A stretch of 64,000 bases of DNA, from the NCBI GenBank assembly GCA_947461125.1, contig CANHHX010000001.1:1-64000 (forward strand). The letters run 5' to 3'. Below the pieces are notes generated by a model, which saw nothing but the letters and a program-made list of their open reading frames with translations, was not told where the DNA came from and ran no database searches. The stretch comes from Bacteroidota bacterium. Lineage in GTDB: Bacteria; Bacteroidota; Bacteroidia; Chitinophagales; Chitinophagaceae. Position numbers and translations under genes: made by a program. The stretch's first letter is position 1. Every line of letters begins with the position of its first letter. This document shows, piece by piece, positions 1 through 64,000 of this stretch.

Positions 1-804
1 GCACAAAAAAAGACGCTGATTAATGTTGACGGGCTGGAGTGGTTACGCCCTAAATGGAAGGGACTAGGCGCTGCCTATTTTAAATTTGCAGCAAAGCTTG
101 CTACCCTATTTTACAATACCATTATTACCGACGCTGAGGCCATGCGCCAGGTGTACCTTAACACCTTTAACGCAAATTCTACGGTTATTGCCTACGGCGC
201 TAATATTAGGCATTCCAAAAACCCGGAACTTATTAACCAGTTTGGCCTTACTCCCAACGAGTACTTTTTAATTGTAGGAAGGCTTATCCCTGATAATAAT
301 TCCGATTTAATACTCGAGGGCTTTAAAAAGGCCAATTCCAATAAAAAGCTGGTGATTGTTGGCGACGTACCCTATCAAGACGCATACGCGCAAAAAATGA
401 AAGCCCAAGCCAGCGATCAAATACTATTTTTAGGTTATATAACTGATAGTGAGGTACTTGCCGAGCTATACCATCAGTCTTATGCCTACCTCCATGGCCA
501 CGAATATGGGGGCACCAACCCTACTATGCTTAAAGCCATGGCTTATGGCTGCGCAATACTCGCTTTAGATACGGTTTTTAATAGAGAAATGCTTGAAAAT
601 GGCCAATTTGGTTGGTTTTTTCAAAAAACCTCTGACTCTGTTGCCTTATATTTGCAACAAGCAGAACATAACCCCCAAGCTGTTCAAACATTAAAAGAAA
701 AAGCACGTGACGGGATTACCCAAAAATACAATTGGGACGAAGTAACGAGGGCTTATGTAACCGTTTTTAAAGCATTGATGACTAATGGCAAAAGCCACCC
801 ATAA
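1..804 (+). CDS. Glycosyltransferase, DUF1972/family 1 type, 5' truncated by window edge
   Basis: Frame 1 is open from base 1 (AQKKTLINVDGLEWLRPKWK...) into the 142..804 ORF; NVDGLEW motif of DUF1972 rhamnosyltransferases, later HGHEYGGTNPTMLKAMAYG as in GT4 enzymes. Confidence 0.85.
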   Translation, partial: AQKKTLINVDGLEWLRPKWKGLGAAYFKFAAKLATLFYNTIITDAEAMRQVYLNTFNANSTVIAYGANIRHSKNPELINQFGLTPNEYFLIVGRLIPDNNSDLILEGFKKANSNKKLVIVGDVPYQDAYAQKMKAQASDQILFLGYITDSEVLAELYHQSYAYLHGHEYGGTNPTMLKAMAYGCAILALDTVFNREMLENGQFGWFFQKTSDSVALYLQQAEHNPQAVQTLKEKARDGITQKYNWDEVTRAYVTVFKALMTNGKSHP

Positions 805-2188
805 GTATACCCTTTTAAGATATATCATTGACGCTCCTGTTGTTATGGCGTCTTTTTTTATTTCGTTAAGACTACTGCACTTACACGAGGGTCATTTTTA
901 CAGTATTGCACTTTTACTTTTTGCCTTACTTGCCGTTATTGTTTGGTATGTGGCCGGATCTTTTTCTAGACTCTACGCCGAGCGCAGGTCCAATAAATTT
1001 TCGGAAGAAATTGTTTTTATTCTTTACTCCCTTATTTTATTCGGCATCTTAATTACGTCCAGTGCCTTTTTTTTAAGAGATTACCTAGCATTTAGCGGAC
1101 TCTTTTTTGTTACTTTTTTAAGCGTACTCTTTGTTACCGAATCGGTGGCCAAATATATTATCAGAAAATTATTGCACGCGGCTATTTTTCAGGGCGATTT
1201 TTTTGAAAACGTTTTAATTGTGGGTGTAACACCGAGCGCCATAGAACTCTACGAAACCATTAACCGCTATTACTACTACGGTTACAAATGTTATGGTTTT
1301 ATAGATAACGAAGCCACCAAACTTAATGGCAGTAAATACCTTGGTACATTAGACGCACTTGAATCTATTTTAAAAGAAGGCAATATAGATGAAGTGATGA
1401 TTACATTGCCTGCCAATGAGGCCCTTCAAATAAAAAACTGTTTGGCCCTCTGCGATATTTACAAAACCAAGGCGCGCATTGTACCCGATTTACAACAATA
1501 CGTAGACGCTAGTGTGCAAGTAAATAATATTGGACTACTTCCGGTAATTAATATCAGATCTTTACCACTGGATAAACCTGAAAATAAATTTTTAAAGCGC
1601 GGTTTTGATATTGTTTTTTCACTTCTATTTTTTATACTACTGGGCTGGTGGTTAATGCCTATTATTTCATTACTTATCCGGTTAAGCTCCAAAGGACCTG
1701 CTATTTTTAAACAAGAAAGATGGGGACTTAACAACGAAAAAATAGTTTGCTATAAATTTAGAACCATGGTGTGCTCCTCTAACGATATAGACGAGGATGG
1801 CAACTATAACCAGGCTACTAAAAATGATCCACGCATTACGGCGATTGGCGCTTTTATGCGCAAAACCAATATGGATGAACTGCCACAGTTTTGGAACGTA
1901 CTCATGGGTGACATGAGTGTGGTTGGGCCCCGCCCGCACCCCACGCCACTTAACATGGCTTCTATGCATACCATCGACAATTACATGCTACGCCATATTG
2001 TTACCCCTGGTATTACCGGATGGGCGCAGGTAAATGGTTGCAGGGGCGAAACCAAAGCGCCTGGGTCTATGCAAAAACGCGTTAATTTTGATTTATACTA
2101 TATACATCGCTGGACATTTTGGCTAGACTGTCAAATTATTTTACAAACCATTATTAATTTAATGAGAGGCGATCAAAATGCTTATTAA
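785..2188 (+). CDS. Exopolysaccharide biosynthesis polyprenyl glycosylphosphotransferase (WcaJ-like)
   Basis: N-terminal TM region, CoA-binding-like domain, C-terminal bacterial sugar transferase motifs [42 protein letters not shown]. Confidence 0.92.
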
Positions 2189-2193
2189 TAATC

Positions 2194-3801
2194 ATGAAAA
2201 ATAAACTTCTACTTATAAGTCTAATCATTGCTTGTTGCAGTTTGCAGCTCAGCGCACAAGAGGTATATGAAAATCATAGGTCAGAAATTTATAATTATAT
2301 TGGCCGTATGGCGCAAAAAGGTCTTTTAGATTTTGAAGATCATATAAGACCCTTAAGCAAAACTTATTTAGCCGCTTGTTTAGATACCATCGCTTTAAAA
2401 AGTAATAAACTTAGCGTTACCGAAAAAAAGGAACTTGCTTTTTATCAACAAGAATTTAATGCGGTAACTGACAAAAATATAAACCTTAACCCTACCTTTT
2501 TTGCAAAAGATAAAGTAGGCAGATGGCGTAGTTTTTATACCGCCAATAAAAACACCAAATTATTTATTGATCCTGTTATTAGAGGTGCGGTAACGATGGG
2601 TGAAAATATCAATTACCAAACAAGAAGCACGGGTTTACATTTTTGGGGAACGGCTGGCAAACGTGTTGGCTTCCAGTTTTTCTTTAACGACGTGAATGAA
2701 CAAGGCAGGGGCTTTGATACCAGCAGACAAGGCGTTCCGGGCACTGGTATGATCAGAAAAGATACCTCAGTATTTAAAAGTCAAAACTTTTCGGAATTTA
2801 GAGGAAGCATTAATTACGCCTTTAAAAATGGTAGCATTGCTTTTGGACAAGATCATATGCTATATGGCTATGGCGAAAACGGCCGTGTAGTATTGTCTGA
2901 TAAAGCACCCAACTTTCCATTTATCCGTTTTGATTATAGCCCATTTAGTTGGCTACGTTTTAACAACACACACGCTTGGTTAAATTCAAAAATTGTGGAT
3001 AGTGCCAGAACCTATGGTACAGACAACAGCGTATTTGGTGGCGAGCGTCAAGTATTTATTCCTAAGTTTTTTTCGACGCATAGTATTTTAATAAAAGCCA
3101 TGAAGGGGCTTGATGTAAGTTTTGGAGAATCGGTGGTATATAGCGACCGCCTTGATGTGGGCTATTTAATTCCTGTGATGTTTTATAAAGTGTATGATAA
3201 TATTGTTAACAATTCTCATATACAGGCAGGCTCTAACGCACAAATTTTTTTAAACGTTAGCAGCCGAAACCAACTTAAAAACACACACCTTTATTCGAGC
3301 GTTTTTATTGACGAAATAAGAATGAGTACCATTTTTGTAAGAGCAAAAAGCAGAAATCAACTTGGTTACACGGTTGGTGGATCGGTGACCGATATTGGTA
3401 TACCGTATTTAACTTTTAATGCCGAGTACACTAGAATTAACCCGTTTGTATACAAGAATATTATTCCGGCACAATCCTATACCAGCCATGGGTTTTTTAT
3501 GGGCGATTGGATGGGTAGTAACGCCGACAGGTTGTTAGTTTCACTTAAATACACCCCTATCCCAAGGCTTAAATGCATGGTGCGCTATCAATCCATCCGA
3601 AAAGGGGACGAAGGCACTATTGTAGATCAGTACCTGCAACAGCCGCAACCCAGATTATTTGAGGGAGGATTTAATGCCCGCAATGAAATTTTTGTAAACG
3701 CTCATTATGAGCTACTTAACGGCCTGACTTTCAATGGCTGGTACAGTAATTGGAACACCACAGGTGGCAGCTGGTCGCTGGGTGTAAGCTATGGCCTTTA
3801 A
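2194..3801 (+). CDS. Outer-membrane beta-barrel protein, Wzi/RemB-like capsule assembly candidate
   Basis: Signal peptide (LLLISLIIACCSLQLSAQ), beta-rich sequence, position between PGT and Wza-like genes. Confidence 0.6.
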   Translation: MKNKLLLISLIIACCSLQLSAQEVYENHRSEIYNYIGRMAQKGLLDFEDHIRPLSKTYLAACLDTIALKSNKLSVTEKKELAFYQQEFNAVTDKNINLNPTFFAKDKVGRWRSFYTANKNTKLFIDPVIRGAVTMGENINYQTRSTGLHFWGTAGKRVGFQFFFNDVNEQGRGFDTSRQGVPGTGMIRKDTSVFKSQNFSEFRGSINYAFKNGSIAFGQDHMLYGYGENGRVVLSDKAPNFPFIRFDYSPFSWLRFNNTHAWLNSKIVDSARTYGTDNSVFGGERQVFIPKFFSTHSILIKAMKGLDVSFGESVVYSDRLDVGYLIPVMFYKVYDNIVNNSHIQAGSNAQIFLNVSSRNQLKNTHLYSSVFIDEIRMSTIFVRAKSRNQLGYTVGGSVTDIGIPYLTFNAEYTRINPFVYKNIIPAQSYTSHGFFMGDWMGSNADRLLVSLKYTPIPRLKCMVRYQSIRKGDEGTIVDQYLQQPQPRLFEGGFNARNEIFVNAHYELLNGLTFNGWYSNWNTTGGSWSLGVSYGL

Positions 3802-3831
3802 ACGTATATTTGTTATATTTTAAATTTGAAG

Positions 3832-6150
3832 ATGAATCCATTTAACATACGCCCCATTTTGCAATTTGGCTTTGCCACTTTTTTAATTGTTGCACTTGGC
3901 CTGAGTGCAGGGGCACAAAGCAATTATACCGGCTTACCTAATTTAAAATTAGATAAGATGTCGGACCAACAAATCATGCAAATGTGGATGCAAGGACAAA
4001 ATAGTGGCCTTTCCGAGTCGGAAGGGATTAGCCAGTTGGTACGCATGGGACTTGACCCCAAAGAAGTAAACGGTTTTAAAAAGCGACTTTTAAGAATACA
4101 AGGGATTGCAAAAACCACCAATAGTGGGGCTAAAAATTTTATTCTCGACTCTACCCTTTTTATGCAGGACAGCACTTGGGTAGAAGAAATTCCAAGGCTT
4201 AAAAAAAGAAGCCGGTATTATGGGTTCGATTATTTTAGCAACCCATACCCTATTTTACAACCCAATGTAAAAGTGGCCACGCCACAAAACTATGTACTAG
4301 GCACTGGCGATGTTTTATCTATTAGTGTTACGGGTGCCAATGTCAAAGAAATGAATGCTGGTATTAGCCCGGAAGGAAAAATACAAATGGAGTATGTAGG
4401 CTATTTATCAATAAGTGGCTTAACACTTGAAGAAGCTACCAGAAAAATTAAAAGTTCACTCGCGCGCATTTACCCAGCACTTAATAGCGGTGGCAGCAAG
4501 ATTAATGTTACGCTTGCTAATATTAGATCCATCAGAATTACCGTAACCGGTGAGGCTGAATTTCCGGGTGATTATGTATTAACGGCGCAGGCCGGCTTTT
4601 TTAATATTTTGTATCTATCTAATGGGCCTACGATTAATGGATCGTTACGTAAAATTGATTTAATTCGAAACAATAAAATTATTGATAGCATCGATTTTTA
4701 CGGCTTTTTACAAAAAGGGTTACTCGATAAAAATATAAGATTACAAGATCAAGACGTTATAAGATTTAGACCCGTTAGCAAACGTATTATTTTTAGTGGC
4801 GAAGTGGTAAGGCCTGGTATTTATGAATTACTCGATAACGAAACCCTAGCAACCGCTATCAATTATACAGGTGGCTTTAAGCCCGCTGCTATTAAAGATG
4901 TAGCAAAGCTTGCACGTTACGATGTAAGAACCATGTCCTTAAAAGATGTGGCTGCCAACGATTTTGAAACCATCCTACCAAAAAATGGAGACTCCGTTTT
5001 TGTAGATAAAATTTTAGATATTTATAGCAATAGAGTAGTGTTAGAGGGCGCTGTATACAGGCCTGGTAGTTACGAGCTTACGAGTAATTTAAGCGTTGCT
5101 ACCTTATTAAAAAAAGCAGATGGTGTTATTGAAAATGCTTTTTTAAACAGAGGTACCATTAAAAGAAATATCCCTGGCACCGAGCCTACATTACTTTCTT
5201 TTGATGTGCAAAAAATACTAAATGGTAGCGCTTTGGATATTGCACTTTACAAAAACGATACCATTACTATTGCTAGTACCGATGGGATTCAAAATAAATT
5301 AACGGTAACCCTTGCAGGTTCTGTTAAAAACCCAGGCACTTATCCGTACCGCAGGGGCATGCAATTAGAAGATGTTTTACTGATGGCGGGTGGATTTACC
5401 AACGAAGCCGCTAATCATAAAGTAGAAATTTCACGCCTTAGTAAAAATAGAGCCGATACCCTTACTAACCAGCTTATGCAAATATTGGTGGTTGCAGTAG
5501 ATTCTACTTTAAACACCACGGGCACTAAGCATGCGCTTGAGCCGCTCGATTATATTTTTGTACCCAGGTTACTTAATTACCAAAACCTTGGCGCGGTAAA
5601 ATTAGGAGGCGAGGTTTTATACGCTGGTGTGTATGCATTAGAAAAAAGAAATGAAACTTTACAGGAGCTGTTACAAAAAGCAGGTGGTGTATCGCCGTAT
5701 GCGTCTATCAAAGATGTACAAGTTTTTAGAAACGGACTTCGCGTAGGAACGCCATCCGAAAGTAAAGATGGTATCCCGGCATTTTTATTACGCCCTTCCG
5801 ATAGTATTTTTATTCCACGTCAAGAACCTTTTGTAGAAGTTAAAGGAGAAGTATTTAATCCGCAAATATTAAGTTACCACTCTACACGTTTTAGAGAGTA
5901 TATTTCCATGGCTGGTGGCATTAACGATAAGGGTAATTTAAAAAAGGCCTATGTAGAGTACCCGAGTGGCATTAGCAAAAAAATAAATCACTTCTTATTT
6001 TTTAGAAGCTATCCAAAAATAGTTCCGGGCAGTAAAATTATTGTTCCTACAAAAACAGATACTGGTAAAAAAGGACTTTCTATTATTGAGCTGTCTGCTA
6101 TTACCGGATCCTTATCTGCGATCATTAGTTTAATCAGCGTACTCCGATAA
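3832..6150 (+). CDS. Polysaccharide export protein, Wza-like with repeated SLBB domains
   Basis: Signal peptide; YVLGTGDVLSISVTG poly_export motif; repeated SLBB-like GEVxxPGxYEL segments. ORF track begins at TTG 3826; ATG at 3832 preferred. Confidence 0.88.
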   Translation: MNPFNIRPILQFGFATFLIVALGLSAGAQSNYTGLPNLKLDKMSDQQIMQMWMQGQNSGLSESEGISQLVRMGLDPKEVNGFKKRLLRIQGIAKTTNSGAKNFILDSTLFMQDSTWVEEIPRLKKRSRYYGFDYFSNPYPILQPNVKVATPQNYVLGTGDVLSISVTGANVKEMNAGISPEGKIQMEYVGYLSISGLTLEEATRKIKSSLARIYPALNSGGSKINVTLANIRSIRITVTGEAEFPGDYVLTAQAGFFNILYLSNGPTINGSLRKIDLIRNNKIIDSIDFYGFLQKGLLDKNIRLQDQDVIRFRPVSKRIIFSGEVVRPGIYELLDNETLATAINYTGGFKPAAIKDVAKLARYDVRTMSLKDVAANDFETILPKNGDSVFVDKILDIYSNRVVLEGAVYRPGSYELTSNLSVATLLKKADGVIENAFLNRGTIKRNIPGTEPTLLSFDVQKILNGSALDIALYKNDTITIASTDGIQNKLTVTLAGSVKNPGTYPYRRGMQLEDVLLMAGGFTNEAANHKVEISRLSKNRADTLTNQLMQILVVAVDSTLNTTGTKHALEPLDYIFVPRLLNYQNLGAVKLGGEVLYAGVYALEKRNETLQELLQKAGGVSPYASIKDVQVFRNGLRVGTPSESKDGIPAFLLRPSDSIFIPRQEPFVEVKGEVFNPQILSYHSTRFREYISMAGGINDKGNLKKAYVEYPSGISKKINHFLFFRSYPKIVPGSKIIVPTKTDTGKKGLSIIELSAITGSLSAIISLISVLR

Positions 6151-6160
6151 TTTATATTGT

Positions 6161-7222
6161 ATGTCAAGTTTAGATAAACAAGAAGAAGCAAGTTATTTTA
6201 TATCCGATTTAATTGACAGCATTAAAAAACGTGTTGTTTTTTTAATGGCGCATTGGGGCATACTACTTGTAATGGGAACGTTTGGTGCGCTGCTTGGCGT
6301 GGGCTATGCATTTATTAAAAACGATACCTACACAGCAGCTACTACATTTGTAGTGGAGGATAATAAAAGTAGTGGAGGAGGTATTGCCTCTGCCCTTGCC
6401 GGACAATTTGGCTTAGACCTTGGAGGACTTTCGGGTGGATCAGGTGTGTTACAAGGCGATAATGTATTAGAACTTTTAAAAAGCAAAAGCTTACTTAAAA
6501 AAGCTTTACTAACTAGTTACGATAGCGCCGGCACGGTAACACTTGCGGATGCGTATGCTAAAGCTTATGGCTTTACCAGCAAATGGGCCAGTAGCGATAA
6601 AGTGGGGCGTGTAGTAAATTTTAGCAGTAAAAAAGGGGTGTTTACCAGGCTGGAGGATAGCTTACTCCATGTGATATTAAAACGCATTACCGAAAAAGAA
6701 CTCTCTATATCTAAACCGGATAAAAAACTCAGTTTGTTTTCGTTACAAATAACTACACGTGACGAACAGCTTAGTCAATTACTTTGCCAGCGTTTACTTG
6801 CTGTTACCAGTAGTTTTTATATTGATACCAAAACAAAAAGAGTACGGGGTAATGTAGAGCGGCTGCAACAAAGAGTAGATAGTATTAAAGCGGTTTTAAA
6901 CAATAAAACCTACACTGCTATTACTGCTGGTAGAGAATTACTAGATGCCAATCCCGCTTTTACGCAGGGTGGTGAAATGCAGGTGGAGGTTACAGGGAGA
7001 GATAAAATGGTGCAGGCTGCTATATTTGGTGAGCTTACCAAAAATTTAGAGGCGAGTAAAACAGCGCTCTTACAAGAAACACCTACGATACAGGTTGTTG
7101 ATACACCCGAAATGCCCCTTAAAAAAAATGAGGTAAGCTGGATGCTAGCGTTACTTGCCGGTGCGTTTATAGCAAAGTTTATTACCGCACTTTATTTATT
7201 TGTTACAGGCGGTAAGCAATAG
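6161..7222 (+). CDS. Wzz/chain-length determinant family protein
   Basis: N- and C-terminal TM segments flanking a coiled-coil region; VVDTPEMPLKKNEVSW near the second TM; adjacent to Wza-like gene. Confidence 0.8.
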   Translation: MSSLDKQEEASYFISDLIDSIKKRVVFLMAHWGILLVMGTFGALLGVGYAFIKNDTYTAATTFVVEDNKSSGGGIASALAGQFGLDLGGLSGGSGVLQGDNVLELLKSKSLLKKALLTSYDSAGTVTLADAYAKAYGFTSKWASSDKVGRVVNFSSKKGVFTRLEDSLLHVILKRITEKELSISKPDKKLSLFSLQITTRDEQLSQLLCQRLLAVTSSFYIDTKTKRVRGNVERLQQRVDSIKAVLNNKTYTAITAGRELLDANPAFTQGGEMQVEVTGRDKMVQAAIFGELTKNLEASKTALLQETPTIQVVDTPEMPLKKNEVSWMLALLAGAFIAKFITALYLFVTGGKQ

Positions 7223-8780
7223 AGAGTGTAGCGCTAAAATTAAAGCGGTCGTACCCGTTTTTAAAATACCCTAGGCCTTCTAGTATGTACCACTGGTAAT
7301 TGAGTGAGCGAACAAAAGCAGCTCTACCAGATACCATTAATTTTTTATAGGCATAATTACCTACTAGTGTTGTAGACACATCTACCCAGTGTCGTGTAGG
7401 ATCACGGGTAACAATAAAAGCATTGTAATAAAAATCGTTGTTGTGTACTAGACGCTCAAACTCTACCCCTATTTTAGTAAACCCATTAACATAACTAATA
7501 GAACCTATTTGACTATTACTACCTGGCCCAATATGTGACCCCAGTATTTGACCTTGGTGCGTAAAACCATGTGGCACTTTGTTACTGGTGTACCAGCTTT
7601 TACCCTCAAAAGTTAAGGGTGTGGTGGGTAGTTGCAGTTGTGTAAGCTCGGCGGCTATTTCAATAAATTTTTGTTTGTGATTAATGGGTACTAGCTTTCT
7701 AAAGCCAGCTACAAAAGCGCGCGGGTAATTATTTTCGGTAACAATGTTTAAAGGCGTTGGGGATTTATCGTTGCGGCCAAACTCAATGTAAACTTCGGCC
7801 CTATCTTTTGGCATTACATAGCGCGCATACAAGGAGCCCATGGCGGCTTGTTCATTACTGCTATTGCCATTGTACCCATACCCTACTGCAGTAGCTCCTA
7901 CAAATAAACCAGGTGCAAACACAGGGTTAAAACTTACAGTAGCAGCACGTATATAACGGCTTTGTTCTGGCTTGGGTTTATACAACAAAACACCCTCGTC
8001 GTATCTGTAATGATCGGGCGGTAAGATGTTTGAATTTTGTAGTGTACCCGCAATTGCCTGAAATTCAATATTGCCCATTTTGGTTTTAATAGGTGCATTT
8101 GTAGTAAGTGCCGCATGCGCAAAACCTGCGGCGTTGTTACTTAATATAAGTGCGTTGTAACGCCCAGGGCCCCACCAGCGGTTCTCGGTACCGTAGCTAA
8201 GGGTTAGTTTCTTATACGAATATTTTATAGCCGATTGCCCCGGAAGTAATTTTTTGTAGGTATTAAACCCAAAATTTTCGGGATTATCTATGGTGTTTAG
8301 CCAGCGGTAATAGGTTTTCCAAAAAACGGGGTAATGCTCGGTAGGGAATGTTTCAAACTCCCTGTTTTGCGCTGTTATGTAAGTGGGCTTTGCAAGTATT
8401 TCGAGCCCACCAGCTTTTAGGTGTACCCCACCACTAAATACCCATTGCATACCCGCAGATGGTATCATCCCACCATCATTAAAACCATGAGCTAGGTCAC
8501 TATTAAACTGTGCCGTACGTGATACCGGAAGCAAACTAATATTAAAAAAATTAGATCTAGATTTAGTAAGTATCAGCGGTTTATTTTTTTGCAGACTATC
8601 TAAGTGTGTTAGGTTTTGCGCAAAACTAATAATGAGTAAACTGTTGTTGCGGTTTAATGATCCTGTTAGTTGTGACCTTCTAATATAATCCGATACCCCA
8701 TCAAATAACATAGACTCCGACTGCGCCATTACTAATTGCAGGCTCACACAAAAAACAATCAACAAAAAACTCTTTTTCAT
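7203..8780 (-). CDS. Capsule assembly Wzi family protein
   Basis: Signal peptide; ENRWWGPGRYNALILSNNAAGFAHA Wzi-type motif; beta-barrel character. Confidence 0.8.
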   Translation of the reverse strand: MKKSFLLIVFCVSLQLVMAQSESMLFDGVSDYIRRSQLTGSLNRNNSLLIISFAQNLTHLDSLQKNKPLILTKSRSNFFNISLLPVSRTAQFNSDLAHGFNDGGMIPSAGMQWVFSGGVHLKAGGLEILAKPTYITAQNREFETFPTEHYPVFWKTYYRWLNTIDNPENFGFNTYKKLLPGQSAIKYSYKKLTLSYGTENRWWGPGRYNALILSNNAAGFAHAALTTNAPIKTKMGNIEFQAIAGTLQNSNILPPDHYRYDEGVLLYKPKPEQSRYIRAATVSFNPVFAPGLFVGATAVGYGYNGNSSNEQAAMGSLYARYVMPKDRAEVYIEFGRNDKSPTPLNIVTENNYPRAFVAGFRKLVPINHKQKFIEIAAELTQLQLPTTPLTFEGKSWYTSNKVPHGFTHQGQILGSHIGPGSNSQIGSISYVNGFTKIGVEFERLVHNNDFYYNAFIVTRDPTRHWVDVSTTLVGNYAYKKLMVSGRAAFVRSLNYQWYILEGLGYFKNGYDRFNFSATLSIAYRL

Positions 8781-8783
8781 GTA

Positions 8784-10262
8784 TTAGTTTTTTGCGTTTT
8801 TAGATGGATAGTTAATGGGGTAACTTACTGCTAGCTTTGCATGAAAATTAGATAGGTTGTTATCCTTTTCCCAAGCATAGTTTTTACTAGAAATAAATAC
8901 AAACTGTGCTGCTAGTACTATATTTTTTACAATAAACTGTGGTGCAATGCCATAGGCCATATCGGTCCAAAAAATGCTGCGGTTTTCTGGATCTCTATTT
9001 GTTTTTTCTATAAATATTCCTATCCTATTATTACCACTTATATAAGTACCCATTACAATTTGCTTGTTGGCACCAAAGCCCGAGCCTGCGCCCATAATTT
9101 GGTTGTAGTTGGTGTGGCCCTGCCCTATTTGACCATGCACGTACCAGTTACCAGCGCTGCGTAGTATAGCATCGGGAGATTGACTCATTTGTGTAAACTC
9201 AATACCTAAGTTTAGGTATTTGCTTTTATTAAGGGTTACTATTTTTTTAAAGCCTACAATATGCGCTACAGAGTGCGTAGGTGCAATGAGGTAATCACGT
9301 GTATTTACACTATAATCGTTTTTGCCATACTCTACATATAGTTCCGATTTTGATTTTGGAAACACAATACGCATAAAAAAACTAGCTACCTGATCTGTGT
9401 TTAAAGTATCATCACCCCAATCATTTTTTTTCTGTAGTGCTTTGGTAACAATGGGTAGGTATTTACTAGAAAAATTACCTGCACCATTAACCACATCAGG
9501 TCCGTAACGCTGTAAAGACCTTATTAACCCCACATACACACCTGGTAACCATTTGGGGTTATAACTTAAAATGTAGGCATTTATATAGCGCCAACTATTA
9601 CGGAGGTTTGGGCTGGATTTTAAATGAGAATTTTCGTAAGGTAAAAGACTATCAGTTTCGAGGCGGCCACCAATTAATTCAAATTCAAAATTACCTATTG
9701 GTGTTTTGGCAGGCCTATGTGTTTTAATAAATATATTGGCAAAACCAGGCGCATTGTTAGACATAATTAGCGCACTCGTATTACCTGGCCCCCACCATTT
9801 ATTAGCCGTAGATATACCCACACTAAACGCACTTGCACGAACACTTAGTGTAGACTGCCCACCATATAATTTAGTATAGGGCTTGCCACTACTATATCCG
9901 TAAGCACCATTGGTTGGATAAGTGGGGTTTACTGCTTGTATTAGCTCAGGTTGCAAATTTAAGTTAACCGGCCCCGCCCTTAAAGCTACACCAAAACTAA
10001 GCTGGGTTTGTAAACCGCTGGCCGCAATAAAAGAACCATCGTTATAACCGTATGGGTGGTGGCTATTGTACTGGGTTGTTAGGGTAATAGGTAATACTAT
10101 ACTTTTTTGAGCATCTACCTCACCACTTTGCATGACCATCGACGCTGTAGAATCTTTACCCGTTATAAACTGCGTTTCTTTGGCCGTTTGGTATTTGCTA
10201 TTAATGATAAATGACAAAGGCTGCGCTACTACCCTATTAGATATAAACCCAAGCACTAACAA
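8784..10262 (-). CDS. Capsule assembly Wzi family protein, tandem paralogue
   Basis: ANKWWGPGNTSALIMSNNAPGFANI matches the neighbour; no in-frame ATG at the 5' end (TTG start in ORF track). Confidence 0.75.
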   Translation of the reverse strand: MLVLGFISNRVVAQPLSFIINSKYQTAKETQFITGKDSTASMVMQSGEVDAQKSIVLPITLTTQYNSHHPYGYNDGSFIAASGLQTQLSFGVALRAGPVNLNLQPELIQAVNPTYPTNGAYGYSSGKPYTKLYGGQSTLSVRASAFSVGISTANKWWGPGNTSALIMSNNAPGFANIFIKTHRPAKTPIGNFEFELIGGRLETDSLLPYENSHLKSSPNLRNSWRYINAYILSYNPKWLPGVYVGLIRSLQRYGPDVVNGAGNFSSKYLPIVTKALQKKNDWGDDTLNTDQVASFFMRIVFPKSKSELYVEYGKNDYSVNTRDYLIAPTHSVAHIVGFKKIVTLNKSKYLNLGIEFTQMSQSPDAILRSAGNWYVHGQIGQGHTNYNQIMGAGSGFGANKQIVMGTYISGNNRIGIFIEKTNRDPENRSIFWTDMAYGIAPQFIVKNIVLAAQFVFISSKNYAWEKDNNLSNFHAKLAVSYPINYPSKNAKN

Positions 10263-10398
10263 AACTAATATTTTATAAAAGTGTACCAGGGTGCGCTATT
10301 TAAAGTATTGATTGATAGGGTGTTTTGTGGGGGTACTGCAAATTTAGGGAATATTTAAAGAAAGAGAAGATATATAAAACAAAAGAAGACTTGACACT

Positions 10399-11361
10399 TT
10401 ACATCATATTGCTCAATTCAAAATCAATCATTTTTTCAATTACATCTTTCATCATACTTTTAGCTTTCCATCCCAGTTTTATTTCAGCTTTTGCGGGATT
10501 AGCTCTTCCTGTTTTGAAATCTGAAGGTCGAAATAAATTGTTATCAGAAATTACATGATCTGCATAATTTAAGTTAAGATATTCAAAACTAGTTATAATA
10601 AAATCCATCAATGAGTTTGATTCACCAGTTGCTATCACGTAGTCTTCGGGTATTTCATTTTGTAACATTAACCACATTGCTTCAACATATTCTGGAGCCC
10701 ATCCCCAATCTCTTACAATATCTATATTTCCAAGCTTAAGCTTTATATTTTTATTTTTTGAGATTTTACAAGCAGTTGATATAATTTTTTTTGTAACAAA
10801 CCTATCTGGTCTCAAAGGAGAATCGTGATTAAATAATATTCCCGTAGAAGCATTAATTTTATATGATTCTCTATAATTACTTACTAACCAAAATGCGGTA
10901 GATTTTGCAACAGCATAAGGGCTTCTTGGCTGAAATGAAGTATTTTCATCGGCAGGATTATCTTTTGTATCGCCAAAACACTCACTAGAACCAGCATTAT
11001 AAAATTTAATATCAGAATTTGAAAATCGAATTGACTCTAAAATATTTAATGTTCCAATACTTATACTCTCGAGTGTCTCAACTGGTTGCTCAAATGATAA
11101 ACTTACTGAACTTTGTCCTGATAGATTATAAATTTCATCAGGTTTTATCTTAATAATTGACTGTAAAGTACTTCGAAAGTCAATTAAATTGACAGAAACT
11201 AAATTTATATCATTTTTAATCCCAAGTATACCTAAATTATTAAAAGTAGACATTTGGCTATCTCTGGAACCGCCATATACCTCATAGCCTTTTTCTAATA
11301 AAAATTTTGCTAAATAAGCACCATCTTGTCCTGAAATCCCACAAATTAAAGCCTTTTTCAT
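10399..11361 (-). CDS. GDP-mannose 4,6-dehydratase-like SDR
   Basis: [69 protein letters not shown] motifs. Confidence 0.85.
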   Translation of the reverse strand: MKKALICGISGQDGAYLAKFLLEKGYEVYGGSRDSQMSTFNNLGILGIKNDINLVSVNLIDFRSTLQSIIKIKPDEIYNLSGQSSVSLSFEQPVETLESISIGTLNILESIRFSNSDIKFYNAGSSECFGDTKDNPADENTSFQPRSPYAVAKSTAFWLVSNYRESYKINASTGILFNHDSPLRPDRFVTKKIISTACKISKNKNIKLKLGNIDIVRDWGWAPEYVEAMWLMLQNEIPEDYVIATGESNSLMDFIITSFEYLNLNYADHVISDNNLFRPSDFKTGRANPAKAEIKLGWKAKSMMKDVIEKMIDFELSNMM

Positions 11362-11380
11362 TGTAATTTATTCTGCATAC

Positions 11381-11388
11381 CAAATTTA
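11381..11388 (-). promoter_or_regulatory. Candidate Bacteroidota -7 element (TAnnTTTG) upstream of gmd-like gene
   Basis: Reverse complement is TAAATTTG, about 20 nt upstream of the ATG; no convincing -33 TTG seen. Confidence 0.35.
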
Positions 11389-11731
11389 AGACTAATACTC
11401 TACATGGATATCAATATATCCTAGTTTTATTCTTTCAAAGAAAGATACTTTAGCTAGCTACATAGAACAATACACACATTCGCTCTTTGTATTAAAATAG
11501 TGATTTAATGATTGTAATAGAATTAAGAAGAAATAAATCTATGTAGTTTTTTAATAAAAAATATTTTAGATAAACCAATAGTAACTATCAACATCTTTTA
11601 AAACAACATGAGCTATTGAATACAGAAAACCCATGAGAGATTTAGATAGTGCGAATTAGTCTGGACTATCTTTTACTTTTTCACAATAAATTGATTTTCA
11701 ATGAATTGGAAAATGGTGCTGAATGAACAGT

Positions 11732-11774
11732 GGTCGAGAAAAAGCTATTTTTGGAAGACGCTTAAATTAGTGTG
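11732..11774. repeat. Imperfect 43-bp direct repeat, copy 1
   Basis: ggtcgagaaaaagctatttttggaagacgcttaaattagtgtg; 35/43 identical to copy 2 by hand alignment. Confidence 0.8.
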
Positions 11775-11843
11775 GACCATCAAGTTATATCCTTGTAACT
11801 ATATGATATTCAATTGTTTAAATATCACTTAGCACCAAACCTA

Positions 11844-11886
11844 GGTCACGAAAAGGCTATTTTTAGATCGTGCTTAAATTAGTGTG
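11844..11886. repeat. Imperfect 43-bp direct repeat, copy 2
   Basis: ggtcacgaaaaggctatttttagatcgtgcttaaattagtgtg; last 13 bases identical to copy 1. Confidence 0.8.
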
Positions 11887-12045
11887 CTGGATTAGTGTGA
11901 TTAATTCAAATGTTTGGATTTTGCTTCACTATAAAATCAACAAAAATTTTATAACTACAATTTTACCTTGAGTTATACTCTTTTGTGGAAAATCTGCCTA
12001 TTTAGCCTTTCGTTTTATGGTTAAATTTGTAGTAGACATAAAATA

Positions 12046-12073
12046 AAAAACAGTGGGTGCAACCACTGTTTTT
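12046..12073. terminator. Hairpin, possibly bidirectional terminator
   Basis: AAAAACAGTGG-gtgcaa-CCACTGTTTTT, 11-bp perfect stem with A/T flanks. Confidence 0.6.
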
Positions 12074-12269
12074 CTAATGCTAAAATCCCTGAGTAAGGAA
12101 GTTGGAGGGCTTGTCACCCAACCCGAGCATTAACGGTAAAATATCGTGGGTTAAAAATACCCTTTTTATCTATTAGTCCAAATAAAGGTTAGACTTTTTT
12201 TTGGATAACTACTTCGGATAGATGTCCTGATTCGTTAGAATTATTTCAAAGGGCCATCAAATCTTTAAT

Positions 12270-12506
12270 ATGAGCAAGAACTCTAATAAAGGTAACCAAC
12301 ATATTACACCAAGGGGGAACCAGTGGAGTGTAACAGGTGCTGGTAATTCTAGAGCTACAGCTGTTGTTAGCACTCAAAGAGAGGCAATAAATATTGCCAA
12401 ACCAATTGCTAGTAACCAAAGTGGTGATGTAATTATACATAGAAGGAATGGACAAATCCGAGAGCGTAATAGCTACGGGAACGACCCATTCCCACCTAAA
12501 GGTTAA
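12270..12506 (+). CDS. DUF2188 domain-containing protein
   Basis: HITPRGNQWSVTGAGNSRATAVVSTQREAINIAKPIASNQSGDVIIHRRNGQIRERNSYGNDPFPPKG matches the recalled DUF2188 pattern. Confidence 0.88.
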   Translation: MSKNSNKGNQHITPRGNQWSVTGAGNSRATAVVSTQREAINIAKPIASNQSGDVIIHRRNGQIRERNSYGNDPFPPKG

Positions 12507-12515
12507 TTTCTACAA

Positions 12516-12547
12516 GCCCCACTTTTAATAGTGGGGCATTTTTTAAA
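12516..12547 (+). terminator. Rho-independent terminator after the DUF2188 gene
   Basis: GCCCCACT-tttaat-AGTGGGGC followed by a T tract. Confidence 0.8.
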
Positions 12548-12562
12548 TTAAAATCACACAAG

Positions 12563-12970
12563 ATGAATTTTATAGATTTTCAGAATTTAATGTCTGATGT
12601 ACCTAGCGGAATGATAACAAGTGCTCTTTATGATTCAATAAAATATTTAATAAAGAGTAGTAAAACAAAAGACGAGCTTGTTAAGAGAATAGAAAATACA
12701 CTTCACTTACATAATGTAAGTGTAAATGCAAATTCTATGATAACTCTTTTAGCAAGTAAAGGCTTTATTATAATAGAAGGTTCACAAATTAAATCCAATT
12801 TAAATATCACCATGGGCTCTTCTAATGAAGGTGAATTTATATTTGGTAACAATAGTAAAAGTGAGACTTCTAAAACTACAATAGATGCAGGTAGCAATGC
12901 ATTTATTAAAATGAGTGGCAATGCAAAAATAGAACAACATTCAGATGGAAGTATTCGGATGTATACTTAA
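12563..12970 (+). CDS. Hypothetical protein
   Basis: 135-aa ORF directly downstream of the DUF2188 gene and its terminator; helical N-terminus, polar Ser/Asn/Gly-rich C-terminus; followed by a terminator. Confidence 0.65.
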   Translation: MNFIDFQNLMSDVPSGMITSALYDSIKYLIKSSKTKDELVKRIENTLHLHNVSVNANSMITLLASKGFIIIEGSQIKSNLNITMGSSNEGEFIFGNNSKSETSKTTIDAGSNAFIKMSGNAKIEQHSDGSIRMYT

Positions 12971-13001
12971 AAAGAAAAATAGATTCACTCGCTAATTGTA
13001 T

Positions 13002-13027
13002 AAACCCACGCCTTGCCGTGGGTTTAT
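13002..13027. terminator. Terminator-like hairpin downstream of 12563..12970
   Basis: AAACCCACG-ccttgc-CGTGGGTTT then T/A. Confidence 0.65.
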
Positions 13028-13136
13028 TACTTAAAATAATCAATGATCTTAAATTCATGGCCACCCGCTTTCGCGAATGGCCTATACTAACCAACCCAAA
13101 ATCAATATTTTGCCAGCAAAGGAGGCGGGTAAAGGC

Positions 13137-13595
13137 CTAGTGCTTTATCAATGCTGTTTTATGTAGTAATAGCTCCTGGAATAGATAGTAGGGGCAATAT
13201 TTAAGTGTTATTTTGTTCCAGTCTGTCTTGGTGAAGAAGGCAATTGCATCTGGATGCAGCTTTCGGTAAGCTATTAGGCCTTCTTCCGCCTCGTCTATCA
13301 TATCATCGAATTTGTCGGTGTCTGCGTCATCTTCATACATGGCTATTTGGTCTTCTATTTCGTTTTGCGCATAGTTTATTTGCGTTATCCATGCAACAAG
13401 TCTATCAATTGCACGCAACTCGCCAACGCTATAACTGTGCTCTTTGTCTCCAACACATATCAAATAGCCGTCTTTATATAGGTCATTTAAAATAGAAGTA
13501 ATGTTTATGTTGAACCACTTTTTATTTACATCTGGTTCTGTCATTACGATCCATGTGGTTCTATTTAACCGATCAAGTTGTTCTTCGATTGTCAT
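13137..13595 (-). CDS. Hypothetical protein, island-associated
   Basis: 152-aa ORF with coherent acidic helical composition, downstream of and co-directional with the integrase. Confidence 0.6.
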   Translation of the reverse strand: MTIEEQLDRLNRTTWIVMTEPDVNKKWFNINITSILNDLYKDGYLICVGDKEHSYSVGELRAIDRLVAWITQINYAQNEIEDQIAMYEDDADTDKFDDMIDEAEEGLIAYRKLHPDAIAFFTKTDWNKITLKYCPYYLFQELLLHKTALIKH

Positions 13596-13648
13596 TTGGT
13601 TCTTATTAGTATATTTTCAAAACGGGTGACTTTGCAATCCTTAAGTAC

Positions 13649-14947
13649 CTACATCCCCTTCGCTTCCCTCTCTTGCCATATCTTCTCCATCTTATCTGCG
13701 AACTGGTCGCCTGATACTTTAATGTAGCGCATAAAGGACTTATATGATTTGTGTCCGCTGATGGCCATAATAATCATCGGGTCAGTTCCTTTTATAAATT
13801 CATTAGAGCAAAAGGAACGACGTGCAGTATGCGTCATCATATAATCGTACTTCATCTTCACTATTTCAGTGAGCTCGCGCTTGTATGTTATCTGCTTTGT
13901 AAATGGCACATGCATACAAGGCATCTTAGCTCCTACTTTCTTAATGACCTCATTAAATTCATTATTACGTGGCACAGGTGGCAACTTGTAATCGTACTTC
14001 TCTAAAATGGTTTTCACTATTGGATGGATAGGTATCGTCACCTTCGCACCTGTCTTCACCTGTATAAATGAAAGTCTATTATTGCGAATTGCTGTAGGAT
14101 CTAAAACGCTATAGTCCGAAAAACGCATAGCTGTAAAACAACCAATGGCAAATACATCCCTCACTATCTCTTGTTCAGGGTTATCAAAATCCTTAATTTC
14201 AAGTAATTGTAAAATTTCAGATTCAGTAAGGTAGATACTATCTGTCTCCTCACGGCTGGTATCAAATTTCAATTCAAATAATAGGGCTGGTGGCAGCCTC
14301 TTTAACTTCACGGCATACTTATACACTTGTAACATATCCATCATCAACTTTGCATGCGTATTCATGCTCCAATCTAAATCCATAATCAAGTGATCACTAA
14401 TCAAGTCAATATGTTCCTGCGTCAACTCCCCTAATTTCAAATCCCAATTTTTTTTATTGAAAAAACTAGCGAGCATTTTACGAGTAGTCTTGAAACTACT
14501 TATGGTTTGAGGCTTGAGCTTCTTTTTCTTAGGAGATAGTCGTACCCCGGCTTCACAGTCATTAATGAATAGATCAGTGAAGGCAAGTAAGGAATCTCCA
14601 CTAGGACGCACCCCACTCTTCTTTAATTTATTAAACTTAGTTTTTGGGTTATCATTTAACTCATTCAGTTTCTCTTCCAGTTCAAGATAACTAAGCTTAG
14701 GCTTACCGTATTTGTATTGTTCAATAAGCTCCATTATTGAAACCTCCTTCTCTCTAAGCGTACGAATAATATTCGTTGTAACACTTTTTCCCTGGTAAGA
14801 TTTAATAAATCCTTTTTTTGAATCCCAGTGTACGGTTTCAATTTGGATACCAGTTCTTAATCGGATCCTTGTGCCATCTACGGTAACATCAATAACAATT
14901 GATGACCTTCTAGCATTCTTGTCGTTTATGAAAAAAGAAACACCCAT
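13649..14947 (-). CDS. Tyrosine-type site-specific recombinase (Bacteroidota integrase)
   Basis: Arm-type N-terminal domain, SAM-like core, catalytic-domain signatures CFTAMRFSDYSVLD and THTARRSFCSNEFIKGTDPMIIMAISGHKSYKSFMRYIK. Confidence 0.93.
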   Translation of the reverse strand: MGVSFFINDKNARRSSIVIDVTVDGTRIRLRTGIQIETVHWDSKKGFIKSYQGKSVTTNIIRTLREKEVSIMELIEQYKYGKPKLSYLELEEKLNELNDNPKTKFNKLKKSGVRPSGDSLLAFTDLFINDCEAGVRLSPKKKKLKPQTISSFKTTRKMLASFFNKKNWDLKLGELTQEHIDLISDHLIMDLDWSMNTHAKLMMDMLQVYKYAVKLKRLPPALLFELKFDTSREETDSIYLTESEILQLLEIKDFDNPEQEIVRDVFAIGCFTAMRFSDYSVLDPTAIRNNRLSFIQVKTGAKVTIPIHPIVKTILEKYDYKLPPVPRNNEFNEVIKKVGAKMPCMHVPFTKQITYKRELTEIVKMKYDYMMTHTARRSFCSNEFIKGTDPMIIMAISGHKSYKSFMRYIKVSGDQFADKMEKIWQEREAKGM

Positions 14948-14948
14948 T

Positions 14949-15230
14949 TTAGTTTAATTTACGATTCATGTAAAGAGTGACATTATTCTTGGTTAGCTTC
15001 CACTTGCGGCCAGGTTTTACTGCGACTATCTCACCACGTAAAATCATTTTAGAAAGTGTTTGAGTGCACACACCAATCACAGATGCTGCTTTTTCTAATG
15101 ACCAAATTTCATCCTCTTCAATATCAGGAGGCGGGAAAGTGGTTGTCAATTTTCTAACTTCATTGTAGATGATATCTTTAATATAGATATCCAACTCGGG
15201 GAATAACCCTTGGGGGAATAGTGAACTCAT
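14949..15230 (-). CDS. Helix-turn-helix / excisionase-family DNA-binding protein
   Basis: WSLEKAASVIGVCTQTLSKMILRGEIVAVKPGRKWKLTKNNVTLYM resembles the excisionase/MerR-like HTH_17 fold; immediately upstream of the integrase. Confidence 0.75.
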   Translation of the reverse strand: MSSLFPQGLFPELDIYIKDIIYNEVRKLTTTFPPPDIEEDEIWSLEKAASVIGVCTQTLSKMILRGEIVAVKPGRKWKLTKNNVTLYMNRKLN

Positions 15231-15235
15231 ATTGA

Positions 15236-15547
15236 TTAAATTTTAATTGATTTATTTTTTTCAGTATAGTATTCATATAAATTGTATGCCGCTATTCCTA
15301 CTACAAGTCCAACTCCTATAAAAAGTATGAGGTTACGACCACCCTTGTTTTTAGGCACATCAGTGTTAATGACTGTTGTAGTAGTAATTGGTGGTGCAGT
15401 AGCTGGCTTAGCTGCTGAAATTATCATTGGTAATGTTGCTGGCATATTAGGAATAATATCCGCAGGTACTGCCGAAACTGCATTTAATGAAGATGCGTTT
15501 TTGAACAACCTATAGTATGCTGGATTGCTTAGTAGTTGATTAATCAT
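15236..15547 (-). CDS. Small single-TM protein
   Basis: ORF with probable start MINQLL at 15547; Ala/Pro/Thr-rich segment, then TM helix NLILFIGVGLVVGIAAYNLYEYY and basic tail. Confidence 0.55.
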   Translation of the reverse strand: MINQLLSNPAYYRLFKNASSLNAVSAVPADIIPNMPATLPMIISAAKPATAPPITTTTVINTDVPKNKGGRNLILFIGVGLVVGIAAYNLYEYYTEKNKSIKI

Positions 15548-15899
15548 TTTTGTAAATTTTAAGTTTGTGTTCTGTAAATAAGATATATGCATGGTCACCT
15601 ACTACAACTCCTGCTAGTCCATCCTTGTCAAAATTTCCAGTTGTTACTTCCCACTGAAAATTGTAATTGAGAAATTCTTCTGCTGGAATGGCTACACCAT
15701 ATCCAAATTCATGGGAGAGCAACTTCAGAGTTCTATTTGTCTCTAGAACCGATAAGGATGTGTTTCGAAGCAAATTGTAATTTGTCTGCTCTCTTTGCTT
15801 TTTCAATAATAGAGCGTGTTCTGGACTGCATGTTTGAGCGTTACCATGACGGTTTGACGGAAGTAGCGCACCACATAAAATGCAAAATTTTTGTTTCAT
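15540..15899 (-). CDS. Hypothetical protein with N-terminal Cys-rich zinc-ribbon-like motif
   Basis: FCILCGALLPSNRHGNAQTCSPEHALLLKKQR: CxxC...C...H pattern. Confidence 0.55.
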   Translation of the reverse strand: MKQKFCILCGALLPSNRHGNAQTCSPEHALLLKKQREQTNYNLLRNTSLSVLETNRTLKLLSHEFGYGVAIPAEEFLNYNFQWEVTTGNFDKDGLAGVVVGDHAYILFTEHKLKIYKND

Positions 15900-16053
15900 A
15901 ACTAGTTGTTTTTAGTTTTAATTAAATTATCTTTACCAAAGGGATGAGATGGCTTATCTGTATCCCATTAAGCAAATTTAAAATAATTTATGGCTAACGG
16001 GAAACGTTTTCTGTGATTATTTTATTATATTTTCTGATTATATATATAATTAT

Positions 16054-17112
16054 ATGAATATCAATTACTTAGATAATTTCATAAACAGGTTCCCTAATGT
16101 ACTTTTAAGTCATACACTCAAATTGACTGAGATTACAGACAGTAAGGCTATAAAATTGGATGACAATCAAATGCTTGACTCCAAAGAGGCATTCCCCAAT
16201 AAATTTGAATTAGAAGTAGTAAGATTCTGGAGAAAGAAAAAACTGCTACCATTTTTTGAAGAAGGTAAACACGCAAAAATTAGCATTTCTCAATTGATGT
16301 GGCTTAGGTTCTTGGAAAACCTAAGAAACCTAAGTCCAAATACTGCGGTGCTTGAAGCAGCACATGAGTACTTCTTAAAACGTGCTTATGATCAAAATTT
16401 AGCACTAAAAAATTATATAGCACTTCAAGATTCGTTACAAGAAGAATTAAAAAAGAATCCAAATAATCAAGATGCAAAAATAAAACTTGAACAGGTAGTA
16501 AGCATTTCAAAAGATCAATTATTAATGTACTCAGTTAAAATAGACATGAACTATTTCAACATGTACATCATGGACGAAGTAATTAACTCCCCTGAGATAG
16601 AAACACTATTTACCTATAGGATGGGAAAAAATATTTTAGATGAAAAGGGAACTGTTGCTGACGTACCCGTATTTGAAATCATTAAAGATGGTAAAGTTAT
16701 CAATGGACCTGATGATGAAAAAAATAAAAATGGGATTAACTTTGATATACATAATACACCCATATCAATTTTTTCAGCTAACTACTTTTTAAGAGATGTA
16801 TTCGCGGATTGTAATCTTTCACAAGAGGCATTCAACATTCAAATATTAGAAAAAAGTGAAAGGCTGGTTTTTAAACTTATTAAAGAGAAGAAAGTAGATT
16901 TAGTTTCTTTTGTAAATGGTGAAAAAAACGGCAAAGAAGATTATTCCGTTCAAGACATTAACAGTGGATATAATGTGACAAGCATAAAGGAAATTAAGTA
17001 TAAAATGTGTACGAAAAATTATAATTACGGCATTGCTATTTTAAATACTGGTGAAAAAATTGAATTTAACTCTAATCCTAATTCATCAGAAAATGAAGAG
17101 AAGAGGAAGTAA
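16054..17112 (+). CDS. Hypothetical protein with possible MerR-like winged-helix segment
   Basis: 352-aa ORF followed by a strong terminator; FELEVVRFWRKKKLLPFFEEGKHAKISISQLMWLRFLENLR resembles a MerR-type helix. Confidence 0.65.
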   Translation: MNINYLDNFINRFPNVLLSHTLKLTEITDSKAIKLDDNQMLDSKEAFPNKFELEVVRFWRKKKLLPFFEEGKHAKISISQLMWLRFLENLRNLSPNTAVLEAAHEYFLKRAYDQNLALKNYIALQDSLQEELKKNPNNQDAKIKLEQVVSISKDQLLMYSVKIDMNYFNMYIMDEVINSPEIETLFTYRMGKNILDEKGTVADVPVFEIIKDGKVINGPDDEKNKNGINFDIHNTPISIFSANYFLRDVFADCNLSQEAFNIQILEKSERLVFKLIKEKKVDLVSFVNGEKNGKEDYSVQDINSGYNVTSIKEIKYKMCTKNYNYGIAILNTGEKIEFNSNPNSSENEEKRK

Positions 17113-17139
17113 AGTGATAATTGCTTTACTAACAATAAC

Positions 17140-17176
17140 AAAAAATGGGCCCTACAAATTTTAGGGCCCATTTTTT
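17140..17176. terminator. Strong bidirectional terminator hairpin
   Basis: AAAAAATGGGCCCTA-caaattt-TAGGGCCCATTTTTT, 15-bp perfect stem. Confidence 0.88.
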
Positions 17177-17301
17177 GGCAGATACTTTAAATTTAAACTA
17201 AATCGAAATTACGTTCTATAATTTTTATTGCACCTTAGTTACTGGCTTTCAAATTCATATTAGGCAAGCCATATCTAAAGTGGCAAATTGGGATTAATTA
17301 T

Positions 17302-17355
17302 AAGTATGGCTAATTAGTAAGCCTCCCCAAGATTTAATAAAAGCTTACCATACTT
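17302..17355. repeat. Interrupted inverted repeat
   Basis: AAGTATG-gctaatta-GTAAGC ... GCTTACCATACTT: the 13-nt right arm matches the left arm split by about 8 nt. Confidence 0.55.
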
Positions 17356-17430
17356 CTACTTGAGATCCAGCTTTAAAAATTAAGCGGAATTTAGATTTAG
17401 CATATAACATACTGTAATTTATTGGGACAA

Positions 17431-17448
17431 TAGAGTGAATTCACTCTA
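17431..17448. repeat. Perfect 18-bp palindrome
   Basis: TAGAGTGAATTCACTCTA equals its own reverse complement. Confidence 0.9.
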
Positions 17449-17496
17449 GTCTTGTATTTAGTGCATCAATAGGATTGCCAACAAAAGTGGCTCAGT

Positions 17497-17510
17497 TTGC
17501 GCGGAATATT
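17497..17510. repeat. 14-bp inverted repeat, left copy
   Basis: TTGCGCGGAATATT; exact reverse complement at 17731..17744. Confidence 0.85.
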
Positions 17511-17730
17511 AACTCATTGGTTTTATTCTAATTTCTTTCGATTTAGCCTAATAAAATAGGGATAACTTAAAATTCAGTGTTACTTACGAATTAGAAAGGA
17601 ATTGCAAGTAATTGGGTAAAAATATGATTTATTGTAATTGAGCTAGTCCATATTTTATTGCACAAGTAACCAATCAACATGCCAACCTGCATTTTAGCCA
17701 CAAAACCAGGAGACAATAAAGTGGTGCCAA

Positions 17731-17744
17731 AATATTCCGCGCAA
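17731..17744. repeat. 14-bp inverted repeat, right copy
   Basis: AATATTCCGCGCAA; exact reverse complement of 17497..17510. Confidence 0.85.
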
Positions 17745-17829
17745 TAAATTTGGTGCATTAAAATGCAATTAAACATCATTCGAAAATACTCGCGGATAAG
17801 TGGTAATTTTAAATACTCCTAATTAATCC

Positions 17830-18573
17830 ATGATCTACTTACACAAAATACTACCCATATTCGTACTTCCTATCATGCTATTCATAATAGTAATACTAAT
17901 AGGATTAATCAAGAATAAGAAAAAGCTAATCTATATAGCAATAGGGGTACTATATATCATATCTACCCCTATATTCTCTAATAACTTCTTTAAACTAGTA
18001 GAAGGTAGTGGGCATAATGATTATAGAAAGCCAATTAGCACTATAGATAGTGCAGATGCAATTGTAGTACTAAGTGGAATGTTGGAAATAAATGAAGTGG
18101 GAGATACAACCTACATAGAATGGGGAGACCCAGATAGGTTTTTTGGAGGGATAGCTTTGTTTAAAGCGGGTAAGGTTCAAAAGCTAGTATTTACAGGAGG
18201 CTAAATGCCATGGGATAAAGCAAAGAAAACGGAGGGAACAGTGTTAAGGGAGTATGGAATTTCAAATGGCATACCATCTGAAAAGATTTCTGTAAGAAAA
18301 CATTTGGACAAGACTGCAGGCAAGGCAGTGGCTGTAAAAGAACTAATAAGCCCAAGTAAAAGAATTATACTTGTAACATCGGCTTTTCATATGTATAGAG
18401 CGCAGCGGTTGTTTGAGAAACAAGGATTTATTGTAATTCCTTATAAAGTAGATTTTAAGGCAAGTGGAAGTAATCAAGTCATGTTTATGGACTTTCTACC
18501 GAGTGCTATTAATTTAGAATTAACGGAAATTGGAATCAGAGAGATTATAGGAAGATTATATTATTTATTATAA
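17830..18573 (+). pseudogene. YdcF/ElyC/SanA (DUF218) family gene interrupted by an in-frame TAA
   Basis: Two abutting same-frame ORFs (17830..18204, 18205..18573) form one DUF218-like protein: ADAIVVLSG ... KLVFTGG*MPWDKAKKTEGTVLREYGI ... ILVTSAFHMYRAQRLFEKQG. Confidence 0.8.
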
Positions 18574-18618
18574 ATAACTATTAAATATAATAATTAATAT
18601 TAACTATTTTTGTATTCT

Positions 18619-19572
18619 ATGCACGTAACAGCACATTTAGCAAAAGCAAAAGACACGTTGGTCTCCTTTGAGATCCTGCCACCTTTAAAGGGCAAGACAA
18701 TCACTTCTATCTATGACCATTTAGACCCCTTAATGGAGTTTAAGCCTTCATGGATTAATGTGACTTACCACAGAAGTGAAACCATGTTTAAGAAAAAAAC
18801 AGATGGCACTTTTGAAAAAGTAGATGTAAGAAAACGTCCAGGTACTGTGGGTATTTGTGCTGCGATCATGAACCATTATAATATCGATGCGGTACCACAT
18901 ATTATTTGTGGCGGTTTCACTAAGCGTGAAACAGAAGATGCCTTGATTGATTTGCAATTTTTAGGGATAGACAACGCCTTAATTTTAAGAGGGGATGCTG
19001 CTAAGAATGAATCTAGCTTTGAACCAGAGCCAGGTGGCAATAAATATGCGATTGATTTATTAAAGCAGGTTGGACAATTGAATCAGGGTATTTATTTAGA
19101 CGAAGATATTTTAAATGGTGGCAAGACCGATTTTTGTATGGGTGTTGCTGGTTATCCAGAAAAGCATTTTGAATCTCCCAATTTTGAAATCGATTTAATC
19201 AAAACAAAAGAGAAAGTGGATGCAGGTGCAGACTATATCATGACCCAAATGTTTTTCAACAACCAAAAGTTTTTGGACTACGTGCAAGCCTGTCGCGATA
19301 TGGGTATTACTGTGCCAATTATCCCAGGATTAAAGCCAATTACGAATAAAAAGCAATTGACTATTTTACCAAGAATATTCCATGTAGACATCCCAACAGA
19401 TCTATCTAATGCGATCAACAAATGCAAGACAGACGCGGAATGCGAGCAAGTGGGTACCGAGTGGTTGATCCAACAAAGTAAAGAGTTGAAAGCAGCTGGT
19501 GTACCCGTGTTACACTATTATACTTTAGGAAAACCTAAGGTGATCAGAGAAGTTTGCCAACAAATTTTCTAA
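18619..19572 (+). CDS. metF: Methylenetetrahydrofolate reductase
   Basis: SFEILPP, WINVTYH, NALILRGD, GADYIMTQMFFNNQKFLDY, PIIPGLKPI motifs; ATG at 18619 preferred over the track's TTG 18610. Confidence 0.93.
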   Translation: MHVTAHLAKAKDTLVSFEILPPLKGKTITSIYDHLDPLMEFKPSWINVTYHRSETMFKKKTDGTFEKVDVRKRPGTVGICAAIMNHYNIDAVPHIICGGFTKRETEDALIDLQFLGIDNALILRGDAAKNESSFEPEPGGNKYAIDLLKQVGQLNQGIYLDEDILNGGKTDFCMGVAGYPEKHFESPNFEIDLIKTKEKVDAGADYIMTQMFFNNQKFLDYVQACRDMGITVPIIPGLKPITNKKQLTILPRIFHVDIPTDLSNAINKCKTDAECEQVGTEWLIQQSKELKAAGVPVLHYYTLGKPKVIREVCQQIF

Positions 19573-19597
19573 TTTATTAACTATTAGACATAAAAAA

Positions 19598-19617
19598 AGC
19601 CCTGTAGAAACAGGGCT
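19598..19617. terminator. Hairpin between convergent metF and metK
   Basis: AGCCCTG-tagaaa-CAGGGCT with a 5' A run and T-rich 3' flank. Confidence 0.7.
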
Positions 19618-19632
19618 CGCTTTGTTTATTTA

Positions 19633-20883
19633 TTATAATCCAAAAGTCTTTTTGACTTTGGAGACATAATCTAATTTCTCCCAGGTAAACAATTCCACTT
19701 TCATGGTCTTTGTTTTACCATCTGGAGTTGTGAATGTTTTAGTCACTGTTTCGTTCTTACGACCCATGTGGCCATAAGCTGCAGTCTCACTATACATTGG
19801 CGTTCTTAACTTTAATCTTTGCTCGATAAAGTAAGGACGCATATCGAAGATGCCTTCTACTAACTTACCAATTTGACCATCTGTCATTTTTACTTTAGCA
19901 GTACCGTACGTATTTACGTTGATCGATGTTGGCTTAGCCACACCAATCGCGTAAGAAACTTGAACCAATACTTCAGAAGCTACACCTGCAGCTACCAAGT
20001 TCTTAGCAATATGACGTGTTGCATAAGCAGCAGAACGGTCAACCTTACTTGGATCTTTACCAGAGAAAGCACCACCACCGTGTGCACCCTTACCACCGTA
20101 AGTATCAACGATGATCTTACGACCAGTTAAACCAGTGTCACCATGAGGACCACCAATTACAAACTTACCTGTTGGGTTAATATGGTACTTGATATCCTTG
20201 TTAAATAATTTTGCGTATTTCTTGTATTTCGCCTGCACTCTTGGGATCAAAATTTCAATGATATCTTTTTTGATCTTCGCTAACATCTTCGCTTCTGAAT
20301 CAAAATCATCGTGTTGAGTAGATACCACAATCGCGTCAATTCTTACAGGCTCGTTTTTGTCGTTGTACTCTAAAGTCACCTGAGATTTTGCATCAGGACG
20401 TAAATATTTAATTGCTTTGTTTTCTCTTCTTAATGCAGCTAACTCAATTAAGATTTTGTGCGCTAAGTCCAAAGCCAATGGCATTAAGTCATCTGTTTCA
20501 TTGGTAGCATAACCAAACATCATCCCTTGGTCACCAGCACCTTGCTCTTCCTTCTTCTTTTTATCTACCCCTTGGTTGATATCAGCAGATTGTTCGTGGA
20601 TTGCAGATAATACACCACAGCTATCCGCTTCAAACATATATTCACTCTTCGTGTAACCAATTTTCTTGATCACATTACGCGCAATCGTTTGTACATCTAA
20701 ATAAGCTTTAGATTTTACCTCACCTGCCAATACCACTTGACCTGTTGTTACTAAAGTTTCACAAGCCACTTTGGATTGAGGATCAAATGCTAAAAAGTTG
20801 TCGATCAATGCGTCAGAAATCTGATCCGCTACTTTGTCTGGATGTCCTTCAGAAACACTCTCAGATGTAAATAAATAAGGCAT
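19633..20883 (-). CDS. metK: S-adenosylmethionine synthase
   Basis: [71 protein letters not shown]. Confidence 0.98.
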
Positions 20884-20914
20884 ATTGTATGATTTAGATG
20901 TTTATTGTAAAGTG

Positions 20915-20922
20915 CAAATATA
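20915..20922 (-). promoter_or_regulatory. Candidate Bacteroidota -7 element for metK
   Basis: Reverse complement TATATTTG matches TAnnTTTG, about 32 nt upstream of the ATG. Confidence 0.45.
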
Positions 20923-20939
20923 ATTAATATTCTTAATGA

Positions 20940-21539
20940 TTATCCCATAAACTCTCCCATGGTTACGTGTCCATCTGCACTAATTCCCTTGCGTTGGATG
21001 ACATTAAAAAAAGTCATCCAAAGAATTTTTATATCTAAAGCAAAAGATTGCTTTTCAACATACTCAACATCAAACTTGAACTTTTGCTCCCAACTAATTG
21101 CATTTCGACCATTCACTTGAGCCCAACCAGTAATACCCGGTTTAACATTGTGTCTTTTAGCTTGTTCAGAATTATATCTAGAGAGATATTGCATTAACAA
21201 TGGTCTTGGGCCTACTAAACTCATATCACCCTTTAATACATTTAGCAATTGTAGAAGCTCATCTAAAGATGCCGATCTAACAATACTTCCAACCCTAGTC
21301 AACCTAACATCATCTGGTAAAGGAATTCCATCATTATCAAATGCATCCCTCATTGTTTTAAACTTTACAATCTTAAATGACTTACTATTAAGTCCTGGTC
21401 TTTGCTGAAAAAAGAAAACCTTGCCATTATTGGCAAGGAATAAAAAAATAGCAGTAAGCAGTATAATTGGGAAAAGAATAATTAAAAGCAAGAGTGCAGT
21501 AAAAAAATCACATAAAGGCTTTATAGAATATCTATACAT
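20940..21539 (-). CDS. Monotopic sugar-phosphate transferase (PglC-like)
   Basis: Single N-terminal hydrophobic segment; [50 protein letters not shown]. Confidence 0.92.
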   Translation of the reverse strand: MYRYSIKPLCDFFTALLLLIILFPIILLTAIFLFLANNGKVFFFQQRPGLNSKSFKIVKFKTMRDAFDNDGIPLPDDVRLTRVGSIVRSASLDELLQLLNVLKGDMSLVGPRPLLMQYLSRYNSEQAKRHNVKPGITGWAQVNGRNAISWEQKFKFDVEYVEKQSFALDIKILWMTFFNVIQRKGISADGHVTMGEFMG

Positions 21540-21542
21540 GAT

Positions 21543-22697
21543 TTAGATATGGTTTGAAAATATTTTATCTAAACAATTAAAGATCCTTTCAAATTCTTCG
21601 GCTGTCAAATTTGAACCACTTGGTAGACATAATCCATTTTCGAATAATTTGTCTGATACACCATTTAAATAACTTTTTGAAGAGGAAAATACCGGTTGCT
21701 GATGCATTGGTTTCCACAATGGACGCGTTTCAATATTTTCTTCATCCATAGCTAATCTAATCTCTTCTCTAGTTAATCCATTATTTGTGGCTGGGTCAAC
21801 TACTATACAAGTAAGCCAACGATTAGAATAATATCCTTCTGGCTCTTCTTGAAATTGAATATCAAATCCAGCGTTATTAAATTTTGAAAAGTACTGTTTA
21901 TATCTTTCATTATTTTTTCTTCTAGCAGCTACACGATCATCTAAAACCTCCAATTGTCCTCTTCCTATTCCAGCTAAAACATTAGACATTCTATAATTAT
22001 AGCCAATGTGGGAGTGCTGATAGTGAGGTGCTGCGTCTCTAGCTTGGGTGGCAAGAAAACGGGCTTTTTCAATCATTTCTGCATTCTCAGAAATTAATGC
22101 TCCACCACCTGATGTTGTAATAATTTTATTACCATTGAAGCTTAAAACACCGAACTCGCCAAAGCTGCCACAAGGTTTATTTTCAATACTTGAACCTAAA
22201 GCCTCGGCAGCATCTTCAATTACTGGAACCCCATATTCGTTTGCAATTGAAATTATTTCATTCATTTTAGCAGGCATACCATATAAATGAACAGGAATTA
22301 TAGCTTTGGGTAATTTATCACTTCGTTTTGCTTCTTCAAGTGCAGCTTTTAATAATATAGGATCTATATTCCAAGTGTCGATCTCGGAGTCTATAAATAC
22401 TGGAAGAGCTCCTTGATATGCAATGGGATTAGCAGAAGCAGAAAAAGTAATAGATTGACAAAATACAGTATCTCCTGCTTTGACTCCTAAAAGAATTAAT
22501 GCCAAATGAATTGCCGATGTTCCAGATGATAATGCAGCAGCATGTTTTGTTTGTGTTTGGTCTTGTAAAGCTTGTTCAAAAGCATTTACATGAGGACCTA
22601 AGGGTGCAATCCAATTCGTTGCAAATGCTTCGTTTACATACTGAAGTTCATTTGTTCCTATATGAGGTGAGGAAAGCCATATTTTTGATTTACTCAT
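21543..22697 (-). CDS. DegT/DnrJ/EryC1/StrS aminotransferase (PglE-like)
   Basis: SSGTSAIHLALILLGVKAGD, EDAAEALGS, SFNGNKIITTSGGGALI, NYRMSNVLAGIGRGQLE. Confidence 0.9.
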   Translation of the reverse strand: MSKSKIWLSSPHIGTNELQYVNEAFATNWIAPLGPHVNAFEQALQDQTQTKHAAALSSGTSAIHLALILLGVKAGDTVFCQSITFSASANPIAYQGALPVFIDSEIDTWNIDPILLKAALEEAKRSDKLPKAIIPVHLYGMPAKMNEIISIANEYGVPVIEDAAEALGSSIENKPCGSFGEFGVLSFNGNKIITTSGGGALISENAEMIEKARFLATQARDAAPHYQHSHIGYNYRMSNVLAGIGRGQLEVLDDRVAARRKNNERYKQYFSKFNNAGFDIQFQEEPEGYYSNRWLTCIVVDPATNNGLTREEIRLAMDEENIETRPLWKPMHQQPVFSSSKSYLNGVSDKLFENGLCLPSGSNLTAEEFERIFNCLDKIFSNHI

Positions 22698-23319
22698 TTT
22701 TTAATTTTTTTATGATTTTTCCAGGAATTCCAACAACTAAAGAATAGTCAGGTACATCTTTTGTAATAACTGCTCCAGCTCCTATAACACACCATTTACC
22801 AATATTAATATTTGGAATAATGGTTGCTCCAGCGCCTATATGTGTACCCTCCCCTACTTTGACATTACCACAAAGTGTAGCTGAAGGAGAAATATGAACA
22901 AAATCACCTATAAAACAATCATGATCGATTGACGCATTTGTATTAATTATGCAATGTTTTCCTACAATTGAATCCCTTTGAACTATAGCATTATGAAAAA
23001 CAACTGAACCATTTTTAAATTTTGCATATTTATCAATAATAGAAGAAGGATGAATAAGAATTGTGAATGGATGTGATATTTTCTCTGAAATCTTCTTTCG
23101 TATATTATTATCACCAATCGATATTATTATTGGAATATTGGGTTTATAATTTTTGTCATAACCAGTAAGTACTGTATATTGATTTAAATAAGTAACTTTC
23201 TCATTATCATCAAAGATGATATCTACAAACCTGCCTATATCTTCAATAATACTAGATATGACTTTCGCATGTCCAGATGCACCATATAATATTACTTTGT
23301 TACTATGCATTACTGACAT
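22690..23319 (-). CDS. NeuD/PglD-family sugar O/N-acyltransferase
   Basis: YGASGHAKVI N-terminus and left-handed beta-helix hexapeptides; NTNASIDHDCFIGDFVHISP. Confidence 0.9.
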   Translation of the reverse strand: MSVMHSNKVILYGASGHAKVISSIIEDIGRFVDIIFDDNEKVTYLNQYTVLTGYDKNYKPNIPIIISIGDNNIRKKISEKISHPFTILIHPSSIIDKYAKFKNGSVVFHNAIVQRDSIVGKHCIINTNASIDHDCFIGDFVHISPSATLCGNVKVGEGTHIGAGATIIPNINIGKWCVIGAGAVITKDVPDYSLVVGIPGKIIKKLKNE

Positions 23320-24550
23320 TTTTAATTATTTCTAGATACTTTAATGCCAATGTATTTCTGTCAAAATTATTGATTGCAAAATTAAAACCGTTTATCCCTT
23401 CTTTAACAACCCTTTCATTGTCATTTAAATAAAGAAGTATCTTTTCCTTAAATTCATACTTATTTTCTGGTTCAACGTAGATTCCACAACCCGCTTCTTC
23501 AACAAGTACTCTTGAAACACCATCAATTAACATAAATAATGGCTTTTTACAACTCATATAATCAAAGGTCTTGTTTGAATAAACTGTTTTAAATGTATCT
23601 ACTTTTTTGAGAACCGAAGCTCCCATATTTGAAGCCAAAATATATTTAAAAACTTCGGACTTGGGAACTGCATCAATAAATCGTACATTTTTAATTTTTC
23701 TACAAGAAACCTCTTCTTTAAGCATCTTTTTTTCCATCCCTTCTCCAATTAACAAAAACAATACTTTCTTGTCTTGTAATAATTCTGCAGTATCAATTAT
23801 CTGCATCAAATGATTGGCAACGCCATGTGCTCCAACATAAGTAATCACGAAGGCATCTTGATCTATATTATGTTCTGTTCTAAAATTATTTATATTAAAA
23901 TTGGCAGCAACGTTACTTACTAAAGAAAAATCTGCAGCATTGGGTATAAAACAAATTTTTTTAGTGTTTACATTTTTATTGTTTACTAAATAAGTCTTAA
24001 ATGCAGGTGTTAATACATTAATTATTGTAGCCTTTCGATAAATAAAACTTTCAAACGTGTAAGCTAATTTTATTATAAACTTATTTTTTAAAATTCCAGT
24101 ATCTATTGCAGACTCTGGCCATAAATCTCGAATTTCAAAGATAAAGGGAACTTTTTTGAAAAATGAAAGTACAAATGAAGTAATCCCAACAAATAATGGT
24201 GGTGATGTAACGATAATTATATCGTATTTTTCTCTTGCGTAAAACAAACCAGCCCATATGCTGCTAAATACAAATGAAAAATATGCCCAAAGCCTTCCTA
24301 AAAAATTTATATTATACGCTTCAGAAACATGACTCCTAATAACTCTTATTCGTTTATCATAATTCTTTTGATCGGAAATATATTTACCTTTGTAGTTTTG
24401 ATTTTTTTTGCCCGAGTTGTAATGTACCATTCCGGCTAATACGGTAATATCATGGCCTTGTTCCGCCCAAAATTTAGTCATCTCATTCCACCTAGATCCT
24501 CCACCATCGTTTTTTTCAAGATAATATTGGTGTATTAATAATATCCGCAT
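23303..24550 (-). CDS. Glycosyltransferase family 4 (WbuB-like)
   Basis: HQYYLEKNDGGGSRWNEMTKFWAEQGHDITVLAG, FEIRDLWPESAIDTG, FIPNAADF. Confidence 0.9.
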   Translation of the reverse strand: MRILLIHQYYLEKNDGGGSRWNEMTKFWAEQGHDITVLAGMVHYNSGKKNQNYKGKYISDQKNYDKRIRVIRSHVSEAYNINFLGRLWAYFSFVFSSIWAGLFYAREKYDIIIVTSPPLFVGITSFVLSFFKKVPFIFEIRDLWPESAIDTGILKNKFIIKLAYTFESFIYRKATIINVLTPAFKTYLVNNKNVNTKKICFIPNAADFSLVSNVAANFNINNFRTEHNIDQDAFVITYVGAHGVANHLMQIIDTAELLQDKKVLFLLIGEGMEKKMLKEEVSCRKIKNVRFIDAVPKSEVFKYILASNMGASVLKKVDTFKTVYSNKTFDYMSCKKPLFMLIDGVSRVLVEEAGCGIYVEPENKYEFKEKILLYLNDNERVVKEGINGFNFAINNFDRNTLALKYLEIIKNVSNA

Positions 24551-24552
24551 TG

Positions 24553-26472
24553 CTATTTTTGTATTGAAATAGTTGTTTTGATAAATTTCCCGTTTGTAGA
24601 AAATATAATCTGTTCAGTAGGTTCTTTATAGCCATATAAAGGACTATACCAACCTTTCACACTACTAGTCGAAAATGTACACTTATTTTCAACTTCTATA
24701 TCAAAATCTATGAGCTGATAATGTTGAAATCTTGTGTGCCATATTTGTTTCATTTCGCTTTTTTGGTTGGAATGTATATAATCTTCAATAACCCATTTAT
24801 CAGTATTTTTTTGTTTTTTTATAACACGCTGATGTTTGCATTTTTTATCTAAATATCTAAAAGCGCTAATAGTTGCATCTATCCTAAAATACTGATCTGT
24901 TTCTTCTACTTTAATTTTACTTAACTGTGTCCAATAGAACCAAATGAATCTACCTCCCTTTAACATTTGATCATAATTATCCAACATGACGGTGTTGTGA
25001 GACTGTGTACCAATAAAATATCCAGCTAAGTCTTTATCTAATTCATTATATTTATACGAACCTCCATCAATAAGTATATTATCAGATTTATACCAGAGAT
25101 CAAGATGTAAATTATCTGCTTGTAATGGACGATCTTTGTGTGAACCTGCTCTTAAAAATGTAAGACTTTCATTTTCTCTAATCAAATAATACCCTCCTTT
25201 TTCAAAACTTAATAGGCCTAATTGCTTCTCTATTGGTTTATAGTTTTTAGAAACAAACCTAGAACTTCCAGTTAACCATAATGCATCTTCTATCCAAATA
25301 CCATTATTATATAAATATTTACCAGTCAACACATAATGAAGTACATTCAGTTGAGGCCTAAAATCTCTGTAATTACAATTATTTAAAGGAAAAAATAATG
25401 CCCCATCGTTTGATCCATAGTTAGGCAAATCTCCTTTTTCGGAGTTTTGACACTGGAATAAAAAATTAATTGAATTATACGCTCGCTCATATACTACATC
25501 TTTGAAATATTCTCCATTTAATTCTGAAATTAGAATAGCCTTTGTTAATAACTGAATTACTACCCTATGATAATTCATACTAAATTGAAGAAATGTTCCA
25601 TCTGAATATATTTGATATTCAATCTCTTGTTCAAACCACTTCTTCCCATTTTTTTTCCATTCTCCTTTTTCATCTAACCAAGGAAATAAAAGTCCAACAA
25701 TATATAAGGCTAAAGTTTCAGTTATTGCATGATTATTCCTAACTGCAATTTTGGAAAAATCTATGTGCCTATGAACATGCGTAATTTGTTGAAAAATTGA
25801 ATTAAGTATCTTTTGCCATAATTCTTCGTTGATTAGCCCCTTTTCACTATAAAAATACAAAGCGAATATCCAGTTCAGCACCCTAATAGAAATCTCTTGA
25901 CTACATTTCCAATTAGGTCCCTGATTAATAGGGTTAGCATCTATCCAATCAGCAATTTGCAACAAAACAAAATCTCCATGTTTATTACCGTTGATTTTTT
26001 CATCACGTATTAAATCATACAAAAAGCTAAATCTAGATTTTTCCCACACATATTTAATATCACCAGATTTATTATCATAATCATTAATCTTACTCCAATG
26101 AAGATTTGAAGGATAAACATACCCATTCGATGGATTAGTTACCCAGTTATAATTCTTGCCTAATGAAAATTCCTCTGAATTAAAAAAAAGAAATATTCCC
26201 TCTTTTATCTTAGATGCAGTTTCTGAAACTTTTCGTTTCTCGTCTTCTGGCAATAACAAATCAATTTCTTTAACTTCATCATTATCAAAGAAAAATATCT
26301 TTTTAGTATCAAGCCATTGAGAATAGTTAATAAAAAATTTGGGCTGTACAACTTTAGGGAAAACAATTTCGTACCAACCAAGCTTCGTTCTTATTAAATG
26401 CAATACTCTATAACCAACATAACGAAATCCCATGTTGTTGAGAATTTGCAGTAGCATGAATAATTTGCGCAT
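24553..26472 (-). CDS. Heparinase II/III family protein
   Basis: NHAITETLALYIVGLLFPWL, GSYKYNELDKDLAGYFIGTQSHNTVMLDNYDQM; ATG at 26472 overlaps the stop of the upstream gene (TAATG). Confidence 0.85.
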   Translation of the reverse strand: MRKLFMLLQILNNMGFRYVGYRVLHLIRTKLGWYEIVFPKVVQPKFFINYSQWLDTKKIFFFDNDEVKEIDLLLPEDEKRKVSETASKIKEGIFLFFNSEEFSLGKNYNWVTNPSNGYVYPSNLHWSKINDYDNKSGDIKYVWEKSRFSFLYDLIRDEKINGNKHGDFVLLQIADWIDANPINQGPNWKCSQEISIRVLNWIFALYFYSEKGLINEELWQKILNSIFQQITHVHRHIDFSKIAVRNNHAITETLALYIVGLLFPWLDEKGEWKKNGKKWFEQEIEYQIYSDGTFLQFSMNYHRVVIQLLTKAILISELNGEYFKDVVYERAYNSINFLFQCQNSEKGDLPNYGSNDGALFFPLNNCNYRDFRPQLNVLHYVLTGKYLYNNGIWIEDALWLTGSSRFVSKNYKPIEKQLGLLSFEKGGYYLIRENESLTFLRAGSHKDRPLQADNLHLDLWYKSDNILIDGGSYKYNELDKDLAGYFIGTQSHNTVMLDNYDQMLKGGRFIWFYWTQLSKIKVEETDQYFRIDATISAFRYLDKKCKHQRVIKKQKNTDKWVIEDYIHSNQKSEMKQIWHTRFQHYQLIDFDIEVENKCTFSTSSVKGWYSPLYGYKEPTEQIIFSTNGKFIKTTISIQK

Positions 26473-27563
26473 TAGACGCTTAGATTTATTAATGCATCGA
26501 TTATGCGTTTTGAAGTCTTCCCATCCCAAAGCTCGGGTATGTCGCCTTTTTTCCATTTATCTGAAAAAAGGATATTCATACATGGCGCTATCGCAGAAGG
26601 ATCTGTTCCAATTAGTTCATTCGTTCCAACGGTAACGGTCTCCGGTCGTTCTGTACTATCCCTCAATGTTATACATGGAATACCTAAAACAGTAGTCTCT
26701 TCTGTAATCCCTCCACTATCTGTAATAATACATTTAGCTTTCTCGACTAGATAATTGAATTCAAGATAACTAAGAGGTTCAACGAAATACATATTTGGGC
26801 ATGTAAATCCAATTTCAGTTAATTTTTTTGCTGTTCTTGGATGAACTGGAAATATAATATTTAAACCTCTAGATTGCTTTTCAATCTCTTCCAGCAGTTC
26901 CTTAAGTTTGTATTCTCCATCAACATTAGCTGGCCTGTGCAATGTTAGTACTATATAATTCTTCTCTTCAAGTCCGACAAGATTCCAAATCTCGGGTTGA
27001 ATAAATTTCGTTCTTTGCTTAATAAGTGTATCAATCATCGTATTCCCAACAAAAAAAATCCTTTTACTATCTACCCCTTGTTTTAGCAGATTCTCACTAG
27101 CTTTACGAGATGTTGTAAAGAAATAATCTGATAAAGAATCAGTTACTATACGATTGATTTCTTCGGGCATTGTTATATCACCACTTCTGATTCCAGCTTC
27201 AACGTGAGCAACCTTTATATTCAGCTTTTTAGCTACAATTGTGCAAGCCATTGTTGAAGTAACATCTCCAACCACTACAACCAAGTCTGTGGGATTTTCC
27301 ATTAACTCACACTCAAATTTTATCATGATATTAGCTGTTTGCTCAGCTTGTGTTCCACCTCCACATTCAAGATTTACATTTGGAACTGGTATCCCAAGTT
27401 GCTTGAAAAAACTTTCGCTCATATTCTTATCATAGTGCTGGCCCGTATGCACAAGTCTGTAAGAAATATCAATCCCCCCAATTATACTTACTTTAATAGC
27501 ATCTATGATTGGAGCGATTTTAATGAAATTAGGTCTTGCGCCTGCAATAATTGTAATTCTCAT
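26472..27563 (-). CDS. UDP-N-acetylglucosamine 2-epimerase (non-hydrolysing), WecB/WbpI family
   Basis: GARPNFIKIAPI, HTGQHYDKNMSESFF, HVEAGIRSGDITMPEEINRIVTD, ITDSGGITEE. Confidence 0.92.
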   Translation of the reverse strand: MRITIIAGARPNFIKIAPIIDAIKVSIIGGIDISYRLVHTGQHYDKNMSESFFKQLGIPVPNVNLECGGGTQAEQTANIMIKFECELMENPTDLVVVVGDVTSTMACTIVAKKLNIKVAHVEAGIRSGDITMPEEINRIVTDSLSDYFFTTSRKASENLLKQGVDSKRIFFVGNTMIDTLIKQRTKFIQPEIWNLVGLEEKNYIVLTLHRPANVDGEYKLKELLEEIEKQSRGLNIIFPVHPRTAKKLTEIGFTCPNMYFVEPLSYLEFNYLVEKAKCIITDSGGITEETTVLGIPCITLRDSTERPETVTVGTNELIGTDPSAIAPCMNILFSDKWKKGDIPELWDGKTSKRIIDALINLSV

Positions 27564-27566
27564 TAA

Positions 27567-29687
27567 CTATAGTTTGATCCATCCACCTACTTGCATGCTT
27601 TTAACTGCTGCTAATGAGGCTTTTGTTGTATTATAAATTTCTTCAAAAGAAATAATTGACTCCCCCCCTGATTTTATTTTAGTGATCAATTCAATGAATT
27701 GACACTTGTGACCCTTGTCCAAAGCACCTCTCATTGTACTAAAACCTTTAAAGCCAAAGCCTTCCAACTTTCTAAAATTATCCAAAATCAAGGTTCTGCC
27801 TTGACTATATATCTCAACTCTTTCTTTCTGGTAGGACTTTGATCCATTTGAAAAATAGTTGATAACGCCTTGGGAACCGTTTTGAAATTTCAAAGTAATG
27901 ATTGCATTATCTGTTTGTTCAGTTGGCGTTTTTCCAAGAGCACTCATTGATACTTCTGCGACTTTACTTCCAGTAAAATAAACCATCAAATCGATGAAAT
28001 GACAAGCTTCGCCAATGATTCTACCTCCTCCAGTTTTCATATCATGAACCCATACATCAGGAGGAATGAAACCTGCATTTATCGTTGCAATCATATTCAG
28101 AGAATCTGTTGTTGTTCCTATCAAAGCTTTTATTTTTTTAGAAAAAGGAGAAAATCTTCTATTAAAACCAACTGATATTGATTTTGGAATAATTTGATTG
28201 TTATAAGCATTTAAAACAGCATCTAATTCTTCTCCATTGATAGCTAATGGTTTTTCTACGAAAACATTTTTTCCTGAAGCAAGTGTTTCAATTACCATCT
28301 TCGCATGTAAATCATGCCTTGTAGTAATCATTACTAAATCTACCTCTTGATCATTTAATATATGTTTATAGTCGGTAGTGCTAAATTCAAATCCATATTT
28401 ATTGGCTAAAGATTTAGCTGTAAGTCCACCTGCGCTTGAAATATATTTATAATGAGCTCCTGAAGATTTCAAAGCAGGCATTACGGTCATTTTTGTGAAA
28501 TTACCAGCACCTATAATTCCAATAATTCCACTTGAAGGTCTAATAGCAAAATGTTTTACTGCTACAATTTCACTTCTATTAATGGATTGAAGTGGATATT
28601 CAAGAATCGAAGCAATCGATCCTTTGCCCATATCACCATAAATTTGCAAGTAATTATTAAGCGAAACACGCTCTGTTATCAAATCTTGGACATTGATTTG
28701 TTTTTTTGAAATAGCATTCAAAATCGTTTCAAAGTTTCGCTTTTCTGTCCACCGAACATATCCAATGGGATAATCCATTCCACTTTGTTCATAATCTTCA
28801 TCGTAACGACCTGGGCCATAGGAACAAGATACTTGAAATGATAATTCTTTTTTAAAGAAATCAGCCCTTTGAATATCTAAACCAATTACACCCACTAAAA
28901 CAATTCTGCCTTTCTTTCTGCTCATCTGTGCAGCCTGGCTAATTACTTCATTACTTTTAGTAGAAGCTGCAATTATAACTGCATCAGACCCTATACCATT
29001 TGTTAATGACTCTACTATTTTAACCACATCAGTCGTTGACGCATTAAATGCATTAACTCCTTTATTAGAAGCTAGTTTAACTTTTTGATCATCAAAATCA
29101 AACCCAATTACATTACATCCATTTGCAATCAATAATTCTGCCGTAATTAGTCCAATTAATCCCAACCCAACTACAACAACCGTCTCACCAATTGTTGGAT
29201 TTGCTAAACGAATACCTTGTAATCCAATAGAACCTATAACTGTGAAAGACGCTTCTTCATAACTAACATTGTCTGGTATTTTTGCAACTAAATTTTTAGG
29301 AACAGACACTATTTCAGCATGTACTCCATTGCTTGCAACCCTATCACCAATTGAAAAATCTGTTACTCCTTCTCCAATTCCAATAACTTCACCTGCATTG
29401 CAATAACCAAGTGGCAGTGGTTCATCTAATTTATTGAAAACTGCCTCTATTGTAGGCAATAAACCTTCTGTTTTAATTTTATCTAAAACTTGTTTAACTT
29501 TTTCAGGTTGTTGTCTTGCTTTTGAAATCAGGTTACCTTTACCAAACTCGACCAACATTTTTTCAGTACCTAAAGAAACTAAACTTCTATGAGTTTGAAT
29601 CAGAACTTGACCTTTCCGAACAAGTGGAGTAGGAACTTCCTCTAATAACGTATTGCCTTTTTTTAAATCTTGAATAATTTGCTTCAT
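27567..29687 (-). CDS. Bi-domain oxidoreductase: zinc-type alcohol dehydrogenase-like plus Gfo/Idh/MocA
   Basis: MDR half (GIGSDAVIIAASTKS) and Gfo/Idh half (GIIGAGNFTKMTVMPAL, FVEKPLAI); ATG at 29687 (MKQIIQDLKKG) preferred. Confidence 0.9.
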   Translation of the reverse strand: MKQIIQDLKKGNTLLEEVPTPLVRKGQVLIQTHRSLVSLGTEKMLVEFGKGNLISKARQQPEKVKQVLDKIKTEGLLPTIEAVFNKLDEPLPLGYCNAGEVIGIGEGVTDFSIGDRVASNGVHAEIVSVPKNLVAKIPDNVSYEEASFTVIGSIGLQGIRLANPTIGETVVVVGLGLIGLITAELLIANGCNVIGFDFDDQKVKLASNKGVNAFNASTTDVVKIVESLTNGIGSDAVIIAASTKSNEVISQAAQMSRKKGRIVLVGVIGLDIQRADFFKKELSFQVSCSYGPGRYDEDYEQSGMDYPIGYVRWTEKRNFETILNAISKKQINVQDLITERVSLNNYLQIYGDMGKGSIASILEYPLQSINRSEIVAVKHFAIRPSSGIIGIIGAGNFTKMTVMPALKSSGAHYKYISSAGGLTAKSLANKYGFEFSTTDYKHILNDQEVDLVMITTRHDLHAKMVIETLASGKNVFVEKPLAINGEELDAVLNAYNNQIIPKSISVGFNRRFSPFSKKIKALIGTTTDSLNMIATINAGFIPPDVWVHDMKTGGGRIIGEACHFIDLMVYFTGSKVAEVSMSALGKTPTEQTDNAIITLKFQNGSQGVINYFSNGSKSYQKERVEIYSQGRTLILDNFRKLEGFGFKGFSTMRGALDKGHKCQFIELITKIKSGGESIISFEEIYNTTKASLAAVKSMQVGGWIKL

Positions 29688-31585
29688 TAATATTTTTTTT
29701 CTACAAATTGAGTGATCCAACTATCTATAGCCAGTATGGCCCAAATAGAATAAGAAGCATCTACTTCTCCTATTTTGTTTGCTTCGATTAAGTCCCAAAC
29801 TTTATCAGGATTAAAAATTCCTCTTCTATTAATATTATTAATAGAGAGACGTTCTTTGATCATTTCATCCATATCGGATGTAATCCATTTTCTAACGGGA
29901 GCACCAAATCCAGTTTTGGGCCTATAAATTATCTCCTTTGGTAGATATCTTTCAGCTACTTTTTTTAAGATATACTTGGCTTCACCATTTTTCATTTTTA
30001 ATGCTGGAGGTATAGTAAGGGAGAATTCAACTAATTCCGTATCCAAGAATGGAACACGTGCTTCAACACCAACAGCCATTGCCATTTTATCAGTATAATT
30101 CAAATTATGATCAACTAAGAAGCTTTTTATTTCCCAATAAAGTATTTGGTTAAGCAAACTTTTATCGCCAGGTATATCATTTGATAAATGCTCTAAATAT
30201 AAATTCGGGTTATAATTCTTTAACTTTTCTTGCCATTCATTGCTGAATAAAGAATGAACCTTTTCAATGGGTAGCCAATTAAAATAGCCAGACATTCTTT
30301 GTAATGTTGATTTATCCAAATTGGATGCAATTTTCCTAAGTCTCCTTACAAATGTGCTTGTATTAGGTAAAAAATTAATTGTATTTTTAATAAAACGTCC
30401 AACTCCAGTAGGTATAAATTGAAAATATTTCTCTAAGCTTACAGCTTGATGTCTTCGATATCCAGAAAATATATCATCTCCCCCTGCGCCTCCTAACAAT
30501 ACTTTTATGCCTTTTTCGCGAGCTAATTTAGCAATTTTCAAAACATTCAATGGAGCAGCATCTGCTTGAGGTTCATCCAAATGCCAAATCATTTCATCGA
30601 AGTGATTTAAAATATTTGTATCGGCTTTTACAATATTCAATTCTACGTCCAACAATTCGGCCACCTTTTTCGCATAAAATAAATCATTAGCAAAATTTTC
30701 ACTGCCTCCAGACCAATCTCCAATATCAATAGTAAAACAAGGGAACTTCTTTTCAGGGTATAATTTTTTTGCTATCGCTACTATTAAACTTGAATCTAAT
30801 CCTCCGGAAAGAAAAAAACCAACGGGAACGTCAGATAACATTTGCCTTTGGACAGCCTTAGTTAAATATTGATCTAGTTGTTCAATTAATAATTTTTCAC
30901 TTAGTTTACTATATATACCATTAAACTTAATTTGATGATAGACAATTGGTTTAATGTTCGCAAAATCATCAACTTTGAATTGAAGAAAACATCCTGGTAG
31001 CAATTTTTTAACATGGCTGAAAGGAACTAATTCACCTGGAGACCATAAAAAAGAAAGATAATTATTTAAAGCCTTCGGCTCCAAAGATTTATTGATATTA
31101 AAAGCAAGAAAAGTTTTTAGTTCAGATGAAAACAAGAATTTATTTTCGTCTTTATATAGATATAATGGCTTCACACCTAACTGATCTCTTGCAATAAATA
31201 TTTTTTTTTCTTGAATATCATAAATAGCTAGAGCAAAAATACCATTAAGTTTATTTAAACAATCAGGGCCATATTTTATAAAAGCATATAAAACAGTTTC
31301 TGTGTCTCCTGTTGATTTAAAATGATATTCATTTTTAAGATGTTCTCTTAATTCAAGATGATTATATATTTCACCATTAAATATAATCACATATCTCCCA
31401 TCATCTGAAAACATTGGTTGATTACCATTCTCGGAAATATCTTGAATTGATAACCTTGTATGTCCTAAAAATACATGACTATCTTTATAGAAGCCAATAG
31501 AATCAGGGCCACGATGTGCAACAAAGGAAAGTATTTTACTTTCATCCCAATTATCTAACCCTATTCCACCTACAATTCCACACAT
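29687..31585 (-). CDS. Asparagine synthase (glutamine-hydrolysing) family amidotransferase
   Basis: MCGIVGGIG N-terminal Cys nucleophile, HRGPDS, FLSGGLDSSLI PP-loop, LLGGAGGDDIFSGY. Confidence 0.92.
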   Translation of the reverse strand: MCGIVGGIGLDNWDESKILSFVAHRGPDSIGFYKDSHVFLGHTRLSIQDISENGNQPMFSDDGRYVIIFNGEIYNHLELREHLKNEYHFKSTGDTETVLYAFIKYGPDCLNKLNGIFALAIYDIQEKKIFIARDQLGVKPLYLYKDENKFLFSSELKTFLAFNINKSLEPKALNNYLSFLWSPGELVPFSHVKKLLPGCFLQFKVDDFANIKPIVYHQIKFNGIYSKLSEKLLIEQLDQYLTKAVQRQMLSDVPVGFFLSGGLDSSLIVAIAKKLYPEKKFPCFTIDIGDWSGGSENFANDLFYAKKVAELLDVELNIVKADTNILNHFDEMIWHLDEPQADAAPLNVLKIAKLAREKGIKVLLGGAGGDDIFSGYRRHQAVSLEKYFQFIPTGVGRFIKNTINFLPNTSTFVRRLRKIASNLDKSTLQRMSGYFNWLPIEKVHSLFSNEWQEKLKNYNPNLYLEHLSNDIPGDKSLLNQILYWEIKSFLVDHNLNYTDKMAMAVGVEARVPFLDTELVEFSLTIPPALKMKNGEAKYILKKVAERYLPKEIIYRPKTGFGAPVRKWITSDMDEMIKERLSINNINRRGIFNPDKVWDLIEANKIGEVDASYSIWAILAIDSWITQFVEKKY

Positions 31586-31727
31586 ATTATATTCTATTGA
31601 CTCTTTTCAAACTATTGATTAAAAAACGTATTTTCACAAGTTCTTGGTTTCTTTTATTCAATTCCCGAGGTAGCCATATACTAGCTGGCTTGAAGCTCTT
31701 AAACAAGTAGTTAGCTTTGGAGAACCA

Positions 31728-32567
31728 TTACGACTGTGCAACACCTAATTTCATTAACTTTTTTAGAGTGTTTTCATTTGTACACAATGCCAACATATCA
31801 TGATCAGAGTCTAGTATATCTAATCTTTTCTCAATAGAGGCTAAACCTGTTGACCTTAAAGAAAAGAATTTATTGTATCCAATAGAGCGAAGAAGATTCA
31901 AAACATCATTTGCATCATAACCAAATTTCTGTAAACGGATGTCCTGATCTCTAATTTCAAGAATTAAGATAGGTTGTGTTTTCTTCAAAAATATTTTGCC
32001 TCCCTCGAGTACCTGCATCTCAGCTCCTTCTACATCCATTTTGATCAGATCAGTTCTTGAAACTTGATTATTTTCTGACCATGTGTCAAGAGTGGTCATA
32101 GGATAAGTACGTGACTGACCACCACCCCATTCACTATATAACGACGACGATGAAGGATTATCAAAATTTTCAAACATCTCTATTTCACCATTTGTTGTTC
32201 CTAAAAGACTTTGATACAGATTCACATTGTTTAGTCCGTAATTTGATATCATCATATTTAGATGGTCAACAGCATTCTGCCTTGGTTCGAATGCAAAAAC
32301 CCGTCCTGGTTTACCAACGGATACGCTCGCCAAAGCCATCATATGACCTTCCTCGGCGCCTATATCAATATAGTGATCTCCTTTTTCAAGAACAGTAGAT
32401 ATTATATAACTGGGGGAAGATTTAAGTGGGAGAAATCGAGCCCTGTATATTTCTCTTCCAAAATGATTTCTCATTAATCCATATAATTTCTTAATTGCTA
32501 GTGGCAATCTGTTTTTCAAAACGAAGTTGTTTAAACCATGCTCCAGATTTACTATTTTACTTATCAT
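31728..32567 (-). CDS. FkbM family methyltransferase
   Basis: GDHYIDIGAEEGHMMALAS, VFAFEPRQNAVDHL, DLIKMDVEGAEMQVLEG. Confidence 0.88.
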   Translation of the reverse strand: MISKIVNLEHGLNNFVLKNRLPLAIKKLYGLMRNHFGREIYRARFLPLKSSPSYIISTVLEKGDHYIDIGAEEGHMMALASVSVGKPGRVFAFEPRQNAVDHLNMMISNYGLNNVNLYQSLLGTTNGEIEMFENFDNPSSSSLYSEWGGGQSRTYPMTTLDTWSENNQVSRTDLIKMDVEGAEMQVLEGGKIFLKKTQPILILEIRDQDIRLQKFGYDANDVLNLLRSIGYNKFFSLRSTGLASIEKRLDILDSDHDMLALCTNENTLKKLMKLGVAQS

Positions 32568-32571
32568 TTTT

Positions 32572-33705
32572 TTAGGCTTTATTAATAATTTTTTTAAAAA
32601 TTTCTTTTTGACTTTCCCAGGTATACTGTTCTCTTATATAAAGACAGTTATTTCTATATAGATTCTGTTCATTCATTATGCACTTTATGGCTAAATAAAC
32701 TTCCTCAGGATCAGCCCCGTTTTCCTGACAAACTATCCCACATTTGTACCTAGTAATTATATTTGACATAGTCGGATTCGGCCCACTTATTATCGGAATA
32801 GCCCTTAGTAAAGCATTATAAAACCGGTTTGGGGCACAAAGCCAATGATTAAGATCTATGTTTTCATAGAATACTAAACTTGCTATTGCATTATCCATAT
32901 ATTCTATAAACATCTCTGGGTTAACCCATCCTGTAATAAATACTTTCTTTCTATAATTTGGCCATTTTTGTTCAATCTCGATACGTATTTCTTCACTGCA
33001 AGGACCTAGAATAAGCAATCTCATATCATCAAAAAGATGGATAGCTTCTATTGACTCCATTACTTTACGGTGATGTGCTGCTACACCTTGAAATAATATA
33101 TATGAGGATCCATTAAGCCATCGATCAAAATTATAATTTAAATTACTTGATGCAGATTGAATAAATTCAGATTCAGGAAAATTTTCGATAACATGAAATT
33201 TGGTGCAATATTTACTAGGTAAACTTTGTTTCAAAAGATTTGCTCTTTCATGATTCGCATGAATGACCGCATCTGGAATGCCTAGCAATACTCGGTATAG
33301 GGCATTATTAAAATACATTTGTGGTCCTAATTCATGTTGATCCCAAACTATTTTTTTTTGTGAAAAAAGACGTATGAACCATCCATACAAAAGCAGTGGC
33401 GCCATATCATGATCATGAACCCAGAGAATATCCCATTTTTTTGTTAGAAAAATAAAAAAGAATTTAAGATGCATCTCAGTAGCCTTGAGAATAACAAATC
33501 TTTTTTTGGGTAAAATCTTGCGTGTAAATAAGGATACACTCTGAAAGTCTACTCCATAGATGGTTTTACCTTTTTCCGCTTTGTTTAATGGCTCTGCAAT
33601 TATTATCTCAACCTTGCATCCTTGCAATTGTAGCTCAATGGCTTCTTTCCTTAAACGTTCATCATATGCTAACCCATACCCTCCGATAAAACATAAAACT
33701 TTCAT
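32572..33705 (-). CDS. Glycosyltransferase (GT4-like)
   Basis: DILWVHDHDMAPLL, VWDQHELGPQ, LFQGVAAHHRKVMESI. Confidence 0.8.
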   Translation of the reverse strand: MKVLCFIGGYGLAYDERLRKEAIELQLQGCKVEIIIAEPLNKAEKGKTIYGVDFQSVSLFTRKILPKKRFVILKATEMHLKFFFIFLTKKWDILWVHDHDMAPLLLYGWFIRLFSQKKIVWDQHELGPQMYFNNALYRVLLGIPDAVIHANHERANLLKQSLPSKYCTKFHVIENFPESEFIQSASSNLNYNFDRWLNGSSYILFQGVAAHHRKVMESIEAIHLFDDMRLLILGPCSEEIRIEIEQKWPNYRKKVFITGWVNPEMFIEYMDNAIASLVFYENIDLNHWLCAPNRFYNALLRAIPIISGPNPTMSNIITRYKCGIVCQENGADPEEVYLAIKCIMNEQNLYRNNCLYIREQYTWESQKEIFKKIINKA

Positions 33706-33736
33706 AAAATTATTAACTTGATTATTACCTCTTCTA

Positions 33737-34654
33737 CTATTTATATTTCGCTACAATATAAACAGATCTCAATATTGATTTAATTGTTTGGCTGCAAAAA
33801 TATGGAATACGCCAGATAAGGGGTGCAGATAATTGTGCAAAATGCCATCGATGCTTAATGTTATTGATGGATTTAAATTCGAATAATGAGGGGAAAATAT
33901 CACTAAATCGTTGTGAACTATTCATTGAGTTAAAACGACCTGTACTTTTTGTATCACAATAAAGAGCAATATCCCTGATAACTAATGATTTATGTCCAGC
34001 CCTGACAGCACGGTACGAAAACTCCCCGTCCCCATGGTAATGAGGTAGCTTTTCCTTAGCAATATTGCCAATCTTTTTGAGAATTTTAATAGGATACAAG
34101 GTTCCATGACCAAATTGAAATTGTATTGGAATCACCTCAGGAACGGACTTATCTGAAACTAGTTTGCCAGAATGTGGTCGGGAAGTAAGGGCTAGAGGCC
34201 AGCAGAGCATATTAGACCCAGGCCCATGAATCCTGCCTTCTGATATCGGTAGCCCAGCCAATACTGAATCGGGCCATTGTGACTGAGCTTTTATGAAACG
34301 TTCTAACATATCAATTTCAAACTCAACATCATCGTTCATAAATAAAATGGAATCACTATCAGAAGTGTGAAAGTTATCTAATATGTATCTAACAGCTAAA
34401 AACATACATCCGCCCCACCATTCATTTCCCCCAGTCCGAATTATCATTAGTTTATCCGAATCTTTTGCTAATTGAACTAATTGTTCATACGTCCCGTCGT
34501 TCGACAAGTCATCAACAATTATAAGTTGAAAATTATCATAGGACTGTTTCATAATACGTTGAACAAAAGGTAATGATGTATTAATCCTATTATAAACAGC
34601 TACTGCAACAAATATTTTAGGCAACTCACTAGCTGCTACTGACATATTATTCAT
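33737..34654 (-). CDS. Glycosyltransferase family 2
   Basis: FVAVAVYNRINTSLPFVQRIMKQSYDNFQLIIVDDLSNDGTYEQL, FMNDDVEFE. Confidence 0.9.
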   Translation of the reverse strand: MNNMSVAASELPKIFVAVAVYNRINTSLPFVQRIMKQSYDNFQLIIVDDLSNDGTYEQLVQLAKDSDKLMIIRTGGNEWWGGCMFLAVRYILDNFHTSDSDSILFMNDDVEFEIDMLERFIKAQSQWPDSVLAGLPISEGRIHGPGSNMLCWPLALTSRPHSGKLVSDKSVPEVIPIQFQFGHGTLYPIKILKKIGNIAKEKLPHYHGDGEFSYRAVRAGHKSLVIRDIALYCDTKSTGRFNSMNSSQRFSDIFPSLFEFKSINNIKHRWHFAQLSAPLIWRIPYFCSQTIKSILRSVYIVAKYK

Positions 34655-34686
34655 AAATCAAAAAAAAGAATGATAAGTTATAGATG

Positions 34687-36120
34687 CTATAACTTTATTA
34701 AATAGTATGAGAATATCAGTAAACCTAATATTCCTAGCATACCCTGACAAATTATCCATCGCTGTTTATTATACTTATCAAAACCTATTACACCATAAAT
34801 AGCGGCGAAAGGCACAATATATGTAATATGCCTGAATGTAAACGATCCAAAAACATAGCCAACATAACAAATAAGAACCATTGCCAGTAAAGGTAACATC
34901 AACCTTGATCTCCATGTATTTTTCAAGCCTAAAAAAATAAAAGGGATAAAAACAAACTGAAAAATAGTGCCGATTGACAAGAAATTCCAATCTAAGTCCT
35001 TTGTGTATAAAATCGGTAAAGGTGTTATAAAAGAATATAAAATTGATGCAATAATTTTAATTGGAATTGGAAGATTAAATAAAATCAAAGAAAGACCTCC
35101 TTCGGAAGCTCTATCCCCCCCCTCTGAAAGATCAGTACTGGATGAATCTAATTTACCTACTAAATCAATTACTAAAGGAAGGTCAATAGAAGAAAGTGAG
35201 GAGTATACTAATACGATTGCGAAAATAAAAAGTAATACATGTAAATTAGACAATTTTTTTACAGAAAATATGAAAACAATCCATCCAACCAAAAATACCA
35301 AAGCAATATTTATAGTATTCAATAACCTCAATTCCATTATTATTATAATAATAGGGGCAAATAACAGTGTATAAAAAAGTCTTTTTACGGCTGCCTTGGT
35401 TTTAATAATGCTGATAGAAGCACTAACTGAAATTAATAGCATAAAGGCAATTGGAATATCTCTAAAAGTTTGGATACTAACGTAAACCATCATAGGGAAT
35501 AAACCAGTTACTAATGCACTGTTAATAGCTTGCTTAGATGATAGTGAAATTTTATTACATATTGAATAAACAAGAACCGAACACATGCCAAGCATACTAG
35601 AATTTAATAATCGAGGCATCATTGTATGAAACCCACCAAAATAATCTGCAATCCTCATCAAAAAACTTATTAAATAAATGTAGCCTTTTGAATTATGATA
35701 TGGCATATCTATTAGTTTTCCAATCTCTTCTGAATCATACTTCCAAGACCCACCTTTAAGAATAGCGGCCAACTGTTCATATCCCAAAGAATCAGATCCC
35801 CCACTACCATATGGGATTCCATATTGAATTTTAAAAATATAATAGAAAAGAATAGAAGCAATGGCTGCAAAAGCATAGATAAATGTGAAAAGTTTTATAG
35901 CAATTCTACCGTAGAAACAGGAAAAGGCAATACCAATAATTCCAAAAAATAAGAATGAGAAAAAAGTTGAGATTGATCCATTAATAATACTGAATAATAC
36001 AATAAAAAAAACAGAAATAAAAACAACTGGAATCCTATATCTCAATAACATAAAATCATCCTTAGATTTAGGAAGTAGCGTATCAACATGAATTGAATCA
36101 AAGGACACACTAAAAGACAT
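34687..36120 (-). CDS. Multi-pass membrane protein, candidate Wzy polymerase
   Basis: Roughly ten hydrophobic segments with a large periplasmic-like loop, within a glycosyltransferase cluster. Confidence 0.6.
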   Translation of the reverse strand: MSFSVSFDSIHVDTLLPKSKDDFMLLRYRIPVVFISVFFIVLFSIINGSISTFFSFLFFGIIGIAFSCFYGRIAIKLFTFIYAFAAIASILFYYIFKIQYGIPYGSGGSDSLGYEQLAAILKGGSWKYDSEEIGKLIDMPYHNSKGYIYLISFLMRIADYFGGFHTMMPRLLNSSMLGMCSVLVYSICNKISLSSKQAINSALVTGLFPMMVYVSIQTFRDIPIAFMLLISVSASISIIKTKAAVKRLFYTLLFAPIIIIIMELRLLNTINIALVFLVGWIVFIFSVKKLSNLHVLLFIFAIVLVYSSLSSIDLPLVIDLVGKLDSSSTDLSEGGDRASEGGLSLILFNLPIPIKIIASILYSFITPLPILYTKDLDWNFLSIGTIFQFVFIPFIFLGLKNTWRSRLMLPLLAMVLICYVGYVFGSFTFRHITYIVPFAAIYGVIGFDKYNKQRWIICQGMLGILGLLIFSYYLIKL

Positions 36121-36160
36121 AAAAACAATATTTACCTATTAATAAAAACATTATATTATT

Positions 36161-38071
36161 TTACTTTGATTCTCTAATGTTATGTTGTGCTAACACCTGT
36201 TTAACCCATAGTAATAGATTTATTACTCTCCAATCACGGAAAGGCATGGATTCATTATTCTGGAGGCCTTGGTTTAATAATGTCTTAAATTGATTAAAAT
36301 CAATAATTCCCAATTCGCTATTTGATAAATCGGTTCCAGAAAGTCTTTTTCTCATTTCAAATACCCACTTGCCCATCGGCACAAAAAAGCCAACCTTATC
36401 CTGGCGGTCAAGTATTATATCTGGCACAATACCCCGCATTGCTGCACGAAAAATTGATTTGGTTTCGCCATTCTCAGAAATCAGGAATTCTTCTGGAAGA
36501 CTTAATAAAAATTCAGCAAGAGGAATGGTTAAAAAAGGTACCCTGTTCTCTATAGAAAAACGCATTGCATTGCGATCTCCATACCTTAACAAAGAAGCTA
36601 GACCATTGTGTGTCATAGCATTTAGCAAAACCTCCTTAACCCTTCTTCCTTTTCCATTTTTTAATCTTGTCATCCTTACAGGTCTCAGATTAATGGAAGC
36701 ATTGATAAAGTGATCTTTATTAATCCATTTCGGTATTTTATTTTCACCTGAAATATTCTGTATTGCTTTAAAAACATCATCAGAAATCATTTGCCCTATA
36801 AATGAACGCCAAGCCGACATATTTTTTCTTCCCTCCCATTTCTTCCACCTGTTTGCAAATTGTACCATACCTATAAGGTCTCCTTTCTCAAATAAAGATC
36901 TCATTCTTTGTCCATGATAACCTTGATAACCAGCTAACAATTCATCAGCGCCTTGACCTTCTAGTACCACTTTTACACCTGCTTCTTTTGCTAATTTGAA
37001 TACACGATATTGGGCGTACATACTTGTTGTACAGAAAGGTTCTCCTTGAGCAGAAATGAGATCATAAATGTCTTCATTAAGCTCATGTGGTTTAACTATT
37101 ACTTTATGAGGGATTGCATTGATCTCCTTGTTAACAATATCAATCCATGATTCTTCAGACAATTCAGACTTTTCTGGTATAAAAGAAAATGTATGGATAT
37201 CAATAGATGGCTCGAGGTATCTTGTTGCACAGGCTATAGCAGAAGAATCAATACCTCCTGAAAGTGCAATGCCAAGAGGTACATCACTTCTTAAGTGCAG
37301 CTTAATACTTGATAAAAAAAGTTCTCTCAATCGAACTGTTGCTTCCTGAAAACTTATGTTGTTGTTTTCTTTAATAGATGGTGCCCACCATTTTGTAACC
37401 TGAATCTTTCTAGGCTCCAAAAGGTTAATTGTGATAAAATGTGAAGGTGGAACATGATGGATATCTTTTACAAAAGTGTCCTGCCCAACATCCTGAACAG
37501 CATACATCAAGTAATCATATGCTCTTTGGTTATCAAGCTTAGATCTTTTATTTCTTAATAACATTACGGCATTTATCTCAGAAGCAAAACACAAAGAATC
37601 TTCTTCGTAGGAATAGAACAACGGTTTAATGCCAAACGCATCTCTAACCAATGTGAGGGTATTCATTTTCCTATCTACTACAACAAATGAAAACATACCA
37701 ATAAGCCTTGAGAGACAGGCACTTCCCCAGTGCGCCCATGCTGTAAGTAATACTTCAGTATCGGATTGTGTAACAAAACCATATCCGAGCACCAATAATT
37801 CCTGCCGTATTTCTTTGTAGTTATAAATTTCACCATTAAAAGTGATTGTAAACCTACCATCTTTTGTGGATCTTGGCTGATGTCCTCCTTCTGACAGATC
37901 AATGATTGAGAGGCGTGTCTGTCCTAGGAACAACGTTCCTTCGCGCTCATTTGTAAGTTCAATTCCTTTATCATCAGGTCCTCTGTGTTTCAGTGAATCA
38001 ACTGATTTATTAATAATTGACTCAATGTTTTCAGGTCTTACTTTCCACCAACCTCCAATTATTCCGCACAT
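36161..38071 (-). CDS. Asparagine synthase (glutamine-hydrolysing) family amidotransferase, second copy
   Basis: MCGIIGGWW, HRGPDDKG, ALSGGIDSSAIA, VLEGQGADELLAGY. Confidence 0.92.
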   Translation of the reverse strand: MCGIIGGWWKVRPENIESIINKSVDSLKHRGPDDKGIELTNEREGTLFLGQTRLSIIDLSEGGHQPRSTKDGRFTITFNGEIYNYKEIRQELLVLGYGFVTQSDTEVLLTAWAHWGSACLSRLIGMFSFVVVDRKMNTLTLVRDAFGIKPLFYSYEEDSLCFASEINAVMLLRNKRSKLDNQRAYDYLMYAVQDVGQDTFVKDIHHVPPSHFITINLLEPRKIQVTKWWAPSIKENNNISFQEATVRLRELFLSSIKLHLRSDVPLGIALSGGIDSSAIACATRYLEPSIDIHTFSFIPEKSELSEESWIDIVNKEINAIPHKVIVKPHELNEDIYDLISAQGEPFCTTSMYAQYRVFKLAKEAGVKVVLEGQGADELLAGYQGYHGQRMRSLFEKGDLIGMVQFANRWKKWEGRKNMSAWRSFIGQMISDDVFKAIQNISGENKIPKWINKDHFINASINLRPVRMTRLKNGKGRRVKEVLLNAMTHNGLASLLRYGDRNAMRFSIENRVPFLTIPLAEFLLSLPEEFLISENGETKSIFRAAMRGIVPDIILDRQDKVGFFVPMGKWVFEMRKRLSGTDLSNSELGIIDFNQFKTLLNQGLQNNESMPFRDWRVINLLLWVKQVLAQHNIRESK

Positions 38072-38113
38072 ACTTTATTCTATTTTATATCGATAATATA
38101 TTACGTATACCGT

Positions 38114-39265
38114 TTAACTGATTAATGAACATAAAATCGATCTGAGAACTTTCTTTTCCTCTTGAAAACACAATACAGATGCAGCTTTATTAGAAGCGCT
38201 TTTTGCTTCTAATATTTCCGGCATTGTTAAAGAGTTAATAACCTTAGCTGATTCATTCAAGTTAAATGAAGGCAAAATCAACCCACATTGATACTCGTTC
38301 ACTAACCGCGAGATATCCGGTAATGGCGTTGAAATAATCATAAGGCGAGCCTGGATAAATTCAAATAATTTATTCGGCAGACAGTATTTGATATTGAAAG
38401 TAGTAGGTTCCCAGAAAAAGATACCTATATCATACTGATTTAATGTGCCGATCAAACGATCAAATGTTACAGGATCATGAAACCTAATAGCGGGATTATT
38501 ACCTGCCATTTTTTTAAGATTCAAAATATCATTGCTGTTACCAACAAGGTATAGATCAAGCGTGAAACGCATGTCTAGTTTTTCAACCAACTTTATTGTT
38601 TCACCAAGTATACGGTCAGCATTAGCAGAACCATGATGAACTATACGCAATACGTTTTTGTCAACAGGCACAACAGGTTTGTTCTCATAGGTTGGCATGC
38701 TCCTGATAAGATGAGCTTTTATGCAATAATCCTGATGTAATGCATCAACCAGTCCATAAGAAACGGTGACAACCGCTTCGCATTTCTCTAAAAGATGAGT
38801 AAAAACTGCTTTACGATACCCCGCTTCCAGTAAGCGGAACAAAAAATATTTTTCAAATTCTCTTGGATAAAAATCCCGTATATCGAAAAATAATTTTGCC
38901 TTCTGTTTTTCTTTCAGTTCACAAGCAAGCGGGAGGAAATCAATGTGTTCGATAATGATCAGATCCCAACTTTGTCCTTGAGGGATAATACCCGAAGTAA
39001 ATCCCGTGATTTTCCTCGTCAATAAAATTTTTATTTTAAATACCGGAATGAGCCTTCGCAGTATCTTAAGCGAAAAACGGTATATTCTGGCAAGCATGGA
39101 AGAAGACATCTTTGGAAGCAGCAACTGCATGGCAAAAGGGTAGTCATTGCTTGTTTCATCTGACAGAGAGGAAATTTCCGCATTCATTTCCTGAAGTAAT
39201 TCAATGGTTCTTCGTACCCTCCCTAAACGGGTTATTTTACCCTCACATATGATTAAAACCCTCAT
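38114..39265 (-). CDS. Glycosyltransferase (GT4-like)
   Basis: LFFDIRDFYPREFEKYF, RIVHHGSANADRILGETIKL, GIFFWEPTTFNIKYCLPNKLFEFIQARL. Confidence 0.78.
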   Translation of the reverse strand: MRVLIICEGKITRLGRVRRTIELLQEMNAEISSLSDETSNDYPFAMQLLLPKMSSSMLARIYRFSLKILRRLIPVFKIKILLTRKITGFTSGIIPQGQSWDLIIIEHIDFLPLACELKEKQKAKLFFDIRDFYPREFEKYFLFRLLEAGYRKAVFTHLLEKCEAVVTVSYGLVDALHQDYCIKAHLIRSMPTYENKPVVPVDKNVLRIVHHGSANADRILGETIKLVEKLDMRFTLDLYLVGNSNDILNLKKMAGNNPAIRFHDPVTFDRLIGTLNQYDIGIFFWEPTTFNIKYCLPNKLFEFIQARLMIISTPLPDISRLVNEYQCGLILPSFNLNESAKVINSLTMPEILEAKSASNKAASVLCFQEEKKVLRSILCSLIS

Positions 39266-39302
39266 AATTTTTTACTTTTAGAATGAAAGCCTACACACTC
39301 AC

Positions 39303-40424
39303 TTATTTAGACATTTTGTGAAAAGCAAAATCTCTCGATCTTACACGGAAAGGTTTTTCAATAAACTTATAAATGAACATACTTGTTAAAAGTGTTACAA
39401 TAATCACAATAATATATGCCATTATTGTTTCAGTAACTGCAAGTTGGGGAAAGGATTCTCCATTAATGACAGCTTCGGGACGTTTGAGTACTAGCCTTAT
39501 AAACTGGTTAGCTATCCATAGGATCAGAAAATGCGACATATAGATAGAATACGATATCTCACCTAATTGTTTGAATATTCCTAAACGCAGTGACTTTTTA
39601 ACAAACCCATCCTTGCTCCTTACTAGTGTAAAAATCAGAGCCCCTGAAATAATGAATATCAGTGGGTATAACTGAAATACGGGATAACGCGATAGGAAAA
39701 TCAAAAGGGCAATTATTGGTATCAAAGGTGTAAAACTAGGAAGTTGGAATTTTTGCTTAGAAATCAGAACAGAAATAAGACATCCAGAACTAAATCCTAA
39801 CAGGCATGTAAGAACGTAACTAAATCTGCTCAATTCAGGTATTTGGATGAAAATATAACTCACCAATAGTACCACTACGAATGCTGCGACCCGCCATTTG
39901 TAGAGATTTAAAATAATAAAAGCGAAAAGCAAATAGGTATAAAATTCAGTGCTGATAGACCATGATGGACTATTAAATGAACCAACATGATCAGTTATAC
40001 CCAATGCCTGAGCTAGTAAGAGATGTGCAGTAAATGCAGAAGCATTATTAATTACAAACGGCGTCGAGTTTGGTGAATTAATACCGTATTGTGTTGAAAG
40101 AATATATTTCAGGTATTCAACACCCAAAAAAATTAGTAAGAGCATTAGGTGAACAGGGTATAGTCTTCCAAAACGTAAAAATTGAAATCGCAGGAGATCC
40201 TTACTTGTTTTGATACTGTTTGCGTATGCATTATAAATAACAAATCCCGATAAGACAAAGAACAATTCTACCATTAAATAACCATTCCGGAATATGGAGA
40301 TATTAAAAAAACTACTATTCCAGTTTGGTATGTGTTCAAATACAACAAGCAGGGCAGCAATGCCTCTTATGCTTTCCAGCTCTTCATACTTTCCGGTTTT
40401 AAGTAGTAATGGATTGTTAAGCAT
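39303..40424 (-). CDS. Acyltransferase family 3 membrane protein
   Basis: ESIRGIAALLVVFEHI, LFFVLSGFVIYNAY, SWSISTEFYTYLLFA, multiple TM helices. Confidence 0.9.
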   Translation of the reverse strand: MLNNPLLLKTGKYEELESIRGIAALLVVFEHIPNWNSSFFNISIFRNGYLMVELFFVLSGFVIYNAYANSIKTSKDLLRFQFLRFGRLYPVHLMLLLIFLGVEYLKYILSTQYGINSPNSTPFVINNASAFTAHLLLAQALGITDHVGSFNSPSWSISTEFYTYLLFAFIILNLYKWRVAAFVVVLLVSYIFIQIPELSRFSYVLTCLLGFSSGCLISVLISKQKFQLPSFTPLIPIIALLIFLSRYPVFQLYPLIFIISGALIFTLVRSKDGFVKKSLRLGIFKQLGEISYSIYMSHFLILWIANQFIRLVLKRPEAVINGESFPQLAVTETIMAYIIVIIVTLLTSMFIYKFIEKPFRVRSRDFAFHKMSK

Positions 40425-40435
40425 TTATTCGGTTT

Positions 40436-41020
40436 CTAGTTTGTGTTTGTTTTAATGAGTATTCCGTCATTTAGTTCGTATTCAGATCCATCACCTTTAC
40501 ATTTTGCTTTTCCATTCCCGGTTAATGGCAATTCCAGTTTTTCGCCATAAGCACTCATCCAGCCGATTTGTTTTGCTGGTACACCGGCCATTAATGCGAA
40601 AGCCTTTACATTTTTATTTACTACAGCACCTGCTGCAATGAACGCATATTCCTCAATCACTACCCCGCAGACTATGGTGGAATTAGCTCCAAAAGTAACA
40701 CCTCTTTTAATTACTGTATTCCGATATTCACTTTTACGGGATATGTGACTCCTTGGGTTATATACGTTTGTAAAAACCATGCTCGGCCCGCAGAAAACAT
40801 CATCATCCAAATGTATATTATCATATATCGAAACATTATTCTGTATTTTACAATTGTTGCCGATAAACACTTTATTTGCAATGAAAACGTTTTGACCAAT
40901 ACTGCAATCACTCCCTATTTTGGCTTCAGCAGAAATATGCGTCCAATGCCAGATTTTTGTATTGTCACCGATAATAGCGCCTTCATCAATAATTGCTGTG
41001 ATATGTGCTGAATATCTCAT
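40436..41020 (-). CDS. Hexapeptide N-acetyltransferase (WbpD/WlbB-like)
   Basis: [78 protein letters not shown] at 41020 preferred. Confidence 0.9.
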
Positions 41021-41037
41021 ATTAAGTTTTTTGGAAA

Positions 41038-41982
41038 TCAGATTTTTTTGCAAAAAGGATGGAAATCATTTTCCAGTGCAGAGATTTTTGCATTACGGAT
41101 ATGATGTACCATTTCAATAGAATTTTTAGCTTCACTTATATCGAAGCCTTTACCATCCAATATGTGCTTATAGCTTTCTGTATGTAGGTCAGTAAATCCC
41201 TCTGAAAACTCAATTTCTTCACCGGCAATTTTTATTGACCTGTAAGTACGCTGTCCTTTTTCTTTTTGTTCTGAAGGTAAATGCTCTGAGTTAATAGAAA
41301 GAAACCAACGTACTCTTGCATTTTCTAGTTGTAAAAATCCTGATGCGCAATCGGGGTTATTAACATGTACCAATGAAGAAACCTGTTTACCAAATATCCA
41401 TGATATCATATCAAAAAAATGAACCCCTATATTTGTTGCAATTCCACCAGATTTAGCAACATCTCCCTTCCAGCTCTGGTAATACCAACTTCCTCTGGAT
41501 GTAATGTAGGTAATATCAACATCAGCCATTTCAGATTGTGTCTTTTCATATTTTTTATGCAATGCAATAATTGCAGGATGTAACCTTAATTGTAAAATAG
41601 TAAATATCTTTTTATCTCCTTCTTTTTCTACTTCTGCAAGGGCATCAACATTCCAGGGATTCAAAACAATTGGCTTTTCACATATTGCATGCGCATTATT
41701 GCGTAAAGCAAACCTGATATGTGCATCGTGCAGATAGTTGGGTGAGCAAATGCTCATATAGTCAATACCTTTTTGTTTTCTTTTTAATTTATCAATATGC
41801 CTATCGAATCGTTCAAATTCGGTAAAAAAATATGCATCTGGGAAAAAACTATCTAAAGTACCAACGCTGTCGTTTGGATCAAATGCCGCTTTTAATGCAT
41901 TATTTGTTTCTTTAATTGCCCGCATATGGCGATTCGCAATATATCCAGCTGCTCCTATAAGTGCAAAATTTAATTCAGACAT
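41038..41982 (-). CDS. Gfo/Idh/MocA oxidoreductase (WbpB/WlbA-like)
   Basis: [76 protein letters not shown]. Confidence 0.9.
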
Positions 41983-42035
41983 TAATTTTATTTATTTACA
42001 ATTTTAAAAAATCATAACCACAATAATCACAGATC

Positions 42036-43202
42036 TTATTTTCCAGATTTTTTGAGAAATCTATATAGATTAACTAACATCTTGTATAGTTTTCTTTCCT
42101 CCCCATCTTTAAAAAACCAGTCCCACAAACCTTTCTCACTACCATACAATTCATGTGGCTTTTCAGGTCTACTTAAATAATCGGAGAATTGTTCTTTTGA
42201 CCAACCCATTTTTTTAAGGAAATACTCTGTATCATCTTTTAATAACTGTTCGGATAAAAATGCAGGTATTTTTAAAAGGTTGAGTGCCTCCTCACGGGTC
42301 ATCTGACCAGATGCTACCAATGTTCCAAGATGCAATAATCTTTTATCAACACCAAATTTTGTTGGCAATATATACCCTTGGTAAAACCGGGTAAAGATAG
42401 ATTCGTAGTGTTTAAAAGGATACCTGTGATAACCATACCCTTCTTCAAGTGCGTCTAGTACCTCGTTTTTATTATACTCAAAAAAATCAAGGAAAGAAAT
42501 CCAGTGTATTTTTTTGACAAACTCAAAACGTACAAAATCAATAGTACTGAAAGCTGGAAAAGTATTTAGTTTTGGACCTCCCATTTTTTGGCTTATCATT
42601 TTGATATTTTTCTTATCAAACTTAAACCAATTCCATCTCTTAGGTAATGCCATTCCTTCAGTAGCCTGATTAGTTCCTGCCAATATATATTTGATGCCAT
42701 ACTTGGCGGCTAATTTATAATTCACGCCCAGCATGGCATTGTCATATAATAACTCAACATCAATTACATCTGCATCAAAGAAAGCCTGCATCAATCCTTT
42801 GTATTCTGGCCAATCAATTACATGTGTATACAAATCCACTTTCAATATCCTGACGAGATTCGCGATATTATTCTGAGCAAGTTCGGAATTCCATCCATTA
42901 TCCATATGAACAGCCAGAGGGCGAAGACCACACTTAACAGCTTGCACAAGTGCCCAGGAACTATCCACACCACCTGATAAGCCGATAATACAATCATATC
43001 GCTTCCCTTTACCGGTTATTTTTATTGTATTTATGAATTCGTTCAGCTCTTTTTCCTTTTTATCAGCATTTTTTTGCTGCATTGGTTGGTAACGTACTAA
43101 AAAATCAGAACAATAGTTACATATCCCTTCTTTATTAAAAGTGATATCGATAGCACTCGTGTCCATAACACAGCGCCTACATATTTGGTATTCTTTTCCC
43201 AT
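42036..43202 (-). CDS. N-acetyl sugar amidotransferase (WbpG-like), module B
   Basis: CRRCVMDTSAIDITFNKEGICNYC Cys motif; GLSGGVDSSWAL PP-loop. Confidence 0.88.
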   Translation of the reverse strand: MGKEYQICRRCVMDTSAIDITFNKEGICNYCSDFLVRYQPMQQKNADKKEKELNEFINTIKITGKGKRYDCIIGLSGGVDSSWALVQAVKCGLRPLAVHMDNGWNSELAQNNIANLVRILKVDLYTHVIDWPEYKGLMQAFFDADVIDVELLYDNAMLGVNYKLAAKYGIKYILAGTNQATEGMALPKRWNWFKFDKKNIKMISQKMGGPKLNTFPAFSTIDFVRFEFVKKIHWISFLDFFEYNKNEVLDALEEGYGYHRYPFKHYESIFTRFYQGYILPTKFGVDKRLLHLGTLVASGQMTREEALNLLKIPAFLSEQLLKDDTEYFLKKMGWSKEQFSDYLSRPEKPHELYGSEKGLWDWFFKDGEERKLYKMLVNLYRFLKKSGK

Positions 43203-43203
43203 A

Positions 43204-43965
43204 TTATGAATTAAGTAGGATTTCCAATTCTTTGTATTGAGGATAAGTAATCAAAACAGCCCGATGGGGACCGTGAAAAACAAAAAAAGCACCAACTGCA
43301 ACAGCACTTGCACCTGCGTTTACAGCAAGTTTGATGTCATTAAGTTTTCCTACACCTCCTAATGCGATAAGAGGCACAGAAATGGCTCCACTTATTTGTT
43401 GAATCAACTCAATGTCCATACCTTCCATTACACCGTCATGATCGACGCTATTTAATACTATTTCTCCTGCGCCAGAATCAATTGCAATTTTAATAAAATC
43501 TAGTATGTTGGTTGACAATATTTTTTCGCGGGTAGCGGAATATAATTGCCTTTTTCCCAACCAGTTCTTTTTGATATCGATTGACACCAGCACGCTCTGG
43601 CTCCCAAATCTAGAAGAAATCTGCGAAATCAAAGAGGGATTTTCAAGAGCCGCTGTTTGAAGACATATTTTTTCAACTCCGATAGAAAATAGTCTGTGAG
43701 CATGCTCTACACTAGTAATACCACCACCATATGAAAGAGGCATAAAACATTCACCGGCAAACTGCTCAATCAAGTGATAATTCGGCTCTTGCTTAGCATT
43801 GGTTGCAGTTATGTCTAATACCATCAATTCGTCTACCTCCTTATCATTAAAGATTCGTATAGCATTAATAGGATCACCAACATACTTGGGATTCTTAAAT
43901 TTATAAGTTTTTACTAACCCTCCGTTCTTAAGAAGTAGACATGGAATGATACGGTGTCTAAGCAT
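43204..43965 (-). CDS. HisF-like cyclase subunit for amidotransferase, module B
   Basis: RIIPCLLLKNGGLVKTYKFKNPKYVGDPINAIRIFNDKEVDELMVLDI, PLSYGGGITS, SVDHDGVMEGMD. Confidence 0.88.
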   Translation of the reverse strand: MLRHRIIPCLLLKNGGLVKTYKFKNPKYVGDPINAIRIFNDKEVDELMVLDITATNAKQEPNYHLIEQFAGECFMPLSYGGGITSVEHAHRLFSIGVEKICLQTAALENPSLISQISSRFGSQSVLVSIDIKKNWLGKRQLYSATREKILSTNILDFIKIAIDSGAGEIVLNSVDHDGVMEGMDIELIQQISGAISVPLIALGGVGKLNDIKLAVNAGASAVAVGAFFVFHGPHRAVLITYPQYKELEILLNS

Positions 43966-44019
43966 AATAATTGCAAAATTTTTGAATACCTAATACCTTT
44001 ATACTCCTTGTTTCAGTCA

Positions 44020-44628
44020 TTATAGATCAGCAAATTTTTTTAATAATTTCATGCCAAAGCTGTGGCTTTTTTCGGGATGAAACTGGGTACCAAAAATATT
44101 ATCTTTTTCAATAGCAGTGACAAACATGTATCCATATTTTGCTTTTGCAGTAACTAACTCTTCTGCACATTTCACATAATAAGAATGCACCATATAAAAC
44201 CTTGGCTTTTCAATATTTTCGAAAAGCGTAGCCTTATTTTGTGTAAATATATCAGTCCACCCCATGTGAGGTATTTTATAAGAAGAGGGCATTTGTGTAG
44301 TGTCAAATTTTACTACTTCGCCCGGTAACCAGGCTAGACCTTTCTCTAGCCCTTCTTCACTTTTTTCAAATAACATTTGATGGCCAACGCATATTCCCAA
44401 AGTGGGTGTTTTCTCATTTATCACTTTTTTGTGAATCACAGTTTTTAACCCACTTGCATTAAACTGTTGCATACAATAATCAAAATGGCCTACACCCGGT
44501 AACAATATTTTTGATGCATTGGCAATTACTTCCACATCATTTGTAATACAGCTTTCTGCTCCAATTTTTTTGAACATATTATGGATAGAAAGAAGGTTGC
44601 CAACATTATAATTGATTATTGCTATCAT
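44020..44628 (-). CDS. HisH-like glutamine amidotransferase subunit, module B
   Basis: IINYNVGNLLSI, LLPGVGHFDYCM, LGICVGHQMLF, GTQFHPEKS. Confidence 0.9.
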   Translation of the reverse strand: MIAIINYNVGNLLSIHNMFKKIGAESCITNDVEVIANASKILLPGVGHFDYCMQQFNASGLKTVIHKKVINEKTPTLGICVGHQMLFEKSEEGLEKGLAWLPGEVVKFDTTQMPSSYKIPHMGWTDIFTQNKATLFENIEKPRFYMVHSYYVKCAEELVTAKAKYGYMFVTAIEKDNIFGTQFHPEKSHSFGMKLLKKFADL

Positions 44629-44660
44629 AAACCTATCTAATACTTATATAATCGTTCATA

Positions 44661-45524
44661 CTAATTCTTTCTCATTACAAATGTTGTTCGAGGTTGATGT
44701 CCATAACTAACGCTTAGTCTTTTTTCAATTAATTCCAATCCATGTTCTTTTCCACATATAGCAACTTGTTCAGGACTAAATCTAACTGGATAAATATTTA
44801 AGGACTCTAAACCTATTGGATGATCAAAAGGGTCCCTATAATCTGCAACTGCATCTATAAGTTCAACAAAAAATAAACATCCTGGATTCATCAAACTTTG
44901 ATATTCTCCAAAAAAATCAATTAATAATTTACTCCGAACATCATAATCCCTTGGATTTTCAATTTGCTTGTTACCATAATTACCCATCCATGCAGAAAAA
45001 ACCCAATGCAAGGCAGTTATAACATCATACTTGCCATTTTGGAAAGGTTTAAAGCCATCGTCTAACAAGAAACTAGTTTCAGTATAATCAAATTTATCTT
45101 TTAATATACTTGCAATTTTAATACACTCTGGTAATAAATCTCTACCCTCTACAAATTTGAATCCCTGGTCCGCAAGATGAAAAACCATTATTCCTGTACC
45201 ACATCCAGTAACTAATATTTTTTTATTTTTATCAACTTTTTCATTAATGAATTTTAATGTAAAATTTGTTAAGGGGTCTTTATCATCACGTTCAAATGCT
45301 GTATAAAACCAAGATAATTGGTTTCCATTAACTAAACCTAACCCCTGATCCACTACAATTTTTTTAGCTTCAATATCAGAGTATCTACTTTTAATAAATT
45401 GAGGATTTTGATTTACTCCTTTTCTCAATAACTTTTTTATACTTTTTGTAAAGTTTCTCTTTAATTCATATGTAAAAGCTAAACGTTTTGCAGTAGAGAT
45501 ACTTCCGTGATTGAACTCATTCAT
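44661..45524 (-). CDS. Class I SAM-dependent methyltransferase
   Basis: KILVTGCGTGIMVFHLADQGF motif I; located inside the glycan cluster. Confidence 0.75.
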   Translation of the reverse strand: MNEFNHGSISTAKRLAFTYELKRNFTKSIKKLLRKGVNQNPQFIKSRYSDIEAKKIVVDQGLGLVNGNQLSWFYTAFERDDKDPLTNFTLKFINEKVDKNKKILVTGCGTGIMVFHLADQGFKFVEGRDLLPECIKIASILKDKFDYTETSFLLDDGFKPFQNGKYDVITALHWVFSAWMGNYGNKQIENPRDYDVRSKLLIDFFGEYQSLMNPGCLFFVELIDAVADYRDPFDHPIGLESLNIYPVRFSPEQVAICGKEHGLELIEKRLSVSYGHQPRTTFVMRKN

Positions 45525-46980
45525 AATTTACTATTTTTGGTTTATAATTATTTAATAAAAATTTAAAATGATATCGATTATGATACAAATACATAGCTGC
45601 ACTAAAAAAAACAAAAACATTTACAACTAACTTAAATAAAATATTAGCATCTTTTAAAAGAAATGCTGTACAACCTAGTAGCACAATTAGAAGGATCCAT
45701 AAATGAGGATAATACTTTTGTTTATCCACGTTTTTTAGTGCACTAGTATACATGCCAGAAAAATAAACAACTAATAGCCCTATAAATGTAGCTATTGCAG
45801 AACCCATCACACCTAGATAAGGTATTAATAGCAGATTTAAAATAACATTGATAATTCCACCAGCAAAAGATATGCGCCAAAATTGCTTGGTCTTATCCTC
45901 AAAACCAAGCCTCATCATACAGGCCCAATACATAGGCATACATGAATTCCCCATCAATATTACAATCGCGAAAGGATATGCTGCTGCCAGCTCGGCATTG
46001 TTTGTAATCAAATTAAATATTTCTTTTACCCATAAGCATGCCATAAAAGTAAAAGATATAAATACTACCTGCAAAAAAAAAGTGAAATATCGTGCATTCT
46101 TGTACGATACTTCCAGCCTTTGGGCGAATAAGGTATAATACATTGGACCCACCGCCTGGCCTATCGCATTGCCAGCCGCATCAGCATATTTACCCAAAGT
46201 ATAGGCAAAGTTATATTGGCCAATTTGCTGAGGATTGATTTTATAAAGATCAAGTAAAATACGGTCTGATGCATCAAGCAGATATCCAGAGTACTTATGT
46301 GGTATCATGGGCAATGATACTCTTAGAAGATTTCGCATCTGGTTTTTCTTTATTTTAAAAACCGGATATAGTTTCAACTTAAAAAATACTGGATAAAGAA
46401 AAAATAAAAAATTAACTAATGCTATGATAAAATTTGTAATAAAAAAACTCCAGTAATGAAACTTCAAGTTTACAATAAGATAATAATTAGCAAATACGCC
46501 TATGGCACCGGTAATAACAGCTACAATAAACAAATATTGTGGTTTTTGTTTGCTTTGATAATATCTTACACCCAACGTATTTACAGAATCGAAAAGTAAA
46601 ATAGGTAAAATTACAAGTAAAATAAAGTAGTAAAAATGTGTATCAATATATTTTTGTACAAAAAAATAAAGAATCATAAAGACCATTAATGAATATGGAA
46701 AGCTCCACACAATTAATATCCCAAATATTTTTTGCCAAAACAATTTCCATTTTACAGGATTCCCCTGTGCTTTAAAAAAATAATTCGTCAAGTTTAATTG
46801 AAGACCAAGGTCTTTAAAGGCACTTAACGCGGAAGTATAAGCTATAGTAATACCATATACTGTATAATCAAAAGCAGTTAAATATTTTGTAGTTATAGGC
46901 AATAAAAATAAGGTAATTATGCTGGGCAATTGAGGGCCAATAGCGTATAGTAAACTATGAGAAAATAGACGTTTTAACAA
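45517..46980 (-). CDS. Polysaccharide flippase (Wzx/MATE-like)
   Basis: Multi-pass membrane protein; MIPHKYSGYLLDASDRILLDLYKINPQQIGQYNFAYTLG typical of Wzx. Confidence 0.88.
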   Translation of the reverse strand: MLKRLFSHSLLYAIGPQLPSIITLFLLPITTKYLTAFDYTVYGITIAYTSALSAFKDLGLQLNLTNYFFKAQGNPVKWKLFWQKIFGILIVWSFPYSLMVFMILYFFVQKYIDTHFYYFILLVILPILLFDSVNTLGVRYYQSKQKPQYLFIVAVITGAIGVFANYYLIVNLKFHYWSFFITNFIIALVNFLFFLYPVFFKLKLYPVFKIKKNQMRNLLRVSLPMIPHKYSGYLLDASDRILLDLYKINPQQIGQYNFAYTLGKYADAAGNAIGQAVGPMYYTLFAQRLEVSYKNARYFTFFLQVVFISFTFMACLWVKEIFNLITNNAELAAAYPFAIVILMGNSCMPMYWACMMRLGFEDKTKQFWRISFAGGIINVILNLLLIPYLGVMGSAIATFIGLLVVYFSGMYTSALKNVDKQKYYPHLWILLIVLLGCTAFLLKDANILFKLVVNVFVFFSAAMYLYHNRYHFKFLLNNYKPKIVNYE

Positions 46981-48176
46981 TTATTATACATTTTGTAAGA
47001 TGAGCAACTGCTTAAAAGAAACTTTTCCCATTCCATGTTATTTTTTTCTAAATCAATTAAAGGCACTTTTACTTTTTGTTGTGATATCCAATCTATAATA
47101 TTTAATCCTTTTTTATATACAAGTGCATAGCCCTGATTTATTTCCTTTTTAAAATAAGAAGGCCCTCCATAAGGTGGTGTGTTTTCACCATTAGGCCCAT
47201 ATTGAATTACCAAATGATTAAGTATTAGAGATGTTATACCAAATTGTGCAGCTTCAATAACAACTGAACTTTCAATAGTGATATGCGTTTTTGTCTTTGT
47301 AAGAATCAGTGGCAGAGGCAGGGTACTTAACTCCTTCCAGAAAACTTTCTCTTTTTCTTCTAGAGTAAAATTTTTATCTAAAAATTGTTCAAATTCATCC
47401 CGATTTTCCTTTTTCATATAAACAACCGGATGTAGTCTTATTACCCAAGTATAAATATTTAAAGTTTGTCTTATTACCGCTATCATATAATCAGGTATGA
47501 TGTAACTGTGATGTGAACCCCATGTTAGTGTTAATAAAATAATTGGCTTTTTAAAATTATTTAGAGTCAGAGCAGCCTCATCGCAATTGAACCATTCTGA
47601 AAATGTGTTTTCAAAAAAACCGTTATTCCATTGATTACCTATAACATGAGTCATACATAAATACTCGAAATTTTTAGCACTTACGTCATCCCAGCTTAAA
47701 AATCCGTATGGAAGATACTCTGTTGAGAAATTTCTTAACGTATTTTTTCCAAAATACATATGATCGGATGCTATTACACCATGTTGCAAGTAATACAATT
47801 TTATTTTTTTTGAATTACACACTTTGTTTAAAGCTATATCCCAGTCAATAACGATTAGCGCTTTAGGCCTAAGAAGCATCAAGATTAGTTTCCACGATGT
47901 TGTACGCTTTAATTTAATTTTTTCAAAAAAAATCATCAGTGGTGCCACAGAAAAATCATAATCACAATTATGATCATCAATAATTGTGATTGCTGATATT
48001 TTGGATTTTATATTTTCTGCTTCCAATTTTTTTTTCAGAACAAATGCAAAGGGAGATATTTTACGTTCGTTTAAGAATGTATTTATATCTGCTCCGGTTA
48101 TAAATATAATATGTTGTTGTCTGTTTTTTATACATCCAAAAACACTTTGTATCCACGAAATGAAAAAAGAGATCAA
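46974..48176 (-). CDS. Putative surface-carbohydrate glycosyltransferase-like protein
   Basis: LYYLQHGVIASDHMYFGKNT resembles the QHG motif of capsule glycerophosphotransferase/Kdo-transferase-like proteins; cluster context. Confidence 0.5.
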   Translation of the reverse strand: MISFFISWIQSVFGCIKNRQQHIIFITGADINTFLNERKISPFAFVLKKKLEAENIKSKISAITIIDDHNCDYDFSVAPLMIFFEKIKLKRTTSWKLILMLLRPKALIVIDWDIALNKVCNSKKIKLYYLQHGVIASDHMYFGKNTLRNFSTEYLPYGFLSWDDVSAKNFEYLCMTHVIGNQWNNGFFENTFSEWFNCDEAALTLNNFKKPIILLTLTWGSHHSYIIPDYMIAVIRQTLNIYTWVIRLHPVVYMKKENRDEFEQFLDKNFTLEEKEKVFWKELSTLPLPLILTKTKTHITIESSVVIEAAQFGITSLILNHLVIQYGPNGENTPPYGGPSYFKKEINQGYALVYKKGLNIIDWISQQKVKVPLIDLEKNNMEWEKFLLSSCSSYKMYNNC

Positions 48177-48188
48177 ACTATTGTTATT

Positions 48189-49229
48189 CTAAATTTTATC
48201 CCAGCTTAAAGGAGTTCCTTTAGCCAGACTTACACGAGCAGTATTGCCTATTAATTGCTCAAAATATCGAGGGTGCAAGCCATCACCAGGTCTTATTATC
48301 CTAATATTGTCATAATTGAACTTTTCTCCTTGTTGTATCTCCTTCACAACATAAATACTTCTTTTAAACATGAGGCTCTTGATTTCGGTTGGCTGAATAC
48401 CATATTGAATATTACCCAATGATTGCCAGGCTCTTTCTGTTTCTATTACTAAACTTTTGAGTTCATCAGGTTCCAAAGAAAAAGCACTATCAACCCCGCC
48501 TTCGGATCTGTCTAAGCAAAAATGCTTCTCGATCACAGTTGCTCCCAATACCGTAGCCGCTACAGGCACACCTATACCCATCGTATGATCACTTAATCCT
48601 ACTTCACAATTAAACAATGATTTTAAATGAGGTATTGTTCTTAAGTTAGAATTTAAAGGGTTTGCAGGGTAATTACTGGTACATTTTAAAAGGACCAAAT
48701 CGCTGCAGTTATTATTCCTGAGTACGTCAACAGATTCAGCAAGGCCCTCGAGGCTGCTAACACCTGTTGACATAATTACAGGTTTACCCGTTTTGGCTAC
48801 TTTTTTTAGAAGGGGCAAATAATTGTTTTCAAAAGATGCAATTTTATACGCCGGAGAATTCAGTTTTTCTAAAAAATCGACAGCACTATTATCAAAAGGA
48901 GTTGAAAATATGATGATATTATTATCAGCAGCACATTTATATAATGCTTCATGCCATTCCCACGGAGTATGAGCTTCCTGATATAATTCATACAAGTTCC
49001 TATTTTTCCACAAAGAGTTTTCATCTTTAATATCAAAAAGTCCTCCTCTATGATCTATTGTAATAGTATCAGCAGTATATGTTTGTAGTTTAACCGCATG
49101 TGCGCCACACTCAGCTGCAGTTTCAATTATTTTAAAAGCCCTATCTATAGATTGATTATGGTTACCGCTCATTTCAGCGATGATAAAAGGGGTGTTATTT
49201 GAACTTATAGTATAATTGCTTATTTGCAT
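48189..49229 (-). CDS. pseI: Pseudaminic acid synthase (PseI)
   Basis: FIIAEMSGNHNQSIDRAF, STPFD, CTSNYPAN, GLSDHTMG, ATVIEKHFCLDRSEGGVDSAFSLEP. Confidence 0.92.
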   Translation of the reverse strand: MQISNYTISSNNTPFIIAEMSGNHNQSIDRAFKIIETAAECGAHAVKLQTYTADTITIDHRGGLFDIKDENSLWKNRNLYELYQEAHTPWEWHEALYKCAADNNIIIFSTPFDNSAVDFLEKLNSPAYKIASFENNYLPLLKKVAKTGKPVIMSTGVSSLEGLAESVDVLRNNNCSDLVLLKCTSNYPANPLNSNLRTIPHLKSLFNCEVGLSDHTMGIGVPVAATVLGATVIEKHFCLDRSEGGVDSAFSLEPDELKSLVIETERAWQSLGNIQYGIQPTEIKSLMFKRSIYVVKEIQQGEKFNYDNIRIIRPGDGLHPRYFEQLIGNTARVSLAKGTPLSWDKI

Positions 49230-49702
49230 TGATTTATGTTTTTAATATATAATACAGAGGGTTCTTTTTGATATATCAATTCTTTTTTAAGAATAAAATT
49301 TGCTTTTATAAAAGAATCTATAGAGGCTATATTGGAACTCTTTATATAAGCATAAAGGAAATAGTTGGGATTTTCAGTTAAAAAAATATTGGATGCTGTA
49401 TCAAGTATTTGGGGTGCATATGAATTACCTCGGTGCATAATATCAATTGAAACTCCAATTATAGCTGTATTATCATTAGACTTTGTGATACGCACCTGTC
49501 CAATATTTTGCTGATCTTCATTATGAAATATATAGAAACAAAAATTGGGATTATTAATACGTTCGTTAAACCATTCTACATGTGCATTGTAATCAATTGT
49601 AGCAGTATCAAAAGATTGTAGTCTTACCAAAGGGTCATTTGCCCATTGATAATACAAGTCACAATCCTTTATGTTAGCTTTACGTATGGTTAGAATGCTC
49701 AT
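49220..49702 (-). CDS. GNAT N-acetyltransferase (PseH-like candidate)
   Basis: TIRKANIKDCDLYYQWANDPLVRLQSFDT, NIGQVRITKS; adjacent to pseI. Confidence 0.8.
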   Translation of the reverse strand: MSILTIRKANIKDCDLYYQWANDPLVRLQSFDTATIDYNAHVEWFNERINNPNFCFYIFHNEDQQNIGQVRITKSNDNTAIIGVSIDIMHRGNSYAPQILDTASNIFLTENPNYFLYAYIKSSNIASIDSFIKANFILKKELIYQKEPSVLYIKNINQCK

Positions 49703-50249
49703 TAATTTTTGAATGAATAACTACATCAATAAACTTGTCTTCAATAAAGCAATGATCTTTCAAAACTGCTTCTTTATAAAAGCCGCAAGATTCTAAAACA
49801 GAGTACAAATTAGGCCTTAAGTCAAATGCATAAGTAAAAATTTTATGGATTTTAATATCTTCAAAAGCTACCAGCTGTATCATACTTAGAAAACTTTGCC
49901 AGCAAGAAGAAAAGTATTCTTCTTCCATCTCTGGTTTGATTATAAAGGAAATCTCTGCATGCTTATCTACCCAATTAATATGCACCAATCCACCATAACC
50001 TATACATACATTATTATATAAAAAAGAAAATAAGATTTGGCTGGGTTGCTGTGTATCAAATAATTTACTTATTATCTCTGCAAAGTAATTATCTTGGATA
50101 ATTGGCGTAAGTAGTTTTTGCTGGCGTAAATGAAAAATCTGCGCATTACGCATATGCATAATAATATACTTATCCTGGTCTCTTATGGGCACAATAGAGT
50201 AATTCTCATTAATTCTTACTTGTTCTTTTAAAGAAGCATAATTACGCAT
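49680..50249 (-). CDS. GNAT N-acetyltransferase
   Basis: VPIRDQDKYIIMHMRNAQIFHLRQQ, IGYGGLVHINWVDKHAEISFII, LESCGFYKEAVLKDHCFI. Confidence 0.8.
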   Translation of the reverse strand: MRNYASLKEQVRINENYSIVPIRDQDKYIIMHMRNAQIFHLRQQKLLTPIIQDNYFAEIISKLFDTQQPSQILFSFLYNNVCIGYGGLVHINWVDKHAEISFIIKPEMEEEYFSSCWQSFLSMIQLVAFEDIKIHKIFTYAFDLRPNLYSVLESCGFYKEAVLKDHCFIEDKFIDVVIHSKINEHSNHT

Positions 50250-50995
50250 TATAATCTGACCGGTTTATTTATCTTTTGTAACGAGTTTTTAATATCAAGA
50301 GGTGTGAATTGGGTAAAATGGAAAATACTTGACGAACCTACCGCTTCGCAATTGGTATTCTGAAAAAGTTCAATATAATGGTCTGGCTTACCACCGCCTC
50401 CAACACAAATCATTGGAACTTTTGTTATTTTTTCTGCTTCCTTTATCAATTCTATATCAAACCCACTCATCATTCCGTCGTTGTTAACTGCATTTAATAT
50501 TATTTCTCCGGCTCCAGCTTCTTGCATTTCTGAAATAAAATCATGCATTGCTATATTCTTACCAGCAATATTCAATATTTCAAACCGATCATTTTTCTTT
50601 TGAACATCTACTGAGATTGTTATACACTGTGCCCCAAAAAATTCTGAAGCAGTTTTGATGAAATTTTTATCTTTAATTGAAGCTGACTTAATAATAACCT
50701 TATCAGCACCAATTTTTAATAGATCATTAATGTCCTCAACTGAAGTTATACCGCCACCAATTGCTACCGGCATAAAACACTCTTTAATTACATCTTGTAC
50801 TATTTTAAGATTAATCTTTCTATTCTGTTGTGTAGCAAAAATATCTATAAAAGCAAGTTCATCTACTGCCCTGCTGTTATAAACCCTTGCTGCCTGTACA
50901 GGATTACCAACCATCCTCGGATTAATAAATTGTTTGGTTTTAACTAATGCAAATCCATTAAAAGTGAGTATAGGTATAATCCTAACTTTAAGCAT
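50249..50995 (-). CDS. HisF-like cyclase subunit, module A
   Basis: RIIPILTFNGFALVKTKQFINPRMVGNPVQAARVYNSRAVDELAFIDIFA, PVAIGGGITSVEDI. Confidence 0.88.
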   Translation of the reverse strand: MLKVRIIPILTFNGFALVKTKQFINPRMVGNPVQAARVYNSRAVDELAFIDIFATQQNRKINLKIVQDVIKECFMPVAIGGGITSVEDINDLLKIGADKVIIKSASIKDKNFIKTASEFFGAQCITISVDVQKKNDRFEILNIAGKNIAMHDFISEMQEAGAGEIILNAVNNDGMMSGFDIELIKEAEKITKVPMICVGGGGKPDHYIELFQNTNCEAVGSSSIFHFTQFTPLDIKNSLQKINKPVRL

Positions 50996-51596
50996 AATAT
51001 TTATAAATAGATGATAAAAGTGTTAGGCCTGCATTCTGACTTTTTTCAGGATGAAATTGTGTGGCAAAAATATTCTTGTTTTGAATAGCAGCAACATAAT
51101 CTTTACCATAATTTACAGTAGCTGCAATATTTTCTTTATCTGAAACATCAAAATGAAAACTATGTATAAAGTAGAAATTTTTTTGATCTACTGGTGATAA
51201 AAAACCCTGTTTTGTTACAGATATATCATTCCATCCTAAATGTGGTATTCTCTTTTGTGGTTCTATAATTTTTTTTACTGTTCCTTCTATCCAACCTAAG
51301 CCATTGCAGTGAATAAATTCTGTCCCACTTGAAGCGAGCAATTGCATACCTAAACAAAAGCCCATAAAAGGTTTCTCTTTAACTAATACTTGTTCATTTA
51401 GAACCGGTATTAAATTATAAGCAATTAGATTATCCATACCCTGTTTAAAAGCACCAACACCAGGTAAAATAATAAAATCAGCATCAATTATTTCTTTATG
51501 GTTGGATGTAATTATATTTTTTATTTTTAAAAAATCTAAAGCTTTTTGTACTGAAGCCACATTGCCCATTCCATAATCGATAATAGCTGTTTTCAC
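50988..51596 (-). CDS. HisH-like glutamine amidotransferase subunit, module A
   Basis: IDYGMGNVASVQKAL, LPGVGAFKQGM, GFCLGMQLLAS, ATQFHPEKSQ. Confidence 0.9.
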   Translation of the reverse strand: MKTAIIDYGMGNVASVQKALDFLKIKNIITSNHKEIIDADFIILPGVGAFKQGMDNLIAYNLIPVLNEQVLVKEKPFMGFCLGMQLLASSGTEFIHCNGLGWIEGTVKKIIEPQKRIPHLGWNDISVTKQGFLSPVDQKNFYFIHSFHFDVSDKENIAATVNYGKDYVAAIQNKNIFATQFHPEKSQNAGLTLLSSIYKYYA

Positions 51597-51615
51597 AATT
51601 GCATTAAATTAAGAG

Positions 51616-52770
51616 TTACTGAATTTCAAAGCTTTTAATCAAATTACCTTCATCATCTCTTTTAAAACTGCCATCTTTGTTTTTTTTGAAAATTATAGGA
51701 TTTGTGTAAGAATCAATTACATTATCAATCTCTATTTTCGACATACCTGAGTATTTAATAAATTCATTTATGGCATAGTGAGGGTACTTACCATCAAATT
51801 GCTTTACTAAAGCTAAACCTTCAGCGCGAGTAAGTCTGTTGTTCCTGATATCAATACATGCATGATCAGTTGCTCTGCCGAAGCCGTATTTTACATATTT
51901 CAGATAATCATGCAGACCTACTAATTTTTCATCTAGATTCTCATAATTAGTATAAGTACCTTCAATATTTCCATCTTCCTTCACACTAAACCCAAGTTCT
52001 TTTACTATCTCTAGCTGTTTACGGGCATCCCAAAAAAAATAATGCCCTAAAAATATTCCTGTTACACCTACTCTTTCAATATCTTCATCTTCTGGATAAA
52101 AGTAAGGTGTCAGTTCTTTTTCAGTAAGGCCCTGTACTCCAACCATATCCTGTATTCTGTTTCCCAGCAAGCCCCCAAATTCCTCTAACCATTTCCGGTT
52201 AAGTATTCTGTTTTTTACGCTATCAAGATGTGGGCCACCGTATTCCTGTTGGGGATTTTCTCCCCATATTATTAGTGGAATATTGAATTTAACAGCGAAC
52301 ATTACAGGAATAGTGAAAATGCCTATATGGTTAGGCCACATTTCATCACCTACTCTGATAAAGCTTTCTACAACCATTTTTTTATAAGCATCATGATTTT
52401 TTTTGAAATGTATAAGATCAATACCCATTTTAGAAATATTATCTAAATTACGCTGACCTAGTTCAGTAACCATTGTAGTTTCAAAGCAAACACATAAAGG
52501 ATTAAGACCGCATACATTCTTCATAAAATAAGCTTGGTACGTGCTATCTTTCCCTCCACTTACAGGTATTAAACAATCATATCCAATTTCTCCAGAAGGC
52601 TTTTTATAAAAATCTACAATCTCAAAAAAATCTTTCCTTTTTTGGACCCAATCGATACCTATATTTTTCTGTTCAGCGGCTACACAGGCAGAACAAATAC
52701 CCTCTTCATTGAAAGACAAGTCGGGTTTGGTTTCTGGAAACAAACATTTATTACAATATCTAATATTCAT
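51616..52770 (-). CDS. N-acetyl sugar amidotransferase, module A
   Basis: MNIRYCNKCLFPETKPDLSFNEEGICSAC Cys motif; IPVSGGKDSTYQAYF PP-loop; ATG at 52770 preferred. Confidence 0.88.
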   Translation of the reverse strand: MNIRYCNKCLFPETKPDLSFNEEGICSACVAAEQKNIGIDWVQKRKDFFEIVDFYKKPSGEIGYDCLIPVSGGKDSTYQAYFMKNVCGLNPLCVCFETTMVTELGQRNLDNISKMGIDLIHFKKNHDAYKKMVVESFIRVGDEMWPNHIGIFTIPVMFAVKFNIPLIIWGENPQQEYGGPHLDSVKNRILNRKWLEEFGGLLGNRIQDMVGVQGLTEKELTPYFYPEDEDIERVGVTGIFLGHYFFWDARKQLEIVKELGFSVKEDGNIEGTYTNYENLDEKLVGLHDYLKYVKYGFGRATDHACIDIRNNRLTRAEGLALVKQFDGKYPHYAINEFIKYSGMSKIEIDNVIDSYTNPIIFKKNKDGSFKRDDEGNLIKSFEIQ

Positions 52771-52772
52771 TT

Positions 52773-53393
52773 TTATTTTTTTTCGATTAAGAACCATGTG
52801 ATATCATCTTGTGGAAAAGCAGGATCTCTCCTATATGCAAAACCATAATCAATAAGAGCACAATTATTAAACCTATCTAGAAATTCTCCAGCGAAATCTC
52901 TTTTATACAATCTATCCATATGTCCTCTATATGGAATGGTTACAGGTATAGGATTGTAGTATTCCCCGATTAAGATATATTTATTTGAACTTTCATATAG
53001 TTTATCATAAACCACATTTAACATATCAGGATTTATATGAATTAATACCCCTTTTATTAAAGACAGTTCAACTGATTCAGAAACATCAGCTTCAAAAATA
53101 GAACCCATGTAAACGTTCTCATTACCAATCTCAATTTTTAACTGTTGTGCAGCTTTTTCATTTATCTCAATCCCTTTCAAGTTAATTTGGGGATATAAAG
53201 CTTTTAATGCTTTCATATTCATCCCAATATTTGCCCCAAACTCTCTACAAGAAGAAATTTTTCCTGCTTTTTTTAAAGCATTAGAAAAATAATAAAGGTT
53301 TGAAGCCATTAGCTGATCACTTTTATTTCTTGAGATATAATCATCCCCAAATTCTTGTGACCAAAATTGTTCTTGATCTGTTTTAAAGTCCAT
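52773..53393 (-). CDS. Pseudaminic acid biosynthesis-associated methylase family
   Basis: DQEQFWSQEFGDDYISRN ... CREFGANIGMNMKALKALYP ... KGVLIHINPDMLNVVYDKLYESSNKYILIGEYYNP. Confidence 0.85.
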   Translation of the reverse strand: MDFKTDQEQFWSQEFGDDYISRNKSDQLMASNLYYFSNALKKAGKISSCREFGANIGMNMKALKALYPQINLKGIEINEKAAQQLKIEIGNENVYMGSIFEADVSESVELSLIKGVLIHINPDMLNVVYDKLYESSNKYILIGEYYNPIPVTIPYRGHMDRLYKRDFAGEFLDRFNNCALIDYGFAYRRDPAFPQDDITWFLIEKK

Positions 53394-53440
53394 AGTTTTT
53401 ATTTTTTAAATTAATATTAATGCAAGTAACAATATATTGT

Positions 53441-54370
53441 TTACTCCTTTTTGGAAAGAATAATTCTTACTAAATTATTTGTTGCTATTTGAGCTCCTGA
53501 ATAGTTTAGATGGTCAATATTTTGAAAAAATGAATTTGGCAAAGAAGAATCTAATGATATAAATTTATATTTCTTACTTAAGATATTCTTTCCAAAATTA
53601 TAATTCGAAATAAAATTAGAATTATAATAATTTTTTAACTCATTAGTGGGTAAATCAAACAAGACTATTTCAATATTTCTGATTTTATTTAGATTTTCTA
53701 AATAATTTAATAAGTGCTTAAATTTTATTTCAGAAAAATTATCCTTCCTAAGAGGATAGTATAGTGCTTGTGTACTTTTAAGAATATTACTGGTATAAAC
53801 TTGAGTCGATTTACAATATCCTTTTGATAATAATGTTTCAAAGTTTTCATTTTTTTTCATTCCAACAGTAAAAATATTACTAAACCCCTTTCTTATACTT
53901 TTTTGTAATATTTCATCATACTCATTGTATTCTTTATATTTATAAGCAATGTATTCATTCGTAAATGAATTTTCTAAGTATCTATGAATTGGATATGCCA
54001 AAAAATTATCTGCCAAACAAGAAAATGTAGTAGGTGAAATTAACAAATAAATTGATTTTGGTTTTTGCTGGCATTGAGCTAAATACTCGTCTAAAAGTAA
54101 TTCATAAAAATATGGGCCAGCCGTTGAAATACCAAGATTATATGTTTTATAATTAATACTATCAAAAATTTCCGGAATAATCCCAGAATAACAATATGAA
54201 TTCCCAACAAACAATATGTCTAATGAGTCAAACTTGGATTTATTCTTTATTGATACTATATTATTATCTTGACTTAATTTCTTATCAATATTATCAATCC
54301 TACTTAATAGCAAAAGAAATAAGAATGCAATTAAAAAAAATAATAGTAATCGTTTTATTAAAGTATTCAT
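53441..54370 (-). CDS. SGNH-hydrolase-like membrane-anchored protein, putative MBOAT partner
   Basis: N-terminal TM; LFVGNSYCYSGIIPEIF block I-like; IDHLNYSGAQIATNNL DxxH-like block; adjacent to MBOAT. Confidence 0.65.
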   Translation of the reverse strand: MNTLIKRLLLFFLIAFLFLLLLSRIDNIDKKLSQDNNIVSIKNKSKFDSLDILFVGNSYCYSGIIPEIFDSINYKTYNLGISTAGPYFYELLLDEYLAQCQQKPKSIYLLISPTTFSCLADNFLAYPIHRYLENSFTNEYIAYKYKEYNEYDEILQKSIRKGFSNIFTVGMKKNENFETLLSKGYCKSTQVYTSNILKSTQALYYPLRKDNFSEIKFKHLLNYLENLNKIRNIEIVLFDLPTNELKNYYNSNFISNYNFGKNILSKKYKFISLDSSLPNSFFQNIDHLNYSGAQIATNNLVRIILSKKE

Positions 54371-54376
54371 TTCAAA

Positions 54377-55816
54377 TTAAAATTGGAAATAAATAAACTG
54401 TTGCTGTTTCCCAGAAACTAATATAATAGTTAAAATAAATATATAATAAATTAACCACCGTATTCCCACATACTTGATTTTATTTGTTTTCTGAAAGGGA
54501 TGTACTCCAAATCTACTTATCCACTCAATAATTATAAAGCATATTACTAAAACTGTAGTAATTAATGGAAAATCTTGTGGAATAGTTAAGATCGAACTAT
54601 TAATTATATGCTTAACAAAATCCCAAGCAATACTAAGATTTGGTGCTCTAAAAAATATCCACGCAAAAGTTACTAATGAAAACGTAAATAAAATTTGAAA
54701 AAAATCATTAAATGAAGGTAAAATCTTATCCTTAGAAACGATTTGCAAATTTTTCCTATTTAAACCAAAGATTAAAAGAGGCAAAAAATAAACCGCATTT
54801 AAAAACCCCCAAAATAAAAAGGTCCAGTTTGCGCCATGCCAAAAACCACTTACAATAAATATGATGAATGTATTAATAATTGCCCTATACTTATTTACCT
54901 TACTGCCTCCTAAGGGTATATATAAATAATCTTTAAACCAAGATGAAAGAGATATATGCCATCTTCGCCAAAATTCTGCAATATCTCTTGAAAAATAAGG
55001 AAACGAAAAGTTTTTTAGTAGCTCTATACCGAATAATCTTGCACTACCTAGCGCAATATCAGAATAACCTGAAAAATCACAATAAATTTGAAATGAAAAA
55101 AAAACTGCTCCTAAAATTAGTGATGATGCAGAATAATTCTCATATCCATTAAAAATTTGGTTGGCATAAACAGCACAATTATCAGCAATTACAACCTTTT
55201 TGAATAAGCCCCACAATATTTGTTGTAATCCATCAATAGTTTTAGTATAATTAAAATTTCTATTTTGCTTTAACTGGGGTAACAAATGCGTGGCTCTTTC
55301 AATTGGACCTGCTACTAATAATGGGAAAAAGCTTACAAAAAGGGAATAAACAATAAAGTCTTTTTCAGGTCTTATTTTATTATTATAAGTATCGATTACA
55401 TATGATAGACCATGAAAAGTATAAAAGGAAATTCCAACAGGTAATATGATATTTAACAACCATAAACCATTAAAATTGAAACCAAGGTTTTGAACTCCTT
55501 CGGCAAAGGATGTGATAAAAAAATTATAATATTTAAAGACGCCTAAAAATCCAAGGTTTATAACTATACTCAAAAAGAGCCAATTTTTTTTCTGTGTAAT
55601 TGTTTTCGAATCAAATATTTTAATTGCTGAATAATAATCAAGTAAGGTCGAAAAGATTAATAATAACAAGAATCTAATATCCCAACAACTATAAAAAAAA
55701 TAGCTCGCTATAAGTAATAATAAATTTTTACTTGAGCTACAATTTTTAAAGACTACCCAGTATAAGATATAAACTATAGGTAAAAAAATAAAAAAGCTAA
55801 AGGAATTAAATAGCAT
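54377..55816 (-). CDS. MBOAT family O-acyltransferase (AlgI-like)
   Basis: FNSFSFFIFLPIVYILYW, PVGISFYTFHGLSYVIDTY, FCDFSGYSDIALGSARLFG-type segment, FWRRWHISLSSWFKDYLYIPLGG, SGFWHGANWTFLFWG. Confidence 0.95.
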   Translation of the reverse strand: MLFNSFSFFIFLPIVYILYWVVFKNCSSSKNLLLLIASYFFYSCWDIRFLLLLIFSTLLDYYSAIKIFDSKTITQKKNWLFLSIVINLGFLGVFKYYNFFITSFAEGVQNLGFNFNGLWLLNIILPVGISFYTFHGLSYVIDTYNNKIRPEKDFIVYSLFVSFFPLLVAGPIERATHLLPQLKQNRNFNYTKTIDGLQQILWGLFKKVVIADNCAVYANQIFNGYENYSASSLILGAVFFSFQIYCDFSGYSDIALGSARLFGIELLKNFSFPYFSRDIAEFWRRWHISLSSWFKDYLYIPLGGSKVNKYRAIINTFIIFIVSGFWHGANWTFLFWGFLNAVYFLPLLIFGLNRKNLQIVSKDKILPSFNDFFQILFTFSLVTFAWIFFRAPNLSIAWDFVKHIINSSILTIPQDFPLITTVLVICFIIIEWISRFGVHPFQKTNKIKYVGIRWLIYYIFILTIILVSGKQQQFIYFQF

Positions 55817-57585
55817 TATTTAATTTTTGTATTGGTATTTAACATATCAATTAAATCTTTGTCGGTTTTATATTTTAATTGAATATGACTGTTAATTAAA
55901 GCGATATTAGGATTATTATCAAGAAATTCAAATACTGTATGTATATTTTGTGGTTTCTTTAAATCATCTATATGCTTTTGAATTTCTAAAAATAAATCTA
56001 AATCTTCCTTATAGTCTAAAGTCAATCGATAATCCCTTATTAAGGTCGATGGTAATTGGACGAAATTTAATTTAAAATGCTCTGGATTGTTCTGAAAATA
56101 CCAAGTCATATACTCTGAATAATCCGCATTTGGAAAATGATTTTTTATTTTCCTTAAAGAACTTGCATTGATAATTTCAACAGAGGTTCCAACTGCCGAA
56201 TGCTTAGCTACTGTATAGTCAGCACCATATTCAAAATGTTTAGCCATTAAAAAATCAACGATTTCGCTTGAAACATAAGGCATATCGGCTGTCACCCTTA
56301 CAACTATATCTACTCCGAATTTATCTATAATCCCTAAATAACGAGAAATAACATCCTCGGGATGACCTCTATGAAAAATGACAGCAGGAGAATAGGTATA
56401 ATTTTCCAAAATTTTATCTGCCTCCAAATCAGATGTTGCTAAAATGGTAAAATGTGTGTCCTTAAAATTCAAGCAACTTTGCAAGCACTTTTCAACAGAT
56501 GTTAAATTCCCAATCTTCTCTAAAGACTTTTTTTCTAACCTGGTTGATTTCATTCTACAAGCTACTATAGTTGCAATTACCGCCTTTTTAAAATATTCTT
56601 TTTTTAGGGTTTTCTGAACAGGAATATTACTATTCAAAATATACTTTGTTTTTTGTAAATCTAAAATATCTTTGACACTTAATCCTGCTTGGCCAGATCG
56701 TTTAAAATCTAAATCTGAGTTAATATTAATAAGACTGCCTGAATTCAATGAATATTTACTAATCGGTATTTGAAGGCTGTTTTTAAGATATATACGTTCC
56801 CTCTCATTAATAAAAGGCTGAATTTTCAATTCAATATACTTTTTTAAATTATTTAAAAGTATATTATATTTATTAAAATCAATACTTGAAAAATTATCAT
56901 ACTTAGTTTCTAATTTACTATGCATGATATGCTTTTCAATTGCATGTGCACCATGCATTGCTGCACAAATTGGCAACCAAATTGTATCTTCAGATTCTCC
57001 ACTTGCATGGTCTGCAAAAACAATTTTATTGTTAAAATAATTTTTTAAATGGCTTATTTTACCAAAAGCACTATCCTCCAATTCAGTAGGATAGGCTTGA
57101 AAACCAACTTCAATCCATAACTCCTTTGGTTGAAGTCTTAAATTAAAAACAGATAGCCTTTCTTGGATTTCATCTATTTCTAAAGCACTAATGTTTATGA
57201 TTAGTATTTTATCGTGAATTCCGATTTTTTCTAGCCCTCTTATTATTGCTTCATTATATAATACAGACGCTTGAAGTTTTATTCCAAATATGCTAGTTTT
57301 ATTTGATTCCAAAACTTCAACACCATATTCATCAAAAAGATCTAACCAAATTTCTTTAGTTTCAAAAGCTTTTCCAATAATAGTATTCCATTCGGATAAA
57401 TCAAAATAGAGTTTCTCATACACATTATACCACTCATAGTCTTTAGTAGCAATCTTGTCAGGATGTAATGGTTGAAATTTCATTCCAACTCCTTTGATGA
57501 AACTGAACTCTTCTATTAGCGATAATATATAATCTAAACTGCCTCCATGACAATTTGCAACTTCTAAAATTTGATATGGCAGCAT
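55816..57585 (-). CDS. NeuB-family synthase fused to SAF-like and SpsF/CMP-sialate-cytidylyltransferase-like domains
   Basis: NeuB-like GFQAYPT, FADHASG, GAHAIEKHI; SAF-like SGQAGLSVKDI; C-terminal ATIVACRMKSTRLEKKSLEKIG ... VVRVTADMPYVSSEIVDFL. Confidence 0.82.
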   Translation of the reverse strand: MLPYQILEVANCHGGSLDYILSLIEEFSFIKGVGMKFQPLHPDKIATKDYEWYNVYEKLYFDLSEWNTIIGKAFETKEIWLDLFDEYGVEVLESNKTSIFGIKLQASVLYNEAIIRGLEKIGIHDKILIINISALEIDEIQERLSVFNLRLQPKELWIEVGFQAYPTELEDSAFGKISHLKNYFNNKIVFADHASGESEDTIWLPICAAMHGAHAIEKHIMHSKLETKYDNFSSIDFNKYNILLNNLKKYIELKIQPFINERERIYLKNSLQIPISKYSLNSGSLININSDLDFKRSGQAGLSVKDILDLQKTKYILNSNIPVQKTLKKEYFKKAVIATIVACRMKSTRLEKKSLEKIGNLTSVEKCLQSCLNFKDTHFTILATSDLEADKILENYTYSPAVIFHRGHPEDVISRYLGIIDKFGVDIVVRVTADMPYVSSEIVDFLMAKHFEYGADYTVAKHSAVGTSVEIINASSLRKIKNHFPNADYSEYMTWYFQNNPEHFKLNFVQLPSTLIRDYRLTLDYKEDLDLFLEIQKHIDDLKKPQNIHTVFEFLDNNPNIALINSHIQLKYKTDKDLIDMLNTNTKIK

Positions 57586-57609
57586 GATTATTTATTTTTA
57601 AAAATCATT

Positions 57610-58767
57610 TTACTGATTTTTATTTGTTAAAAAAAGATTAATGCAATTAATTACAAATATTTGTTCTTCAGAAGTCAATGTTGGATACATTGGCAAACTC
57701 AAGCATTTGCTATAATATTTTTCTGCAGAAGGAAAATCTCCTTTTTTATGCCCCAATTTTTGATAGTATGGCATTGTGTGTAATGGAACATAATGTACTT
57801 GGGTAAAAATGTTATTGTCTTTTAGATAATTGTATAGCTCCAATCTATTCTCCACTTGAATTATGTACAAATGAAATGCATGCCCATCATCAAACTTAGG
57901 TAATATCACATCTTTATTATCTACAAATGCATCATTATATCTTTTCGCAATTTCTTTTCTTTTTTTCAAGCCTGCTTCGGCTCGAGTAAGTTGGCTAATT
58001 CCTAATGCACAGAGCATATCTGGCATACGATAGTTATAGCCTAATTCATGCATTTCCATATACCATCCACCATGATTTTCTACCAATTGATTTGGATTCT
58101 TTGTAATACCATGTGTCCTTAGTAATAATAATCTTTCATATAAATCTTTGTCATTAGTAGTAATCATTCCACCTTCGCCACAAGCGATATGCTTAACAGG
58201 ATGAAAAGAGAAAATTGCTAAGTCAGCAAAAGATCCATTTCCACAGAATTGCTTATTCCCTCTACTATCAATAAAATATCCCCCAGGAGAATGACAAGAA
58301 TCTTCTATAATCCAAAGGTTATATTTATTTGCAACTGACCTTATAAGCTCTAGATTAACAGCATTACCTGCAAAGTCAACGGGTATTATTCCATCAAAAA
58401 AACCTTCAGGTTTAGAAATAATTAGGGCTTCTAGTTTTTTGATATCAATCAAAAATGTTTCTGGATTAATATCAGCAAAAAAAACATTGCCGCCGCAATA
58501 TCTAATGCAATTTCCAGAAGCTGCAAAAGTTATTGGTGTTGTGATCACATTACTTTTATTAGAAACATTTAGAGCCAATGTACAAAGATGTAAAGCAGCA
58601 GTTCCATTAGCAACAGCGACTGCATATTTGGAGCCGATATAATTGGCAAATTTTTGTTCAAACTCTAACACTTTTGGACCCTGAGTCAAAAAATCACTTT
58701 GAAGTGTAGATACAACTGCGTCGATATCAGCTTGAGTAATATTTTGTTTTCCGTATGGAATGTTCAT
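57610..58767 (-). CDS. pseC: UDP-4-amino-4,6-dideoxy-N-acetyl-beta-L-altrosamine transaminase
   Basis: IPYGKQNITQADIDAVVSTLQSDFLTQGPKVLEFEQKFANYIG, FHPVKHIACGEGGMITTND, NYRMPDMLCALGISQL. Confidence 0.93.
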   Translation of the reverse strand: MNIPYGKQNITQADIDAVVSTLQSDFLTQGPKVLEFEQKFANYIGSKYAVAVANGTAALHLCTLALNVSNKSNVITTPITFAASGNCIRYCGGNVFFADINPETFLIDIKKLEALIISKPEGFFDGIIPVDFAGNAVNLELIRSVANKYNLWIIEDSCHSPGGYFIDSRGNKQFCGNGSFADLAIFSFHPVKHIACGEGGMITTNDKDLYERLLLLRTHGITKNPNQLVENHGGWYMEMHELGYNYRMPDMLCALGISQLTRAEAGLKKRKEIAKRYNDAFVDNKDVILPKFDDGHAFHLYIIQVENRLELYNYLKDNNIFTQVHYVPLHTMPYYQKLGHKKGDFPSAEKYYSKCLSLPMYPTLTSEEQIFVINCINLFLTNKNQ

Positions 58768-58777
58768 ATAAAAAATA

Positions 58778-59779
58778 TTAACTTATTACAAATTCTTGAA
58801 TCAAATTTTTCAATTCATCAACAGTTAAAAAGTGAACGTTCTCTCCACTATTGTAATTAAACCCAACTGGTACTTTTTTAGCTTCGAATTTAATTATGAA
58901 ATCATTCAAATTGAAAACAGGGACTTGAGGTAAAATGGTATAGTACTTTCCTAAATCATATGTTGAAAATGAATCACTAACAGAAATCATTTCTTCATGT
59001 ATTTTTTCTCCTGGTCTAATGCCAACTACTTCTTGTTTACAATTTTCATCAATAGCTTTTGCTATATCTGTAATTCGATATGAAGGAATTTTAGGTACAA
59101 ACAATTCACCCCCCCAAGCATGATCCATTGCATATACAACCATCTTCACCCCATCTAATAAAGAGATATTGAATCTGGTCATATTAACATCTGTGATTGG
59201 CAAAACGCCTGTTTCCTTTTTTTTCAAAAAGAATGGTACTACACTGCCATTACTACCCATTACGTTTCCATACCTAACAACTGAAAAGCGTAAATCTCTA
59301 TTGCCTTTTATATTATTTGCAGCAATAAACAACTTATCACTTGTAAGTTTTGTTGCTCCATATAAATTTATGGGGGCACATGCCTTATCGGTACTTAGGG
59401 CTACAACTCTAGAAACATTTGTTTCTAAGCATGCTCTAATTACATTTTCAGCTCCATTAATATTGGTTTTTACGCACTCGTCAGGATTGTATTCTGCAAT
59501 TGGCACATGTTTCATCGCTGCTGCATGAATTACATAATCTATCCCTTCCATTGCTCTCTTTAATCTATCATAATCTCTAACATCACCAATAAAAAAGCGA
59601 ATATTTGGGAATACATTAGCTGGATAGTCTTGAGACATATGAAACTGCTTTTGTTCATCCCTAGAGAAAATTACTAACCTTTTTATATTAGGATGCTTTG
59701 TTAAAAAATACTTAACTAATGCTTTTCCTAATGAACCAGTACCGCCTGTGATTAAAATTTGTTTATCCTGATAAGTCAT
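58778..59779 (-). CDS. pseB: UDP-N-acetylglucosamine 4,6-dehydratase (inverting)
   Basis: ILITGGTGSLGKALVKYFL, VIFSRDEQKQFHMSQ, HAAAMKHVPIAEYNPDECVKTNINGAENVI, ALSTDKACAPINLYGATKL. Confidence 0.95.
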   Translation of the reverse strand: MTYQDKQILITGGTGSLGKALVKYFLTKHPNIKRLVIFSRDEQKQFHMSQDYPANVFPNIRFFIGDVRDYDRLKRAMEGIDYVIHAAAMKHVPIAEYNPDECVKTNINGAENVIRACLETNVSRVVALSTDKACAPINLYGATKLTSDKLFIAANNIKGNRDLRFSVVRYGNVMGSNGSVVPFFLKKKETGVLPITDVNMTRFNISLLDGVKMVVYAMDHAWGGELFVPKIPSYRITDIAKAIDENCKQEVVGIRPGEKIHEEMISVSDSFSTYDLGKYYTILPQVPVFNLNDFIIKFEAKKVPVGFNYNSGENVHFLTVDELKNLIQEFVIS

Positions 59780-59920
59780 ATATTTAATTTTATTTAGAAA
59801 TACTAATTTTCATTATTGATATTTTATATAATAAAAAAATCGAATTTTTGTTATATTAATAAATCTATTTTTACCTGTAAGGGAATAATTGATTTTTATA
59901 GTAGAAATACCCTCCACACT

Positions 59921-61054
59921 TTATTTAAAGTATTTTTTAATCTCATTAGAAATTTTTTCGATAATATCAAATGTTAACTCTGTATGCATAGGTAATGAAA
60001 GTACAGTTGAACATAATTCTTCAGTGGTTTTTAGCGAACCAACTACTTTACCTATGCTCTTAAATGCTTCTTGTTCATTTAATGGAACAGGATAATAAAT
60101 CATAGCAGGTATTCCTGCAGATTCTAAATACTTTTTTAGTCCATCCCTTTTACCATTTTTGATTTGCACTGTATATTGATGAAATACATGTGTAGAATTA
60201 TGTGCTCTAGCAGGAGTAATCAAATCATTAATTCCAGATAAAAATTTATCATATAAGTCTGCAGCATCTCTTCTTGCTTTTGAATATTCATCCAAATGTT
60301 TCAATTTAATATTTAAGATGGCAGCTTGAATGGTATCCAATCTCGAATTAACACCTATGTATTTGTGCACGTATTTTTTTACCTGACCATGATTTGCGAT
60401 CATCTTTATTCTTTCTGCTAATTCAGTATTGTTTGTATATATGGCACCACCATCGCCATAACATCCTAAATTCTTTGAAGGAAAGAAAGAAGTACATCCG
60501 ATATCGCCCATTGTTCCCGCCTGCTTTTTGGTTCCATCTTTGAATGTGTATACTGCACCAATTGCTTGTGCTGTATCTTCAATTACATATAAATTATATT
60601 CTTTTGCAAGAGCAAGAATTGGCTCCATATCTGCACACTGCCCAAATAAATGAACCGGAACAATTGCTTTTGTTTTAGTAGAAATTGCCTGTTCAAAATT
60701 TTCACGCGTAATATTAAAATAAATAGGATTAACATCAACCATCACAGGCTTCAAATTCAATAGTCCTATTACTTCAGCAGTTGCCACATAAGTAAATGAA
60801 GGGACAATGATTTCATCTCCAGGTTCTAATCCTAAAGCCATCATTGCAATTTGAAGCGCATCTGTTCCATTAGCACAAGGAATTATGTATGCACCATTTA
60901 AATAAGAAGAAAGGTTTTGAGTAAATTCGGTTACTTGAGGTCCATTAATGAAAGCAGCATCCCTAATAGTATGTAATAAGGCTTCATCAATTTCTTGCTG
61001 AATTTTAGCATATTGACCCTTAAGGTCTACCATTTCAATTTTCAAGTTTCTCAT
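59921..61054 (-). CDS. DegT/DnrJ/EryC1/StrS aminotransferase (WbpE/WlbC-like)
   Basis: IEMVDLKGQYAKIQQEID, NGTDALQIAMMALGLEPGDEIIVPSFTYVATAEVI, TSFFPSKNLGCYGDGGAI; ATG at 61054 preferred. Confidence 0.9.
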   Translation of the reverse strand: MRNLKIEMVDLKGQYAKIQQEIDEALLHTIRDAAFINGPQVTEFTQNLSSYLNGAYIIPCANGTDALQIAMMALGLEPGDEIIVPSFTYVATAEVIGLLNLKPVMVDVNPIYFNITRENFEQAISTKTKAIVPVHLFGQCADMEPILALAKEYNLYVIEDTAQAIGAVYTFKDGTKKQAGTMGDIGCTSFFPSKNLGCYGDGGAIYTNNTELAERIKMIANHGQVKKYVHKYIGVNSRLDTIQAAILNIKLKHLDEYSKARRDAADLYDKFLSGINDLITPARAHNSTHVFHQYTVQIKNGKRDGLKKYLESAGIPAMIYYPVPLNEQEAFKSIGKVVGSLKTTEELCSTVLSLPMHTELTFDIIEKISNEIKKYFK

Positions 61055-61064
61055 TAATCTTAAA

Positions 61065-62354
61065 TTATAATCTTGCATCAACAATCGAACGATCTAAGAA
61101 AGATTTTGTATCAAACAAAACTGCATTCTCTCCATTGCTCAATTGGTTATAATCTAGTGTTAAAAATTCCTTATGAGAAACTGCTAAAATGATTGCATCA
61201 TACTTACTTGATAACCCATCCACTAAATCAATTCCGTACTCATCTTTAACTTCATGTTTACCTGCATGTGGATCATATACATCTACGTTCATACCAAATT
61301 GAACCAATTCTTTGTAAATGTCTATCACTTTAGAATTGCGTATATCTGGACAGTCTTCTTTGAAAGTAATACCCAAAATCAAGGCTTTAGCTTGATTAAT
61401 TTTATGTCCTTTATTTATTAAAAGTTTAACCACCTTATTGGCAACAAACATTCCCATCATATCATTGACTCTTCTTCCACTCAAAATTACTTGTGGATAG
61501 TATCCTAAACTTTCAGCCTTATGTGCTAAATAATATGGGTCAACTCCAATACAATGTCCCCCAACCAAACCTGGTCTATATTTAAGAAAATTCCATTTTG
61601 TACCTGCGGCTTCTATTACATCGGTAGTATCAATGCCCATTCTTTCAAAAATCAACGCTAGTTCATTCACGAAAGAGATATTGACATCTCTTTGTGCATT
61701 TTCAATAGCTTTTGAAGCTTCGGCTACTTTTAAACTTGGCGCTTTATGAGTACCTGCAGTAATTATGCTTGCATACAAATCATCCACAACGGTTGCAATT
61801 TCTGGAGTAGAACCAGATGTAACTTTTTTAATTTTAGTAAGGGTATTCACTTTATCTCCGGGATTGATTCTTTCTGGAGAGTAACCACAGAAAAAATCTA
61901 TGTTGAACTTTAGACCAGAAAATTTCTCAAGTATGGGAACACAATCTTCTTCAGTACAACCAGGATAAACGGTTGATTCATAAATAACAATATCTTCTTT
62001 CTTTAATTTCTTGCCTAACATCTCAGAAGCTTTAATCAATGGATTGAGATCTGGTGCCTTAAACTGATCAATTGGCGTTGGAACAGTAACAATAAATATG
62101 TTACAATCGCTAAGGTCTTCAGTATCGCATGAAAAGCAAAGGCCTTTTTCTTTTCCAACATTGTAATACATAATAGCCTCATTCATTGCTATCATATCTG
62201 CTTCTTTTGTGCTATCTATACCTTTCGATAACTCTTTAACACGAGCTTCATTAATGTCAAATCCTACAACAAGGTACTTTTTACCGAATTCAATTGCAAG
62301 TGGTAAGCCTACATAACCAAGTCCAATGATTGCTATTTTTTTATCTTTTATCAT
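61065..62354 (-). CDS. Nucleotide sugar dehydrogenase (UDP-HexNAc 6-dehydrogenase, WbpA/WbpO/TviB-type)
   Basis: [64 protein letters not shown]. Confidence 0.93.
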
Positions 62355-63283
62355 TTCAATATATTTTTAATAAACTCATCTATCGTTTTTTTCAATCCTA
62401 GCTCAAGAATAATTGTAGATTTCCAACCTAGATTATTAATTTTACTTGTATCCATTAATTTTCTTGGTGTGCCATCTGGCTTTGTTATATCAAATACAAG
62501 CTGCCCTTCATATCCAACTTCAGCAACTATCAACTCTGCTAATTCTTTAATAGAAACATCTGTGCCACAACCTATATTCACTAAACCCTGTTCATTATAG
62601 TTTTGTAATAAGAAGTAACTAGCTTCTGCTAAATCGTCAACATGTAAAAATTCTCTTCTTGGAGTGCCAGTACCCCAAATTGTTACCGATGGTTCATTGT
62701 TTTTTTTTGCTAAAACAATTCTTCTAATTAATGCAGGAAGGACGTGTGAATTTTCAGGATGGTAATTGTCATTGGTACCATACAAATTTGTAGGCATCGC
62801 AGAAATAAAATTACAACCATACTGTGCTCTATAACTATCACACATTTCAATACCTGCAATTTTAGCAATTGCATAGGGTTGATTTGTTGGCTCAAGATAT
62901 CCACTTAACAAGTATTCTTCTTTCAATGGTTGTGGTGCCATTTTAGGGTATATACATGAAGAACCTAAAAACAATAATTTAGTAACCTTATTCAAATAAG
63001 CCGCATGAATAATATTCGCCTCAATCATTAAGTTATCGTAAATAAATTCTGCTCTATAGGTATTGTTAGCGTGTATGCCTCCCACTTTAGCTGCGGCAAG
63101 TACCACATATGCTGGCTTTTCTTTTTCAAAAAAATCATTGACAGCTTGCTGGTTCCTTAAATCTAATTCAGCAGAAGTTCTAGTGACAATATTGTTATAC
63201 CCTTCTTTTCTTAGTTTACGCTCTAATCCAGAACCTACCATTCCTCTGTGTCCAGCTATATATATTTTAGCAGTTTGCTCCAT
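62351..63283 (-). CDS. fcl: GDP-L-fucose synthase
   Basis: [75 protein letters not shown]. Confidence 0.96.
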
Positions 63284-63285
63284 TC

Positions 63286-64000
63286 CTATAATCCACTTTT
63301 TTTAATGTACAATTCTTTTTTAAATAAGGAAACATCACTCGCTACCATCTCCTTAACCAATGCTGCTAAATCATATTTAGGTTTCCAGCCTAATTGAGTC
63401 ATTGCTTTTGTAGGATCTCCAATTAATAAATCAACTTCAGTTGGTCTATAATATTTGGGATCTACTTTAACAACTACTTTTCCTTCTTCCAATTTGTACT
63501 CACCAGTATTTTTTACAACATAGGCTTCTTCTGCTTCATCTTTTCCCCTAAATCCTAATTCAATTCCTAATTCTGCAAAACTCATTTTCACAAAATCACG
63601 AATGGTTGTAGTAATACCCGTTGCTAAAACAAAGTCTTCTGGTTTTTCTTGTTGCAATATCAAATACATTCCTTCTATATAATCCTTTGCATGACCCCAG
63701 TCTCTTTTTGCATCTAAATTTCCCAAGTACAAACAATTGTCCATACCTAAAGCAATTTTCGCTGTTGCTCTTGTAATTTTTCTTGTTACAAAGGTTTCTC
63801 CTCTTTGCGGTGACTCATGATTAAACAAAATACCATTACAAGCATACATGTTATATGCCTCTCTATAGTTTACTGTAATCCAATAAGCATATAGTTTGGC
63901 AACAGCATATGGAGAACGAGGATAGAATGGAGTAGTTTCAGATTGAGGTACCGCTTGTACTAAACCATACAATTCAGAAGTTGATGCTTGATATATTTTT
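63286..64000 (-). CDS. gmd: GDP-mannose 4,6-dehydratase, 5' truncated by window edge
   Basis: Frame open to base 64000 ([41 protein letters not shown]); [30 protein letters not shown]. Confidence 0.95.

Follow-up and report, generated by a model that had tools for sequence, protein, structure and literature searches.

Two candidate acetamidino-forming modules, of nonulosonate and diacetamido-uronate type, in one Bacteroidota surface polysaccharide cluster

The stretch of Chitinophagaceae DNA analyzed here (64,000 nucleotides; hereafter the window) encodes two sets of genes for a sugar amidotransferase with HisH-like and HisF-like partners, which raises the question of whether one set copies the other or each serves its own sugar. 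We favor, at a probability of roughly 0.8, a reading in which one surface polysaccharide cluster contains two separate modules for making acetamidino groups, each of a known kind, with module A predicted to act on a pseudaminic-type nonulosonate and module B on a 2,3-diacetamido-uronic acid. The substrates, the positions of the amidines and the presence of both sugars in one polymer are what we infer from sequence.

An earlier note had read two complete sets with different gene orders from this DNA, and family models and motifs bear it out. All six open reading frames of the window are uninterrupted and lie on the minus strand, as do the sugar-pathway genes located below. In transcription order, module A comprises a PseA-type N-acetyl sugar amidotransferase (51616–52797; TIGR03573, 367.5 bits), whose likely start is an internal ATG at 52770 that agrees better with homologues, then a HisH-like glutaminase (50988–51596; TIGR01855, 222 bits; CLGMQ and HPE motifs) and a HisF-like barrel (50249–50995) that scores 253 bits against TIGR03572, below the cut-off of 299.7, and groups with the HisF partners of PseA-type enzymes. 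Module B begins with the HisH-like glutaminase (44020–44628; TIGR01855, 230 bits; CVGHQ and HPE motifs), followed by a HisF-like barrel of the AglZ/HisF2 family (43204–43965) and a WbpG-class amidotransferase (42036–43202; TIGR03573, 275.2 bits). Both PP-loop proteins exceed the curated TIGR03573 cut-off of 203.2 bits and are the only two such genes in the assembled genome; both HisH proteins exceed the TIGR01855 cut-off and keep the Cys and HisPE motifs. The amidotransferases are, as the earlier note had also stated, strongly diverged (26% identity) around a common Cys motif and SGGxDS: zinc-type CxxC pairs and PP-loop read CNKC, CSAC and SGGKDS in module A, and CRRC, CNYC and SGGVDS in module B.

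Both trios sit in one long run of minus-strand genes, in which gaps are mostly shorter than 60 bases or replaced by overlaps; a Wzx gene (45517–46980) lies between them. Cluster content varies strongly within the window's genus, where the amidotransferase family is over cut-off in 29 of 147 genomes, so one module could be a decaying or non-functional leftover of O-antigen cluster exchange. With six intact frames, conserved motifs and both trios in the same tightly spaced run, we regard a leftover as very unlikely.

How such trios would work follows a familiar scheme, in which the roles of HisH and the HisF-like barrel are carried over from imidazole glycerol phosphate synthase. HisH would hydrolyze glutamine and free its ammonia, the barrel would channel it, and the PP-loop amidotransferase, at the expense of ATP, would exchange the oxygen in the N-acetyl group of a sugar for NH and so leave a charged amidine. 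Module A would do so PseA-like on a pseudaminic-type nonulosonate, and module B, in the manner of WbpG/HisH2/HisF2, on a 2,3-diacetamido-uronic acid supplied by WbpA/E/B/D-type enzymes. The HisF-like sequences agree with this division of labor. The cyclase residue Asp11 is Thr in module A and Leu in module B, while Asp130, Arg5, Glu46 and Lys99 are kept in both, a pattern we would expect of an ammonia conduit relieved of cyclase work. Neither barrel reaches the histidine-biosynthesis model TIGR00735 (217 and 192 bits against a cut-off of 294.55); a canonical histidine HisF lies on another contig (C19; 338 bits, above its cut-off), so the module HisF-like genes would be dispensable for histidine. 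For the amidotransferase family, zinc, the PP-loop and ATP use are supported by the solved Legionella NASAT (8WEX), with its zinc tetracysteine site and PP-loop pocket and a proposed ATP-to-AMP amidotransfer (PMC10607449); module A matches 8WEX at 166 bits and module B at 31 bits. AsnB-type proteins, proposed as amidine makers in Tannerella (PMC6120980), were set aside here given the two dedicated trios.

Is one module a recent copy of the other? The modules share 26% identity between amidotransferases, 36% between HisH and 41% between HisF proteins. A tree built from 71 Bacteroidota amidotransferases places those from the window on opposite sides of a 100/100 split, with 1.89 changes per column along the dividing branch; we call the two sides class A (nonulosonate) and class B (uronate/fucosamine). 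Class-B HisF proteins form a single clade (SH-aLRT 100; 38 rows), which indicates that HisF and amidotransferase are inherited together, and HisH trees agree with the split at weak support. The closest relative of the module A amidotransferase has 77% identity in the tree alignment (L099), with L097, absent from that tree, at 81% by tblastn; the closest relative of the module B enzyme, L083, has 62–63%. The divergence and the amidotransferase and HisF trees rule out recent tandem duplication, and the modules are, on this phylogeny, old and separately inherited.

The earlier note had also turned the permuted gene order against recent duplication; its conclusion stands, on divergence and trees, and the argument from order does not. 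Among the fetched loci, where overlapping ones are counted more than once, class A mostly runs amidotransferase-HisH-HisF (104 genes), and class B runs amidotransferase-HisH-HisF in 31 cases and HisH-HisF-amidotransferase in 21. Because each order is common within its class, we dropped order as evidence by itself; the window's arrangement looks like two ordinary ones joined, inherited from two source systems.

Separate ancestry bears on whether both modules could serve the same sugar class, for example at two positions of one residue or with one of them redundant. Three Bacteroidota loci (L045, L046 and L062) do pair two nonulosonate-class amidotransferases with one HisH/HisF. The window's enzymes belong to deeply separate classes, have different neighbors and each come with their own HisH and HisF, and we consider a shared sugar class quite improbable here.

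Which nonulosonate, then, would module A modify? In the nonulosonate-class tree its amidotransferase falls in a 20-row clade (98/99) with Campylobacteria genes, the PseA and PtmG-like references there, like the O5-like wbp references used below, being chosen by genomic context rather than as named proteins. Five Campylobacteria members (L245, L248, L249, L264 and L266) carry amidotransferase-HisH-HisF divergent from PseI, a layout we take to be that of C. jejuni Cj1317–Cj1314c. A second Campylobacteria type (L269–L272) lies beside a NeuB-family gene, in some cases with a PglD-like gene, shows no HisH or HisF within the short flanks covered, and falls outside the module A clade; its amidotransferases fit PtmG. 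PtmG is a CMP-Leg5Am7Ac synthase and LegG a hydrolase/2-epimerase (PMC13317340), so PtmG is the correct name for the amidotransferase reference that had been listed as LegG. Clostridium drakei, to which Pse5Ac7Am genes have been assigned (PMC13317340), has its locus (L168) within the wider PseA-type group of the amidotransferase tree. Across fetched loci, some of them overlapping, at least two of PseB, PseC and PseI lie within 8 kb of 62 of about 86 PseA-type genes, versus 5 of 66 class-B genes.

The window itself encodes much of a pseudaminic acid route. PseB, the inverting UDP-GlcNAc 4,6-dehydratase (58778–59779; TIGR03589, 500 bits), the PseC aminotransferase (57610–58767; TIGR03588, 454 bits) and the pseudaminic acid synthase PseI (48189–49229; TIGR03586, 487 bits against a cut-off of 340) are all over their cut-offs. 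A fusion of NeuB-like and cytidylyltransferase domains (55816–57585; PF03102 and PF02348) is a candidate CMP-NulO synthetase. Matches of the GNAT genes are weak: the PseH-like GNAT1 (49220–49702) reaches 28.9 bits against TIGR03585 and aligns to the segment that is joined to PseG in two other loci (L033 and L106). Next to the module A amidotransferase lies a pseudaminic acid-associated methylase (52773–53393; TIGR03587, 286 bits, cut-off 112), a family that adjoins 34 of 86 PseA-type genes and none of class B. By analogy with PtmH and Legionella ORF8, this methylase could be taken for an obligate amidine N-methylase; four Bacteroidota genomes (G072, G158, G261 and G391) have it without a TIGR03573 match, so we did not adopt that reading.

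These data side with the earlier note's assignment of module A to a nonulosonic acid, at the level of sequence: its amidotransferase clusters with PseA-type genes beside PseI (98/99) and apart from PtmG-like ones. Module A thus resembles Campylobacter PseA with HisH/HisF, which form Pse5Ac7Am, in amidotransferase clade, gene order and PseI neighbor. It differs from that context-defined reference in its setting, a polysaccharide cluster that includes a TIGR03587 methylase, and in that PseG was not found.

The route is incomplete as annotated, because PseG was not found in the assembled genome, which is 87% complete; neither was it found in G401 or in the single-contig G170. At the PseG position lies a second GNAT-fold protein, GNAT2 (49680–50249; PF13420), which we examined through an AlphaFold model and a PDB search. 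GNAT2 precedes the PseH-like GNAT1 not only in the window but also in L047, L097, L099, L102 and L104, and three of these (L097, L099 and L104) have the two fused; L033 and L106 instead carry a fused PseG domain at GNAT2's place. Among loci that combine PseI with a class-A amidotransferase, a PseG match occurs in none of the six with GNAT2 versus 40 of 53 others not at a contig edge, a small comparison uncorrected for relatedness, in which the GNAT2 loci are all Bacteroidota and include the window's own sequence (L093). We considered whether GNAT2 might be a disguised hydrolase. Its predicted structure is a typical GNAT fold and H. pylori PseH ranks among the top PDB matches, which gives no evident sign of a hydrolase.

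Module B points to a different sugar. Its HisF scores 363.5 bits against NF038364, the model for AglZ/HisF2 acetamidino modification (cut-off 310), versus 227.8 bits for the module A HisF, which is under the cut-off. Its amidotransferase belongs to a five-row clade (SH-aLRT 100) with L083 (genome G117), Atopomonas (L155) and two Pseudomonas loci (L227 and L242, from G459 and G474). All four relatives are ordered HisH-HisF-amidotransferase and have WbpB, WbpD or WbpE homologues nearby, those of L227 lying in the overlapping neighbor L226.

Genes for the uronate route are likewise present in the window. Directly downstream of module B are a WbpB-like 3-dehydrogenase (41038–41982; PF01408; about 333 bits to homologues beside WbpA/D/E in Atopomonas) and a WbpD-like hexapeptide N-acetyltransferase (40436–41053; 259 bits to its Atopomonas homologue). 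About 18 kb upstream are a WbpA-like UDP-sugar 6-dehydrogenase (61065–62354; TIGR03026, 386 bits, over cut-off) and an aminotransferase (59921–61084) that is WbpE-like by context and homology: its DegT-type scores are all below cut-offs, and in L132, L155 and L226 it goes together with homologues of WbpA/B/D. No specific curated model was passed by the WbpE-, WbpB- or WbpD-like genes, which counts against the assignment, as does the splitting of the route's genes between two places. A non-hydrolysing UDP-GlcNAc 2-epimerase (26472–27563; TIGR00236, 321 bits, over cut-off), possibly of WbpI type, could serve the C2 step. The earlier note's placement of module B on a diacetamido-uronic acid therefore holds, again as a sequence-based prediction, through its nearest amidotransferase clade and the WbpB/D/E genes that go with it.

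Class B also includes enzymes for another sugar, and module B could act on L-FucNAc, giving FucNAm as in WbuX-type systems: class-B genes often lie beside FnlA/FnlC-like genes, and a WbpI-like gene lies within 8 kb of 39 of 66. No FnlA gene lies beside module B, WbpB and WbpD follow it immediately, and its amidotransferase clade is tied to WbpB/D/E, making L-FucNAc an improbable substrate. The diacetamido-uronate assignment brings module B closest in kind to P. aeruginosa O5 WbpG/HisH2/HisF2, which form ManNAc3NAmA, with the AglZ/HisF2 model, the HisH-HisF-amidotransferase order and WbpA/B/D/E in common. Four Pseudomonas loci (L230, L231, L234 and L236, with L232 for its covered part) have the order WbpA-B-D-E, HisH-HisF-amidotransferase, WbpI, presumably that of P. 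aeruginosa O5. Unlike these, module B has its amidotransferase in a separate clade outside the O5-like one, and the window's WbpA and WbpE lie far from WbpB and WbpD.

We asked how often the two classes meet. TIGR03573 is over cut-off in 54 of 396 Bacteroidota genomes, and both classes share a cluster in G187, G224 and the window's genome; in G205 the two lie 22 kb apart, the class-A member being a long-branch outlier. Within the window's genus, G991, G880 and G911 combine a class-B trio with a class-A trio of other subtypes, as do three of 250 Pseudomonas genomes (G459, G559 and G562), with WbpA/B/D/E. A window-like pairing of PseA-type and class B occurs in Atopomonas hussainii (amidotransferases about 8 kb apart) and in a Burkholderiaceae metagenome-assembled genome (about 11 kb). 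These genomes rule out a pairing unique to the window; across the sequences surveyed, it is uncommon but recurring, in unrelated bacteria.

A close counterpart is the O-antigen-like cluster of Atopomonas hussainii JCM 19513 (L155/L210/L211), which shares with the window a PseA-type trio, a trio of the module B clade, the same two gene orders and WbpA/B/D/E, but has PseG, and its PseA-type gene falls in another subclade. Also similar is Vibrio vulnificus SUKU_G1, with UDP-ManNAc3NAmA and Pse pathways inferred together and a PseA gene among the genes; unlike in the window, the product that its authors infer is Pse5Ac7Ac, and their work included no glycan analysis (PMC11676643). Our searches of the open-access literature turned up no solved glycan in which the two sugars are both amidines. 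We offer, as a tentative extension with the odds against it, that a single repeating unit carries amidino forms of both a pseudaminic-type acid and a diamino-uronic acid, that this pairing came together repeatedly in unrelated phyla, and that the Pse branch runs without PseG, with GNAT2 in its gene-order place.

The enzyme classes could be right and the sugars still end up in separate glycans, one perhaps a polysaccharide and the other attached to protein. PseA products decorate Campylobacter flagellin, a case in favor. Flagellar Pse and Leg are described in PMC13130089. The window has a single Wzx gene and holds both modules in one same-strand run, and we think separate glycans unlikely.

Both trio types were already known; what is uncommon, in the sequences compared, is their combination. 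The class split offers a sequence-based rule for assigning an amidotransferase trio to nonulosonate or to uronate/fucosamine sugars, and the culturable Atopomonas hussainii JCM 19513 is a species that would allow the predicted doubly amidinated polysaccharide to be tested for. Amidines give acidic polysaccharides positive charge, which should alter their recognition by phages, antibodies and peptides.

Among the fetched loci, some of which overlap and which hold two deep classes of TIGR03573 amidotransferase, no more than 150 bases separate a TIGR03587 methylase from the amidotransferase at 34 of about 86 PseA-type genes; no class-B (WbpG-class) gene has the methylase so close. The window's own copy occupies 52773-53393, and four Bacteroidota genomes carry the methylase without any amidotransferase. 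In the window, the PseH-like GNAT1 (49220-49702) is preceded by GNAT2 (49680-50249), a second GNAT-fold protein. GNAT2 takes the PseG slot of PseG-PseH fusions (loci L033 and L106), both here and in L047, L097, L099, L102 and L104; none of these GNAT2-bearing clusters yields a PseG match.

In addition to its stand-alone PseI, the window encodes a 589-aa protein (55816-57585) in which a NeuB-like and a cytidylyltransferase domain are fused. A Yanofskybacteria MAG has a similar fusion (L111; 432 bits) adjoining a trio of the PseA type. Homologues of a 400-aa protein (46974-48176), scoring about 130 and 84 bits, turn up close to genes for nonulosonate synthases in clusters from Pseudomonas and Bacteroidota (L224, L226, L228, L053). 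The protein has no family matches, and we tentatively propose it as a candidate nonulosonate transferase. At 53441-55816, an MBOAT O-acyltransferase adjoins a 309-aa protein, itself without family matches; the two are possibly an O-acetylation pair.

The polysaccharide gene run ends at 20940-23319 with a short sugar-phosphate transferase, a LegC-family aminotransferase and a NeuD/PglD-type acetyltransferase, a gene content that suggests a diamino-sugar primer. Within the same run as both amidotransferase-HisH-HisF modules are two asparagine-synthase-like proteins (29687-31585 and 36161-38071). Because such genes are often assumed to form uronamides, the glycan may also carry amides.
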